64,000 nt of DNA, taken from assembly GCA_021014325.1 (NCBI GenBank), contig CM037476.1, forward strand, positions 15,536,827-15,600,826, read 5' to 3'. Numbering within the stretch: the first letter of the stretch is position 1; the number at the start of each line of letters is the position of its first letter. Position numbers and translations under genes: made by a program. Source of the DNA: Plazaster borealis. Its lineage: Eukaryota > Echinodermata > Asteroidea > Forcipulatida > Labidiasteridae. The notes below the pieces were generated by a model. The model saw only the letters and a program-made list of their open reading frames with translations, had not been told where the DNA came from and did not search any database. This document shows, piece by piece, positions 1 through 64,000 of the stretch.

Positions 1-38
1 TATTTGGTTTCTAAACACTTTTTGCCTAAATGTTAGTG

Positions 39-366
39 TTAAAGGTATTGTACACGTTTGGTAATGACTCAAAACAAATATTAGCATAAAAACTTACTTG
101 GTAACAAGCAACGGACTGTTGATAGTATAAAACATTGTAGGAAACCCCCCCCCCCCTGAAGTAACGTAGTTTTTGAGAAAGAGGTAATTTCTCACTAGCA
201 CACTAATTTGTACAACAAGGGTGTTTTTTCTTTCATCATTTTCTTGCAACTTCGATGACCAATTGATCCCAAATTTTCACAGGCTTGTTATTATATGCAT
301 ATGTTGGGATACACCAAGTGAGAACACTGGTCTTTGACAATTTCCAAACGTGTTCAGTGCCTTTAA
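39..366. mobile_element. TTAA-flanked MITE, family A, copy 1
   Basis: Starts TTAAAGGTATTGTACACG and ends CAGTGCCTTTAA. Close copies occur at 15959-16328, 35253-35628 (reverse) and 41230-41596, and one is split by the LINE at 8334-8425/13308-13582. TTAA at both ends suggests piggyBac-type insertion. No coding capacity. Confidence 0.75.
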
Positions 367-1747
367 TGAAAAGTGGCTCCTCGCAAAGCACCGTGTAATC
401 CGTGATTAATTTCCCATTTTCAAACCACAGGTGGATGTCGAACAGATGTCTTTTTAATTATTCAAAAGAAGTAGATGAAACAATTTAGAAACAAAACATA
501 GGCTTATGCAGTAAAGGGACATGCAATGCTTTCTTGTTATAGGCCGGCTGCCCAACTTGAGACATTGGTCGTGTTACTAAGTCTTACCCTGCAAGATACC
601 AAACGCTCACTGAACCCTATTTCATGCAAGTCAACGTCACTAGTGGTTTTAAACTTGGCGCCTTGTGCTGAAAACCCCTAAATTTCTTAAAATTTTGGGA
701 ATGAAAACCATTATCAGTTAATTAATTCTTTGTACAAGAAAATTCTCAACTCACATTGCACTGTTTTGTAGTCTTTTACCCTCAACTGCAGCAAAAACCA
801 GAATTTGTTGGAGGAAAAGTCTGTAGATTGTTGAAGTGTTAACATGTTCTTCGGCGCGTCCCCGGGCTCCCGCTTGTCTCTAGTCAGCTGATCAGGCAAC
901 CCCAGCTTTCTTATAAATTTGCATAACCAGCCCAGATCCAATCTGCATGCATAACCATTATTGGTAATACAATTGACTTGAGCTCAAGGGTGAGACTATT
1001 CGTTTTGAAGGGGATGCTTAAAGATATTTACAGGCAAAATGCTCGGAGGTGTACCAGTTTAAAAGGTTGCCTACCCTATACCCGGTGTGATGGAGATGGA
1101 CGAAGGTTGCTTCTGAAGAGAATGGAAGACACGAAATAATTTGGCCTAGGTCAAATATTTTTGTCTGAAGGTATGGCCCTATATTGAGAGCTTAGAAGTC
1201 AGTAATCAACCGCTCCACATCCGATAATTACCACATCTATGTGCACATGTGGGCAACGCTTCCTTTGATTAGGCCTAAGGGGGTAAAGTCAATGAGAAAT
1301 TAAAAGTTGATCAATATTGATCAATAGCCTATAATTGTTTTCATAAAGTTATTGCAAAACCACCCAAACACGTTCGAATCCGGCCTATTTTTGGTAGAAA
1401 AGTCAACCAATTTATATTCTAAAGTTTATTTTTTTCATTTTTGAAGGAAATGTTTTAAATAGGAACGTTAGCATGTATTTCCTGTGTGACCTCAATGTAT
1501 AAACGTAATAGATTTACACTTTACTTCTTTGAAATTTCAAAAGCTATCAATCTTTTCATCGACTCAATGAAATAGGCGTGCATGGGGATTCGCGTTCCTG
1601 GGTCGGGGCCGGGCCGGGCGGGGGGGGCGGGGGCTGGGCATACGACCAGGTTTTTTTTCTTCTAAGTAAGACCAGTGTGTGGTTTTTTTGTGTGTTTTTG
1701 AGAAAATGTTTGGCAACAATTACAAAAACACCAGAGAAATAACATAA

Positions 1748-2093
1748 CCCCTGAGAAATACGAGATTTATACAGGAAATTCGTGTAAACATTGTCACTTG
1801 TCAGTAACACTAAAAAAAAGAAGATCAGTCATACACCCGTCGACTTGTCTTGTCTTGCGGCCCGACCAGCCGGCCACCTGGCATGTGGGCGCCGCACGCA
1901 CGCGCGTAATGGACGCAGGGCGTGGGGATTTTTAGCAAGAGAAGTACATGTACATAGCCTAGTGCACTTGTCTGAAGTTCACGTTACAGAAAGTACCAGA
2001 GAATAACTCTAAGAAATACAGAATTTATACAGGAAATTTGTGTAATGGTCAGTAACGGAGATCGGTCCGCATTCACCCGTCGACTTGTCTTGG
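1748..2093. repeat. Direct duplication of a ~100-bp segment
   Basis: The segment at about 1748-1858 (gagaaatacgagatttatac, then a block ending cacccgtcgacttgtcttg) recurs at about 1999-2093 with substitutions and a shortened middle. The second copy runs into the GTCGAGTTGTC repeats. Confidence 0.6.
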
Positions 2094-2210
2094 CACTCCG
2101 TCGAGTTGTCTCACTGACGACTTGTCAAGCTGTCGAGTTGTCTGACCCGTCGAGTTGTCTGATCCGTCGAGTTATCCGACTGGCGAGTTGTCCGCCGGAC
2201 GAGTAGTCTT
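2071..2210. repeat. Degenerate ~16-bp tandem repeat, GTCGAGTTGTC core
   Basis: About eight units around GTCGAGTTGTC, with variants GTCGACTTGTC, GTCGAGTTATC, GGCGAGTTGTC and GGACGAGTAGTC. Spacing is 14-20 bp. CpG-rich, no ORF of interest. Confidence 0.75.
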
Positions 2211-2413
2211 AACTCCGTCACACGCTGCCACTGTCCGCCATTTTCGGGAGTCAAATGCAAGTAAAGATATGTTGCGCGTGTCTTTTGGGCTCGCGCGCGT
2301 AGCCTAACAGCCGGGAAATATGATTCTCAAAATGGTGTGAAATGATCAATAACCCATAAAGTTATAGCCTGAACGCAACTGTTTACACACGTGATATTTG
2401 TATTTAATTGAGG

Positions 2414-3094
2414 CCGGTGTCACAGGGAATTCTGTCCCCCCGCACAGCGGTCCGGGGGACAGAATCCCCTAGGGAAATGTGTCCCCCGGCCAGGGTTTTC
2501 TGTCCGCCAGGGGAATTTGTCCCCCCTCTCACATTTGTTCCCTTGTTTGCCTCTGTGCGACACTTGAAATCTTTTTAACTATATAAAATCAAGCATGAGA
2601 ATGGGCGATGATGACAAAACCGGAAATCCATCGTACGAAAAATAAATCGGAAAATTCCAACGCTAAAAATGCATATCCGGTTTCTGGCCAATGTCCGTAA
2701 ATTGGGCAAAGTGACCCAGGCGTCAGCGCCGCACTCAGTGAATTGTTGTCAGTAGACTTTTCTTTTCAAAGTCTCCACACACAAAAATGTTCCTTTGCTT
2801 AAAATTATTGAATAAAATAAGTAACAAGAAGATAATACTTCTATTATAAACCAGCAAAGCCAGGTGAATAAAGCAAGTTTATTGATTTAGTTCCGTCGGT
2901 GGACGCTCGTGCCTGGGGGACATATTCTCCATTGAGGACACAATCTCCGTTGAGCACGGCGGACAGAATAACCTAACGAGAGACAGTTTATCCTAGGAGA
3001 TACTGTCTCGGGGGACGTTGTACCCTAGAAAAGCCAGGTAAAGTTGTCCGGGGGGACAGATTCACCAGGGGGACAGAATCTCCGTCCACACCGG
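2414..3094. mobile_element. Non-autonomous DNA element with GGGGGACAGA subterminal repeats
   Basis: Bounded by CCGGTGT (2414) and its inverse ACACCGG (ending 3094). About 130 bp at each end is dense in GGGGACAGAAT-like words that face inward in opposite orientation. The middle is AT-rich and non-coding. Superfamily not assigned; no clear target duplication seen. Confidence 0.6.
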
Positions 3095-3181
3095 TCCCGA
3101 ACAGCCTCGCTATCGATACTTCTCGTCATTAACGAGCAAGGCATTCTGCGGCGAGATCGTACAGCACTGGGAACGAGGTTG

Positions 3182-3331
3182 CGTCCCGAAGATCTGGATT
3201 GGTGCCGACTTTTTTGGTGCCGAGTGGGTGCCGAGTTTGCGAGGTCCCGAGTTAATATGTGCCGAGTTTGTCAGGTGCCGAATTGTCCAGTACTCATCTA
3301 GTGAGGGCGCTGTTGTCGGTAAATATTAAAA
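3182..3331 (+). promoter_or_regulatory. CEP43 proximal upstream region with GTGCCGA repeats
   Basis: The 150 bp before the ATG carry five exact GTGCCGA copies (3202, 3217, 3228, 3259, 3275) and variants GTCCCGA at 3184 and 3244, spaced roughly 11-16 bp. No TATA box is visible. The region lies in the promoter or 5' UTR by position; a regulatory role is inference. Confidence 0.45.
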
Positions 3332-3412
3332 ATGTCGGCGGACGAAGATACAGAATTGAGGGACTTGGTGGCCCAAACTCTTGAAAGCAGCGGTGTGTTA
3401 GGCAAAATAAGG
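3332..3412 (+). CDS. CEP43: CEP43 exon 1 (residues 1-27)
   Basis: Begins at the ATG of MSADEDTELRDLVAQTLE and ends AAAATAAGG before donor gtgagt, phase 0. It matches the start of vertebrate FOP. The true 5' UTR and transcription start were not identified. Confidence 0.93.
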
Positions 3413-6400
3413 GTGAGTCATTGACGAAATAAACATCATTTAAACATAGTGATTTAAGTATTGTATATTTAAATGTTATTTTGGTGGACATCTCCTATCA
3501 AAGATGCAAAGAAAGAACAGTAGTAACCTAGCCCTGGTTAGCCCCATTAATAGTGCCAATTCTCTGGACTTCCTCCGATCCTTGGCCCTACGCCCACGTA
3601 CCTCCAGGAGGTGACATTTGTTTTCGAAAAGAAACTCACGTTTTTATGCCGAGATTTTTTCCCCAGTTGTCACTTATTGTAGCTCATGTGTGGACAGCAC
3701 ATTAATTCGAAAAAGAGCTTGCTCGTTTTGGAGTAATTTATGAAGAAAATCGGCGGCGTTACTGACACGGTTTGACTGCCCGGCATCCGCGATTTTGCTA
3801 ATGCGCTATGGTCTTGGTGCAAGACGTTTCTCGTTTACCTTTCACGCACAGCGCGGCCAACAACCCGCTCATTCAACTCGCCAATAGCGCGCGCCACGAA
3901 CACCTGACTTTAGCCCACGAACCGCCCCCCGCGCGCTTTTGGCGAGTTGAATGAGCGGGTTGTTGGCCGCGCTGTGTGTGAAAGGTAAACGAGAAACGTC
4001 TTGCACCAAGACCATAGCGCATTAGCAAAATCGCGGATGCCGGGCAGTCAAACCTTTCTCTATGGTGTAAGTAACGCCGCCGATTTTCTTCATAAATTAC
4101 ACCAAAACGAGCAAGCTCTTTTTCGAATTAATGTGCTGTCCACACATGAGCTACAATAAGTGACAACTGGGGAAAAAATCTCGGCATAAAAACATGAGTT
4201 TCTTTTCGAAAACAAATGTCACCTCCTGGAGGTACGTGGGCGTAGGGCCAAGGATCGGAGGAAGTCCAGAGAATTGGCACTATTAATGGGGCTAAGCCCT
4301 GGTAAGTGGTAGGACGTCAGTCAGTGCCACTGCACTGACGTCCTGGGTATAAAGATCCTTTACTATGCGAACAAAATTTTGAGTAACATTTTAAAATATT
4401 TTTACCTAATTTGAGAAGCTGAAACTCCATTCACTTATTCTTGGTGCCTTTAATTACACTTTTGCTGAGTTCAAAACCTATCAAATACATCCATGAATGA
4501 CATTATTTCCGAAAATAAGTCCAAGTTGTGCACTGGCGCTGCGACTCCGTCGTGTTGCCGCCCGGAAGAAAAAGCGTTCAGTGTTACGGGTTAGACAGCG
4601 CCCTCTTTTGTGGACTTGGTTCCATGTCAGTTGAGGTTATCGCAACAAATGCGTCAATTTCCATTTTATTTTCACAATAATGTCATCCAAGGATAAAATT
4701 GGCAATTCTGAATAGAGCAGGCGTAAGGTTCAGGACACAAGGAACATGTGAGTCACGTTTCAGCTTCCTCAAAAAGGTAAAAATATGATAAAAAATGGTT
4801 ATAAATTTTGTCGCAATGCCTGAGGACCTTTATACCCTGGACCCCGTTGCGTTGTATGCAATGGAGGAGTCCAACCTGGGCTAAGTAGTAACCCATCATC
4901 ATTGGCTTTGTGCACAACTTCACCGTAACTTGTTGTAGGCCTAAGTCATTTTATGATTTACTTGCACTGAACATGCTTCAACTTAAAAAATGCTGAGGTG
5001 AATGAAAAGGGCAGAGAAAAGTCACTGGTTTAATGCAGTATCTAGAAACTACTACCTACTAGTCAAACTGTGACAGGTTTATTCCGCTGTTGTCTCCATG
5101 ATAGCGGAACGAACCTCATCATAGTTCTGGGAGTAGGTGGAAACCCGGCTAAAATTCTGCATACGGCATCCACTTTATCTCCCTTAACAGCTTAATTTAG
5201 GTCAAATTATATACTTTTTCCCCTGCCTGTCCAGACCAGAAGGGTTGACATAATGTATACAGAGCAGTCAGAGAGGCACAGTCACTTTGAACTATTACAA
5301 AGTGTCAAATTAAAAATAAAACCATCCATTTTCGGGTATGTGGTGGTCTTGACAACGCTGCTCACTACATTCCATTTTAGTTCCTTTGGGAATCATGGGA
5401 ATGAGTGCGTGAGAGTTCCGTCCGTGTGATGAAATGTGCGCTTGAATTTCCCTTTTTAAAGGTCAAAAGTTAACGTTTCAGTTACCAATTCCTCAAAAGG
5501 AATATTAAAAAAGGAAAATAAATTCCAACATCAATTAACAAAATCAAATAATTCCCCTAAAAAGAGGTGGCCGGATGCGGACATTTTTCCAAACCCTGTC
5601 CAGAAAGGCTAACAGAATGTAAACCTAGCATGCCTAGAACTATCATAAGAGGTTCATTCTGCTATCGTCTGTGTAAAGACGATAGCGGATCTTGAACCTC
5701 ATAGTTCTAGGAATAGACAGAATGTATAGTATACAATAATAGAGCCATAAACAAGCAATTTGAACAATTTTAAATGTTTAAAATAGTGTCAAAGATGAAA
5801 ATAAACACCTTTTTACTAAGTTTTCTTGCTGTATCTGCCATGTGTGTGTTGGTGTACGTCATGCAATTACTCTAGCCCCATAAATAGTGCCAATATGCTA
5901 GACTCCCTGCGCTTCTTGGCCCTACGCCAAGATTTTTCCCCCAGTTCTCACTTGCTCAATTGTGGAGAACATTAAAATGAAAATGTGCAAGCTAGTTTTG
6001 GTGTAATTTTATGGAAAACTCTGAGCTGGCAATCACTCGATAAACCATTGTACAATTTTGTAATCGCACATGCACATCAGTAAACATCATGGCGCTGACG
6101 ATGTTATAGTTAGTAGTCTTTAGTCCGGGCAGTATTCATCACACACAGCCAAAACCTTGGGAGCCAAAAATCAGAAAAAGAAATGGTAATATTCCATTTA
6201 AATGTAGGAGTAAACTCAGCGATTTATCTAATGACATCCTGTCCTTTCCAATCTTTAAGGCGGAGCTGAGAGCAAGTGTTTTCCTTGCACTAGAAGAACA
6301 AGATGCTGTACAGAACAAAACACCATTCATCAATCAAGACCTCAAAAAATTCCTCTCAACAAAAGAAGGTACGTTTTCCACTCTAACATATTTTAATAAG

Positions 6401-9400
6401 GGAATAACAGTGTGATATTATTTAGGGAATAACAGTGTGATGACCCGGTCTTCACTGCATGGTAATGACCGGGTTGGTGGCTGGCTGCTGTTAATGGACC
6501 GAACCGAAGGTGAGGTCAATTAACTACGGCGGGCCACCAACCAAGGTCACTATCACGCATTGAAGACCGGGTCACACTGTTATTCCCATTAATAAAAACT
6601 TACTGGGAAAAAAACCTGGTAAAAATCGATCAGAATTTGTGATTTTTATTTTTCCGTCGTTTTTAGAAAGGGCCGTTCCTTATATGCAGTTTAACTTTTG
6701 CGTGGCACCTTTATATCTCTTACACATTAATTATTTATACATGTATGTATGCATATTTTCAAGAACCGGACTATGAGTTTTGAAAATTAACGGCGCCATA
6801 AATAGAAATACTTTGGTGCTGTTCGGCTTTATGCTTTGCATTATGTTGGTTTTATGTGCAGACCAGCTACCTTCTACGCGTGGTATTCAGATTCATGTGG
6901 CACCATCTGTCCTTGCCAAAATAACAAAAACAATACGCACAAAGAAAACAGTTGATATGATGATAGTTCCTGCACAAACACACAGTGCATACAGAAGTTT
7001 TACACAACAATGTGCTTGTTTTTGGGCCATTTGTTCGGTAGTTCACAGAGCCGGTCTTTATATCACATGTTAATAATATACCCCCATGTGACCAGTCTTC
7101 GACCAATCAGAGTGCATGAACTCTCCGAGGTGTTTATTCATTAATTATAAAACTACACGTAAAAATTACTATCAGGAAACAATTCCATTTTTTTTTCTGT
7201 TCACAGTTGGCTCTTCCACGCTTTATAACTTTGTGATCCTAACCCTCGATCATCCCGACAGTCATACATATATTGGGTCTAAAGAACTTGAGCAAGAGGC
7301 AAGAGCTACGCTTATTGCAGCTAAATTTGCTTCCATGTGTATTTCAAAATTGTTGCTTACTATATAAGCCAAGCAAAATGCACGCTTACTCGCTGGTGTT
7401 CTTGTGTTTCGCTGATGAGTGATGCAACAATTCAAATCCATTGTGAAGCGGCACATTAAGCCGTCAACTCTTCCTGATTGTTTATGAAACTTGTGCACAT
7501 TTTCCTGCTTCAGTTAGCACGCAAATAATTTTCTTTTAGTAACACTTCCATGAAATGGACTAAGAAATCTATTTTTAACTTGTCAGCTAGTTTGGTCTTT
7601 CCAATTCCTAGTCTACAACAATGTACATGTACATACCGGGTCCAAAACAACTGCAATTTTGCAACAGACTATGCACATTGACTGGATGTATAGAATCCAC
7701 ACATTTTGAAGTATGTCTCAATTCCAAGACGCTCTAGTTGTGTAGTCACGAATACATGCAGTCACAAAAAAACCTTGTTAACACTAGAGGGCGCTGGAGC
7801 GGTTCATTTGGGTGATAGCGGTTAGGGTTTTTCATGACTACATATTGTTGACTACACAACTGGCGCATCTACAGGAATGAAAGCACCCTCTGGCAGCGAG
7901 TGGTTCATGGGGTGATAGTGATAGACTACACGGTGTACATTCATGACTACACAACGTCTTCTTCTGTTGATTATTCATTCCTTTTCTTTCAGGGTTTTTA
8001 ATCGCTTCCTTAGTCCAGGAATTTCTGGAGCACTTTCGCTTGGACTTCACTCTTGCCGTCTTCAACCCAGAAACAAATTTTGTAAGTTACAGATAATACT
8101 GCTTTATTATTATTATTGTGCTAACCAGAATCAGGTTACCAGCCAAAAATTAAATTTCACATGTACCATCTGTGACTGGTATCCTGCTCATTTTTGCTGA
8201 GCAGACATTTGTTGAGCACTATTTGCTGCTTGAGCTGCTCAGTGAAAATGAGCCCAAATATGGGGGCCATGGAGGCAATTGTCTCCTTGCCTCTGATGTC
8301 CTTTGAAATGTTCCAGTACAAATTTAAATTTCCTTAAAGGTATCGTACACGTTTTGTAATGACTCAAAACAAATAATTAGCATAAAAACTTACTTGGTAA
8401 CAAGCAACGGAGAACATTGATATTATATTGTATTGTATTGTATTTTATTTTATTCCGAAACTGGAACAAACCCCATAACCCTGGGGAGGGTGACATCAGT
8501 ATAATAATAAATAACAAGTAGTGAAGAAGTCGTACGGAAAGCTAGGAGTGTTAACTTAGAACAAAAACATACATAATTGGTTAAGCCTTACCACACAGTT
8601 TGATTACCTTTTAAAACGGTAAATAAAAAGACATATTTGGCAACGCAATTAATTATAGCTTCATCAGGATGGTCCATCAAAAACTTAAATCTATCTTCCC
8701 TACCAAGAATTTCAAAGTCGTTGTATTGATTAATAATATAAACCAACATAATATTCCTAAGGTCGTTGTATAATGGGCAATCTAGCAGAAAATGGATTTT
8801 TGTTTCAACATCAAGGTGACAATGCTGGCAAATTCTTTGGCTTGATTCTAACCCAATGTACCTTCCGATTTCAACAAGTAGCTTGTGTGAAGAGCATCTG
8901 AAACGGGCCAAAGAATGGCGATAAGAGGGTTTATTAACACAGTGTAAATATATCTCAAATTCAAACTGGGTTTTGAAGATACGGTATGTCCTGAGCTTAT
9001 TCTTTTGGCCAGGTTTAGTTCTACTGTCATTGTGCAATCTATTATACCAGTTAGAAATAAACACATTACGTAATTGTTGAACAAAATCATGTTTCACATT
9101 CCTTTGGTTAGATGGCCCAGATATGTTCTCTGGCACATTACAGGAGACTGAATCAAAGTACTTTCTAAGCTTGAGAAATACCGATGGTTTGTGGTTAAGC
9201 CCTAGAGTTTGATCCACTTTGAAGGAGTTGTACAGAATGGAATCCACGTGTTTGCCACTCAATTTAAACCAGTAATTTAGCATATGCTTACATTGCTCGA
9301 TGTACAAAGGAAAACGTCCTAATTCACCCCGGACTGCGTCATTGGGTGTACGCCTATTCACATTTAAAATAAACATTAACCAATTCAAATGAAAAGCTTC

Positions 9401-12400
9401 AGTTTGGTCCATTTCATTCTTCCAAGTAACAGCTGAACAATATGTTAGTAATAGGCTTAAGTAATGTATCAAAAATTCTCAAAAGCAGACGAGGCTTAAG
9501 ATCATTCCCTACATGCCTACGAATAGTAAAAGCAGCTTTAGAAGCTTTGTCAAGAAGATTCTTGTCGTTTAGTTTAAAGAAGCCAGATGATTGAAAAATA
9601 ACACCTAAATATGTATAGATCGCCACACTTTCAATTTCTTCTTGGTTAAAATTAAAACTACAGGTATGCCCTTTCCGAAACTTAGAAAGATCGCTGTTGA
9701 AAGTGACAACTTTGGTTTTCTGAGTGTTAACAACAAGTCTCCACTTATTACAATAATTCTCAAGCCTTTTGAGTAAGAGTTGAAGACCCTCTTGCGAATC
9801 AGATAAGAGAACCATATCATCAGCATACAATAAAGAATTGATTTTCCGAGTACCAATTTCTAAACCATGAAAAGGAGCTCGGCCAAGCTCAGTCTCCAGA
9901 TCATTTAAAAACAATGAAAAAAGGAGTGGGCTTAAAACTGCACCCTGCTGAACACCTAATGTACAGGGAAAAGAATTAGTAACTCCATGCATCAACTTAA
10001 TACAACCATTTACCGAACTGTACATACTTTTCAAAATGTTTAAACATTTATGACTAATCCCATAATTCCTTAACTTAAACCAGAGAAGAGAACGGTCAAC
10101 ATAATCAAAAGCTTTTTTGAAGTCAACAAAACAAGCGAATAGTTTTTTCTTTTCGCTGCAAGATTTCTGAATGACAGTATTTAAAACAAACACATTGTCC
10201 ATGGTGCAATACCCTGCTTTAAAACCAGTTTGGTTATCGGCTAAAATTTCATCAGCCCATTGGGTCAACCTATTCCTAAGAACTGTTTGAAATAATTTAC
10301 CCAAACAGCTCAATAAAGTGATGCCCCTGTAATTTCCTGGGTCACTTCGTGACCCTTTCTTGTGAATTGGGCAGATGAGACCATCAGACCATGAGGACGG
10401 AACTTGCTCTGTTTTCCAAATAAAATTAAATAATTTAGTAATTGGTTTGCACAAATAAAAACTAGCAGAAGAAATCATCTCGGACCTAATGCCATCTTTG
10501 CCAGGTTGTTTGTTGTTTTTCATGGTTTGAACAGCCTTTTCTACCTCCGTCTCTGTAACTGGACAATCAAGTACTCCAAATCAACAGTAGGCCTACTTAT
10601 ATTACCCGTGATCTCAGCATTTTTAACAGACATGTTAAAAACGTCATCAAAAGAATTATAATTAGTAGAAGGGTTACACAAATTAGAAAAATAGTTATAC
10701 CACTCATCGGGATTAACCTTCCGAATCATTGTTGTGGGTATTCTCCATGCTAGTTAAGTCCCTAAGTTTTCTCCAGAATAACTTATTGTCTTTGCTGGAG
10801 GCTTCAAGTTCATTGATTTGCACCTTTCTAAAGTAACGTTTTTTCGCTCTAATTGTGCGCTTGTAACATTTCTTTTGTTTACAATACAGACCTTGGAGAT
10901 GTGGGTTTTTCTTATCTCTACTGAGAGCTTTACAATTACCCTGCATTTCTTTTCTTAGCTGAGTACAATCGTTATCAAACCATTTACAGCGTTTCTTGTG
11001 ATAACTCTGAGGGTGCTCATGAAATTTACTTTTAAAGCGAGCTATTTTGGGAAGCAGCCTATTAGCAACCGTATAAATGATATCTTGAAAGCTATCTAAA
11101 ACGTCAGCACTGCTGTCAGTAAGTTTTTTGCCATTAAAAGTAGCCAATTTCTCTTGAATATCTGGAGCATCATATTCATAATTATACGCATTGACATACT
11201 CTCTAGACCACTTGTAATGTGGTGTATTAAAACTCTGAATATTTTGTCTATTCAAACTTTTATAATGAACTGTATTCACATTGTCAACCGATGATTTGAG
11301 AGTAACTTCTAACAAACAGTGATCAGAAAATGGATTCAGTGGAGTGACACTAAATTTTAAAATCTCGCTTAATAACATCACTTCTGAGGCTACTACATAA
11401 TCAACCACACTACATCCAACCGTGCTGTCTTTACCAGGTTGATAACAAGTCATTTTGCCATCATAATCGTTAGAAATTCTACCATTTAAAATTCTCAGTC
11501 CAGCAGAAATACACATATTGACTAAAAGTTCACCATATCGGTTTTTGGTACTATCACTCACACTGTTCTCTCGTTTGAGATCACTATCTGCAATGTAGTT
11601 ATCCGGTACTGGTACAAAACTGCATTCATCCTGGGGCTGGTCAAATATAGCATAGTCTGATAAATCGCCAGTTCATTGAAATCGCCACATAGAAGAATAA
11701 GTCCCTTAGCCGAGTAATGTTCAATTTGTTTTGTAAGCTCATCGAAAATATTTAGGTTCATGATTGCGTTTCGTTTCGATGACTCCGGGCAAATGTACAC
11801 AGCAGCAACGTAAATGTCATTCTCAATCCCAAAGCTTGAAGCTTTCAATTGAAACCATACTATATCATCTACGTCAGATCCAATAATCTTAACACATTCT
11901 ACAAAACAAGTCTTAACTAAAATACATATACCACCCGATTCTCTTTTAGCTTTCTTATGCCGGGTCTTTCTGTTGAATTGAAAACACTTAAAATCAGGTA
12001 TATTCAACAAATAGTCCTTATCAAGCCATGTTTTGCTCAGGCAGATAATGTCATACTTTGAAATTAGATCAATAAAAATAGGGTCTTTGAGTTTATTAGC
12101 AATTCCATGAACGTTCCATGTTGCAATGGTAATGTTCTGTTGACATCCTTATGTGCGGCTAGGCTTACTACGACTCGCCGACGCTCGCCCCCCTTTCTCA
12201 CGTACCGTGCCTTTGTTTCTTTGGCTCTCTCGTGTACCCTTTCGGCCAGGTGACCGTTCATCCTCCCCCTTTGCAGACGTTTCGGTCCGTAGCGTTCCGT
12301 CTGGATCAAGCTGACTCGATAGTGCTCTCTGCTCATCACTTACTGGGTCGTAGAGCTTACCGTCAACATAAAGCTTGTCACCTTTTAGCCATACTCTTTT

Positions 12401-15400
12401 CCCCTCCTGTTCCATGCTCTTTTTCATGGGAACGAGTTTGGCCCGTCGCTGTTGAGCTTTCTTGTGAGGTCATCTGCAATGAACACTTTCGAGCCCTTTA
12501 GCTCCCCTTTAGATTTCATGATTTCCTGCTTTTTCTTCCATGAACCAAATTTAACAATAATGGCTCTGTCCTTGTTAAGAGTCTGAACTCCAACTCGGTG
12601 TACACGTTCGATGTCTTGCTTCAGGCATTCAACTTGTAGTTCTTGCTTTAACAGCTCAAGTACAAGGGACTCTGGATTGTCGTCTGGCACCTCAGGAATG
12701 CCAAAAATGCGTACGTTGTTCCTACGGGAGTATGCTTCATTTCTTTCGATTAGCAGGGCGTGGCTCATAAGAATTTTTTCAACATTGGCGTTCATGGATT
12801 TCTCTCGTTTTAGGCTTTTAACATGGTTCTCGAGACAGGTAAAATTATCGTTTACCTTATCAATCTCAAACTGCAAGCTTTCGTGAATTTCGTTGAGTTT
12901 CTTGTCGATAACCTCGTCTAGAGTTCGCTTAAAGTCAGTTGCAAATCCGTCAATCCTCTCAACCATGCGACCTTCCAGCGATATAAGTTGGGTTTTTAAG
13001 TCCATAATTGCAGCAAAAACATCTGGAGTGTCACTGGCTTTTTCCTGCATCACTGCCTCTTTCCTATTAATCTTACTAGCCATGTTTCATAGGTCTCAAG
13101 CAGCCCTATATCAACGAATTACTTCGGCACAGAGCGTATAAGGAGCGGAGAGCGGAGAGCGTAGAAAACATGATGTTCACCCTTCCGCGACTTCAATTAC
13201 AATTATAATAGTAAACCCTGGGAGGGAAACTCCTTACTTGGACCCTGATTGGAAAACGACTGGTGTACACAAGTCTAACGTAAATATGTTGAGTTGTACT
13301 CATTCGAGTAGGAAACGACTCCCTCTGAAGTAACGTAGTTTTTGAGAAAGAGGTAATTTCTCACTAAAATAATAAAAACTTCATACAAGAAGTTTTTATT
13401 CCTATATCTGAAAGCACACAAATTTGTACAGCAAGGGTGTCTTTTCTTTCATCCTTTTCTTGCAACTTTGATTCCCAATTGAGCCCAAATTTTCACAGGC
13501 TTGATATTTGATGCATATGTTGGGATACACCAAATGAGAACACTGGTCATTGACAATTACCAAATGTGTTCAGTGACTTTAATATTCCTCTTGTGAGGAA
13601 AAAAAATGCATTGCCCTCAGAGGCCGTGCAAAGTTTTCAACATTTTTAAGGTCGAACTGAGAGTAGGACTTTTCAAGACCCCCCCTCCCTCGCCCCAAGT
13701 TGTACATTCTCAACATTATCAACATTGTTTTGTACGACCAAGAACATTTTTAAAACTTTGGACGGCCCCTTACAAGAATAAAATATCACGCCTGAGATGT
13801 TGTAGACAAATTCTTTGATGCAATGGGAGACTTTTGGGTCTCTAGGTGGCAGCAGACTTGCCAGGTACATAGACATTTTCGCAAATACTCGGTACGCGCT
13901 CATTTGCCGTAGGAAGAGGTGCATGCTGGTAGAGTAGTGACACATTTTAGCTGTGCCGCCATTGCTGGGGTGGTGGCAGCGCAAGTTTTTGTACACAAAG
14001 GCGTGGACAAAATGTCCTGCTTTTTAAATTTTTATGCCAATTAGGTAACCTTCCTCAACGGTTTAATTAATTTTCCTGACAGGATAGCGTGACATAATGA
14101 TGTAGAACTTGCTAAAAAATATTTGCAACTAAACAAAAAGTAAATTCTGAAATTCTGACAATAAAAAAGTTTCTGATGTATTGTAGGCCTAAGGCGTTCC
14201 TTGAGCAAGATACGTTACCCTAATTGCTTTGTCCTTCAGATGGGACATTAAGCAGTAGGTCCCGTGTACTAGGATTGGTAGTGCACGTAAAAGAACCCAG
14301 AATACTTATCTTGGAAGAGTAGGGGGTTAACCCTGGTGTTTCTGGTTTACATAGCAAGCATTCTTGTCTACAGGTTTACTCAGGCTTGCAAGCTACAGTT
14401 ATTAAGTTCACTCAGGAGGCATCCTTGGTTTCATTACCTAAAATATATAATAATAATTACATCTATAGAGAATCACACTGGATTCACCAACTCAAGACAG
14501 TCCAACCCTTTGGACTAAACATAAACACTGGTGTTAAATAACTTCCCATTACCCTCCACTTCACTCCTGCTTGATAATTCATGTACTGTATATATTCTGT
14601 AAATAAAGTGTAAATAAACACATTTTTTTCTGTCAATAAGTTGTTTTTTATAAATTTGTTACTATAACTATCTCATGTAGTAACCTTTTTTCCACAGGTC
14701 CCTCACACCTATTTTTAATATCATCCTACCTTTGATCTTGCTATTCTTTAATTGACCATTGTTAGTTGCATCATGATGCAACTTGCTCTCCAATCCTACT
14801 CTTTCATGTTTCCCTGCATTGTTATCGAACAATGCATTTACCACTTTTATGGTCCAGTAATCCATCCTTTCATACTATACATCCTTTGTCCTCACCACTT
14901 TACTCCTATTGGTTCATAGCCACCAATTGTTTCTGAAATAGAAACTTTGATTGGCTATAATTTTCCCGCTTCTTTCTGGATCCTTCCCTTAATCCCTTTC
15001 CCCTCTCTTTTTCTATAAATGGATATGTATTTGTTTGTACTTGTTTTATGCCTCTGAAGAAGGTCCGGTCTGGATCGAAAGCTAAGGCCATCTACCCTAC
15101 TCATTATTAATAATTACATCTATTTATATAAGAACCCTTCTAATTCTTATGATAACAACAAAGTCTTCTCTTCTCTTCCAGGGAGAGAAATACGAAGGAA
15201 GAGAAACCCTCTCCAAGGATCTCGACATCGTTGATTCCGACAAGTCAAGGGGGAAACCCCTCCTCTGTGAGGTGCTGAATCGAGCCAATGAACAATCCAG
15301 TAGACCCCCCCGGCCAAGGTCAAATTCCAGAACCGAGGTAAAGGTCGCCGCAATTCCATTACACAGAGCCCATGGCCTCTGTTGCCCTAGTCTTGGCCTT

Positions 15401-18400
15401 GGTGCCCCTTCAAAAGTTTCCCGTCGTAGTCTTTAAGATTTTCCATTGGAAGTGCCCTTTGCGAAAAGGAAAAGGCCTTGCCCTCTCAAAGATGAAATTG
15501 AAGGCCTGAAACACTTTTGAGATGAGTGAAGTCCTTAATAAAGTTATCTACTTCTCAAATGTATCCTTATAACCCCTCAAAGGAAAAAAAGACAATTTGA
15601 GCACACGATCAAAAACGTTGACTTATTATAACATAAGTTTTGTTCAGAATCAACACAACTCATTTCAGAGAGATTATTACAATGTTACTGCGTTTATTAT
15701 AATTTTATGCGCAAAAGTATGCACATTTGTTAATTATACATCACACAGAAAAGAAACAAAAGCATTACCAAATAGCCGTACAAATGTTGAAGCTTTTACC
15801 GTAGGCTTGTACGTAACATGGATTCTCCCACTTGGCTTCAAAACCCAGGGCAAGTTCACGCTTTAGTCAATATATAGGTCTATGGATTGAATGTACTTTT
15901 GATATTTAATAATGTAATATAATTCATGAATAATGCAATTTTTTGACCACCCTTTTTTTTAAAGGCAGGGTATACTTTTGGTAATTACTCTACAAGTTTG
16001 ACCATAAAAACTTACTTGGTAAGGAGCACTGATATTATAAAACATTGTTAGAAACGACCCCCTTTGAAGTAATGAAGTTTTAGAGAAAGAGGTAATTTTC
16101 ACCCACAAAATTTGAATCTGAGAAAGGCTTCAGGCATGAAGCATTTCTCAGGCACCTGAAAGCACACAATTCTATGCAACAAGGGTGGTTTTTCTTTCAT
16201 TATTTTCTTGCAACTTCGATGACCAATTGAGCCAAAATTGTCACAGGTTTGTTATTTTATGCATATGTTGGGATACACCAAGTAAGGATATTGGTCTTTG
16301 ACAGTTATCAAAAGTGTCCTGCCTTTAAATGTCTTAAATCCTTTACATTTATGTCCTTAATAATAATCTGCGACCTGTTCAATGTTTTCTTCTTCTTTTT
16401 TCCTATTCAGGAAATTGCCATACCAAAGGTAGATTTGCATGAATTTTATATGCTAGCATTAAAAAAAACTAAAAAAACATTGCATGATAATTACTGCATG
16501 ACAGGTACATGGATGATGTAGTAACAGATTTCAGTCTCAACTGCATAGAGCTGCTTAGCATCATTGATTTAATTGCTAAGCAAAACAATTAGCAGGTTAC
16601 CCGTCACGGTTATACTCATCATCTAGGAATGTGGCTGGTAACCTGACTGTTTCTTTTTAGCAAATGCACACTAAGCAGATATGAGTGCTAAGAAGCTCTA
16701 TGAAATTGCTAAGAAGCTCTATGAAATTGATTCTAGCATGGACAACAGAGAAATTAGCAGGAACCAATGATAAGTACTTTTGTATGTAAATTACCCAAGT
16801 ACCAGTACATTGCATCATTGCATGTACATGTAGATGGTAACCTTTCACTTCTACTTGTGTCTAAGCAAGATGTTCTTTGTTAATGACAAAGTCTGTCTCC
16901 CTAACATCATTTTGATATTGGGCTCTGGGCCCAATTTCATAGAGCTGCAAAAGCAGAAAAAAAATTGCTTAACATTTTTCTGTTTAACAGATATGAGCAG
17001 GATACCAGTCACAAATTGTACACATGACACGGTAGTTTGGCTGGTAATCTTTGGTAGTTTGGCTGGTATTCTGGTAAGCATAATTTTGTTGTGCTTAGCT
17101 ACTTTTTGTGCTAAAGCAGCTCTATGAAATTGGGCCCTGGCCCCAAGAAAATAATGAAACTCCCATTTTGAAGATGGCCTAACCAAATCCCTTTGTTTAC
17201 CCCCACCCCACCCCACCACCACCCCTAACACCCTCTCATTATAACAATAAGGCTGACGACAGGAAAGATGTGGTTTACAGAGTGGTAAGATCAGATATTA
17301 TGGTGTGCTCAGATAATATGGTGTGCTGATTTCAATTTGGAGTATTGTGCTGTAAGTTAGAACAGAGCTATGGGATAACAGAGATGGGCTGGGGGGGGGT
17401 GGCTGTGTGGCTTTGGGTTTCTCCTGACTAATGAACTGAGTGATTTGGTAACATTTCAAAGTGATGTACACAAATTTACTCAGTCAAGCAAACTGACAAG
17501 AATGTTGCCCTCATGAATACATACATGATTCCATCTACACATCCAAATAGTGCGTTCTTGATCACGAAAGAGCTCATACACCGTACATGTTAATGACACA
17601 AAGTCAACATTTTTGCGATGAGTATTTCCTTTCTGGCAAATCTTCACAGCTAGGTAACATTCACAGTTAGGCGGTGATATTTACAACAACAACGAAAAAG
17701 AAGGAAAAAGAAGCAATTTGGTCATTGACAGTAGCGAGGAGGGTCGCATCACTTGGAATGACCAAGAGAAACACTGGTGGTCACATGACATCCCCCATAT
17801 GGCAGCAATGTCTTCTAACACTCCCAACCACAAAATTACTAAGATATACACTTTCAATACAGTATGATTTTGTCAAATATCAAGCACGCTGTTTAATCCA
17901 CAGGCCATGAAATACCAACCCCCTCCGGAAAGATAATAGATATATATCTATTGTTACGAACAATCTTTTGGAATTTATGTTTAATTAAATGGGACGATTT
18001 CACGTACATCTTCATCAGTAGTTCCTCGAACAAATTCAATGGATTTTGAGTACATTTTGGGTGCATTCCATAAATAATGCATCATAAAATGTTTCCAACC
18101 CCATCCCTGATGATTTAATCCAGTTGATTAACCTATTTTTCTCTTCGTACTAATCTCACTGTTTATGGAATTACAAAGTTGCATCGCCCAATTTTCTGCC
18201 AAAAGACAGTTATAAAACAGTTACCACATTTCTCCAAACAAATTTTGATTGATTGATGCTGTTGCAAAATGAAAAACATAAAAACATAAGCGTACGCCAT
18301 GCACAATATGCGAAATACTGGGTCAAGTTCGTGCAAGGACCAATGGTTAACTTGTGGTTCAACTGTGGTTCATTCTCGTTCAACTGAAAGTTTAAAAGTT

Positions 18401-21400
18401 TGTCAATTAAAGGACAATAGTTATCTCATTTTCGAATACTTGAAAATAAGTTTCCCGAATTTTTTTTACCGCGTAAGGGCGTTTGTGGACCAAATTTGCG
18501 AAACAAAAATGAATGGTTTTTCTCATTGTTTCATTGTTTATATTTATTTGGCCATTGATACAAGAAAACAACATGCATGTACAGGCAATCAAAATGAGAT
18601 AAAACTGTAATTTTGATGTGAGGAATTTGCTGTTTAAAAGTGCCCCTATAGAGTCAAAAATACGGTCAATTTGCCGTAAGGCAAGTCAATTTGCTATAAT
18701 TTGTTTGCTGTTCATTTGGCAAAAAATCAAGCGATGCATCTTTAACCATAGACCACTAAATTACTAAATTACCAAATTTGTACAATGTTTTCCTCAAACA
18801 TATCTTAATATGTAGAATAGGTATAATACATTAACTCTATTTTTATCTAGCATGAGAAATACTGTAGATTCCTAGTTAGTTATAATAACATTTTCAAGAC
18901 TTTATCATTTTGTTTTTGAATTCATCTTTGTACAATTAAACATATTAACCCCCTATTGACTGACCATTCGACATTGGTTCAAATATCTCAACAAATTGTT
19001 TCAGTTATCTGAACTTTGGTCACTTTTTTGAAGATTTGTAAAATAGAATCAACCATTTAAACAATGTAAATATAAAAGCACTGCAGGGCTCGAACTTGGT
19101 GGACAGCTACGACTGTTGCTAAGGGTGTTGCTAAGGACATTCTATACTTCAACGCATGATGACTCGGGAATCCAGCAGTGGCCGTAGCCGCCAATTCGGA
19201 CACTACCTTACTGTGCGGTGAACATTTTATGCGACGCCGGCGTTGTCTGCTTTGCACCATATTTTGACATGCAATGTAACTCCTAAAATGGCAGACCATT
19301 TGCAATGAATAGCTGCCTGTGATTGCTGTGCGAGGGGTTGATTGACCCATTTATTGCACAACGCGGAATGCACCTCTGCAAAATGCGCATCTACCATTTC
19401 CACCAGTCAATTCTTTTGTGTACATTTTGACTCCCAAAATGGCGGACAGGATAGGCGCGTGTAAGTGCGCTGCGCATTGTGGAAGGGGTCAATACCAGCT
19501 TGCATTCTGATATCATGTGGTGAATTCATCTACGCAGTACACAATTTATTCAATCAATTCACCATTTAAATACAAGATATTTGCCCAATTTGGAATGGTC
19601 AGTTAAATAGGTTTCCAAATCAACGGCTTTGGCAGTGGCTATGGCTGGATTGCTGTAATAGCCTATTCCTCAACGTTGTCATTGTAGTCAATGGCCATAG
19701 CCATAGCCAAAGTTACAAGAATCAACGGCTTTGGCAGTGGCTATGGCTAGATTGCTGTAATAGCATATTCCTCAACGTTGTCATTGTAGTCAATGGCCAT
19801 AGCCATAGCCAAAGTTACTAGAATCAACGGCTTTGGCAGTGGCTATGGCTAGATTGCTGTAATAGCCTATTCCTCAACGTTGTCATTGTAGTCAATGGCC
19901 ATAGCCGTAGCCAAAGTCATTAGATTCAGACACCGTCTAAGTTGTCAACTTGCAAACCAAGGTAAATGTAGAAAAACTAGTACTATTTTACCAAATTTTG
20001 CGGTGAACAAAGATAAATTGACTAGAACGAACTTTGAACCTACAACTTCCGGGATTAACATGCTGGCAATCTATCAAATGAGCTATCCCATTTTATAACA
20101 CCCCTTACAAGGTTTCTGCCATTTGATTGGTTTTAGAGCGCGTCACATACATGTCTTATTTTTACAAGAAAGTACTATACCCGTTGCAACCAATGTACTA
20201 TACCCATAACAACCAGTGTACTATACCCATAGCAACATCAGCTTCTTGGTACCTAGACGTCTAGGCACAATATATGTTTTTGATGTTATAAAACAAATAT
20301 TGACTGCTTTTACTCGATATGGTTAAAACTACGACTCCCTCTGTGATCCCGGAGTGTACTAGTAGCCTCGGGGGAAATAGAACGCGTCGAGGATCAGCTC
20401 AGGTGTCGTAGTTTTAACCATAGCACTTGAAGCAGTTAATATCTGTATACTAGTCAATTTGTCTTTGTTTGCCCAAAAATTAAAATTAAATTGAGTTTGC
20501 TCAGTCAATTTCCCTTGTAGTTGTGGTTTATCACTTAATATTTTGTCCACATTGTATACATTTTTTGTGCTTAGGATCTGAATGCAGTACAAATTGCTGA
20601 TGCAAAAGAGAAGTTTGAATACTATGATAAGGTAAGGAACCAGACTTTCTGCTTGTTCTAGACTAGACTTGTTCTATGCCTAGACTAGACTTGATTTCAA
20701 GTCTGAATTTGCGGTTATTTCTCTGCATCAGCCACGCAAAACTCCCCCGCAGATTGGATATAACCCGCTCTGACTCGCGATCTCAGATTTGACCCTATTG
20801 TGTATACGGGATATTCATTTATTCACAACTGAAATTTACAGAACAACTCTGATCCCAGAGCAATGGCCAATCAGGAGGCCACATATTGGCTGTGTCTATT
20901 ACCAATAGGTTACAATCACTTCAGCATTTTCTGTAAAATATCATGGGTCTTATTTTTGTATAGCGCTTGGTGTGGTGGTATTTCTAATTTATATCTAAAT
21001 AAATTTATGTGGTGTTGTATTTTTAATTACTGGCTGGCCCATTTTTATGGTTTAATATTTTTAATGATCTTTTAATGCTCTTTGGTTATTTCCTCCTCTT
21101 TTTTTGGTGCTGTTTTAATTTGTACAGCGCCTTGGGGTCCAGTCATGGATGTAAGGCGCTTTATAAGCAAAATTTATTATTATTATTATTATTATTATAC
21201 AAGATCATAAAATACTGAAAAATATAACTAATAAAATACCTGACTCTTGCAAGATGAAAAACTGTGTTACCTACGGTTTGAATGGAATCGTCGAGTGATT
21301 TTCCCCAATGTGTTTAATTATTTTGAATTAAAAAACTATTGATTACATGTGTATCAATGTTGTATTTCTGAACTGTATCCTGTGGTATAAACGGTTAAAT

Positions 21401-24400
21401 TTGAATATGCATCTCATAGAAGGCTTCTGCGAATCTGGCCAATCAGAGTGTTCCGTCTACTTTTGGACTAATTTGCCATAGGGTGTGTACAAACCGATGA
21501 AAAATGTTCCCAAATCTGTGATCGTACATGTAGGTTAATGACAGATGTTAATACAAGAGAGGGCGCTATTTCAGGCATTAATGTATTGGCTATCAGGTAG
21601 ACTAAAAACCACGATCACAGACTTGGAACCAAGTCTATGCCTAGACGGACCTTGAACTTCACTCTTGAAGGGGCCTCTGGCAATGTGCCTCAGGTAAGGG
21701 GCACTTCTTTGAGGACAATGTAATTTTGTCTTGGAACTTTTATGAGGAAAATATAAATTTGTATTGGCACTTTACAAAGGACAACACAGCAAAATCACAG
21801 GGTACCACGGCAATTACTGTGGGTGTCCTGGGTTAATTGGAGGCCTGCCAAGATGTGAAAAAAAAGCCATTCTAGTAATAGGCTTTTCCCCACGGGAATC
21901 CCTGCCTGGTGCATGTTTCCCTCCATCTTACAATCTAGATTGTTTGTAGAGAATTATAAATTCCTACCCACAGCAAAAGCACAGAGCACCACGGCAGTTA
22001 CTGTGGGTGCCGTGGGTTAATTGGAGGCCTGCCGAGATGCAGAACAAAGGAGCCATTCCAACAGCTTTATTCCATGTACTGCATCTCTTTGGAACTCCTT
22101 GCCTGGTGCATGTTTCCCTCCATCCTACAATCTAGACTGTTTTACTGTTTGTACTTCTTATTTTCTCTTTTTGGTAGCCCCTGAAGTTTAGTCAAAGTGG
22201 TTTGTAGAGGCTGTCACAAATATTGTTTACTTTTATGAAAATAGTTTATTTATAATTCATGAATTTGATTTATCAGCAGTTAGTTTTAAACTGATTGCTT
22301 TTAATTTATGCTCTCATGTAGGCTCTCAAGATGATTTATTTTTTCTTTTTGCAGGACAAAAGTGGCTCAGTTGACAAGGATGAGCTCAGGAACTTGTTTA
22401 TTGATATGTTCCCGCACTTCCACAGGTAAATTATTGCAAGTCTTATGTTGTATTTGTTTGTAAAGTGTAATAAACCTGGGCGCATATTGTGGCGTGTCGT
22501 GGCCGAGCGGATAAGAGCACCGGACTCAAGCTCTGGTGTTTCTGATCAGCAGAGTGTGGGTTCGAGTCCCAGTCGTGACACTTGTGTCCTTAAGCAAGAC
22601 ACTTAACCATTATTGCTTTGTCCTTCGGATGGGACGTAAAGCTGTAGGTCCCGTGTGTTGTGTAATGCACGTAAAAGAACCCAGTGCACTCGTAAAGAGA
22701 AGGGGTTCGCTCTGGTGTTCCTGGTTTGATCAGCAGCATATTGCGCCACAGCACCTTGTAAGCTATAAAGGAATAGGTGTCATACTTCAACGTAGTTCCG
22801 CATACCTTGCAGGAAAAAATACTGAGCGCCTTGATACGCCCCTAGGGGTGTGATAAAGCGCTATTATATAAGAGCCCAGTATTATATTCATAGAGCTGCT
22901 TAAGCACAAAAAGTAGCCAAGCACAACAAAAATAATGCTTACCAGACTAAGGTCACCATGCCACATGTCAAATTTGTGACTGATATCTTGCTTATTTTTG
23001 TTTTATCAGCAGAACATTTTTAAACAACATTTTCTGATAAAACAGCTCTATGAAATTGAGCCCAGTACATGTGTTTGTGACAGCCATCTGGAATAAATAT
23101 CTATTGATTTGAATTAAATGAATTTATTCATAGTTGTACCATTTGCTGAGTCGCTACCTTTACTGTTTTCCTGTGCCCAATTTTACAGAGCTGCTTAAGC
23201 ACCACAAAATTATGCTTACCAGAACATGGTTACCGGTCAAAAAGCCATTTCACATGTACGATTTGCGACTGGTATCCTGCTAATTTCTGCTTAGCAGGAA
23301 ATCATTAAGCAGTATTTTCTGCTTAAGCAGCTCTATGAAATTGGGCCCAGTGCCTGTAGCGTCTATCTTAAGAGAAACACGTAGCGGCATACACTCCTCA
23401 GGCGAACATAGTTCTTTGTTTTTTCTGTTCTTTATAGCTCTGTTTCCTCTACCGCTACCAAGATTTGTTACAGCCATTTTCAGCACACAGACCTTACATG
23501 TACTTAGTAAACCTGGCTCTTAGTAAACCTAGTAAAACCAGGCTCTTCCTGCAAAAACTGTGTATATTTACTCATCGAATAGATGAGACGAAGAGCTTTG
23601 AAAACCTAATAAGGGCCTTTAACTCGAGCTCTGGTGTTTCTGATCAGCAGAGTGTGGGTTCGATTCCCCCGGTCTTGACACTTGTGTCCTCAAACAAGGC
23701 ACTTAACCATTATTGCTTCATCCTTCGGATGGGGAGTAAAGCTGTTGGTCCTGTGTGTTGTGTAATGCTCGTAAAAGAACCCAGTACACTTATCGTAAAA
23801 GAGAAGGAGTTTGCCCCGGTGTTTCTGGCTGGTCTGGCAGCAATATGCGCACCACACCTTGTATACCTTATTATGGCCTCATAAAATCATTCTTAACAAG
23901 CTCCACCTAATTTGATATTTCGGCGCCAGGAGTGTCATTTATGACAGACATGGCGCATTATAAATGTACACTATTGTCGTCTTCACTTTGCCATTTCAGT
24001 ATTTCTGAGAAGTGTCTGATTTTGGTGCAACGGCGTAACGGCACCGCACAAGGTTTTTTGTGTGTGTTGTTTACAGTTTTTGTCTCTGCACTGTTCTAGT
24101 TTTGTAGGAATAATAATGTTAGAGCTAGAAGTAGCACCACACAGGCATGTGTTGAAATACTCGGCTGTTTGTTGTTGTTGTTGTTGTTGTTGTTTACAGT
24201 TTCTATCCCTTGTATCGTTACAGGAATATGTTAGAGCGATATGTGAACGATGAATTCAGAGCTGGGGACAGTGACTTCAGCAGTTGTAAGTAAATTTCAA
24301 ATTATCTTGGAGTTTGACCTCGACGCTTACCCACGGGTCACGCTGGTTATAAACTGTGCTGTGTCAGTCACTTTGATTCCAACTAAAAGGATGAGCAATT

Positions 24401-27400
24401 AGAGGATGAGAATCATTTCGTGGACAAGTACTGTGTGTCAGAATTTTGTTCGTCTGACTGGTCACAGTACATAAACACTGTTCCTTCAAAAGCCCATATA
24501 ACCATGGTAGATTTTGTTGATTTTTGAGTAAAATTTCAAACTCACAAAATTATCAATATATCTCCAATAATGGTTAATTTACCCAGTTTGCACAAATAAA
24601 ATGTCAACTCATTAGTAGTCCGCATTGTATCATTTGAAATCATAAAATCGCAGAAAGATTATTGACCCCAAGTATTGAAAAGATGACTATGCCGGCATGG
24701 TAAATTTTTTGATTGAACCAAAATTTCAAATTTACAAAATTATCAATATGTCTTAAACTGCGGCTAATTTACCCAGTCCGGACAGATAAAACATCATCAG
24801 TAGTCCGCACTGTATTATTTGAAACCATAAAATGAAAATTTGACCATGCTGGAAAATTTGACCATGCTGGCAAGGCAAATTTTGTTGATTTTGGACTAAA
24901 AAAAAATTATAATAATATTCCAAACTGGTGGATTTTGTTGATTTTGGAAAAGAATTTAAATAAACAAAGTTATCAATATATCTCAAACTCTTGCTTATTT
25001 ACCCAGTCCGCACAATTAAAACGTCAATTCTGTATCATCTGAAATTATATACCTCATGTAAAGATTCCTCTAATCTGATTGGTTAAAAGTGCAGTCATTG
25101 AAATAGCTGGGCCCCCTTTTTTTGTCAAGATGACGTCATAATTAACTGTGCCCGGGGCACAGCAGTTGACTCTGCCCGCCCTGAAAATAATGGAACAGTC
25201 GCAACACACTGTATTCATAGGTTGCTTGTGTACTGTACGCGTTGTATACATTCGTGTCACGGCGCGAACTGTGACCTTTCTTCGCAGACAACCTTTCAGC
25301 GTAGTCAGGGTTGTTTGTGTACTTGTCAAACTTTATTATCGCATAAAATGGCTGAAAATACTAGTAATAATCAAGCAAGATTTCATCTCAACAACATGAA
25401 ATCAACCACCTGTAAATATGTTACTGTGGTTGACTGTTTTTAATGGATTTTAACTGTTCTCCGTGTTGGATTGATGGATTTTAAATGTTATCCGTGTTGG
25501 ATTTTAACTGTAAATGGTATGATTCTACAATTGACTTTAATAAGCGAAATGAACGAAATGAGTACATGATTTCGGTAAGTTATTACACTTTTATTACATT
25601 TCAAAAATCAAGGCATATGCTGTAGGCCTTATCAGTTCAGGAAATCTTTTCACCAATCAGATTAGAAGAATCTATATTAATATATTTGGTTTGCGGTAAC
25701 ACCATGTGTGTATCTACTTGCCAGGTAGAGTTTGTTCTTAGAGAACTGTCTTGCTTAATTCTACTACCGCGGAGTAGATTGTTCGGGTGTTCGGGAGACT
25801 TCTCAGTTCAGAAAAGAACTGTCCTGTTTATTAACTATTACCTGGGCGGAAGGTATAGAATTAGGCTGGGACTACTACTTTAGCTTATAGGATCGTAATT
25901 AACTGTACTACCGTGGAGTCAGTTCATGGATTGGTCTCAACGTTTCGACTAGCTTGCTCTCGAACAATCTACTCCGCGGTAGTAGAATTAAGCAAGACAG
26001 TTCTCTAAGAACAAACTCTACCTGGCAAGTAGATACACACATGGTGTTACCGCAAACCAAATATATTGATACCTCACCATGCAATGCCTAAAATCCTATA
26101 TAAGAATCTATATTATTCGGTATATAAAAGAAATATTGACTGCTTAATATTCGGGGCATACCTTGGGCCTATAATTTTAACTGTGCCCCGAATATTAAGC
26201 AGTCAATATTTCCATACCATAAAATTGCAGAATTTATTTTGAACCAAATAATTTAAAACTGGCCATGCCGGCATGGTGGATTTTGTTGATTTTGGACAAA
26301 AATTTAAACACACAAAAATATAAATGTATTTCAAACTCGTGCTAATTTACCCAGTCTGACAAATAAAACGTTTGTTTGGTATCTTTTGAAACCATAAGAT
26401 CACAGAAATTGTTTTGACCCAAATATTGAAAATTGACCACGCCGGCACGCTTCATTTTGTTGTGTTTTGACCAAAAAATCAAACCCACAAATATATCAAT
26501 ATATTTCAAACTCTTGCTAATTTACCCAGCCTGCACAAATAAAACGTCCGTTCTGTATCATTTGAAACCATAAAAATCGCAGAATCTATTTACAACCAAA
26601 TAATTTAAAACTGACTATGTCGGCATGGTCAATTTTGGTGTTTTGTTACCAAAATTATAAATATAATTCAAACTCTAGCTAATTTACCCATTCTGCACAT
26701 ATATAACATTATCAGTAGTCTGTTCTTTTAAACCATAGAATCCCAGAAAGTTTTTTGACCCAATATTGAAAATTTTGTGAATTATGTTGATTTTCGACCA
26801 ATAATTTATACTCAGAAAATTATAAATATTTTAATCTCTTGCAAATATTATACCCAGGCCGCACAATTAAATGTCATCACTAGTCCGTTCTGTATTATTT
26901 GAAACCATAAAATCACAGAAATGTTTTTCATTTACAGGTTTTTTTCCCCGTAGCTGGGCTTTCACAGTGTTTGTTAACGGGAAATCTCATAATTAGGCAG
27001 ATATTTGGGTCAGAGGAATAACCAGAATTAATTGAATTCCAAAAGTTATTATTTTAATTGGTAGAAATCCTTTTGCAATTGAGACCTCAAACTATGCTTT
27101 CTTTTCATTTTAATGACCACCAGGTATTGACTTTGATGAGTTTCTTGGCATGTATCGTCGCTTGTTTGTCGTTTGTCGCTCCGTCGTTTCAAACGACGTC
27201 TCCGAGATTGTTCCTCAGTCCCAAAGAAGACTCAGTGATTCCATCAAGACCAACATCAACTTGAAGCCGGTAAGCCTTGATGAATCATACCCACCCATAC
27301 CCATAAATTTGGATAAATTTTGATTTATGTGTAAACAAGGACAGGTGAGTCAAAACACTTCCATTTGACGTCTGCCGGGCCAAAATAAATGTATGAAGGA

Positions 27401-30400
27401 TTGGGCTGGAATGAGCAGTGAACATCATATCTTGTATACATCCAGAAGTTTTATGGACCCATAGGTTACTGTGTAAATAGACATGGGTCAAGGCTATGGA
27501 GAAAACTGTTTTTACTTCAGTGGCGTAACTAAGGCGTGGGGGAGGGGTACATGCCCCCCAATTGATGTCCTTGGCACCCCCTCTTTTTTAACTCGACCGT
27601 TGAGATTAAGAACTACCAAAATTCATTGTTAAAACTATTTCTTTATAATGTAGCGCAGACATTGTATTTGTTTTTACCTCCATGTCAGATGATCTTTTAT
27701 CAAAAATAGTAAACAGAGCACTGAAAAAGGGCATCATACAAGACATTGCGTAGATTATGATCTTGTTTGAGGAAACTACCAATTTTATTGGCAAGAAGCG
27801 CCCGCTGGAAAAGATGTTGCACTACCTTGTGCCCTCTGTAAAATGTACCTTACTTTCACAGTTGTGTTGCCTGCTCTGCAGTCTACTCAAATTAATAGAC
27901 TGTGTTTAATCATTATCTTTACCTTAAACGTGGCTGAATTTGTGACATTATTCCATAGGAATAGAACACAGAGAATACTTGTTGGCATGAGTGGTTAGTG
28001 CATAAATTGCTTGCCTCTCACAACTGTGGCCCTGGTTCAATTCCCGGCAAAGGCCACATGTGAGCAGAATTGTGCATGAGGATTTTCTCTGGGCCTTCCG
28101 GTTTTCCTCCCTCCAGAAAAATCAAACACTTTCGATCTCTGGCTGTGCTCCGTGGTCATGGGTCTACATGAGTAACTGCCAAATTGCACCTTTACATGCC
28201 TTTGGCTTGACCATTTTGTAGCCGTGTCCTTCGCAATTCATCCTTAGTCTCAGCTGCGAGTAAGGACGATTAGCTTCCCAAATTGTTATTATTGTCATCT
28301 GCGTTTATGTGCTATTGTCTATGTCAGCTGTGGAGTTAGAGTATCAATACAATGTGACATGCCTGTATGGCTAAATTACCCAGGTCATACCAACAGGGAA
28401 GTTGATATTTGCCAAGTTCAGCTAAAATGTCCGCGCGCATGAACTGCCTCCAAGCAGATGCTACACAAAGCATTCTCCAATTTACCACTTCACGTCCGAT
28501 GACATGCTTTCCCACCAAATTTGTCCAAACCTGTTTACGGTTAACGTTTATAAACGACTGGAACAACTTTACCTTTTGAGCATCCTTATTGGGTTGCGGT
28601 CAGTTTACCGGCTGATGTATGCCATTGTGTAGCATGCTCAGGCATGCACCTACCGTGCATTTTCCCCATACAAAGAGGGAAAAAGAACTGGATATCATGC
28701 TGGAAATCTTCCTTTTTCTGGGGGATATTGTTTAACTGATTCTATACCTTCTTCCTTTTGTTGTACAAACGAGGATTACTGTTAATTTATAGGCTGCCAC
28801 GATAGTTTTTCATTGAATTTGGCATATGTCCGATATTCCAGCATACAATGGCTGATTATCGGCTGTGAACGGCCAAGATTCAGGCCTATTCATTCCATTA
28901 TATTTTTTGAAAGCAGGCATGATATTCTTCCTACTCTAATCTGATTTCCAATTTTGTGTTGCCCTCAGAAAAATCGGCAACATTGTTATTAAATAGCCTG
29001 AAAAGTCTATAACAGCCTATACCACTAGTAGGTCAGCCCTTGTCCTACTTTTTTTCCAAGGGCCTGTGAAAGAGAACTAAAAATCCCTCTGCATTTTATG
29101 AAACATTTATTTGCCTTACTATCTTTAGTCGGGGTTTCATTGTGACAAGGATATTCTTTAAAAATTTAGTTATCAGAAGCTTGGTAAAGTTCGGGAAAAA
29201 ATACACAGAGTCACGGTAAAAGATTTTTTAAGTGGGTAATACCAGTGATGTTGTGCATTTTAATCTACATTGTATATTAGAAGTTTTTCACTTTTGCATT
29301 TTATTATCTTGAAACTAGATAAGCGTCGGTCAGAGCAACAATTTTAACAAGAAAGATGGCACAGGCGCTCGGAACCTTCCCTCGTTTAATGAGAAATCCG
29401 AGCTGAGGAAACCCATCGCACATCGTCAGAGGTCCCTCTCAGGTGGGAGTGAGGGTAGTGAAGACTCCTTCTTCGATGAGATACCATCTCCTGGGAGGAA
29501 GCCTTCTACATTTAGCAGGTACTGGAGTTTTCCCCCATTTCGAATTTCTACTTATCAAAGCGGCTACAAATGCATGTAGACTCAACCAAAATGCCCATAG
29601 CGGCTACAAATGGTTTCTATCGAAATGCCCATAATAGCTACAGGTAGCTTCAAACAAAATGCCTATAGCGGCTACAAATAGCTTCTACCAAAAAAACCCA
29701 AGGCGGCAACAAATGGCTTCTACCGAAATTCTGCTAAGCAAAACTAAGCAGGATACCAGTCACAGATAGTACATGTGACATGGTATTTTGGCCTTTAATC
29801 TTGTTCTGCTAGGCATATTTTGGTTGTGCTTGGCTACTTTTGTGCTTAAGTAGCTCTGGGAAATTGGGCCCTTGTTTTTATGTGTCACAAAGAGAGTTAG
29901 CAGCAACGTTATTGCAGCAGTTAACCTGGTCCCAATTTCATAAAGCTGTTTACCGGTAAGCACTTTTTTGTGCTTTTTATGTCAATAATATGAGAAAGCA
30001 AAAGTTTATTTCATAAACCAACGAGAAGATTTGACAGTGCATGTGTGCGTTCACAATGGATTGGCATTGTTGCATCCTCCTGAAGACGATCAGAGCACAC
30101 TGATCGAAACGTTGAGTCGTTAACCACCGGTTCTGTTCAGAACCAACTCTACTCAAAGAGATATTCACATGGTGTTACCGCAAACCTCTCTTAGTTAACT
30201 GTTGCATCACTCATCTTCTTACAAGAACCGCCCGCAAGTAAGCGGGCTTTTTGCTTTGCTAACGGTTAGCAGTGGTTATGAAATAAACATTCTGCTAATG
30301 GTTCCAGAAGCATAACGGCTACAAATAGCTTCAACCAAAATGCCCATAGCGGATACAAATAGCTTCTACTAAAATGCCTAGCGGCTACAGATACATGTAG

Positions 30401-33083
30401 CTTCAACCAAAATACCCATAGCGGGTACAAATGGTTTCTACCGAAATGCCCATAATGGCTACAGGTAGCTTCAACCAAAATGCCTATAGCGGCTACAAAT
30501 AGCTTTAAAAAAAAAAACTAACGCGGCAACAAATGGCTTCTACCGAAATGCTCATAATGGCTACAAGTAGCTTTAACCAAAATGCCCAAAGCGGCTACAA
30601 ATAGCTTCTACCAAAATGCCCGTAGCGGCTACAAATGGCTTCCACCAAAATGCCCAATTGAGAAACGTCTGTATGAGAGAGGTTTGACATTAAATAAATT
30701 AAGCAAATCATTGTAAGGCAATTAGGCAAATGGCTTCTTACGATGCCCATAATGGTTTTAAATGGCTTCTACCAAAATGCCTATAATGGCTACAAATAGC
30801 TTCTACCAAAATGCCCATAGTGGCTATAAATAACTTCTACTAATTAATGCCCATAGCGGCTACAAATGGCTTCTACCAAAATACCTATAGCGGCTACAAA
30901 TAGCTTTACAAAAAATGGCTACAAATAGCTTCTTCAATGCCCAAAGCGGCTACAAAAAGCTTCTACAAAAATGCCCATAATGGCTCCACATGGCTTCTAA
31001 CAAAATGCCCATAGCTGCTACAAATTACTTCTACCAAAATACCTACATGTATAGCGGCTACAAATAACTTCTACCAAAATGCCCATAGCAGCTACAAATA
31101 ACTTCTACCAAAATGCCCATGGCAGCTAAAAATAACTTCTACCAAAATACCTATAATTTCTACCAAAATGCCCATAGCAGCTACAAATAACTTCTACCAA
31201 AATGCCCATAGCAGCTACAAATAACTTCTACCAAAATACCGATAATTTCTACCAAAATGCCCATAGCAGCTACAAATAGCTTCTACCAAAAATACCCATA
31301 GCGGCTACAAAAAAGCTTCTACCAAAATGGCTACAAATGGCTCGTTTAAAAATGGCTAAAAATGGCTTCTACCAAAATGCCCATATCGGCTACAAATAGC
31401 TTCTACCAAAATGGCTACAAATAGCTTCTACCAAAACGGCTACAAATGGCTTGTACCAAAATGGCTACAAATAACTTCTACCTGAATGCCCATAGCGGCT
31501 ACAGATAACTTCTACCAAAATACCTATAACAGCTACAAATAGCTTCTACCAAAATGCCCATAACGGCTACAAATAACTTTTACCAAAATGTCTATAGCAG
31601 CTACAAATAATAGCAGCTACAAATAATAGCGGCTACAAATAACTTCTACCAAAATGCCCAAGCAGTTACAAATAGCATCTACCAAAATGGGTAAAAATGG
31701 CTTCCACCAAAATGCCCATAGCGGCTACCAAACCGGCTACAAATAGCTTGTATCAAAATGCCCTAAGCAGCTACAAATAGCTCCCACCAAAATGTCCATA
31801 GTAGCTACAATTAACTTCTAGCAAAATACCCAAAGTGGCAACAAATAACTTCTACCAAAATGGCTACAAATGGCTTCTACCAAAATTCCCATAATGGCTA
31901 CAAATGACTTCTACCAAAATGCCCATAGTGACTAGCTGTAGATTTTCAGTGAATCTAGTTCAAAATATTTAATAAATTATTATGTATTGACTTATTCCTT
32001 ACTATAAGTTTTCTCTGCCAATTTTCAGCAAAAGTTCTTTAAAAGTTTACATCCAGCTCAATCAAATTAATGCTTTTTTGTCAGCATTCAACAGTCAAAA
32101 GGAGTAGTTCAATTTCAACAACTTAGCATTCATTGGTAAAATACATGTAAGACCATTGAAATTCATTTGATTGCAAAGAATATAGCATTTCGTAAAAGAC
32201 CGCAGCAAGAAGCTGGTCAACCAGTAAATTTCAATTTTTCTGAAATTGACCGGGAATATCTTTATTTTGATTGTACCCTTTTTATGACAAGCAAAATCTA
32301 TTAAATCCTTTTTTTGTTGTTATTTACTTAAAGCTTGAAGTCAAAAAGAGAGAGTCCTCCGCAGTCACCCCCCAAAACGCCACCCTCGAAAGCAAGTGGA
32401 TTGTCCTCCTTAGTCAATGCTCCATCGCTCACAGGAAGTGGGATGGGATCTCTGGCAGGGGCTCCGCCATTATCAGGGAAGGGAGGTGCTAAAGGTAAGT
32501 AATATTGCCGAGTACTAAAGTATATTAGTAAGGGCTTGAATTTTTGGGGAAAGACTGCAGAGCTTTTAGCTCAAAATAATTACTGGCCCAAAAATTTTAC
32601 AGAACCAGAATTGAAAACGAGAAGAAAAGTTAAAATCCCCACAAAGTTTAACATTTGAACTGTTTTAATTTTAACTGGTTATGATCGAGCAAGGCACTGC
32701 GCCTTGCTCGGTCATAACTGCTGGAATTGTGACTTTGAAATAGAGACTTACGCACAGCGCTGTCGAAGAGGCATCAAGTCATAGAGCAACTGGTCCCCCA
32801 GTTTAGGGTGACCATATAAAAACGTGATTCATTTGAAATGTATTGTGTCGAAATACGTGTATTTTGACTCAAGCATACTTTTTTTAAACAAGCTTGTGCG
32901 TAGAGCAGTCACTTTTGGTCAGCCAATTAGCATTGGTTTTTCAGCACATCCCTTCCAGGGGCTAGTGATGAGAGGTATCAATATGGCGTGCTGCCCATGG
33001 TAGCGAGACTGTTCAGGCCTGTGAAATCTCCGCTTTAAAGCGGATATCCGTTTGGTTTTTTTGCTTTTTCTTTTTTCTCCCCT

Positions 33084-33118
<35 letters not shown>

Positions 33119-36100
33119 CCCTGTTTTTTTTTTCTTCTTCACTTTTTGGCAACAGTAATGTATAACTACAATAATGTGAAATAAGCCTAGTTACTGGATC
33201 AATGGGGTGCCCCAATTCGACCAGCGTAAATGCGTGACTCGCGCTCACGTGACGTTCCACGATCATTCTTACATCATGTAGTGTTTCAGCTCTTTTTTTA
33301 AGGGTCCACTCACAGGCCTGACTGTTGAAGAAGCTATGGGCAAACCCTGTAAGAGCTAATAATGTAACATCATTGTAATTTGCATAAACAGGTTATCTGT
33401 GAAGGCGGAATGGAAGTGCCTGATGTGTGACAATAAATTAGTTGTATTTTTTATTTAGTTAACAATTTGTTTTTCAAACACAAGCTGGTAAGTGCTCCAT
33501 CTGACCCCATGTTGCAGCATTTGGTTTTGAGGCAGTTGGGACGGCTCAGTGACTGAACAGTCAAAAACACTGATTATTATATTTTTCCCTTGTGGTTTAT
33601 TACATGATATTCAAAGAAAAGGTTGCACGGTGATCCCTTTACAATGCTACTTTCCAGGTTGAATCCTAAACTGGGCATGACCCCTGTCTATACAGCTGTT
33701 TGACTTCTGACTGCCCCCCCCCCCCCCCGAACAAAGATATCAACAAAATAGGGAGACTGCCACACAGGGCTAGATAGCTCAGTTGGTAGCGCACCAGCAC
33801 GTTGATGCAGAGGTCGCAGGTTCAAATAATAATAACAAACAACTAGTTTTCATATAAAGCTTTATCTATGGCCATCTCAAAGTGCTTAACTATTTTTTTA
33901 AGACAGGTTTTTGAAGATTTTGAATTATGAGACCGATTAATGTAGCACATTATAAGGGTTTGCAAGGTGCTGTGGCGCACTCGGAAGCCACTGCCAGAAA
34001 CACCGGGGCGAACCCCTTGTCTTAGCAATTAATGTAACTAGGTTTATTAATTAACACAGCACATGGGACCTACGGCTTTATGTCCCATCTGAAGGCAAAG
34101 CAATGCTGGTTTGAAGGGGTACATTGACTTCAAATCTCTCAAAATTTTGCAGTCTAGAATTTCTCCTTATCCTTTTTGAGAGTTTTTGTTGATGGACAAA
34201 AAACACCTACAGTGTGTTGTGATGAGTGATTTTAAATAACTTAAATTTGCCTCTGGAAATACAACCAGTGGAACATACGGTCCACCATTTTGTGGAGTCA
34301 AAAATTTGGTTCTACAAAATAGCGAACCATGTTTTGTCATGAAATAACACAAAAACCGCACAGTTTCAAGGGATATTTATTTGAATCATTACATTCTACT
34401 GTTAAAATGTCAAGACCGGGATTCGAACCCACACTCTGCTGGTCAGAAACAGCAGTGCTTACGTCCAATGCACTTAACCACCATGCCACAGCCTGTTCTA
34501 GTCAATAGTCTTTGTTCACACCAATCTATACTAACCAGGTTAGTTTCCCTTGTCATATATTACTTGATGTCTGTTTTGGATCCCTAGATGCCCAGAGCCC
34601 AGACTGGAAGGACCTGAAGGCATTGGATAACAAGTTGGACAAGATGAGCTTTGACCTCTCTAAGAGTGAAGGCAGCGAGGATTATGAAGATGATTTCCAG
34701 AGGTAGGTTGGCCTTTTACTCCTCAGCAAGTTGGTGGGTGACTTGAGTCGAGTAGACTAAGCTATAGTGGATCTAGATTGCATGATATTTGGTCCTTGGA
34801 AAAAGGTAGTAACTTGGATTTAATAGACTTTTCAGGCTGTTTGATCACAGTCTTTTTTTTCCCTTTTTTTTCCAAGGACAAAAAAATGGAAATTAGACTA
34901 AAGTAGGAAGGAAATGACTAATAACCTTTGTCTTTGCCTTCTCCTTTTCCCCACAGATATCCCCCTTTTTTTAGCCTGCCCCAGTTACTGATTAATTACT
35001 TGTTCTCCCTCTCCCTCTTCCCACCTTTGATCTTGTCCTTTGTGTTTCCAACTTCTTGTGGACAGACCAGCCCCCTCCCTCCACCCCCCTCTGTCTCCCT
35101 ATTCATTGTTTACCCCTTGCCTCTATTCATGTATTTCCACTTGACTGCTTTTGTTACACTTATATACCTGTTCATGTGTGTTGTCTTGTCATTTAGTCTT
35201 TGAGAAAGACTCTGCTAGGGTTGAAACGTCAGGCCATTAACTATTTTTTGCATTCAAGGCATCGTACACGTTTGGTAATTGTCAAAGACCAGCGTTCTCA
35301 TTTGGTGTATCCCAACATATGCATAAAATAACAAGCCTGTAAAAATTTGGGCTCAATTGGTCATCGAAGTTGCAAGAAAATGATGAAAGAAAAAACACCC
35401 TTGTTGTACAAATTTGTGAGCTTTCAGATAGGAATTTTAACTTCTTGCAAGAAGTTTTTATTATTTTAGTGAGAAATTACCTCTTTCTCAAAAACTACAT
35501 TACTTCAGAGGGAGTCGTTTCTCACAATGTTTTATACTATCAACAGCTCTCTGTTGCTCGTTACCAAGTCAGTTTTTATGCTAATATTAATATTTTGAGT
35601 AATTACCAAACGTGTACGATGCCTTTAAAGTAGGAAGAATATGTAACCCTAACGCTGCTCGGTTTGACTAGCTAGTACAACTGGATCAAATTAGCCCCGG
35701 AGCACTGTTTCTCTAGTCGAATTTGCGGTTACATTACAGTTAATTAGCAACTTGATTATAACTGTAGGTTTTTATCAATATGATAATAATTTATCTTTGC
35801 AGTGAGATAATTACACTAAAGTAGAGCCATATCCTACAAAGTTATCCTTAAGGAGGAAACCTACATGTACATTCCTCCCACAGCAATATGTGACGCCCCA
35901 AAGCCTAAGTTGAGCACTTCTGGGGAAAAAGTGAAATGGCGTTCAAAGTAAAGCAATGGAAACATCCATGATACCAATGTGATGCGAAATCTTATAAACA
36001 TTCTATGTATGAGCACATTCTACATTCTATGTAGGAGAAAAGCTTACGTTGTAAGCCTTAATCAGGGTTCCCATGCACAAGGTAGCGATAGGGTCGATTT

Positions 36101-39100
36101 GCAGGCCGATACACGGACATTTCAGCAGATACAATAACAAAAATATTTTTTAAAAATTCACAAACAAACACCAAGAGAAAATCATATAGAATGCTCCAGA
36201 TTGCACAAGAGCTTTTAAAAACCAAGATTAACACCAAGTAGAAAATATTCCGAAGACCTCGTTTTAATTCAGCGTGCTTCGGTCAAACTTTGGGTCCAGA
36301 ATGCCCCACAGTTTTGAAAAAACCTGGGGGAGCACCCTGGCCCTAATTACATGTAGGTGTATTTGAAAACTCTTCTGATGAGCAAATAAACCGAGGTTTG
36401 AGTTTGGAAGCAAGTGCCTGGTTTTGGCATGAGGCGTCACGCACACATGAAATCTGATCAGGGTTATTCCAGCAGTAATGGTCTTGAAATATTTGTCTAT
36501 TGATCAACTCTATCACAAGCCGACCGGTCGCTAGCGACCGGTTTAGATCCCTCAGAAAAATAGTTGTAAAATGAAAAAATAAAGATCGCATGGCCACACA
36601 GTTTTCAGAATGGGACAGAGGACTCTTGAGGGTGCTTTTGCGACCTGTTTTTGTGGGGGTTACAATTTGCAAAAAACCCTGAGTAAACAATTAATGTGTC
36701 AATATCAATTTATCACTAAAATAAATGGTGCATGAAAGGGTTAATAACAAAATGATTTCCCATTTCATAATAATGTCAAAACAAAACACTCTATCTTGAG
36801 TTATTGTAGGGTTAATGGCTGTTAAATCAATTTCCTTTTTATCCCATAGTGAAATTCTTAACAGAAAAATTATGTTTTACATATGTCGTGGCAGTGAAGG
36901 ATATTGCTTTTATGCCAATCGCTAATGCTTTGTATAAGTCATCAGGAGTTACTGCAGGGGTTGTGGCAATAAAACAACATCATCTTTATCCCATAGAATA
37001 GATTGTCAAAAAGAAAATTGTAAAACACTCTATCTTGAGTTATTGTAGGTGTTGTGACCGTAAAACAATTTTCTTTTCATCCTTTAGACAATTTCTTAAC
37101 AGAAAAAGCAAAGAGTTTTATACTGGTTGCGGCAGTGAAAGATTTTGCTTCTATACCGTAACAAAACACCCTGCAAAAGTTGTTGTGAATTATTGCAGGG
37201 TTTGTTTGACAGTAAAATGGTTTCCCTTTTATCCCAAAGAACAATTATCAACAGAATAACACTGGTTATGGTAGAGAGTGATTTCTGTTTTAGGCCAGAA
37301 CAAAATGCTCTGCAAAAAAACATCATGAGTTTATTGCAGGGGTTTGTTGTGACAGTAAAATTATTTCATTTTTATCCTTTCCCATAGAACAAAAATACAA
37401 GAAAACAAAATAGCTCTACAGAGATTGTCACAAAGGAAAATATCCTATACAGCAGTTTATTCCATTGCAAAATTCTCTCTAAAAAACATCTTCAGTTGCT
37501 GCAAAGGGGTTTGTGAAAAAATTCTTAACAGAAAAACAAATTGAGTTTTTTAATTCACAGGTTTGGGTTTAGGGAATGATCACCGTTTTAGGCCAGAAAG
37601 AAATGCTATGCAAAAAGCCATCATGTGTTTATTGCAGGGGTTGTAGTGACAGTACAACAATTTCTGTTGTTATCCCAAAAGAACTTCTTTTAAAAAGAAA
37701 AACCACTGAGTTTTATACGGGGTTGTGGCAGGCTGTTGGAAAACACTCTGCAAAAAAACCCAGTGTGAGTTAGGTTGTGAAAATGTATGTAAATTTGTCT
37801 TTTTATCCCAAAGAAAAAAGGGAAATGAGTTTCAAACAGGTTGTGGCAGGGGAAAATGTCGCTTTTATGCCGTAACAAAACAATCTGCAAAGGTGAGTCA
37901 CGGCAGGGGGAGTTGTGACAGTAAAACAAAATTCTTTTTATCCCAAAGAACACATTTTTTAAAAGAAAAATTATAAGTTTTATACGGGTTGTAGCAGAGA
38001 AAGATTTTCCTTTATGCTGTTGCAAAACACTTTTACACTGTTACAAAAAACCCAGTGTGAGTTACTGCGGGGGTTGTGATTGAACAATTTCTCTTATTTT
38101 CCCTTGACAGAATGCCTGTCAAAATCCATTATGGGTTATAACAGAAGTCATTAATACATTGACAGTGAAGGATTTCTCCTTTAAATTTGTCCATAAATTA
38201 GCAAAACACTTAAAATGTCAATTATCAGTCATTCTCAGGGTTCATGCGAAGTCAATGGTTTCCTTTTTTGTTCCATGGCTAATCTCTCCAACAAAATCCA
38301 TTTATTACCAAGCGTATGACAGTGAACAATTTCTTTCACTATCCCTCAGAAGAACCCACCATATCATCACCGTTTCAACAAAGAATATTTGTTGTCAAAT
38401 ATCATACATTTTTGGGAATGAATTTTATTTCATTTTCGGGGTGTTTTTTCATTGACGTCAACAGTATGCCCAGGTTTCGCATCTTAAAATGTAGCAGATT
38501 TATAATTAGGCTTAAAATCCATGTGTCCGTCATGCATTTGCGTAATGCGCAATTCTTTAAAGACAAAGTACACGCCAAGCAGTGCATACAGATAACGCAG
38601 GACACAGTAGCTTTAGTGTCGGGCCTGTAAACTCATAAACGGACAGGTCCAGCGGTCTTGTGTTTTTCAATTGAATAAGAAAACAAAGTACACTGTTTAA
38701 TATCTTAAACAAAAACAAGTGATGTTAAAATGCTGACTTTGAGTCTGATAAACACCTTTCAATTCTATTGAGTAATGAAGTATGTATACCCATAAAGACA
38801 AATGAGATCAATCTTCTCTTATACTGTATGTCATAGTGCTTGTTCAAATAAAAAAAAGTATGCATGTTAAACTGTTGTGGTCTTGTTAGAACAATTCTGG
38901 GCCAGTAAACATTTTGTGCAACAAGCCTTGTGGATTTTTCCCACAAATTCGAACCCTGCATGGAATTATGTGTTGTTGTTTGGCATGTACTTTCCTTATT
39001 TACACATTGTGCATTCCGCATTACGCACAAGGAAAAACAGACACATGGATTTCCGGCCTTACACTACATAATTAGCAAAATCACAATATCTTAAGATTTA

Positions 39101-42100
39101 TGTGCTTGAGTTTTCACTAAGCATTTTTGCAAGTTTTTTGTGCCCAGCGGTTGTGAATTTGCCTTAGAATTCCCCAGAAGACTATTGTTTTTAGACTCCT
39201 AGGTAAAATGTCATGGTCATAATGACTAAAACAAAAAATATGTTGTCCTCGCGATAACTCGAGACGGACTTTATCTACGAACTTGGTGTGTGGACCTTGG
39301 GATCCCCCAGAAGTCTATCAAACAAGAGGTTCAGGAGGTGTTATCCTAACAATGGGGAAGCCTACATGTTTGCTCACTTCCCTAGTTCTTTTATTATATG
39401 GTTGTATAAAGATCTTGAAAATCCTCTGAAATGTATCAAACATGAGGTTCAAGAAACGTTATCCTCACAATGGGGAAGCCTACATGTTGGCCCGCTACCC
39501 TAGTTTTTTATTTATGGTGTTGTGGAAAGTCTATCAGCAATCTCCCTTAACGTTGGCCAAATGCTCGTTAAAGCACCCGAGGACCACTCAAAATTCTCTC
39601 CAAGTGGTCTGGCTGGCTAGTTCAGTGTTGAAAAGCCATTTAATATGAACTAGGGACTAGTGAACACGCAGGCTACTCACTGAAAAAGTTATGGGCAAAC
39701 CTTGTCTATTAACTGTCTTACGTGTAACACGGTCTGGAAATTCAGGGGTGGGTTTGGTGGCCCTACTCAAGCGAATAAGAAGCTAGTAGTAGGGAACTAC
39801 AGCTAGAGCTCATAAATTGTGAGCAGGGGACATTTTCACATTAAGAACCCTTGATTTAAAAGACTCCGGATTTGGCTACAATGACAGAAGCAGGTAGTGA
39901 GTTCCAGAGCCTTGCATAGGATGATATGAACAGGCATGATAATCTTCCTACTCTCGTCTTAATATAAACTGTGGTTAAATAGCCTGAAAAGTTAATTAAA
40001 CACACCATACATGTATGTACATGTAGGTCAGTCCTTGTACTTAATAAAATTGTCCTACTTTTTTCCAAGGACCAAATATCATGCCTGCATGAAGGATCTC
40101 TGATGTCGAGAAGTGCGTGATTTGGGGATGATAACAGTATTTTGATGGTGTGTACATGACTGCCTAGTAGAGCGATGTGCTGTTTGTAGAGAAAGTTTAA
40201 GACTGTCTAAGAGATGGGTTTAAAGAGAGCACTGCATTTTTTTGAAAACTCTTAAGCCAGCAACTCAAGGGGTTTTATCTGCAAGCGTTTTTTATCTGCA
40301 TTTTTATCTATATGTCAGAATTTTTCGGATTATTTGCAATAAATTTTTGTCTCGGACACAGTTCTCAAGACAGCCAAAGCGTGACTCATTCTAGGGGTCA
40401 GAAGAGCCAGAAGAGCAATGAGGGAAACAGTCTGAATGAAGGGAACAGCATCAGCGAAGACATCAGTGAAGATATCCAAGAAGACATTGATATATCCGGA
40501 GACGATGACTTCCTTGCAAGCAGTCAAGAAAAAGTAAGTGCCCGTAATACACCTTTCCCCCTGGTGATTTTGGCTAGAGATCCCCCCCAATTCTGTTCCT
40601 TTCCCTCAAATGTTTTGGGGACAGACTTACGGCAGACGTTTTTTATCACCAGGAGCAACTGTGGATTTTTCTAAATTGTTTGCTGACAGCTGGACGGCTG
40701 ACGTTTACTTCCTACTGGACTTTTCAGTGTGTAGCGTGCACAGGCAAGCACTTACCAAGATACACTTTGTTTAACATCTGAACAAAGAGCGTCGACAGGT
40801 TCTGGAAAACCTGCCTGTGCAACCCTGATTCCAGATCTTTGTCCTGTTGTTGTAAAAATGTGGCATACAAGAATGAACAAGCTTTGTCTTTGTTTCGTCA
40901 TTATATTTGGCTCAAAATCTGAGCGTTCTTAGATTCCAGCATACCATGGCAGATTATACGTCGTGGCTTACGGCCGAGGTTCTGCGAATCACGACGGTTG
41001 CGTACTCAATTTTCTCACATGACATCAAATCCTGGGGCTAGATATGAGAACCTTTGATGTCTTTCCTTTGTCGAGTCAGGGTTTTTTATAGTGGCAATGA
41101 TCTTTTGAAAGGAAAAATACTAACGCAGGTGGGCACAGATTTTTGTGTGTTAATACCGATGTGAAGTGGTTAATAGGTTTTACAGTCTCTCCCTGATTCT
41201 GCAGCCCCCCCCCCACATCCTGGCTTCCTTTAAAGGTATCGTACTCGTTTGGTAATGACTCAAAACAAATATCAGCATGAAAACTTACTTGGTAACAAGC
41301 AACGGAGAGCTGTTGATAGTATAAAACATTGTAGGAAACGACTCCCTCTGAAGTAACGTAGTTTTTGAGAAAGAGGTAATTTCTCACTAAAATAATAAAA
41401 ACTTCTTGCAAGAAGTTTTTATTCCTATCTGAAAGCACACAAATTTGTACAACAAGGGTGTTTTTTCGATTTCTTGCAACTTCGATGACCAATTGAGCCC
41501 AAATTTTCACAGGCTTGTTATTTTATGCATATGTTGGGATACACCAAGTGAGAACACTGGTCTTTGACAATTTCCAAACGTGTTCAGTGCCTTTAAAATG
41601 TGAGATGGATTATTCCCCGTTCTCTTCTCTTCACAGCTTTTCCACTCGGTTGAGGGATTCCTGTCATTCCCGAAAGATATATCCAAGAAGTAAATGAATA
41701 ATAAAGCAGTCACTGCATCTCCCTTCTTGACAAACCAAACCATAAATATTTATCCTCATTATTGAAATTTATTCATTTGTTTATTTATTTATGTTAGCGA
41801 TGCATCAATTCTCTGAGTTGGCTTATATTTCAATAGTGTTTGATCTTTCACAGGTGAACCATTCTTTAATGTTGCATCGGTTGAATGAGTTGTAGCTCAC
41901 AGGGTACTTAATTCTAATCATCACACCTTGGAGTATTTAGTTATCGATTAAGAAGACATTTGTGTCAATATTTGATGACATTTAGGCACTTTTGAGGTCG
42001 TCGAGGTCGTCGAGGTCAGCCAGGAATACTGGAAATTACTCTCAATCCATATTTTAATTTGCCTCCTAATGACAGCCTAACGTTGTTATGTGCGGGACTG

Positions 42101-43081
42101 CATACCTGCGGGTAATAGTAGTTTCTTTTACTTTTGCGGCCCCTGACCCACATAGCTGTTGCTGAGTTTATTGTATTTACATTTGATCGTCCATAGTTAT
42201 TTGTCGTTATTATTGTATTGGCCCTTTTGAGATGTTTAGATTCTGTGTATTTCTGTTCGTTTTATATTATTTTTTTGTTATGATTTGCTTCTTGCTCATT
42301 TTATCACGGTTTTTTTATTATGTACATTTATTTATTTGTTGTACATTTATACTAATAATAGTAATAATATTAACAAGCATGCCATTTTCTCAGGAATTTT
42401 CCTGATTTCAGGATTTTTTGAAAAAATAGTTTAGCAGTCACCAAAGGCAGAAACTCCATATTGTGTCCAAACCTGTTGTTTTGTCTTTCTGGTGATGCGC
42501 AGAGTCTGTAAACCTCCTGAATTGTAACATCTTGGAGGTTCTGGGTCTAGTATAAGAGGGAACCTGCAAGCCATTCTCAGGAATGTTCACATTAGGCAAA
42601 TCTCATCCCTGGGATAAACCAACCTGCTCTGTTTTTTTTTTAGAGCCACCACATCTACAAACTGAGATTATAATAATAAAATTGACTCTTATAGGGCCTA
42701 TAGCGCAATTCCGAAGAACGATCATTGCGCTTCAAACATTATTACCTTTTCATTCATTCCTTAAACCATCTCAGCTCCCTGGGGAGTATACAGCATGTGC
42801 TGCAAAGTATGTAGCGCACTAAGCTAAATCAATCACAAGAACCAACTCTGCCCTCACAGGTACCTATTTACCCCTGGGTGACGAGAAGCACTTACAGTTA
42901 AGTGTCTTGCTCAAGAACCCACACCCTGATGACTCAGCAACCAGAACTTGAGTCCGATGCACTAAACAGCTCGGCCACGACACACCATTGTAGATTAACT
43001 ACATTGCAAGCACATAATGTATTTTCCTTGGTAATACAGTCTGCCTCTCCCACTCCCCGCACCTCTCCCCACCCCCACAAC

Positions 43082-43112
<31 letters not shown>

Positions 43113-44682
43113 TATATAATTCTTGTTAAGACTTCAACCTGCAGTTTTCCAAGCTTTTTTTCATTTTTTATCTTTGGGCCGGAAGATTTGACATACTTCC
43201 ACTCAACCAAAAAGCTCAATCAGGAAGAGTTGGGAGTGCGTGAGAGCAATCACTTTAGGTTTAAATTGTTGCGTCACTCGTCTGCTTACTAGAACTGCCG
43301 GCAAGTTTTTGCTTTGCCTACGTCAAGTTTTTGCTTTGCTCACGATAAGCAAAGCTGCCAACTCTCCCTGATTCTGCAGAAAGTTCCCTGAAAATCAACC
43401 AATCTGTCCATGTTCTGATGAACACATTGAAAAACTCCCTGATTATGTAATTCTGCATATCTCCCTGGATGTTGTACAAAATCTCCCTGTTTGCAAGATG
43501 CAAATGTTGGCAGCTCTGGATAAGCAGTGTTTATTAAATAGAAATTGTGCTAAGGACTGTTCCATAATGCTTACAGGATTTGTAGAATTGGACCCTGGGC
43601 TTGTGATTGCTTTCTTCTGATTTTGTTTTGTCTTAGCATAATATAGGAATCTGCTAAGCAGGTTTATTTAATTGGGTCCAGAACCTCTTATTATTCGTGC
43701 TCTTTACAATGAGAGCCAACTGTGCTTAGATGTTTTGTGAATAGATAGTTAAGTGCCCAACCTAAGTTAGCGAGTTGCTTAAAACTTCAAGCAAAGTTTT
43801 AAGAATACGGCCCTGGCCCTGTCCCTGTAACAATTTTCCTGGATGTTGTATTGTCTTAGTATAATATAAAAATCTGCTACTGTGTTTTTCCTGTTTGCTT
43901 GCAATAGACTATGCAAGTCTCGCGAATATTCAAATTTCCAGGACCATTGTGGTCCCAACCATATGGATTTTTACGTGGGCGGGATTTCGTTTCATCGATT
44001 ATTTTAGTTTAATGTAGTTTATGGCCATGAAAATTATATGTGATGTAATAAGAATAAGAAAGTAAAACCAATTCAACAAAATAACGAAGAAAACCTGAGA
44101 ATAAGACTTAACCACCGTTTCCGGTTACTTGTTAAAAATTAAGAATGCTGCCCAACTGACGGGCATGTTCGGTCATTAAACCTATGGGATAGACACACAC
44201 ATTCGGGCGTGATTGGCAAATGAAGATTTGATTTCATAGAAAAACATGGTCTTCAAGTTTTTTTCTCGTTTTCGATATGCACAGTCTATTGGCCAATGAC
44301 TGGCTGAATTGGGGCAACGGTCTTGCCTTTGATCAGAAAGTGATTCAAATCCACATTCCATAATTGCATCTTTGTAAGAAGTGTAGTTTTTTGCCTACCC
44401 TGATTCTGCACGCTTTCTTTTGCACTTTCTCTAAAGTATTGGCCGAGCATCAGTGAGCGTTGAATTCCACACAACATCCCCACAACCTCACAAGGGTCTG
44501 ACATATCCCTTAATAAATGCCTATTTTTAATTAATCAAATGACCGGTATCTAATTGGTTAATAACACAGTTTTCTTGTTCTTTTTTTTTCACACGCAGTT
44601 TGATGAGTTGACGACAGATCGGTCAGTGTCTCAGCTCAGCGGACACTTTGATTACACTGAAGATGCTCAACTTGAATTCTAA
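3332..44682 (+). CDS. CEP43: CEP43 (FGFR1OP/FOP) orthologue, 14 coding exons, with an EF-hand pair
   Basis: Centrosomal scaffold; in vertebrates FOP acts at centrioles and the ciliary base. Exons: 3332-3412, 6260-6368, 7993-8081, 15182-15337, 16411-16428, 20575-20631, 22355-22425, 24224-24285, 27124-27269, 29319-29518, 32334-32494, 34588-34702, 40362-40533, 44599-44682. They sum to 1521 bp with compatible phases and no internal stop, giving 506 aa against about 400 in vertebrates. Residues 1-93 match the FOP N-terminus (EDTELRDLVAQTLESSGVL, then AELRASVFLALEEQ, then a LisH-like segment LIASLVQEFLEHFRLDFTLA). The C-terminus ends in an acidic stretch with VSQLSG, like the vertebrate VSQLSD end. 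Residues 152-225 form two EF-hands. The SFFDE motif near residue 314 and the GLSSL/APSL repeats near 350 are also FOP-like. The start is the first ATG, just before the conserved EDTELRD block. Homology was judged from remembered family sequence, not a search. Confidence 0.95.
3539..4294. mobile_element. Fold-back (MULE-like) element with ~360-bp arms
   Basis: Left arm 3539-3893 and right arm 3931-4294 are near-identical inverted copies, differing mainly by a short insertion near 4053-4067 and a few substitutions. The loop is about 37 bp. Termini are TAGCCCC/GGGGCTA. The flanks carry a 9-bp direct repeat AGCCCTGGT (3530-3538 and 4295-4303), as expected for Mutator-type insertion. No transposase; it needs one in trans. 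Confidence 0.85.
4311..4344. repeat. Short hairpin
   Basis: AGGACGTCAGTCAGTG pairs with CACTGACGTCCT across a short loop, immediately after the fold-back element. Confidence 0.5.
4342..4841. mobile_element. ~500-bp element with degenerate terminal inverted repeats
   Basis: The start reads CTGGGTATAAAGATCCTTTA and the inverse of the end reads CCAGGGTATAAAGGTCCTCA. Similarity continues inward about 90 bp to gaagctgaaac. The interior is non-coding. Confidence 0.6.
5640..5715. repeat. Imperfect hairpin (AGAACTAT/ATAGTTCT)
   Basis: Arms include GAGGTTCA, CGCTATCGTCT and their inverses around a GTGTAA loop. A shorter, related inverted segment lies at about 5075-5145. Confidence 0.55.
5874..6120. 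mobile_element. Diverged single-arm relic of the 3539-4294 fold-back family
   Basis: Begins TAGCCCCATAAATAGTGCC and follows the order of the intact arm with deletions: ccctacgcc, then gatttttcccccagt, then gtgtaatttta. The opposite arm is missing. Confidence 0.65.
6260..6368 (+). CDS. CEP43: CEP43 exon 2 (residues 28-64)
   Basis: The acceptor is ...atctttaag and the donor gtacgt, with one base of the last codon carried over. It encodes AELRASVFLALEEQDA followed by KTPFINQDLKKFLSTKE, strongly FOP-like. A palindromic MITE lies only about 55 bp past the donor. Confidence 0.95.
6369..7992. other. CEP43 intron 2
   Basis: Beyond the MITE near the donor it has a fragment resembling the GGGCCC MITE family B (about 7390-7520) and short repeated words (tgactacacaac, ggtgatag) at 7790-7960. 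No additional gene seen. Confidence 0.8.
6425..6587. mobile_element. Palindromic MITE (GGGAATAACAGTGTGA termini)
   Basis: The terminal inverted repeat of about 30 bp runs GGGAATAACAGTGTGATGACCCGGTCTTCA at the left and pairs with the right end, ...GAAGACCGGGTCACACTG. The outer 20 bp are also duplicated just outside the left end (about 6399-6416). Confidence 0.75.
7993..8081 (+). CDS. CEP43: CEP43 exon 3 (LisH-like dimerisation segment, residues 64-93)
   Basis: Acceptor tttctttcag and donor gtaagt. It encodes FLIASLVQEFLEHFRLDFTL then AVFNPETNF, the LisH-type dimerisation region of the FOP family. The phase joins cleanly to exon 2 (split Gly codon). Confidence 0.95.
8115..8258. mobile_element. 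MITE family B (partial)
   Basis: Contains ...ccagaatcaggttaccagcc, then the tgtgactggtatcctgctca block and gctgcttgagctgctc, shared with the GGGCCCAATTTCATAGAGCTGC family. Confidence 0.6.
8334..8425. mobile_element. TTAA MITE family A, left part, split by the LINE
   Basis: TTAAAGGTATCGTACACG...AACGGAGAACATTGATA matches the first 90 bp of the copy at 39-366, then stops at the LINE tail. Confidence 0.8.
8588..9472 (-). pseudogene. LINE polyprotein C-terminal region with Cys/His motif
   Basis: 294 residues in a frame shifted by one from the RT. Near residue 215 it has RICQHCHLDVETKIHFLLDC, the C-x2-C...H...C motif common downstream of RT in such LINEs. It is preceded by LARFRCSSHKLLVEIGRY. Confidence 0.85.
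9414..10729 (-). pseudogene. LINE reverse transcriptase, frameshifted
   Basis: Frame 10523-9414 holds most RT motifs: NKQPGKDGI, SDPGNYRGITLLS, DNQTGFKAGY, FVDFKKAFDYV, LGVQQGAVLSPLLFSLFLND, the YADD catalytic box, and KTKVVTF. The upstream part (10729-10541, NPDEWYNYFSNLCNP) is in another frame. The catalytic Asp pair is intact; the lesions are frameshifts. Confidence 0.93.
10713..12138 (-). pseudogene. LINE APE-type endonuclease region, mutated and frameshifted
   Basis: Reading down from about 12138: ATWNVHG (catalytic Asn), then CLSKTW where the family has S-E-T-W, then GGICILVK, YICPESS and LLCGDFN. After the frame break near 11630, a second frame (11561-10713) continues with NPFSDHCLLEV, the SDH motif. 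The catalytic Glu is replaced by Lys (codon 12032-12034). This domain nicks target DNA in active relatives; the Glu loss and the frame break argue this copy cannot. Confidence 0.88.
12149..13083 (-). pseudogene. LINE ORF1 protein, frameshifted
   Basis: The first frame (13083-12424) starts MASKINRKEAVMQEKASDTP. It has a long heptad-like coiled coil (residues about 20-110), then an RRM-like domain with NNVRIFGIPE and an ADDLTRKL end. A frameshift near 12425 moves into a second frame with GKRVWLKGDKLYVDGKLYDP, the typical C-terminal domain of this ORF1 family, then a basic Arg/Lys/Ser tail. In such elements the product is an RNA-binding chaperone for the LINE RNA. Confidence 0.88.
13308..13582. 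mobile_element. TTAA MITE family A, right part, split by the LINE
   Basis: Resumes at GTAGGAAACGACTCCCTCTG and runs to CAGTGACTTTAA. About 15 bp of the consensus is missing at the junction. Includes the internal hairpin aaaaacttcat/atgaagtttt. Confidence 0.8.
14185..14345 (+). mobile_element. SINE body fragment
   Basis: Shares gctttgtccttcagatgggac, then cacgtaaaagaacccag, then gggttaaccctggtgtttc with the tRNA-derived SINE at 22494. The head is missing. Confidence 0.65.
15182..15337 (+). CDS. CEP43: CEP43 exon 4 (residues 94-145)
   Basis: Acceptor ctcttccag and donor gtaaag, phase 0 on both sides. It encodes GEKYEGRETLSKDLDIVDSD then GKPLLCEVL, aligning with LEGRENLARDLGI...GPLLLEV of vertebrate FOP. 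It continues into a basic, Pro/Arg/Ser-rich linker. Confidence 0.93.
15350..15512. mobile_element. Short MITE, AGGCCTG family
   Basis: tcttggccttggtgcccctt, then ggaagtgccctttgcg, then ttgaaggcctga. Related copies are at 50746-50915 (nested) and 45187-45370 (reverse). Confidence 0.6.
15959..16328. mobile_element. TTAA MITE family A, copy in intron 4
   Basis: TTAAAGGCAGGGTATAC at the left and GTCCTGCCTTTAA at the right, with the family interior. It ends only about 80 bp before the 18-bp microexon. Confidence 0.75.
16411..16428 (+). CDS. CEP43: CEP43 exon 5, 18-bp microexon (residues 146-151)
   Basis: Six codons, EIAIPK, between a strong pyrimidine tract ending tcctattcag and a weaker donor gtagat. 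It is in phase 0 on both sides, so it can be included or skipped without changing the frame. The call rests on splice signals and on an IP-K motif resembling the KIPRYK linker of vertebrate FOP. Confidence 0.55.
16543..16732. mobile_element. MITE family B
   Basis: tagagctgcttagcatc at the left and gctaagaagctctatgaaat at the right, inverted. The aagaagctctatgaaattgct end is duplicated. Confidence 0.65.
16927..17138. mobile_element. MITE family B, complete
   Basis: GGGCCCAATTTCATAGAGCTGC at the left and the exact inverse GCAGCTCTATGAAATTGGGCCC at the right. About 212 bp, non-coding. Confidence 0.8.
19080..19205. repeat. Fragment of the 'cagctacg gctgttgctaag' repeat family
   Basis: gacagctacgactgttgcta...tcaacgcatgatga is shared with 47078-47150, and more loosely with 49750-49835. 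Confidence 0.5.
19619..19924. repeat. 102-bp tandem repeat, three units
   Basis: Units start at 19619, 19721 and 19823 and differ at only a few sites. Each unit is itself a hairpin: ctttggcagtggctatggct faces agccatagccatagccaaag. Confidence 0.9.
20290..20455. mobile_element. Inverted-repeat element (AAATATTGACTGCTT ends)
   Basis: caaatattgactgctt...atggttaaaactacga faces tcgtagttttaaccata...agcagttaatat. Its outer ends match the palindrome at 26131-26211. Confidence 0.65.
20575..20631 (+). CDS. CEP43: CEP43 exon 6 (entering helix of EF-hand 1)
   Basis: Acceptor tttttgtgcttag and donor gtaagg, phase 0. It encodes DLNAVQIADAKEKFEYYDK (residues 152-170): an amphipathic helix with the F..Y spacing of an EF-hand E-helix, then the first two loop residues, D169 and K170. 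Confidence 0.88.
21110..21198 (+). mobile_element. 3' end of a SINE/LINE with (TTA)n tail
   Basis: tgtacagcgccttggggtcc, then gtaaggcgctttataagcaa, then a (TTA)n run. A common 3' tail form of retroposons. Confidence 0.6.
21785..22145. repeat. Two direct copies of a ~170-bp segment
   Basis: acagcaaaatcacagggtac...cctccatcttacaatctaga (about 21786-21940) recurs as acagcaaaagcacagagcac...cctccatcctacaatctaga (about 21971-22137). Confidence 0.75.
22355..22425 (+). CDS. CEP43: CEP43 exon 7 (EF-hand 1 loop and exiting helix)
   Basis: Acceptor ttttttgcag and donor gtaaat. Together with exon 6 it completes the loop DKDKSGSVDKDE (residues 169-180), with Asp at 1, 3 and 9, Ser at 5, Gly at 6, Val at 8 and Glu at 12. 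The exiting helix LRNLFIDMFPHFH follows. Confidence 0.92.
22494..22880 (+). mobile_element. tRNA-Leu-derived SINE, full head
   Basis: The first 87 bp are tRNA-Leu(CAA)-like: A box TGGCCGAGCGG, anticodon region GGACTCAAGCTCTGG, B box GGTTCGAGTCCC, ending gtcgtgaca. The tRNA-unrelated body continues with cacttaaccattattgcttt and ends in aaagcgctattatataa. Confidence 0.8.
22881..23063. mobile_element. MITE family B
   Basis: ttcatagagctgcttaagca at the left and cagctctatgaaattgagcc at the right, directly after the SINE. Confidence 0.7.
23173..23348. mobile_element. MITE family B
   Basis: gtgcccaattttacagagct at the left and agctctatgaaattgggccc at the right; about 176 bp. Confidence 0.8.
23618..23882 (+). 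mobile_element. SINE, 5'-truncated tRNA-Leu type
   Basis: Starts within the head (ctcgagctctggtgtttctg), keeps the B box GGTTCGATTCCCC, and continues through the same body as 22494-22880. Confidence 0.75.
24224..24285 (+). CDS. CEP43: CEP43 exon 8 (helix and start of EF-hand 2)
   Basis: The acceptor follows a TTG microsatellite (...cgttacag); donor gtaagt. It encodes NMLERYVNDEFRAGDSDFSS (residues 195-214). The last six residues start the second EF loop. Phases 2 in and 1 out match both neighbours. Confidence 0.9.
25061..25679. mobile_element. Element with TIR-like ends AGATTCCTCTAATCTGATTGG
   Basis: The left end agattcctctaatctgattg (from 25062) faces the inverse caatcagattagaagaatct (to 25673). 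The interior is non-coding. It lies inside the 190-bp array. Confidence 0.6.
25680..26102. mobile_element. Penelope-like terminal insertion with perfect 107-bp inverted arms
   Basis: Arms at about 25679-25785 and 25961-26067 are exact inverse copies as I read them. The insertion is flanked by a 13-bp direct repeat AGAATCTATATTA (25667-25679 and 26103-26115). The arm word ggtttgcggtaacaccatgt and the GAAACGTTGAG word (inverse, near 25940) also occur at 30085-30190. Penelope-like assignment is inference; no RT or GIY-YIG coding is present. Confidence 0.65.
26131..26211. repeat. 81-bp palindrome
   Basis: AAATATTGACTGCTTAATAT followed by tcggggca faces its inverse, ending aagcagtcaatattt. Loop about 25 bp. 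Confidence 0.8.
27124..27269 (+). CDS. CEP43: CEP43 exon 9 (end of EF-hand 2 and linker)
   Basis: Acceptor accaccag and donor gtaagc. With exon 8 it gives loop DSDFSSCIDFDE (residues 209-220). Asp at 1, 3 and 9, Ser at 5, Ile at 8 and Glu at 12 are kept; position 6 is Ser rather than Gly. The exiting helix FLGMYRRLFVVCRSVV follows, then a Ser/Asn-rich linker. Confidence 0.92.
27985..28310 (+). mobile_element. tRNA-derived SINE, second family
   Basis: The head shows an A-box-like ttggcatgagtggttagtgc and a B box TGGTTCAATTCCCGG. The body includes gattttctctgggccttccg and ctccgtggtcatgggtctac. It ends in a degenerate ttgttattattgtc tail. Confidence 0.65.
28618..28885. repeat. Dispersed repeat shared with intron 13
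   Basis: tgtgtagcatgctcaggcat...attccagcatacaatggctg...gctgtgaacggcca parallels 40725-40985 in the same order. Confidence 0.55.
28912..29085. mobile_element. MITE, AGGCATGATAT family
   Basis: caggcatgatattcttccta...atagcctgaaaagtc...tgtcctactttttttccaag matches the copy at 39930-40090. Confidence 0.6.
29319..29518 (+). CDS. CEP43: CEP43 exon 10 (residues 264-330)
   Basis: Acceptor gaaactag and donor gtactg. It encodes a polar, probably disordered segment with the FOP-like motif GSEDSFFDEIPSPGRKPS (compare GDSFFDDPIPKPEK in vertebrates). The donor leads directly into a minisatellite-rich intron. Confidence 0.92.
29731..29871. mobile_element. MITE family B, partial, inside the minisatellite
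   Basis: ctaagcaggataccagtcac...taagtagctctgggaaattg followed by ggccc. Confidence 0.7.
30075..30190 (+). mobile_element. Penelope-like terminal fragment
   Basis: Hairpin CGATCAG-agcaca-CTGATCG followed by AAACGTTGAG, then ggttctgttcagaacc, then cacatggtgttaccgcaaac. A related copy lies at 53215-53335. Family assignment is tentative. Confidence 0.45.
32334..32494 (+). CDS. CEP43: CEP43 exon 11 (residues 330-384)
   Basis: Acceptor tatttacttaaag and donor gtaagt. It encodes a Pro/Ser/Lys linker, KRESPPQSPPKTPPSKASG, then GLSSLVNAPSL and MGSLAGAPPL. These match the GLSSLAGAPSL block of vertebrate FOP, here apparently duplicated. Confidence 0.93.
33767..33828 (+). repeat. tRNA-like fragment (SINE head)
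   Basis: A box tagctcagttggtagcgc and B box aggttcaaat with tRNA-like spacing. There is no matching 3' acceptor stem, and it runs into an AT-rich tail. Confidence 0.5.
33960..34110 (-). mobile_element. SINE body, reverse orientation
   Basis: Inverse of the 22494 SINE body: aacaccggggcgaacccctt, then cacatgggacctacggcttt, then tgtcccatctgaaggcaaag. Confidence 0.65.
34588..34702 (+). CDS. CEP43: CEP43 exon 12 (residues 384-422)
   Basis: Acceptor tggatccctag and donor gtaggt. It encodes WKDLKALDNKLDKMSFDLSK then the acidic GSEDYEDDFQR, equivalent to LKDLKLISDKIGSLGL...EDDDYVDDF in vertebrates. Confidence 0.94.
35253..35628. mobile_element. TTAA MITE family A, long inverted ends
   Basis: aaggcatcgtacacgtttgg at the left and its inverse ccaaacgtgtacgatgcctt at the right, then TTAA at 35625. 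It is in reverse orientation to the other copies and shows the longest TIR. Confidence 0.8.
36780..38150. repeat. Degenerate ~145-bp tandem array (CEP43 intron 12)
   Basis: Repeated words in fixed order are ggggttgtgacagtaaaaca, tttttatcccaaagaac, aacagaaaaac, gagttttatac, ggttgtggcag, cttttatgccgtaac and aaaacactctgcaaaa. About nine diverged units. Confidence 0.75.
38735..39050. repeat. Dispersed repeat shared with 51800-52060
   Basis: atgctgactttgagtctgat then cctttcaattctattgagta and agacaaatgagatcaatctt match the same order near 51950-52050. Confidence 0.55.
39316..39530. repeat. 118-bp tandem duplication
   Basis: tatcaaacaagaggttcagg at 39316 and tatcaaacatgaggttcaag at 39434, both followed by caatggggaagcctacatgt. 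Confidence 0.75.
39930..40090. mobile_element. MITE, CAGGCATGATA termini
   Basis: CAGGCATGATAATCTTCC at the left and CCAAATATCATGCCTG at the right (inverted). Confidence 0.65.
40362..40533 (+). CDS. CEP43: CEP43 exon 13 (acidic C-terminal segment, residues 422-479)
   Basis: Acceptor cggacacag and donor gtaagt. It encodes a Ser/Gln-rich stretch, then SISEDISEDIQEDIDISGDD, equivalent to ISIGEEIEEDLSVEIDDIN of vertebrate FOP. Confidence 0.94.
40725..40985. repeat. Dispersed repeat shared with intron 9
   Basis: gtgtagcgtgcacaggcaag...attccagcataccatggcag...cgtggcttacggccga; second copy of the repeat at 28618-28885. Confidence 0.55.
41230..41596. mobile_element. TTAA MITE family A, intron 13
   Basis: TTAAAGGTATCGTACTCG...CAGTGCCTTTAA with the internal hairpin aaaaacttcttgcaagaagt. 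Confidence 0.8.
43350..43517. mobile_element. MITE with AGCTGCCAAC termini
   Basis: gcaaagctgccaactctccc at the left and atgcaaatgttggcagctct at the right (inverted); interior rich in tccctga words. Confidence 0.65.
43908..44292. mobile_element. ~380-bp MITE, ATAGACTATGCAA termini
   Basis: atagactatgcaagtctcgc at the left and tcgatatgcacagtctat at the right. The interior (gtttccggttacttgt; attcgggcgtgattggcaaa) recurs in reverse at about 61840-62190. Confidence 0.7.
44599..44682 (+). CDS. CEP43: CEP43 exon 14, terminal coding exon
   Basis: The acceptor is a T-run ending cacacgcag. It encodes FDELTTDRSVSQLSGHFDYT then EDAQLEF and TAA, equivalent to the vertebrate C-terminus LDDLTQDLTVSQLSDVADYLEDVA. 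This fixes the 3' end of the gene. Confidence 0.95.
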   Translation, partial: FDELTTDRSVSQLSGHFDYTEDAQLEF

Positions 44683-45015
44683 GACTGTTTGCCAAGAAGA
44701 TGTTTCAAGATGAACTTTCAAGGATAACCTTTCTTCAGGTAGAAATTTGTTCAACAATTTGAATCGATCAAAAATGAATTTGTCTTTTTTTATTCATAGT
44801 AAAGATATTTCAAGTCTTTGCAGTATGGGGGAGTTATGCCACACTTAGGGGGCTGTACACCTGTACACACTTTTCAACATTTTCATGGTCGCATGGACAC
44901 AGAGGTTGTGGACAACTTCTAGGGTCAAAAGCAACACCACATTTGTGCTCAATTGTCATTTAAATTTACTGGAGACATAATAATCCAATGCCTGTAAAAT
45001 CGTTGTCTTTTCAAC

Positions 45016-45021
45016 AATAAA
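45016..45021 (+). terminator. Candidate polyadenylation signal of CEP43
   Basis: First AATAAA after the stop codon, about 335 bp downstream. It is a plausible 3' end, but no transcript evidence is available and later signals could also be used. Confidence 0.4.
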
Positions 45022-45065
45022 TCTATACCTGGCAGTTCAGAACCAGAACCCAGAAGAGTTAGACC

Positions 45066-45192
45066 TATAGACTGTGCAAATCTTGCACGTATTCAAACAT
45101 TTTTTGGAAGTGGCTTTAACGCGTGAAGGAAACAAACTTGCACTTTAACAGGTCCCAATGTTTGAATACGCACGAGACTTCGTAGTCTATAC
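45066..45192. mobile_element. Short MITE, ATAGACTGTGCAA family
   Basis: atagactgtgcaaatcttgc, then acgtattcaaacatt, faces aatgtttgaatacgcacgag, then acttcgtagtctat. About 127 bp, related to 43908-44292. Confidence 0.75.
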
Positions 45193-45370
45193 CAGGCCTG
45201 ATGCTTCATGTTTTAAAGGGCAAGGGCACCATGGTGTTTCTCCTGCATAAAGGGCACTTCTCTGAGGAAATTGTACATTTCTATGTGAACATTTCAAGGG
45301 GCCCCCAAGGCACCAGGGGCCTAATGGAGGTAATTGCCTTCCTTTTGCCTCCGTGAAGTATCAGGCCTGC
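45187..45370. mobile_element. MITE, CAGGCCTGATGCTTCA family
   Basis: ccaggcctgatgcttcatgt at the left and tgaagtatcaggcctgc at the right, inverted. Confidence 0.7.
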
Positions 45371-45409
45371 TATACTTTTTAGAAGCTGCGAGGGTCGTGA
45401 TAACAATTT

Positions 45410-45944
45410 TTAAAGCACGTGGACAACATTGGTAATTGTCAAAGACCAGGAGCCAATTTCGCAAAGAGCTAAGATTCATCTTATTGTGTAAATCAATCTT
45501 AATTGCTTAGCAAAGTGTGATGTCACAATACAAGTCACTATTATGGTGGTACTGATAACAGATCTTGAGATGAATCTTCATGAGATGAATCTTCATCTTA
45601 GTGTTTTGTGAAATATAGCCCAGTATCCTCACTTTATGTGAAAAACATTTTTTAAAAACCTGTTAGTCTTTTAGCGCAATCGGTCATCGGAGTCACAAGA
45701 AACCTATAACAAGAAAATGGTGAAAAAAAAGTAATATGTTTTAACTGTTTACAAACATGTGGTGTTGGACTCACGAGATTGAAACTAATTGTTCAATCAT
45801 TTTTTCAAAACTATTGCATTTCAGGCCAAAATATTTCAAGGGAAGTTTTCCACCATGACCATCTTTATACCATGTAAGTTACGTGCAAATCTGTGAACAT
45901 TCATATTTTCACTCTTACCAATGTTGTGCACACCCTTTTAAAGT
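45410..45944. mobile_element. Family A-related element with a nested MITE
   Basis: The outer element starts near gacaacattggtaattgtca and ends ccaatgttgtgcacaccctt, paralleling 53918-54263. A second MITE at about 45448-45622 (ccaatttcgcaaagagctaa / cttagtgttttgtgaaatat) sits inside. Confidence 0.65.
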
Positions 45945-47529
45945 TGTTCAAACTATTGCTATTTCTACAGTAAAATCAACAGAGGAATCACACAAATTTG
46001 ATAAAACTATAACCAACAAATCTATCAGGCAGTCACGATGATTATGCCGTTTGGTTTTTGGTAGGGTTTTTTTGGGGGGTGGAACTATGAACTTTATAAA
46101 GTCAGAAATGCAACTTTCCTCTTTTTATGACAAACTGCATTTGCATGCATGTATGTTTATGCACAATGATACCAACACAACCAACAAATGTTCATAAGTC
46201 CTACTTTGGGGGATGGTGGGGGGGGGGGGGGGTCTTGAACGACCTTCAAAATATTGGAAGCTTTGGATGACCCCTGACTGAGAATATCTTGAAGATTTCA
46301 ACTGTGTATTCAGCATTAGACTCTTGTTTTTTAATCTTAAAGGTGTTGTGTCTCATCACGCATTCCACGATCTGTGCCATGTGTCAAAATTCTGACCTTT
46401 GACCTACATGGTGCTCAAAATGTGGAAGCCAGAGCGGGCTATATGCTAACGTGCCTCCAGCTCTTTATCGGTTTAATTTAGGGCGTTGATCAATGCACTG
46501 CTCTATTCCATGGGTTTATTTTTTCTAGCTAGGTCAAAGGTCACAGTTTCCAGCATTGTTCAGAGACGGTGGGTTCAGATGGATCATTAACAATTATTAA
46601 AGTGTTAATTTTCGATCTATGTGAAATATTTGTCAACAATGTTAAGTGCATGGTTATGTTTATTGCACTAGGAAACTGTTTTTGATATTGGGACGAACAA
46701 AGAAAATTTTACTCTTGCTGGATTTGAACCTGCGACCTCCAGGTCTACCAAGGGAGGTCCCTGGGTCAAATCCCGCTCTGGTAATTTGTTCACTGTTCAC
46801 CCCAAAAATGATTTATAATTACTTGGTCAGTTTCCCATATGGTTTTTATTGATTGACACCGTTTTTAAGTGAAATTTTGTAGAGTTTTAAACGGAAAGGG
46901 TTCGTTCACTCACTTTAGTTTTGTTGATCCCAATTCCTGCATATGTTTCGGATCACTATACTTGTTGTTATTCTACCTTCATCTGTGTCTGTACACTGTG
47001 TGAATGAGTGATAATGAATACTGATTATCGTCATTGCCCATGCAGCCATAGTTTGGTGACATCAGGCTGTGTCATTATGGGCAGCTACGGCTGTGGCTGT
47101 TGTTAAGGCTGTTGCTAAGGGCAGCCTATGCTTCAAGGCGCGTGATGCAACCAGTAATTCGGAAATGGTCTGATTTGAATGGAAGGAAAACAAGATGGCT
47201 GCTAACATGACCCCCCCCTCAAAAAAACCCAAAACAACAACAAACAAAACAGCAAAAAACAAGCAAATAAAGACACTTAAGGTGGCCCCTTTAAGATGGG
47301 CCTTAAGATCATTCCACAGGTGCCGGGCAGCCACAGCGAATGAGCTGTCTCACTAATCTTCCTCTTCTAGGAATGGAAAGGGGGTCAGATCTGACGACCA
47401 AATTGATCAAAAGTAATTAAAATATACACAGCACGATCCATCCAATGAATAAGTCCCCAATATATAGTATGCACATTATAATGTCAGACCAGGTAGTTCA
47501 TGACCTGGTCTGATACTTTGTTGAGTTGC

Positions 47530-48870
47530 AACTGCCTCTATGCCCCTGGTCGTTGCCTCCATGCCCCTGGTCATTGCCTCCATGCCCCTGGTCGTTGCCT
47601 CCATGCCCCTGGTCATTGCCTCCATGCCCCTGGTCGTTGCCTGCATGCCCCTGGTCATAGCCTCCATGCCCCTGGTCGTTGCCTCCATGCCCCTGGTCGT
47701 AGCCTCCATGCCCCTGGTCGTTGCCTCCATGCCCCTGGTCGTTGCCTCCCTGCCCCTGGTCGTTGCCTCCCTGCCCCTGGTCGTTGCCTCCTTGCCCCTG
47801 GTCGTTGCCTCCCTGCCCCTGGTCGTTGCCTCCATGCCCCTGGTCGTTGCCTGCATGCCCCTGGTCGTTGCCTGCATGCCCCTGGTCATAGCCTCCATGC
47901 CCCTGGTCGTTGCCTCCCTGTCCTTGGTCGTTGCCTCCCTGCCCCTGGTCGTTGCCTCCCTGCCCCTGGTCGTTGCCTCCATGCCCCTGGTCGTTGCCTG
48001 CATGCCCCTGGTCATAGCCTCCATGCCCCTGGTCGTTGCCTCCATGCCCCTGGGCGTTGCCTCCCTGCCCCTGGTCGTTGCCTCCATGCCCCTGGGCGTT
48101 GCCTCCCTGCCCCCGTGTTGTTGCCTCCATGCCCCTGGTCATTGCCTCCATGCCCCTGGTCGTTGCCTGCATGCCCCTGGTCATAGCCTCCATGCCCCTG
48201 GTCATTGCCTCCCTGCCCCTGGTCGTTGCCTCCATGCCCCTGGTCGTTGCCTCCATGCCCCTGGTCATAGCCTCCATGCCCCTGGTCATTGCCTCCCTGC
48301 CCCTGGTCGTTGCCTCCATGCCCCTGGTCGTTGCCTCCCTGCCCTTGGTCGTTGCCTCCATGCCCCTGGTCGTTGCCTCCATGCCCCTGGTCATTGCCTC
48401 CATGCCCCTGGTCGTTGCCTCCATGCCCCTGGTCGTTGCCTGCATGCCCCTGGTCATAGCCTCCATGCCCCTGGTCATTGCCTCCCTGCCCCTGGTCGTT
48501 GCCTCCATGCCCCTGGTCGTTGCCTCCCTGCCCTTGGTTGTTGCCTCCATGCCCCTGGTCGTTGCCTTCATGCCCCTGGTCATAGCCTCCATGCCCCTGG
48601 TCGTTGCCTCCATGCCCCTGGTCGTTGCCTCCATGCCCCTGGTCGTTGCCTCCATGCCCTTGGTCGTTGCCTCCCTGCCCCTGGTCGTTGCCTCCCTGCC
48701 CCTGGTCGTTGCCTCCATGCCCCTGGTCGTTGCCTCCATGCCCCTGGTTGTTGCCTTCATGCCCCTGGTCATAGCCTCCATGCCCCTGGTCGTTGCCTCC
48801 ATGCCCCTGGTCGTTGCCTCCATGCCCCTGGTCGTTGCCTCCATGCCCTTGGTCGTTGCCTTGGTGCCCC
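47530..48870. repeat. 21-bp GC-rich minisatellite, about 64 units
   Basis: The unit is gttgcctccatgcccctggt plus c, with variants (ctgcccc, tgcatgcc, cattgcc, catagcc, ccttgg). Because 21 is a multiple of three, several frames on both strands stay open (for example GGNDQGH, EATTRGM, MPLVVAS repeats). One frame slip lies near 48110. Larger blocks of several units are themselves repeated (for example 48285-48360 and 48470-48545). Confidence 0.95.
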
Positions 48871-50430
48871 CTTGAAATGCTCTAGTAGAAGTAAACAAAT
48901 ATCTCATAGAGATGCCCTTTAAAACCATTTTATAGACTAGGCAGTTTGGCTGGCATCTCCCCTCAATCCTTCCATTCCCGGTCTCCCCCCATGTCACTCC
49001 GCACCAAACTGTTTGGACTTGAGATAAGATTGGAGTGCCTGACCCAGTGATGACCACTTGTTATTTGTTCCTTCCGGCCCCAGTCATTCTGAATCCTTCA
49101 CTTTGGCAATTGGATATGGAATAATTTGAAACTGTTATAAGGGATTCAGGGAAAACTACCTTGCCCTCCTTACATGAAAGAAGTTACTGACTTGGGTTAC
49201 ACACGACCCTCTTTGAGGGAATTTAAAAAAGCCCCAGATAAATTGACATTTTATCCGTATGTTGTTTCCGACTGTCAAAACAATTATTAATGTCAAATAT
49301 CTTGCCTTACGCGTTTGCTCCAACGCAAAGGTTACAGGAAAACAATTGTCCATCAATATTTGTTGAAAGCCTGGGCAGAATCAATGCTAGGGAAGAAGAA
49401 GAAGGGGAAAAATGAGATGTTTGATTTAAAGACAACCGATATGTAATTTCAGATCAGTTGCCTGCTCCTGGGAGATTTGGCTGCATTGCTGTGAAAACAG
49501 TCATTTTAAAATAATTCAAGTGTTCAGTTGTTTTTGTTTTTTGGTGGCATTTTGATTAGTCACGTCAATGCATTTTATTACATGTGCGTAGGTTCTTATT
49601 GACCTTTAATGCAATGTTGCTTCTGTGTGCTTAATCTCACAACACTAAAATTAAGACAAAAAACCAGACAATTTGGAACACTTTTAACAAATCTTCATCA
49701 AAGTATGGCAGCCATAATGTTTTTCTCCCACTCTATCAGAGGCCGTATCCGAATTTGCAGCTACGGCTACAGCTACCACGTCCTGTACTTCCACGTGTGA
49801 TGACCAGTGATGTAGCGCTAGCCGTAGCCAATTTGTACACAGCAAGACTGAAAGGGTATATTAGTCTGTTCCCTTTCCTCTTTAACGAGAATCAGTATTC
49901 ATTTATCGCTATTGAAGACGGTGAACAAGACAAAGATTTAACAGCATGGTGATGGTCCAATCAACTGGACGGATGCCATCGTCAGCATTTTTAATTTGTA
50001 GTTTTTAATTAAGCTTGTATTCAAAGTAATTTTTTATACTACAGCTAACCTCATTTTGTAATTGAACACTCACAAAGTTCACAAACTCTTTTAATCATCC
50101 ATCAAGTTTTCTTCCAATTACTGCAATCAAGGGCAAGTGTTGCGATTTGATCTGATCGCAGCATGCCTTCACTTCATCTCCAAGCAGGCCCTTTAGCACA
50201 CGTCAATGATGTGCATTGCCTTCCTGGTCTCATTTTCCCATAGGTTGTTGTTAATATAGGACATCTAATTTGACAGGTTCATCCGAGTTCTCACAAGCTC
50301 CAAAAGAGGGTTTGAGTTGGTCAATTTTGCTACCTGGTTCAGGCTTCCTGAAAATATCCCAACTCCTTAGGAGTATGCAGCACCGGCTATCTGCCACCCA
50401 GGTTGCTAATCATTCATATTAACAGTCTTT
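48871..50430. other. Intergenic, nothing recognised
   Basis: AT-rich sequence with a 'cagctacggctac' repeat fragment at 49750-49840. No convincing ORF or RNA gene. Confidence 0.7.
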
Positions 50431-50448
50431 ACCCTTACAGTTACCCAT

Positions 50449-50589
50449 TAGCCCACCTTGTTGAGCTGTAATGGCTCTCTTTTAACATCGGTCTCATAAG
50501 TGTTATGAGACCGATGTTAAAAGAGAGCCATAACAGTGTTATGAGACCGATTATAAAAGAGAGCCATTACAGCTCAACAAGGTGGGCTA
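50449..50589. mobile_element. Small hairpin element with TAGCCC ends and 10-bp duplication
   Basis: TAGCCCACCTTGTTGAGCTG at the left pairs with the inverse at the right, ending GTGGGCTA. The arms include a 36-bp partial duplication (aacagtgttatgagaccgat). The flanks carry AGTTACCCAT on both sides (50439-50448, 50590-50599). Termini and duplication length echo the fold-back element in intron 1. Confidence 0.8.
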
Positions 50590-50700
50590 AGTTACCCATA
50601 TATAGTGTGATGAGAAACAATTGTCCAGGTTACCTTAAATCCACAACAGTTGAAATGAAATATTGCAAACTTGTAATTTTTTTACGATAGCATCAACCAG

Positions 50701-51072
50701 GGTCCAATTTCATAGAGCTGCTTAAATACACACCAAGCTACAAACAGGGTTGGAAATACATGGGGGCCACAGAGGACATGGTTTCAGTTGCCTCTGGTCT
50801 TGGCCTTTGTGCCCCTTCAAAACTGTCCTGTAGACTTTAACATTTTCCAGTGGAAGTGCCCTTTGCAAAATGAAAATGGCCTTGCCCTTTCAAAGATGAA
50901 ATTCTAGGCCTGGCTTTGAGCACAACAAAATCATGCTTGCCAGAGTATGGTTACCGGTCACAATACCGTCTCTCAAGTACCATCTGTGACTGGTATCCCG
51001 CTCATTTTTGCTAATAGCAGAAATTCGTTAAGCAATATTTTCTGCTTAAGCAGCTCTTTGAACCTAGGCCCC
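50701..51072. mobile_element. MITE family B interrupted by an AGGCCTG-family MITE
   Basis: ggtccaatttcatagagctg...ctgcttaagcagctctttga is the outer element. About 50746-50920 inside it is the acagggttggaaatacatgg...gatgaaattctaggcctg element. Confidence 0.7.
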
Positions 51073-52439
51073 CGAGTACAGTGTACTGTTATTATAGATG
51101 TACATATTGTTAATACATTCTTGAATTGAAATAGTTTTAAATTACTGTACATTAATTATAACTTCCACTGAAACAATCCTAGTTAAATTTTGTGTACATA
51201 GACATACTGCAGTGTTTGAACGTTCGTAGATTAATATTTATTTTGTCTGATGCATCCGGTTGACTTGTTGGACTTTGTTTTTTTTAGGATGCTCCAGTGG
51301 AAAATCTGACCTTGCGATTATTCGTTAAATGAATATCAAAATAATATTTAAGGTTTTGTTTTGTCTTTCCTCCCCGAGGACGAGCGAGCGGATCGAAACG
51401 TACGGTCGAGTTTTTCATCCGCGAAAAACGAGTATATTTCCAGCGTGATCGCGTGCTTCGTTGGTTTTTATATTAAATCAGGGGAAATCTATGTAAAAGT
51501 AATTAACTAAATTTGTAGATATACGCGCAGCTTTTGATAGTGCGGTTGATCCTGATCAAACATCCCATGAAGTGGTTAACCCTGATCGAATATAAAAAAA
51601 TGATAATAAATAAATAAAATTTAAATGAAGGAGGAAAATATAGAAACGCAAAGGGGCATTCAAAAAAGAATATCTCGTACGTACAAGATTCAATTTAATT
51701 TCCCTTGACTGCTTTGCGAGGTACATCATGATCGTTTGTTCCTTTACATCATTCTAGTTAATTAATCGTTTGTGGTGTTGTTGTTGTTGTTGTTTGTAAA
51801 TTGCGTTGTTAATTTCTGTACGTCCTATGTTTGTCCGTCTGTTTACTACAAGGCATTGGCTTACAAATCGGCCTCCAAGTAAGTTGCTGAGGCGAGATAC
51901 CAATGTGAAAGTTTTCTGTTGGTTGGGGCCGATTTGTTTTGTAATGATGTTCAAATGTTGACTTTGAGTGTGGTAAATATCTTTCAATTCTGTTGAGTAT
52001 CAAAGTATACTTTGCCCATAAGACAAATGAGATAAATCTTCTCTTCTCAAGTTAACAGGCCGATGCTAAAATTGTGTTGTCATTTTGATTCTGGTCTTTT
52101 CATGTCTTTTCACATTTTGAATCTGGTCTTGTGAAAAAACGTTCTGGTCCAGTGAAAATTATGATCAACAAGCCCTGCGGTCTCGTGGATTCTCCTCAAA
52201 ATCTCCATGTAATGTATCATTGGTTTGGGGACGAGCAAACTCAATAAACAACCAACTTGCGAAATTGTCATCAAATCGAGCGGTCAAAAACCCACCCTTT
52301 CTAACGTTTGTCAGAGAGAGAGAGTGCACGTTCGCACATGTGCTTCTTTCGGACTTGGCAAACCTAAAATGAAAAACTGGTGGGCAATTATTGTTCAGCA
52401 CATCCTCTTTTTTCGGATGGATATTGGTACTGGTATCAA

Positions 52440-52475
52440 TCTCCTTATAAATAGCCGAGAGGCGGGGCAGGGAAA
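52440..52475 (+). promoter_or_regulatory. TATA-box-like sequence
   Basis: ctccttataaatagccgaga is a textbook TATA word with GC-rich sequence 3' of it. No downstream gene was recognised, so it may be chance. Confidence 0.2.
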
Positions 52476-53214
52476 CATTAATCATTACAGTGTACTAATC
52501 ACTGTTAAAATACCTTTAGCTGTGTATAGGCGATTCGTGGCAGGATTTTGACATTTTAGTTTCTTGGTTCCCGAAGATTAATCCACCCCCGTGTTAATCT
52601 AGTTATAATGTCACATTTATTGCATGGTGTCCTTGAAATTGAGGACATCAAGATGTTGATGCACGCAATGATTGGGTGCTGTTGGATCTACATATTGTTA
52701 TATAGAGTTGTTGCTAGACAAAATCGCTGTGGGGAAATTATCTCGTCTGCGGTTTATTAAACCACTCTGTTATCTGGTAGCAGTGGCGTATTAGACATTT
52801 TCATTTTGGAGGGAGGGGAGGCAGGGCAAAGAAATAATGGGGGAGGATGATACTTTTCAGAGAGGAAAGAGCATCTCGATCTCATTGGGGGAGGAGTCTG
52901 AGCAGGGGGGGATCAAGTCGTAGTTTACTTTCAGTTTATTTTTCTGTGATCTCATTTGGGGGGAGGCGGTCAGCAATGGCATCCATTTTGAAAATTGCTT
53001 GTTATTCTACCTGTATTTTTTTCAAAGGACAAATCTGCAATGGCCATAGCCAAATATCTTTTTTATGACATACTCTGACTGTGTGGCAAATTCCATGCTT
53101 GTATTATCAAAGGCACAATTCCCAAAAATATTTTACCCAACTGCCCCCACTAAACAGTGCATACATCAAGCAGATATACTCTTGAGCAGGAAGCAGCATC
53201 ATAGTCTAGAGCTT

Positions 53215-53335
53215 TTCTCTTGAAGACTATCAGAGCATACTGATCGAAACCTCGAATTGTCACACAACCGGTTCTTTTCAGAACCACCACAACTCAAAAT
53301 GAAACATTTCTTCACATGGCGTCACCGCAATCATT
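53215..53335 (+). mobile_element. Penelope-like terminal fragment
   Basis: gaagactatcagagcatact, then gatcgaaacctcg, then ggttcttttcagaacc, then cacatggcgtcaccgcaa; parallels 30075-30190. Confidence 0.45.
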
Positions 53336-53917
53336 CCTTTTCACGAGCGTTCTCCCATTTATGCGTGTATATAATTTCATACATATTATATTACTTGAAA
53401 CAAACATTATTCCTTTTTCAAGTTTTTCCCCCAGGGTCCTGAATAGGCGTTTGCAACTTCCTGTAATTAAAACCGTGCAAGTCTTTTATTTTATATTCAT
53501 TACATTTTGTCAGTTTGCGCCTGTGGGTTTTTTAGACCGGAATCTGCTTTCTAAACTAAACCATCAAAATGCTAATCAGTGTCAGATATCTCAGTGATAC
53601 GAAATTCAAAATTGAAACATCCGGGGTGCCATCCGAGACGCTGCCCATCGGGTTGAATGCTTAATATTAATTCCTTGATCCAGCTTAATCCCAGTTGATG
53701 TAGGGAGTTTATCCGATCCCTTAGGGTGGAGCTTCCCAGGGATCGTTGCTAATCCCCAGCCCCATTGCCTCTTTTATGCTCATTCTGTTTATAACCACAC
53801 CCCGTGGGTATGGAAGGAATGTACGCGTCTGAACCGAAATGAAAAGCTTGCCTTGCAGGCCTTGAATCTATTCTAGCCAGCCCCAGCACCGAACAGCATT
53901 TCAAATTTCTATTTAAA

Positions 53918-54263
53918 GGGTGTGTACAGCATTGGTAATTGCCAAAGACCTGTATCCAAACTCGATGTGACCCAACATACACTTGAAATAACAAACCTGT
54001 GAAAGTTTAAGCTAAATCGGTCTTCGGAGTCATGATAAAACAGTGAAAAAAAACCTTATGTGTTTTAACTTTTTTTCAAACATCGGTATTTATCCTGCAG
54101 GATAAATACTATTATTTTACTCATTTCGTAAAAACTATGGCATTTCAAGCAAAACTATTTCAAGGGAAGTTTTCTACCATGACCATCTTTATACCATGTG
54201 AGTTGTGTGCAAATCTGTGAGCATTAATATTTTCATTCTTACCAATGTTGTACACACCCTTTA
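53918..54263. mobile_element. TTAA MITE, family A-related
   Basis: aaagggtgtgtacagcattg at the left and caatgttgtacacacccttt at the right, with TTAA just inside the right flank (54260-54263). Confidence 0.75.
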
Positions 54264-54480
54264 ACAAAAAAAAACATGACCCAATGTATTAGAGCTGCTC
54301 ATGCAGAAAATATATTGCTTATCAATTTTTTGCCGAGCAAAAATAAGCAGGATACCAGTTATAAATACACACCCTTTAACAAAAAAAAACATGACCCAAT
54401 GTATTAGAGCTGCTCATGCAGAAAATATATTGCTTATCAATTTTTTGCCGAGCAAAAATAAGCAGGATACCAGCTACAGA
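54251..54480. repeat. 115-bp tandem duplication, near identical
   Basis: tacacaccctttaacaaaaa starts at 54251 and 54366. The copies differ only at their last few bases. The duplicated unit joins the end of the 53918 MITE to the start of a family B MITE (54290-54560). Confidence 0.9.
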
Positions 54481-55216
54481 TAGTGCACATAACATGGTAT
54501 TTGTGGGCTGGTAACCTTATTCTGGTAAGCAAGATTGTTTTGTGCTCGGCTACTTTCTGTATTTCACAGGATTGGTAGAGCTGACAAAATAGTCGCAGAC
54601 AGTGTTCTTGTTTTGTGTGATCAATCATAATAATACATGAACTTTTCAGCGTGTAAACACATTGTGTTGTAACGAAATCAGCTGTTGCGGTTTTTTTATT
54701 TGTTTTTTTTATTGATTTTTTGTTATTGATTTTTAGCTCAGATACAGTTTTCTCGAATAGGCCTATGATCGACTTAATTTCAGAGGGAAATATTTCACAG
54801 AAAAAAAATGGTTCTAGTATGAACTTCATCAGTATAGCTTTCAGATTAAAATTAAACAATTATGTTGTTATCCTTATCAATCCTGTATAAGTACAATTTT
54901 AAGGGTAAACATAGAATTTGATTAATATAAACCTGGTCTACTGACTGTACTTTGAAAGGATACCTTCATTTTTAATTTCGTCTGTTCATATCTGAATCAA
55001 AAAGCCATTTCGAAACAAAGGCTTGGGCTTGAGCTCAGGCTTTAGGCTCCGTCCGTCTGATTGAAGCCCGTAAGGAAAGCACACGTTTTCAAAATAACTG
55101 ACGCAGCCAAAGCTGAAGCCTAAGCCCAACAAGCCGTGGTTTCGAAAAGGGGCAAAGGTTGATAATCTAAATGGTAAATAACTATTTACCATAAACCCAT
55201 AAGCATTTCTACTAGA

Positions 55217-55455
55217 AAGCTTCCACAACCCATACTCCAACAGTTTACTTATTGGAACAGTACACAACCCATCATACTCCAACAGTTTACTTATTGGAAC
55301 AGTACACAACCCATCATACTCCAACAGTTTACTTATTGGAACAGTACACAACCCATCATACTCCAACAGTTTACTCATTGGAACAGTACACAACCCATCA
55401 TACTCCAACAGTTTATGTACTGGAACAGTACACAACCCATCATACTCCAACAGGT
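55217..55455. repeat. 42-bp minisatellite, about 5.5 units
   Basis: The unit is actccaacagtttacttatt followed by ggaacagtacacaacccatcat. Being a multiple of three it leaves open frames on both strands (TVYLLEQYTTHHTP; EYDGLCTVPISKLL). No gene context supports coding. Confidence 0.9.
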
Positions 55456-56060
55456 CCTGTGCTGTTGGACTATGATTTAGTGGGTACTTTTCACAGTACT
55501 AGACCATCCAAATTCCAACAAAATTATCTGTTTGATTTTGGCAGGCCTGGGGTGGTTAGGGTTAAGCAAATTAGTACTTAACGATCGCTAATCGCAAAAC
55601 TATTAACAGACGAATTTAATTGCTTACGTTTTCTTCAATTTTTTTTTTCTTTTTTCGAAGCCATGAAAGTCATGAATAAAATTTAAATGATATTGGAAAG
55701 TAATTTCCTGCTTCCGTATAAGCGCCTATTCTTTGCTTACGGTCGGTAAGCAGAGCCATACACGTTATTAAATTGGCCCCTCGTTCTATCTAGAGCCTCT
55801 GTCCTTGCATGCTGTATGGTTCGTTCGAGTTGGTAGCAATTCGAACCTAGGGTATAAGGTTCGAATTGCGTATCACTGATACCGTAATGGATGCGAACCT
55901 GATCCCACTTATGGCACGTCAAGTGCTCTCTGAAAAAGGGAAGGTGAGAAAGGATAATTACACTTTATGGCAAGGGTTTCAAATTAATCCACGAGGAACG
56001 TATAAAGCTTAGAAAGTTATTTTGTTAAACCTGACCGGCTTTGTATCAAGATAATTTGTT

Positions 56061-56302
56061 AAAGGGACACGTTGCCTTGGATCGGGCGAGATTTTTTGGA
56101 GTCAAATTTTTTGCTCCACAAAATGGCCGACCGTGTTTGTTCACGATGTAAAAGGAAAAACCCCGCAATTTCGAGACATATTTGTGTGGATCATTGTATC
56201 CTACTTTTATAACGTCTTTCTAACCATACGCGTTTTATAACAAACGGTTACAAATGCTTTTTGTAGACCAACTCGCCCGATCCAAGGCAACGTGTCCCTT
56301 TT
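56061..56302. mobile_element. MITE with near-perfect TIR (AAAGGGACACGTTGCCTTGG)
   Basis: AAAGGGACACGTTGCCTTGG, then atcgggcgag, is mirrored at the right by ctcgcccgatccaaggcaac, then gtgtcccttt. A diverged relative lies at 56436-56660 and another at 34110-34390. Confidence 0.85.
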
Positions 56303-56740
56303 AGGTATAGCCAGGGATATATAAACCTTTAAAAATTGACACTAATTTTAATGATTAAGGTTTATCTGCGTTAACCTGTCTTTACACATTGCTTTGTGAT
56401 CTGCAGAGCCCAATGTCATTGCACTCCACATTTCAAGGGCCACGTTGCCTTCGGATTGGGCGCTTTGGGCTATAAACAGCGTTTGTTATGAAATGCATAT
56501 GGTCGGAAAGATATTTTAAAAGAAGAATATGTATATAATGATTCCCGTAAATATCTGTTGAAAATGTGCAACACACTTAAGGTCTTTTAGTGCATGAAGA
56601 ACTCTTATAAAGGATAAGGAGAAATTCCACGAGATTTGAAGTTAATGTGCCCCTTCAACGCGGTCATACGCTTATCGGCCCGTATAATCACGCACAGGAC
56701 ACCTTAAAGCAACTGTGGTAAGCATGGCCATGAAATTGGG

Positions 56741-56885
56741 CCCAGTGCCCAATTTCGCAGAGTTGCTAAAGCAGAAAATATTGCTTAACAATTGTCTGCT
56801 AAGCAAAAATTGTACATGTCACATTGTATTTTGGCTGGTAACCTTAATTTGGTATGGTAAGCATAATGCTGCTGTGTTAATAGTC
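56741..56885. mobile_element. MITE family B, partial
   Basis: gcccagtgcccaatttcgca...ttgcttaacaattgtctgct...tggctggtaaccttaatttg. Confidence 0.65.
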
Positions 56886-56911
56886 AAGTGGATATGAATA
56901 CAATTATGGAA

Positions 56912-57288
56912 GGACCGTAAAGTAGGGTACTAATGCAATTTTATTGCTGAAAATGATAGATGAGGGTGTCTAGATTCAGAATCTGGCGGGTGCCCACCTG
57001 GCACCCTTGGGCAATTTTATATATTGCGTCACGAGCCACGTCCACATGATGTAATAATTATGACAAATGTAGTTTGTCATATAAGCATGTTTTAGGTTAA
57101 AGCTATTGGTGTGTGGAATGCAAATATACAGATGAGAAAACAAAAAAACAATGTAGGTCACTTTACGGTCATTAAAGGTCATACAAGGTCAAATATAAAG
57201 GGAAATGTGCATATAATCCATCATATTCTGAATCTAGACACCTTCATCCAGCAATAGCATTGCATTTAGCCTACCCTAGTTCACGGTC
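56912..57288. mobile_element. MITE with TIR around GGGTGTCTAGATTCAGAAT
   Basis: accgtaaagtagggtactaa, then tgcaat...gtctagattcagaat at the left, mirrored at the right by attctgaatctagacacctt...taccctagttcacggt. Confidence 0.75.
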
Positions 57289-58205
57289 ATAATGGAGGTA
57301 GGAATCAGGTTCTATCTATATGCATACCTTTTGTGCTTCGAAGCAGCTCTATGGAATTGGGCCCTGGGGTGGTTGTGTGCTTTAGTATTAGTTTTAGCAG
57401 AAGAGATAAATCTGAAAGTCTGCTTGAACCGCAGTATGGTCTGCCTCTCTGACTATAAAGTTTAGATGAGCTGATAAGTTTTTTAGCAATACTTTCTGCA
57501 AAGCAGCTCACTCTGTGAGTTTGAGCTTCTCTAACCGGTCACCGTGAATTGCGAGCATTGGCCCCTGACTCTAAGCCTTGTCGGCAGGCGAATGAATTTT
57601 TAACATGGTGCCCTGAGCTTGTCGTAGTCGTTATAAACCCTCCATAGCTTAATCAGTATCCGCCAAACCCCACCAGTTGTCAACAAGTAGTGGGCCTTTT
57701 ATTGCTATATTGATTCCAGAAAAGTATTGTTTTTAAACACCGCCCTTAGCGCCCCGTATCCATTTGGTTCTGTAATTTATACGCTGATGCGCCCTGTAGT
57801 CTTTACGTTCTGTGATGCTTTATTGGTCTTTGTTGGCATCACAGCCTCGAAGCTGCATGTGGAGAGGATGGTGGTTGTCATATTATAAATGTCTCCGATC
57901 GATCTTGCACAGATTTCCTCAGATGAGGATCTGCACCCGTGCGTTACGGGAGCATATCCTTAGCTTATTTGGGAGGAAACTTTACAAAGAAACATGTTTG
58001 TCCCATGAATAGTGTTTACTCATGAATACCAGATTGGCTATAGGCAGGAAATTTATGAATAAACATGGACAACCCGCCCGTAAACGGTAAACATTTTTGA
58101 GTTGTGATGTCGTCGCTTACGTTTTTCACATTGCTCTATGTAAATAAATTACTGTGCGACCGCGGCGCCTTCAAAATGCCTCAGATCGTCACACTAACAC
58201 GCGGC

Positions 58206-58496
58206 AGCAGGGCCCAATTTCATAGAGCTGCTTAACGGCCGCTTTTGTGCTTAATACTGAGCGAGTTTCCACTTCATAGCGCTGCTAACCGTAAAACACA
58301 CGAAAAGGCATGATAACCTTCCGGTGCTTACTGTATGAAAATGAATTACGTAACAATGCAAATCCATGGTGAACGCGCAAGATGGCCGCCTAATTTGTTT
58401 GCTAACTTGTGAAATACGCTTACGAACAAGCAAATTTTTCTGCTACAGTTAGCACGAAAATTTGCTTACCGTTAAGCAGCGCTATGAAATTGGGCC
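58206..58496. mobile_element. MITE family B, long inner inverted repeat
   Basis: gggcccaatttcatagagct at the left and agcgctatgaaattgggccc at the right. A second inner pair (cttcatagcgctgctaaccg / ttaccgttaagcagcgctat) suggests a nested copy. Confidence 0.75.
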
Positions 58497-58499
58497 CAG

Positions 58500-60175
58500 G
58501 TGGCAAACAACTGTACAGCTTGCAATGGGAACTCTTCAGTGGCACAATATACATTTTTCAAACAGAGTCTTCCTATCCCGAAGACAATAATATAGTGAAA
58601 ATTGAAGTAATACATGAATGGCCTTCTTGGAGATTGTCTGGAACTTGTTGCTTGTAAATTGCCTCGTTTGTGTCATGGCCCAAAGGTGTAGCTTGTAAAT
58701 TGAGCCTCGGTGGGTACGATGTTGCAAAGCCGCAGTCCGGACCGTCCCCACCTGAGCATAATGTCGTAACGCCCTACATGCGTACACTGCACGTACTGGA
58801 AAGGGGTAAAAAGAGCGCACTGCACGAGCTTCGTGTGGCTGCATACTTGGCTACAGATTAGCCCCAAAGTTTGTGTTCTGTTACTCAAGTAACTTGCCCC
58901 TAAATGATCAAAGAAAATGAGCTCTAAAACAATGATAACTTCAGTACTGAGGCACATGATTTACACTCTCATATCCATTCGGGGGGGGCGGGGGGAGGGC
59001 GGGAAAGAATTCCCACATTAACACGAGAACTGTGACCAAATCATCATCCTGTCTGCTGCATTTAAGGTTGAGGGACTATACGACGAGGCGATTAAGTGGC
59101 TTCTCTACTGCATTAGGTGTTGACATATCCGCTTCATCGACGATTCATATCTATTCAAGCTTGAACATTTCCACTTTATAGGCCATTGAGAAACATTGCA
59201 CACATTCATCCGGGGGAATAAGAGTGGCTCTTTACTGACGAATGAGCGGCAACCGGTGGTGTATTAAAGTTTTCCTGAACGAATAAATAAATAGTAATTC
59301 TTGCAAAATGAGAAAACACGACCAAAATGGAGTTTCACAACTACAACACCAAAGTGTGTGACGTCGTAAATATCTTATTACGCGCACGTTATACGTCGAC
59401 GCCGCTAACGTTATCCGCAAATTGTATGCGCCCAATATTCACGACAATAATAATGTGCAACACTCCGCAGGTGTAGGCGCATGCATGCATTCGACAAAGA
59501 GTGTGACATCGCAATTAGTGCGCACATAGATATATCCGTGCATTGCAAATAAGACTGCGCAAAAATATTCACGACGAAATTACGCATAACATTACGCTTA
59601 AAATGTTCAACACGGTATCACATTAACGACAAAATGGGTACCGTATACGACTCCGCAGTATGCGCATATATTCACGACTAAGTACAAGACATCGCAAATA
59701 ATCAGTCATGTGCAGATTTTTTGCAATTTGCAATGGCCTTTCAGGGCCAGCGAAGGAGCCTAGTAATAGAAAGAGGAATGAAGACTAATGAGTCGAAGAT
59801 GAGCTATAAATGAGGCGCTCCGTTTGATCTCATGACACACCGCGATAAACTTGGGACTGTGTGTGATTGAGGAAAAGATACTCCAAACCACTTGTGAAAA
59901 GACGCAGGTTGGGGTGTCAATTCAAGTCATGATGGGTAGGACTTGGAGACGCCATGTTCTAATGTTCCTTATGAATAGTTTAGCACAGGCTTTACGTTCT
60001 GTTCAGTTTGTATCCAAATACTGACACTTTGTAACACGCACTATGGCCCTCGAAGCGACAAAGCGTTGCTTAACCCCCATCTGCGTGCCGCTGTGTACTG
60101 TACTTTAGAATAATTGCTTCAATTTCCTTTCTGAGTTTACATGTTTGTATATTATGGCCGTTAGGAAGTAGCAGG
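58500..60175. other. Intergenic, no gene recognised
   Basis: A G-run at 58981-59003. In 59430-59700 the word attcacgac recurs three times amid CpG-rich sequence. Otherwise nothing identifiable. Confidence 0.65.
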
Positions 60176-60284
60176 GTGGCTGCTTTCTCGTTTGATTTGA
60201 CTGAGCAGCTCCATTATAATCCATTAGACCAGCACCAACTCCTCACTTCTCCTCCTCTTGCGGCTGCTTTGCTTCCGTTGCTGC

Positions 60285-60460
60285 CACTGCTGCTGTTGCT
60301 GTTGCTGTTGTTTGTTTGTTTGTTTGTTTGTTTGTTTGTTGTTGTTGTTGTTTTGGGGTTTTTGTTGTTGTTGTTGTTTGTTGGGTGTTTTTTTGTTTGT
60401 TTGTTGTGTTGCTGTTGATGTTTTTCTTGTTGTTGTTGTTTTTGTTGTTCTTGTTCTTGT
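60285..60460. repeat. TTG/GTTT microsatellite tract
   Basis: Runs of gttgttgtt and gtttgtttg over about 175 bp. The long low-complexity ORFs on both strands here come from this tract. Confidence 0.9.
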
Positions 60461-60464
60461 GTTG

Positions 60465-60818
60465 TTTACAAAGTGGTTGAAGCAAGAGGATTTGTTTACA
60501 TGATGGACGAAGTCCGTAATACTGTTGCGTAAATGTTTGAACAAGGACCCGATTGTGTTTTTTGTATGTTGTTGTTGTTGTTGTCATTGTTGTTTACAAA
60601 GTGGTTAAAGCAAGAGGATTTGTGTATAATATGGTGGACTAATTCCTTCCATACTGTTGCGTATAAAGGTTTGAACAAGGACCCGATGTTGTTTGTTGTT
60701 GTATGTTGTTGTTGTCGTCGTTGTTTACAAAGTGGTTAAAGCAAGAGGATCTGTTTATATGATGGTGGACTAAGTCCTTCCATACTGCGATTGTGTGAAG
60801 GTTTTAACAAGGACCCGA
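60465..60818. repeat. ~129-bp tandem repeat, three units
   Basis: tttacaaagtggttgaagca starts at 60465, with copies at 60593 and 60723. Each ends aacaaggacccgat, and the first two carry a (TTG)n stretch at the junction. Confidence 0.85.
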
Positions 60819-61199
60819 TTCCAAAAATGTGCACACATAAATAAGCCTAGCCTATAAGAGATATAATTATTGTAATCACGAATTTTGCTATAAATTGAAG
60901 AAATATTATCAGACAAAATGTCATATTACGGACATTGCATATAGTTCCACCAATGTTGACAAAAAGCAAATGAATTTGCAGCTCGAGAACAACGACACTG
61001 GACAGCTTCCGAACTTCCATAAAATCGCTGCATAAACAAAATGACGTTGATAGGCCTGCGTTTTCTCATCTATACCCTGGCAAAAACAAAATAACTTGGT
61101 TTTGCGGCTGATTTTGTTACCTGTCCATAACATTACTTTCACACGTATGCGCCCAAATAAATAAAAGACCTGATACGTCAAAGATGAGGCGCTGTGTCG

Positions 61200-61456
61200 G
61201 CGCGCGACCCGAGTCCCCCAACTCGAAACTCTTTAGTCGCAGTTCTAATTGGGCGCTATTGCACGCCCAATTAATCTGACTTTGCGCCTCTTATAAGACG
61301 GCGTGCGCAGCAGACCTGCTACAGGTAACTTTTGCGTCTTGCTGTGTGAGAGTGCAAGAATTAGCCTGTCCCGAATCTCCTGCAAAGACCCTCGAAGGAT
61401 ATTCTTGTATCGTCTCCATCTGCTAGCATCCAGTCGGCACCAAGAACATTATCAAG
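61200..61456 (+). promoter_or_regulatory. Possible promoter and non-coding first exon
   Basis: GC/CpG-rich stretch with cccaattaat (61266), a TATA-like ttataag (61291) and a possible donor atcaag|gtaaat at 61456/61457. A start about 25-30 bp after the TATA word would give a 5' UTR exon of about 130 bp. No coding exon was seen before the window ends, so this is speculative. Confidence 0.3.
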
Positions 61457-61839
61457 GTAAATGTTGTTTTTATTTGTTAGTGGTTCCCCCCCCCCGTATT
61501 AATAATGGTATCATATTTTATTTAGGGCAAAGTTAAGAATACGGGTTGTAAATTGTTTTTCTGACGACCAAAGCAAACTGGTGACCACCTTGATTTCTTA
61601 TAATGTATACATTTCATAAGAAATGTATTAAGAAAAAGCTCTTATTCAAAATTATTTAAGAAATTATAGTTAGGCCTAGCCTATATTTTTGTATGAAAAC
61701 AAATCTTTTAAAATTCCATTTAAACAAAAGTCTTACAAATACCCATGGATATTTGTTGTAAAATAATTCAAATTGTTTACAGTACAAAAAATGTGTTAAC
61801 AATGAAACAAAACTAAAACTTGGGACGGGGATGCTTATT

Positions 61840-62190
61840 TTTTTAAGAAACCCCATTTGCCAATTACGCCCGAATTTGTACGACCATTACATGGGCTTAA
61901 TGATAACATGACCGTCAGTTTAGCAAAATTCTTCATTCTTACAAGTAACCGGAAACGTAGGTCAAATCTTATTCTCAGGTTTATTTTTTGTTGATTTGTG
62001 AAATTTATTTTGCTGGCATTTATAATGGCTTAACTTTACTTGCCCAACAATAAGATGTAATTGTTATAGCCATAAAATAAAACAAAAGTATTTGAGGAAA
62101 CAGAATCGCGTACATGTAAAACTCATTATGGTTGGGACCAACTTGGTCCCCGAAGTTCGAATACGCGCGAGAAAATTGCACAGTCTATTT
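61840..62190. mobile_element. ~350-380-bp MITE, reverse copy of 43908-44292
   Basis: aattacgcccgaatttgtac, then acaagtaaccggaaacg, then gcgcgagaaaattgcacagt. These are the inverse of the corresponding words in intron 13. Confidence 0.7.
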
Positions 62191-62399
62191 AAAAAATTGA
62201 CAAAATTGCTGCCATTGCTTGTTACTCTAAACCTGTAGTTTTTAAAAGGGTTAATCTGCGATGTCCTTATAGCTAAATATCTCTATCGTGACATATTCGG
62301 ACTGTGTGCCGTTTTGAATATCACGGCTTAAGCTTCTGATAATTCTACAACGTCAGCATGCTGCTTGAAGGCCTGTACCGAAAGCACAGTCAAAATTCT

Positions 62400-62960
62400 G
62401 ACGCTTAAACCGTTCATTCTCGACCTTTTTAACGTTCTTACGCTTTAAACGTTCCTTTCATGTCTCAACGCTTTAAACGTTACTCCTTTGGTGCTTTAAA
62501 CGTTCCCTACAACGCTTAGTAAACGTTACTTCTGTGTCAACGCTTTAGACATTCCTTCTCAACACCAAATGCTCCTCCCTAATGCCCCAACGTTCCTTCT
62601 TAACGCATTAAACGTTTCTTTTGAGCGTTTTAAACGTTCCTTCTCAACGCTTAGTATTCTCATATTGCCCCAAAGGTTCCTTCTTAACGCTTTAAACGTT
62701 CCTTGTCAGCGCTTTAAACTTTCCTTGTCAGCGCTTGGCATGTCATTTTCAACGTTCTAAAAGTTCCTTCCTAATGCTTCGAACATTTCTATTTAATGTT
62801 CCTTTCCAAAGCTTTAAATATTCCTTCTCAACGTACCTTCTCAACTTTCCTCCTCAACGCTTTTCACGTTCCTTTTCAATAAACATTCCTTTTCAACACT
62901 TTAAACGTTCCTTGTGAGCGCTTAAAATGTCCTCTTAATGCTTATCGTTTCCTTGTTAAA
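62400..62960. repeat. Degenerate ~22-bp tandem repeat (TCAACGCTTTAAACGTTCCT)
   Basis: About 25 imperfect units of aacgctttaaacgttccttc with many substitutions and gaps (cttaaaccgttc, aacattcctttt). Confidence 0.8.
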
Positions 62961-63034
62961 ACTTCCCTCCATTTTTTTCATTTTTTTTACTCATAAATGA
63001 AAGAAATCAAATCACAATGGAAGGCTATAATATA

Positions 63035-63073
63035 TTTGGTGGTGGTGGTGGTGGTGTTGGGGGGGGGGGGGGA
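63035..63073. repeat. (GGT)n and poly-G run
   Basis: ggtggtggtggtggtggtg then a G-run of about 13. Confidence 0.9.
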
Positions 63074-63256
63074 AGTGGTCGGCGAGGTGCGCCTTTGCAG
63101 CATGCCTGACTAATAATCCTATAATCACAAACGTTTGGATGCATGTTAGAGATCCATGGCTCCAATGTTTGACTCATACCTGTTTACATTCTTTCTTCGG
63201 TCAACTGGTCCTTGTAATTAACGGGGGAAAAGCGGATCATTAATTCACAGATGGTT

Positions 63257-63735
63257 CGACTCAAACTCCTAAATGTTTATACAAAACCAACCTCAAATCA
63301 GCACCGTATCGTAAACAGGTAGAAACAACAAACAGACAAAGTTGACTAAACTTGCGTGACAGCACAGTGTCACAAACCAGAGTTTTCTTATGAAAATGCC
63401 TGTGATATCATGACATCAAAATGTGTCTTGTTTGTGTTTTAAACACTGCATCACGGTTGCGTTCTGAAGTGTAACCCATTCCAAATAAGATCTATATACA
63501 ATGTTTTTTAGATAGACTCAAACTGCTAATGTTTATACAAAACCAATCTCAAATCAGCACCGTATCGTAAAAGAAACAGCAAACAGACAAAGTTTACTAA
63601 ACTTGCGTGACAGCACAGTGTTACAAACTAGAGTTTTCTTAGGGGAAATGCCTGTGATATGACAATCAAAATGTGTCTTGTTTGTGTTTTAAACACTGCG
63701 TGGTGTAACGGTTGCTTTCTGAAGTGTAACCCATT
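63257..63735. repeat. Direct duplication of a ~225-bp segment
   Basis: gactcaaactcctaaatgtt...gaagtgtaacccatt (about 63257-63481) recurs at about 63513-63735 with roughly 93-95% apparent identity and a few indels. Confidence 0.85.
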
Positions 63736-64000
63736 AGACAGAGTTAAATGTTCCTTTCCATTTCCTTACTGAAAGACCATGTTTTGCTTCCATTACGTCA
63801 CACATGGCAAAACACACTGGTTGAAAAGTCAAAGTACGAGAGTTTGGGGTTCAAGTTTTGACGTATAGATTTCTTGCACTGATCACTCGTGTCATTTTGA
63901 AGGTTAAATTGCAAGTAGCAACTTATCCGCGTCTAACCGCGCGCTTGTGTGGCCGAGTACGCACTGCACACAGTATAACGGAAGGGACACCAACCTCGTC

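What the first reader, a model, noticed from the sequence alone, without database searches (positions are those of the whole stretch)
20575..27269. EF-hand pair inside a CEP43/FOP orthologue
Exons 6-9 join in frame to encode two EF-hand loops, DKDKSGSVDKDE (169-180) and DSDFSSCIDFDE (209-220), each with flanking amphipathic helices. They lie between the N-terminal LisH region and the conserved SFFDE segment. As I recall the vertebrate protein, this position holds a basic linker with no EF-hand. If expressed, it would make this centriolar/ciliary-base scaffold directly calcium-responsive. It could be an ancestral domain lost in vertebrates or an insertion in this lineage. The oddest residue is Ser instead of Gly at position 6 of loop 2.
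Basis: partly seen in the sequence, partly recalled or inferred. Interest (0 to 1): 0.82.

Follow-up and report, generated by a model that had tools for sequence, protein, structure and literature searches.

The report
Ancestral EF-hand pair in centriole scaffold CEP43
A starfish version of the centriole protein CEP43/FOP carries a calmodulin-like EF-hand module that many other animals, including sharks, eels and salamanders, also have but that the reptile and mammal proteins examined, human included, lack, so work on the human protein alone would miss it.

Summary
A 14-exon, 506-aa CEP43/FOP gene lies on the + strand (3332-44682). Exons 6-9 (20575-27269) encode one EF-hand pair, loops at aa 169-180 and 209-220, between the FOP dimerisation/LisH region and the SFFDE segment. 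An EF profile built without starfish hits only these four exons in the window.

The module is neither a starfish insertion nor lost in vertebrates as a whole. The fusion occurs in other echinoderms, hemichordates, amphioxus, molluscs, annelids, a brachiopod, nemerteans, cartilaginous fishes, sturgeons, gar, bowfin, eels, salamanders and a frog. Of seven regions compared it is the best conserved (72% identity; dimerisation region 63%). It is missing, both flanks retained, from the amniote entries listed (human included), a caecilian and a gar isoform. In 19 ostariophysan fishes the segment remains but calcium ligands have decayed (both loops intact in 0 of 19, or 3 if Asp is allowed at position 12; 71 of 76 elsewhere). 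Ser at position 6 of loop 2 is a family trait.

Most likely function: a calcium-regulated docking lobe on a centriolar scaffold. Calcium binding, expression and partner are untested. My text searches found no paper describing it; databases annotate it automatically.

The parts
3332..44682 (+). CEP43/FOP gene, 14 coding exons: 3332-3412, 6260-6368, 7993-8081, 15182-15337, 16411-16428, 20575-20631, 22355-22425, 24224-24285, 27124-27269, 29319-29518, 32334-32494, 34588-34702, 40362-40533, 44599-44682; 506 aa
   Evidence: all introns GT-AG, open frame; match over the full length to Asterias amurensis, 90% identity
6260..15337 (+). exons 2-4: FOP_dimer (aa 47-127) and LisH_2 (aa 67-94)
   Evidence: Pfam 98.4 and 29.1 bits, both above cut-off; matches 2d68 FOP structure, E 1e-23
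16411..16428 (+). exon 5, 18-nt microexon EIAIPK; the aligned segment (GDxxxxIPK in bowfin) is optional among fish isoforms
   Evidence: isoform junctions at matching positions
20575..20631 (+). exon 6: entering helix of EF-hand 1 and first two residues of loop 1 (20626-20631)
22355..22425 (+). exon 7: rest of loop 1 (22355-22384) and exiting helix
   Evidence: 43.3 bits to the EF profile built without starfish
24224..24285 (+). exon 8: entering helix of EF-hand 2 and start of loop 2 (24267-24285)
27124..27269 (+). exon 9: end of loop 2 (27124-27140), exiting helix to CRSV, then the post-EF tail whose counterpart amniotes retain
29319..44682 (+). exons 10-14: less conserved tail with SFFDE and a C-terminal FDYxED segment

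Best explanation
Bilaterian CEP43 ancestrally had three parts: an N-terminal dimerisation/LisH region (the TOF-LisH part that places FOP-family proteins at the centriole), one paired EF-hand resembling the calmodulin N-lobe, and a poorly conserved, probably disordered tail. The window gene keeps this form. I infer that loop 1 binds Ca2+ in the usual way and loop 2 binds more weakly, or together with loop 1, because Ser/Asn replaces the position-6 Gly and a Phe sits at position 4. Binding would open a hydrophobic cleft that grips a helix of a partner at the mother centriole or basal body, making scaffold assembly calcium-sensitive. In starfish the module sits in a frame-neutral run of exons. 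Forms lacking it arose by exon skipping or deletion (gar records show both forms) and became the only form seen in amniotes; in ostariophysan fishes the calcium ligands decayed while the segment stayed. Shown: gene structure, domain, distribution among listed hits, conservation, decay, predicted fold. Inferred: calcium binding, partner docking, route of loss.
Confidence: 0.6

Rival explanations
1. The EF-hand pair is a structural docking lobe that does not sense calcium: it holds a partner constitutively, and its conservation reflects that surface.
For: The stretch between the loops (FPHFHRNMLERYVNDEF) is strongly conserved too; loop 2 is non-standard in all 76 sequences; the carp protein, with decayed ligands, is still predicted to fold as an EF pair (10-residue pLDDT means 80-90), although 13 of the 34 sequences in that alignment were intact ones.
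Against: Ligand positions 1, 3, 5 and 12 are held in both loops of 71 of 76 sequences, hard to explain without metal; where ligands decay in ostariophysans the whole domain diverges faster.
Confidence: 0.32
2. The EF-hand pair is a recent insertion in starfish or echinoderms.
For: Human FOP has no EF-hand.
Against: Same position, with few indels, in protostomes, deuterostomes and many vertebrates; junctions of fish isoforms coincide with starfish exon borders IPK|DL and YDK|DKSG.
Confidence: 0.01
3. The fusion is a gene-model error: exons 6-9 belong to another gene.
For: No RNA from this species was examined; introns reach 7.1 kb, and intron 3 contains a retroelement.
Against: 120 of 120 listed hits carry both domains, including short contigs with unbroken frames; introns and phases fit; only two FOP_dimer loci in the genome.
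Confidence: 0.02
4. The absence in amniotes is an annotation gap: the exons exist but were never predicted.
For: Gar has entries with and without the module, so splicing can hide it; only 120 of 1767 hits were listed and no vertebrate DNA was examined.
Against: 116 of the 120 listed N-terminal hits lack it, among them turtles, crocodilians, squamates, tuatara, marsupials and placentals including human; an isoform of the same species with the same N-terminus should have ranked equally.
Confidence: 0.05

Closest known systems
Human CEP43/FOP (FGFR1OP), PDB 2d68 N-terminal domain
   Same: FOP_dimer and LisH domains; the stretch after the EF-hands in fishes aligns with human LSDVHSPPKSPEGK...
   Different: human P0231 lacks the EF-hand pair; no EF-hand family reaches E 1 in Pfam
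Calmodulin N-lobe
   Different: one EF pair inside a larger scaffold; four more residues over the aligned stretch; no Gly at position 6 of loop 2
Centrin
   Different: a separate small EF-hand protein; here the EF pair is part of FOP itself
TbFOPL, FOR20/CEP20, OFD1 (TOF-LisH family)
   Same: N-terminal TOF-LisH layout (PMC6070722, passages seen)
   Different: no EF-hand was mentioned in the passages I saw; their sequences were not tested here

Membership tests
CEP43/FOP | FOP_dimer domain above Pfam cut-off | tested here: met
   98.4 bits against 29.4
CEP43/FOP | LisH motif | tested here: met
   LisH_2 29.1 bits against 27
CEP43/FOP | end-to-end similarity to named CEP43/FGFR1OP proteins | tested here: met
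   Patiria CEP43-like 73% identity over 100%; urchin FGFR1 oncogene partner 53% over 99%
CEP43/FOP | localises to the centriole or basal body | not testable with these tools
   needs microscopy
EF-hand superfamily | paired EF-hand profile above cut-off | tested here: met
   EF-hand_7 35.2 bits against 30, aa 160-226
EF-hand superfamily | ligand residues at loop positions 1, 3, 5, 12 | tested here: met
   the window is not among the failing sequences of either loop
EF-hand superfamily | standard loop pattern (PROSITE form, recalled) in both loops | tested here: not met
   loop 1 pattern matched in 69 of 76; loop 2 in 0 of 76, window included, because of Phe 4 and often Ser 6
EF-hand superfamily | binds Ca2+ | not testable with these tools
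   needs purified protein
calmodulin/centrin | free-standing small protein with four EF-hands (recalled definition) | tested here: not met
   one pair inside a 506-aa scaffold

The most novel reading that the evidence does not exclude
CEP43 was ancestrally a built-in calcium sensor of the mother centriole and basal body in bilaterians, in effect a scaffold with its own centrin-like lobe. Amniotes cut it out through a frame-neutral run of exons, and ostariophysan fishes independently disarmed it. Calcium control of cilium assembly or disassembly would then run through CEP43 in most animals but by another route in mammals.
Probability: 0.35. Interest if true: 0.8.

Novelty: new variant of a known kind. 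Interest (0 to 1): 0.58.

Why it matters
[quoted passage not shown] Human CEP43 lacks what is, in the animals compared here, the best-conserved part of the protein. If the module senses calcium, it links calcium directly to a centriolar scaffold in many animals and explains why mammalian work would not have seen it. Nature supplies the comparison: intact, decayed and deleted versions exist among vertebrates, and gar records show both forms.

Tried and rejected
Lineage-specific insertion and separate-gene readings were rejected. A first exon-13 acceptor (40374) gave 502 aa; the homologues' SSQDSQ segment showed 40362 to be right (506 aa), so searches used a 475-aa version (no last exon, four residues short) and a 502-aa version; the EF region is the same in all. 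Foldseek on the whole 304-aa model ranked EF-hand chains only at E 5.3e-3 or weaker; the VIA alignment was more informative. The carp model's EF region folds well, but the rest is poor (mean pLDDT 50). Not reached: cnidarians, sponges, ecdysozoans, birds, zebrafish, percomorph fishes, Xenopus, lungfish, coelacanth; none of these is among the listed hits, which says nothing about them. A look for the alternative Asterias amurensis exon-5 segment between exons 4 and 6, by short exact strings, found nothing.

Limits of the counts: the 76+19 sequences were hand-picked, one per species: the window, 67 of 120 rows, 1, and 7+19. Left out were isoforms, unnamed contigs, hybrid amphioxus entries and some named species (Sinanodonta woodiana, Crassostrea angulata, Megalops atlanticus, Albula glossodonta, Anguilla rostrata, Ictalurus furcatus among them). 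The 26, 10 and 6 sequences are smaller picks from the same lists. Score bands were chosen by me, and that profile included the window itself; one search repeats the window test without starfish sequences. The 0-of-19 count requires Glu at loop position 12; with Asp allowed it is 3 of 19.
Full report
WHAT IS THERE. The window carries a CEP43/FOP gene on the + strand: 14 coding exons from 3332 to 44682, all introns GT-AG, 506 codons. Pfam finds FOP_dimer at aa 47-127 (98.4 bits, cut-off 29.4), LisH_2 at 67-94 (29.1, cut-off 27) and an EF-hand pair, EF-hand_7, at 160-226 (35.2, cut-off 30) (run on a 475-aa version with the same EF region). The two loops, DKDKSGSVDKDE and DSDFSSCIDFDE, are at aa 169-180 and 209-220 as stated. 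They come from exons 6-9 (57+71+62+146 = 336 nt), which start and end in phase 0, so the run is frame-neutral. A profile made from ten CEP43 EF segments without any starfish sequence, run over 2871 stop-to-stop frames of at least 15 aa, hits these four exons in order (18.6, 43.3, 34.9 and 33.4 bits) and nothing else at E 1. In the whole 561-Mb genome FOP_dimer matches at two places only, this gene and C21:5540364, which I take by eye to be a CEP20-like gene.

IS THE FUSION REAL? The full-length query gave 1396 proteins at E 1e-3 or better, of which 120 are listed. All 120 carry FOP_dimer by the precomputed Pfam column and the EF module by my profile (114 bits or more); four of them (P0048, P0060, P0080, P0085) have no Pfam EF call. 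This set is biased, because a full-length query with the EF region favours proteins that have it. The named hits cover other starfish, crinoids, sea urchins, sea cucumbers, hemichordates, amphioxus, molluscs, annelids, a brachiopod, nemerteans, sharks and rays, chimaera, sturgeons and paddlefish, bowfin, axolotl and Bombina. Thirteen rows come from the source marked lgn, with longest contigs of 1473-4375 nt and frames of 438-509 aa; since introns of this gene run to kilobases in the window, I infer that these are cDNA and that spliced transcripts with both domains exist in other animals. RNA from the window's species was not available. The closest named protein, from Asterias amurensis, is 90% identical over its full length.

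HOW CONSERVED IS IT? Across 26 module-bearing species the EF region (aa 152-237) has mean pairwise identity 0.716, more than the dimerisation region (0.628) and far more than the flanking linkers (0.18 and 0.17), the SFFDE stretch (0.40) or the tail (0.31 and 0.44). Among 76 module-bearing sequences the ligand positions 1, 3, 5 and 12 are complete in loop 1 in 72, in loop 2 in 75, and in both in 71. Twelve of the 76, all molluscs, have an insertion or gap inside the module; in Mya it is about a dozen residues within loop 2, which I did not follow up. Loop 2 never has Gly at position 6 (40 Ser, 35 Asn, 1 Gln) and nearly always has Phe at position 4 (73 of 76). The 'odd' Ser is therefore a trait of this EF-hand, and loop 2 is non-standard in all 76.

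WHERE IT IS MISSING OR DECAYED. Two searches used N-terminal queries (aa 1-130 of axolotl and of bowfin), blind to the EF region. In the axolotl search 4 of the 120 listed hits (of 1767) have the module: axolotl twice, Pleurodeles, and an unnamed contig 89% identical to axolotl. The other 116 have none at any score: turtles, crocodilians, squamates, tuatara, marsupials, placentals including human, unnamed contigs, and both listed entries of the caecilian Microcaecilia (caecilian placement). An isoform with the module but the same N-terminus should have ranked equally, so the absence is informative for annotated proteins of those species. In the bowfin search 21 of the 120 listed hits (of 1695) score 130 bits or more on the EF profile (bowfin, gar, tarpons, eels, conger, moray, bonefishes and one unnamed contig), 95 score 60-130, two retain fragments (bowfin X6, an electric eel entry) and two (gar entries W5NKY2 and W5NKY3) have none. 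All 95 in the middle band bear names that I know as Ostariophysi (looked up only for Chanos). In 19 of these, one per species, both loops are complete in 0; if Asp is allowed at position 12, in 3. Carp, for example, has A for E12 in loop 1 and has lost D1 and E12 in loop 2; catfishes have a shortened loop 2. For 10 of them the EF region is on average 60% identical to bowfin, while five other ray-finned fishes show 85% among themselves; the N-terminus hardly changes (83% and 87%). The loosening is thus stronger in the module than in the N-terminus. The predicted carp fold still has both helix-loop-helix units (10-residue pLDDT means 80-90), but 13 of the 34 sequences behind that model were intact ones. 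Conger, a moray and a tarpon have lost a loop-1 ligand too, as has the shark Heptranchias; Huso has lost loop-2 ligands.

HOW IT WENT. The alignment shows a clean gap in amniotes and the caecilian. The residues before it (human ...QQKEKGPTTGE) and after it (human GALDLSDVHSPPKSPEGK...) align with residues on either side of the module in fishes. The human 'linker' is therefore, at least in part, the old post-EF tail, not a replacement. A gar entry (W5NKY3, P0254) has exactly this module-less form while other gar entries carry the module; these are predicted proteins and could be annotation errors. Isoform junctions in bowfin and carp fall at IPK|EL (FPK|EL in carp) and, in bowfin, at YDK|DKSG, where the starfish has exon borders, so I take these borders to be old. 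I infer that skipping of EF exons existed in early bony fishes and that the short form later became the only one in amniotes and, separately or by shared splicing, in caecilians. No vertebrate genomic DNA was examined.

HOW IT MOST LIKELY WORKS. [quoted passage not shown] The plant FOP-like protein TONNEAU1 interacts with centrin, an EF-hand protein (PMC6070722 and PMC8622359, passages; the original 2008 paper is not held). I therefore propose that the EF pair is a docking lobe in cis: calcium on loop 1, with weaker or cooperative binding at loop 2, opens a cleft for a helix of a centriolar partner or of the protein's own tail. Shown here are the architecture, conservation and ligand patterns; calcium binding, partner and effect are inferred. 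The main rival is a calcium-independent docking lobe. Retention of ligands in 71 of 76, and faster divergence of the domain where they are lost, favour a metal-dependent role.

IS IT KNOWN? Databases label several of these proteins 'EF-hand domain-containing' or list EF-hand Pfam domains for CEP43, so the domain is on automatic record, including for vertebrates. Text searches for FGFR1OP, CEP43 or FGFR1 oncogene partner with EF-hand or EF hand, and related searches, in 5.39 million open-licence papers, listed no paper whose title or abstract start is about an EF-hand in CEP43. I looked at passages of PMC11984960 (for FGFR1OP only; its title names the calcium sensor NCS1), PMC8471410 (its one EF-hand mention is centrin), PMC6070722, PMC7693466 (no EF-hand mention), PMC8622359 and PMC5493781; the other papers I saw only as listings. 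Most subscription papers are not in that library.

VERDICT. Observation confirmed; interpretation corrected: ancestral to bilaterians at least, retained in many vertebrates, absent from the amniotes listed, decayed in ostariophysan fishes. Origin before bilaterians is untested. Interest 0.58: a conserved, seemingly undescribed module in a well-studied protein, with calcium response still to be shown.

Noticed in passing
8588-13083, - strand (intron 3): Non-LTR-type retroelement remains: frame 9414-10523 has a reverse transcriptase domain (RVT_1, 138.9 bits); the type is my reading.
   Followed up: partly
3538-4295 (intron 1): Near-perfect large inverted repeat: arms of 231 nt (99% complementary) and 125 nt (98%), a fold-back element.
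   Followed up: no
47533-48861: Minisatellite of 63 copies of a 21-nt unit, 92% matching, open in several frames.
   Followed up: no
30311-31929 (intron 10): Degenerate minisatellite, basic unit about 34 nt.
   Followed up: no
45-360, 15960-16330, 35270-35640, 41220-41600: A dispersed roughly 350-bp repeat with 'ggtatcgtacacgtttggtaat'-like ends, seen by eye only; one more copy seems split by the retroelement in intron 3.
   Followed up: no
exon 5, 16411-16428: An 18-nt microexon whose counterpart is skipped in some bowfin and carp isoforms; Asterias amurensis has a different segment there.
   Followed up: partly
P0238 (bowfin isoform X6): Predicted isoform keeps the exon-6 part but skips the rest of the module, leaving part of one EF-hand.
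   Followed up: no
P0048 (Mya arenaria) and 11 other mollusc entries: Insertion or gap inside the EF module; in Mya about a dozen residues interrupt loop 2, perhaps a retained or optional exon.
   Followed up: no
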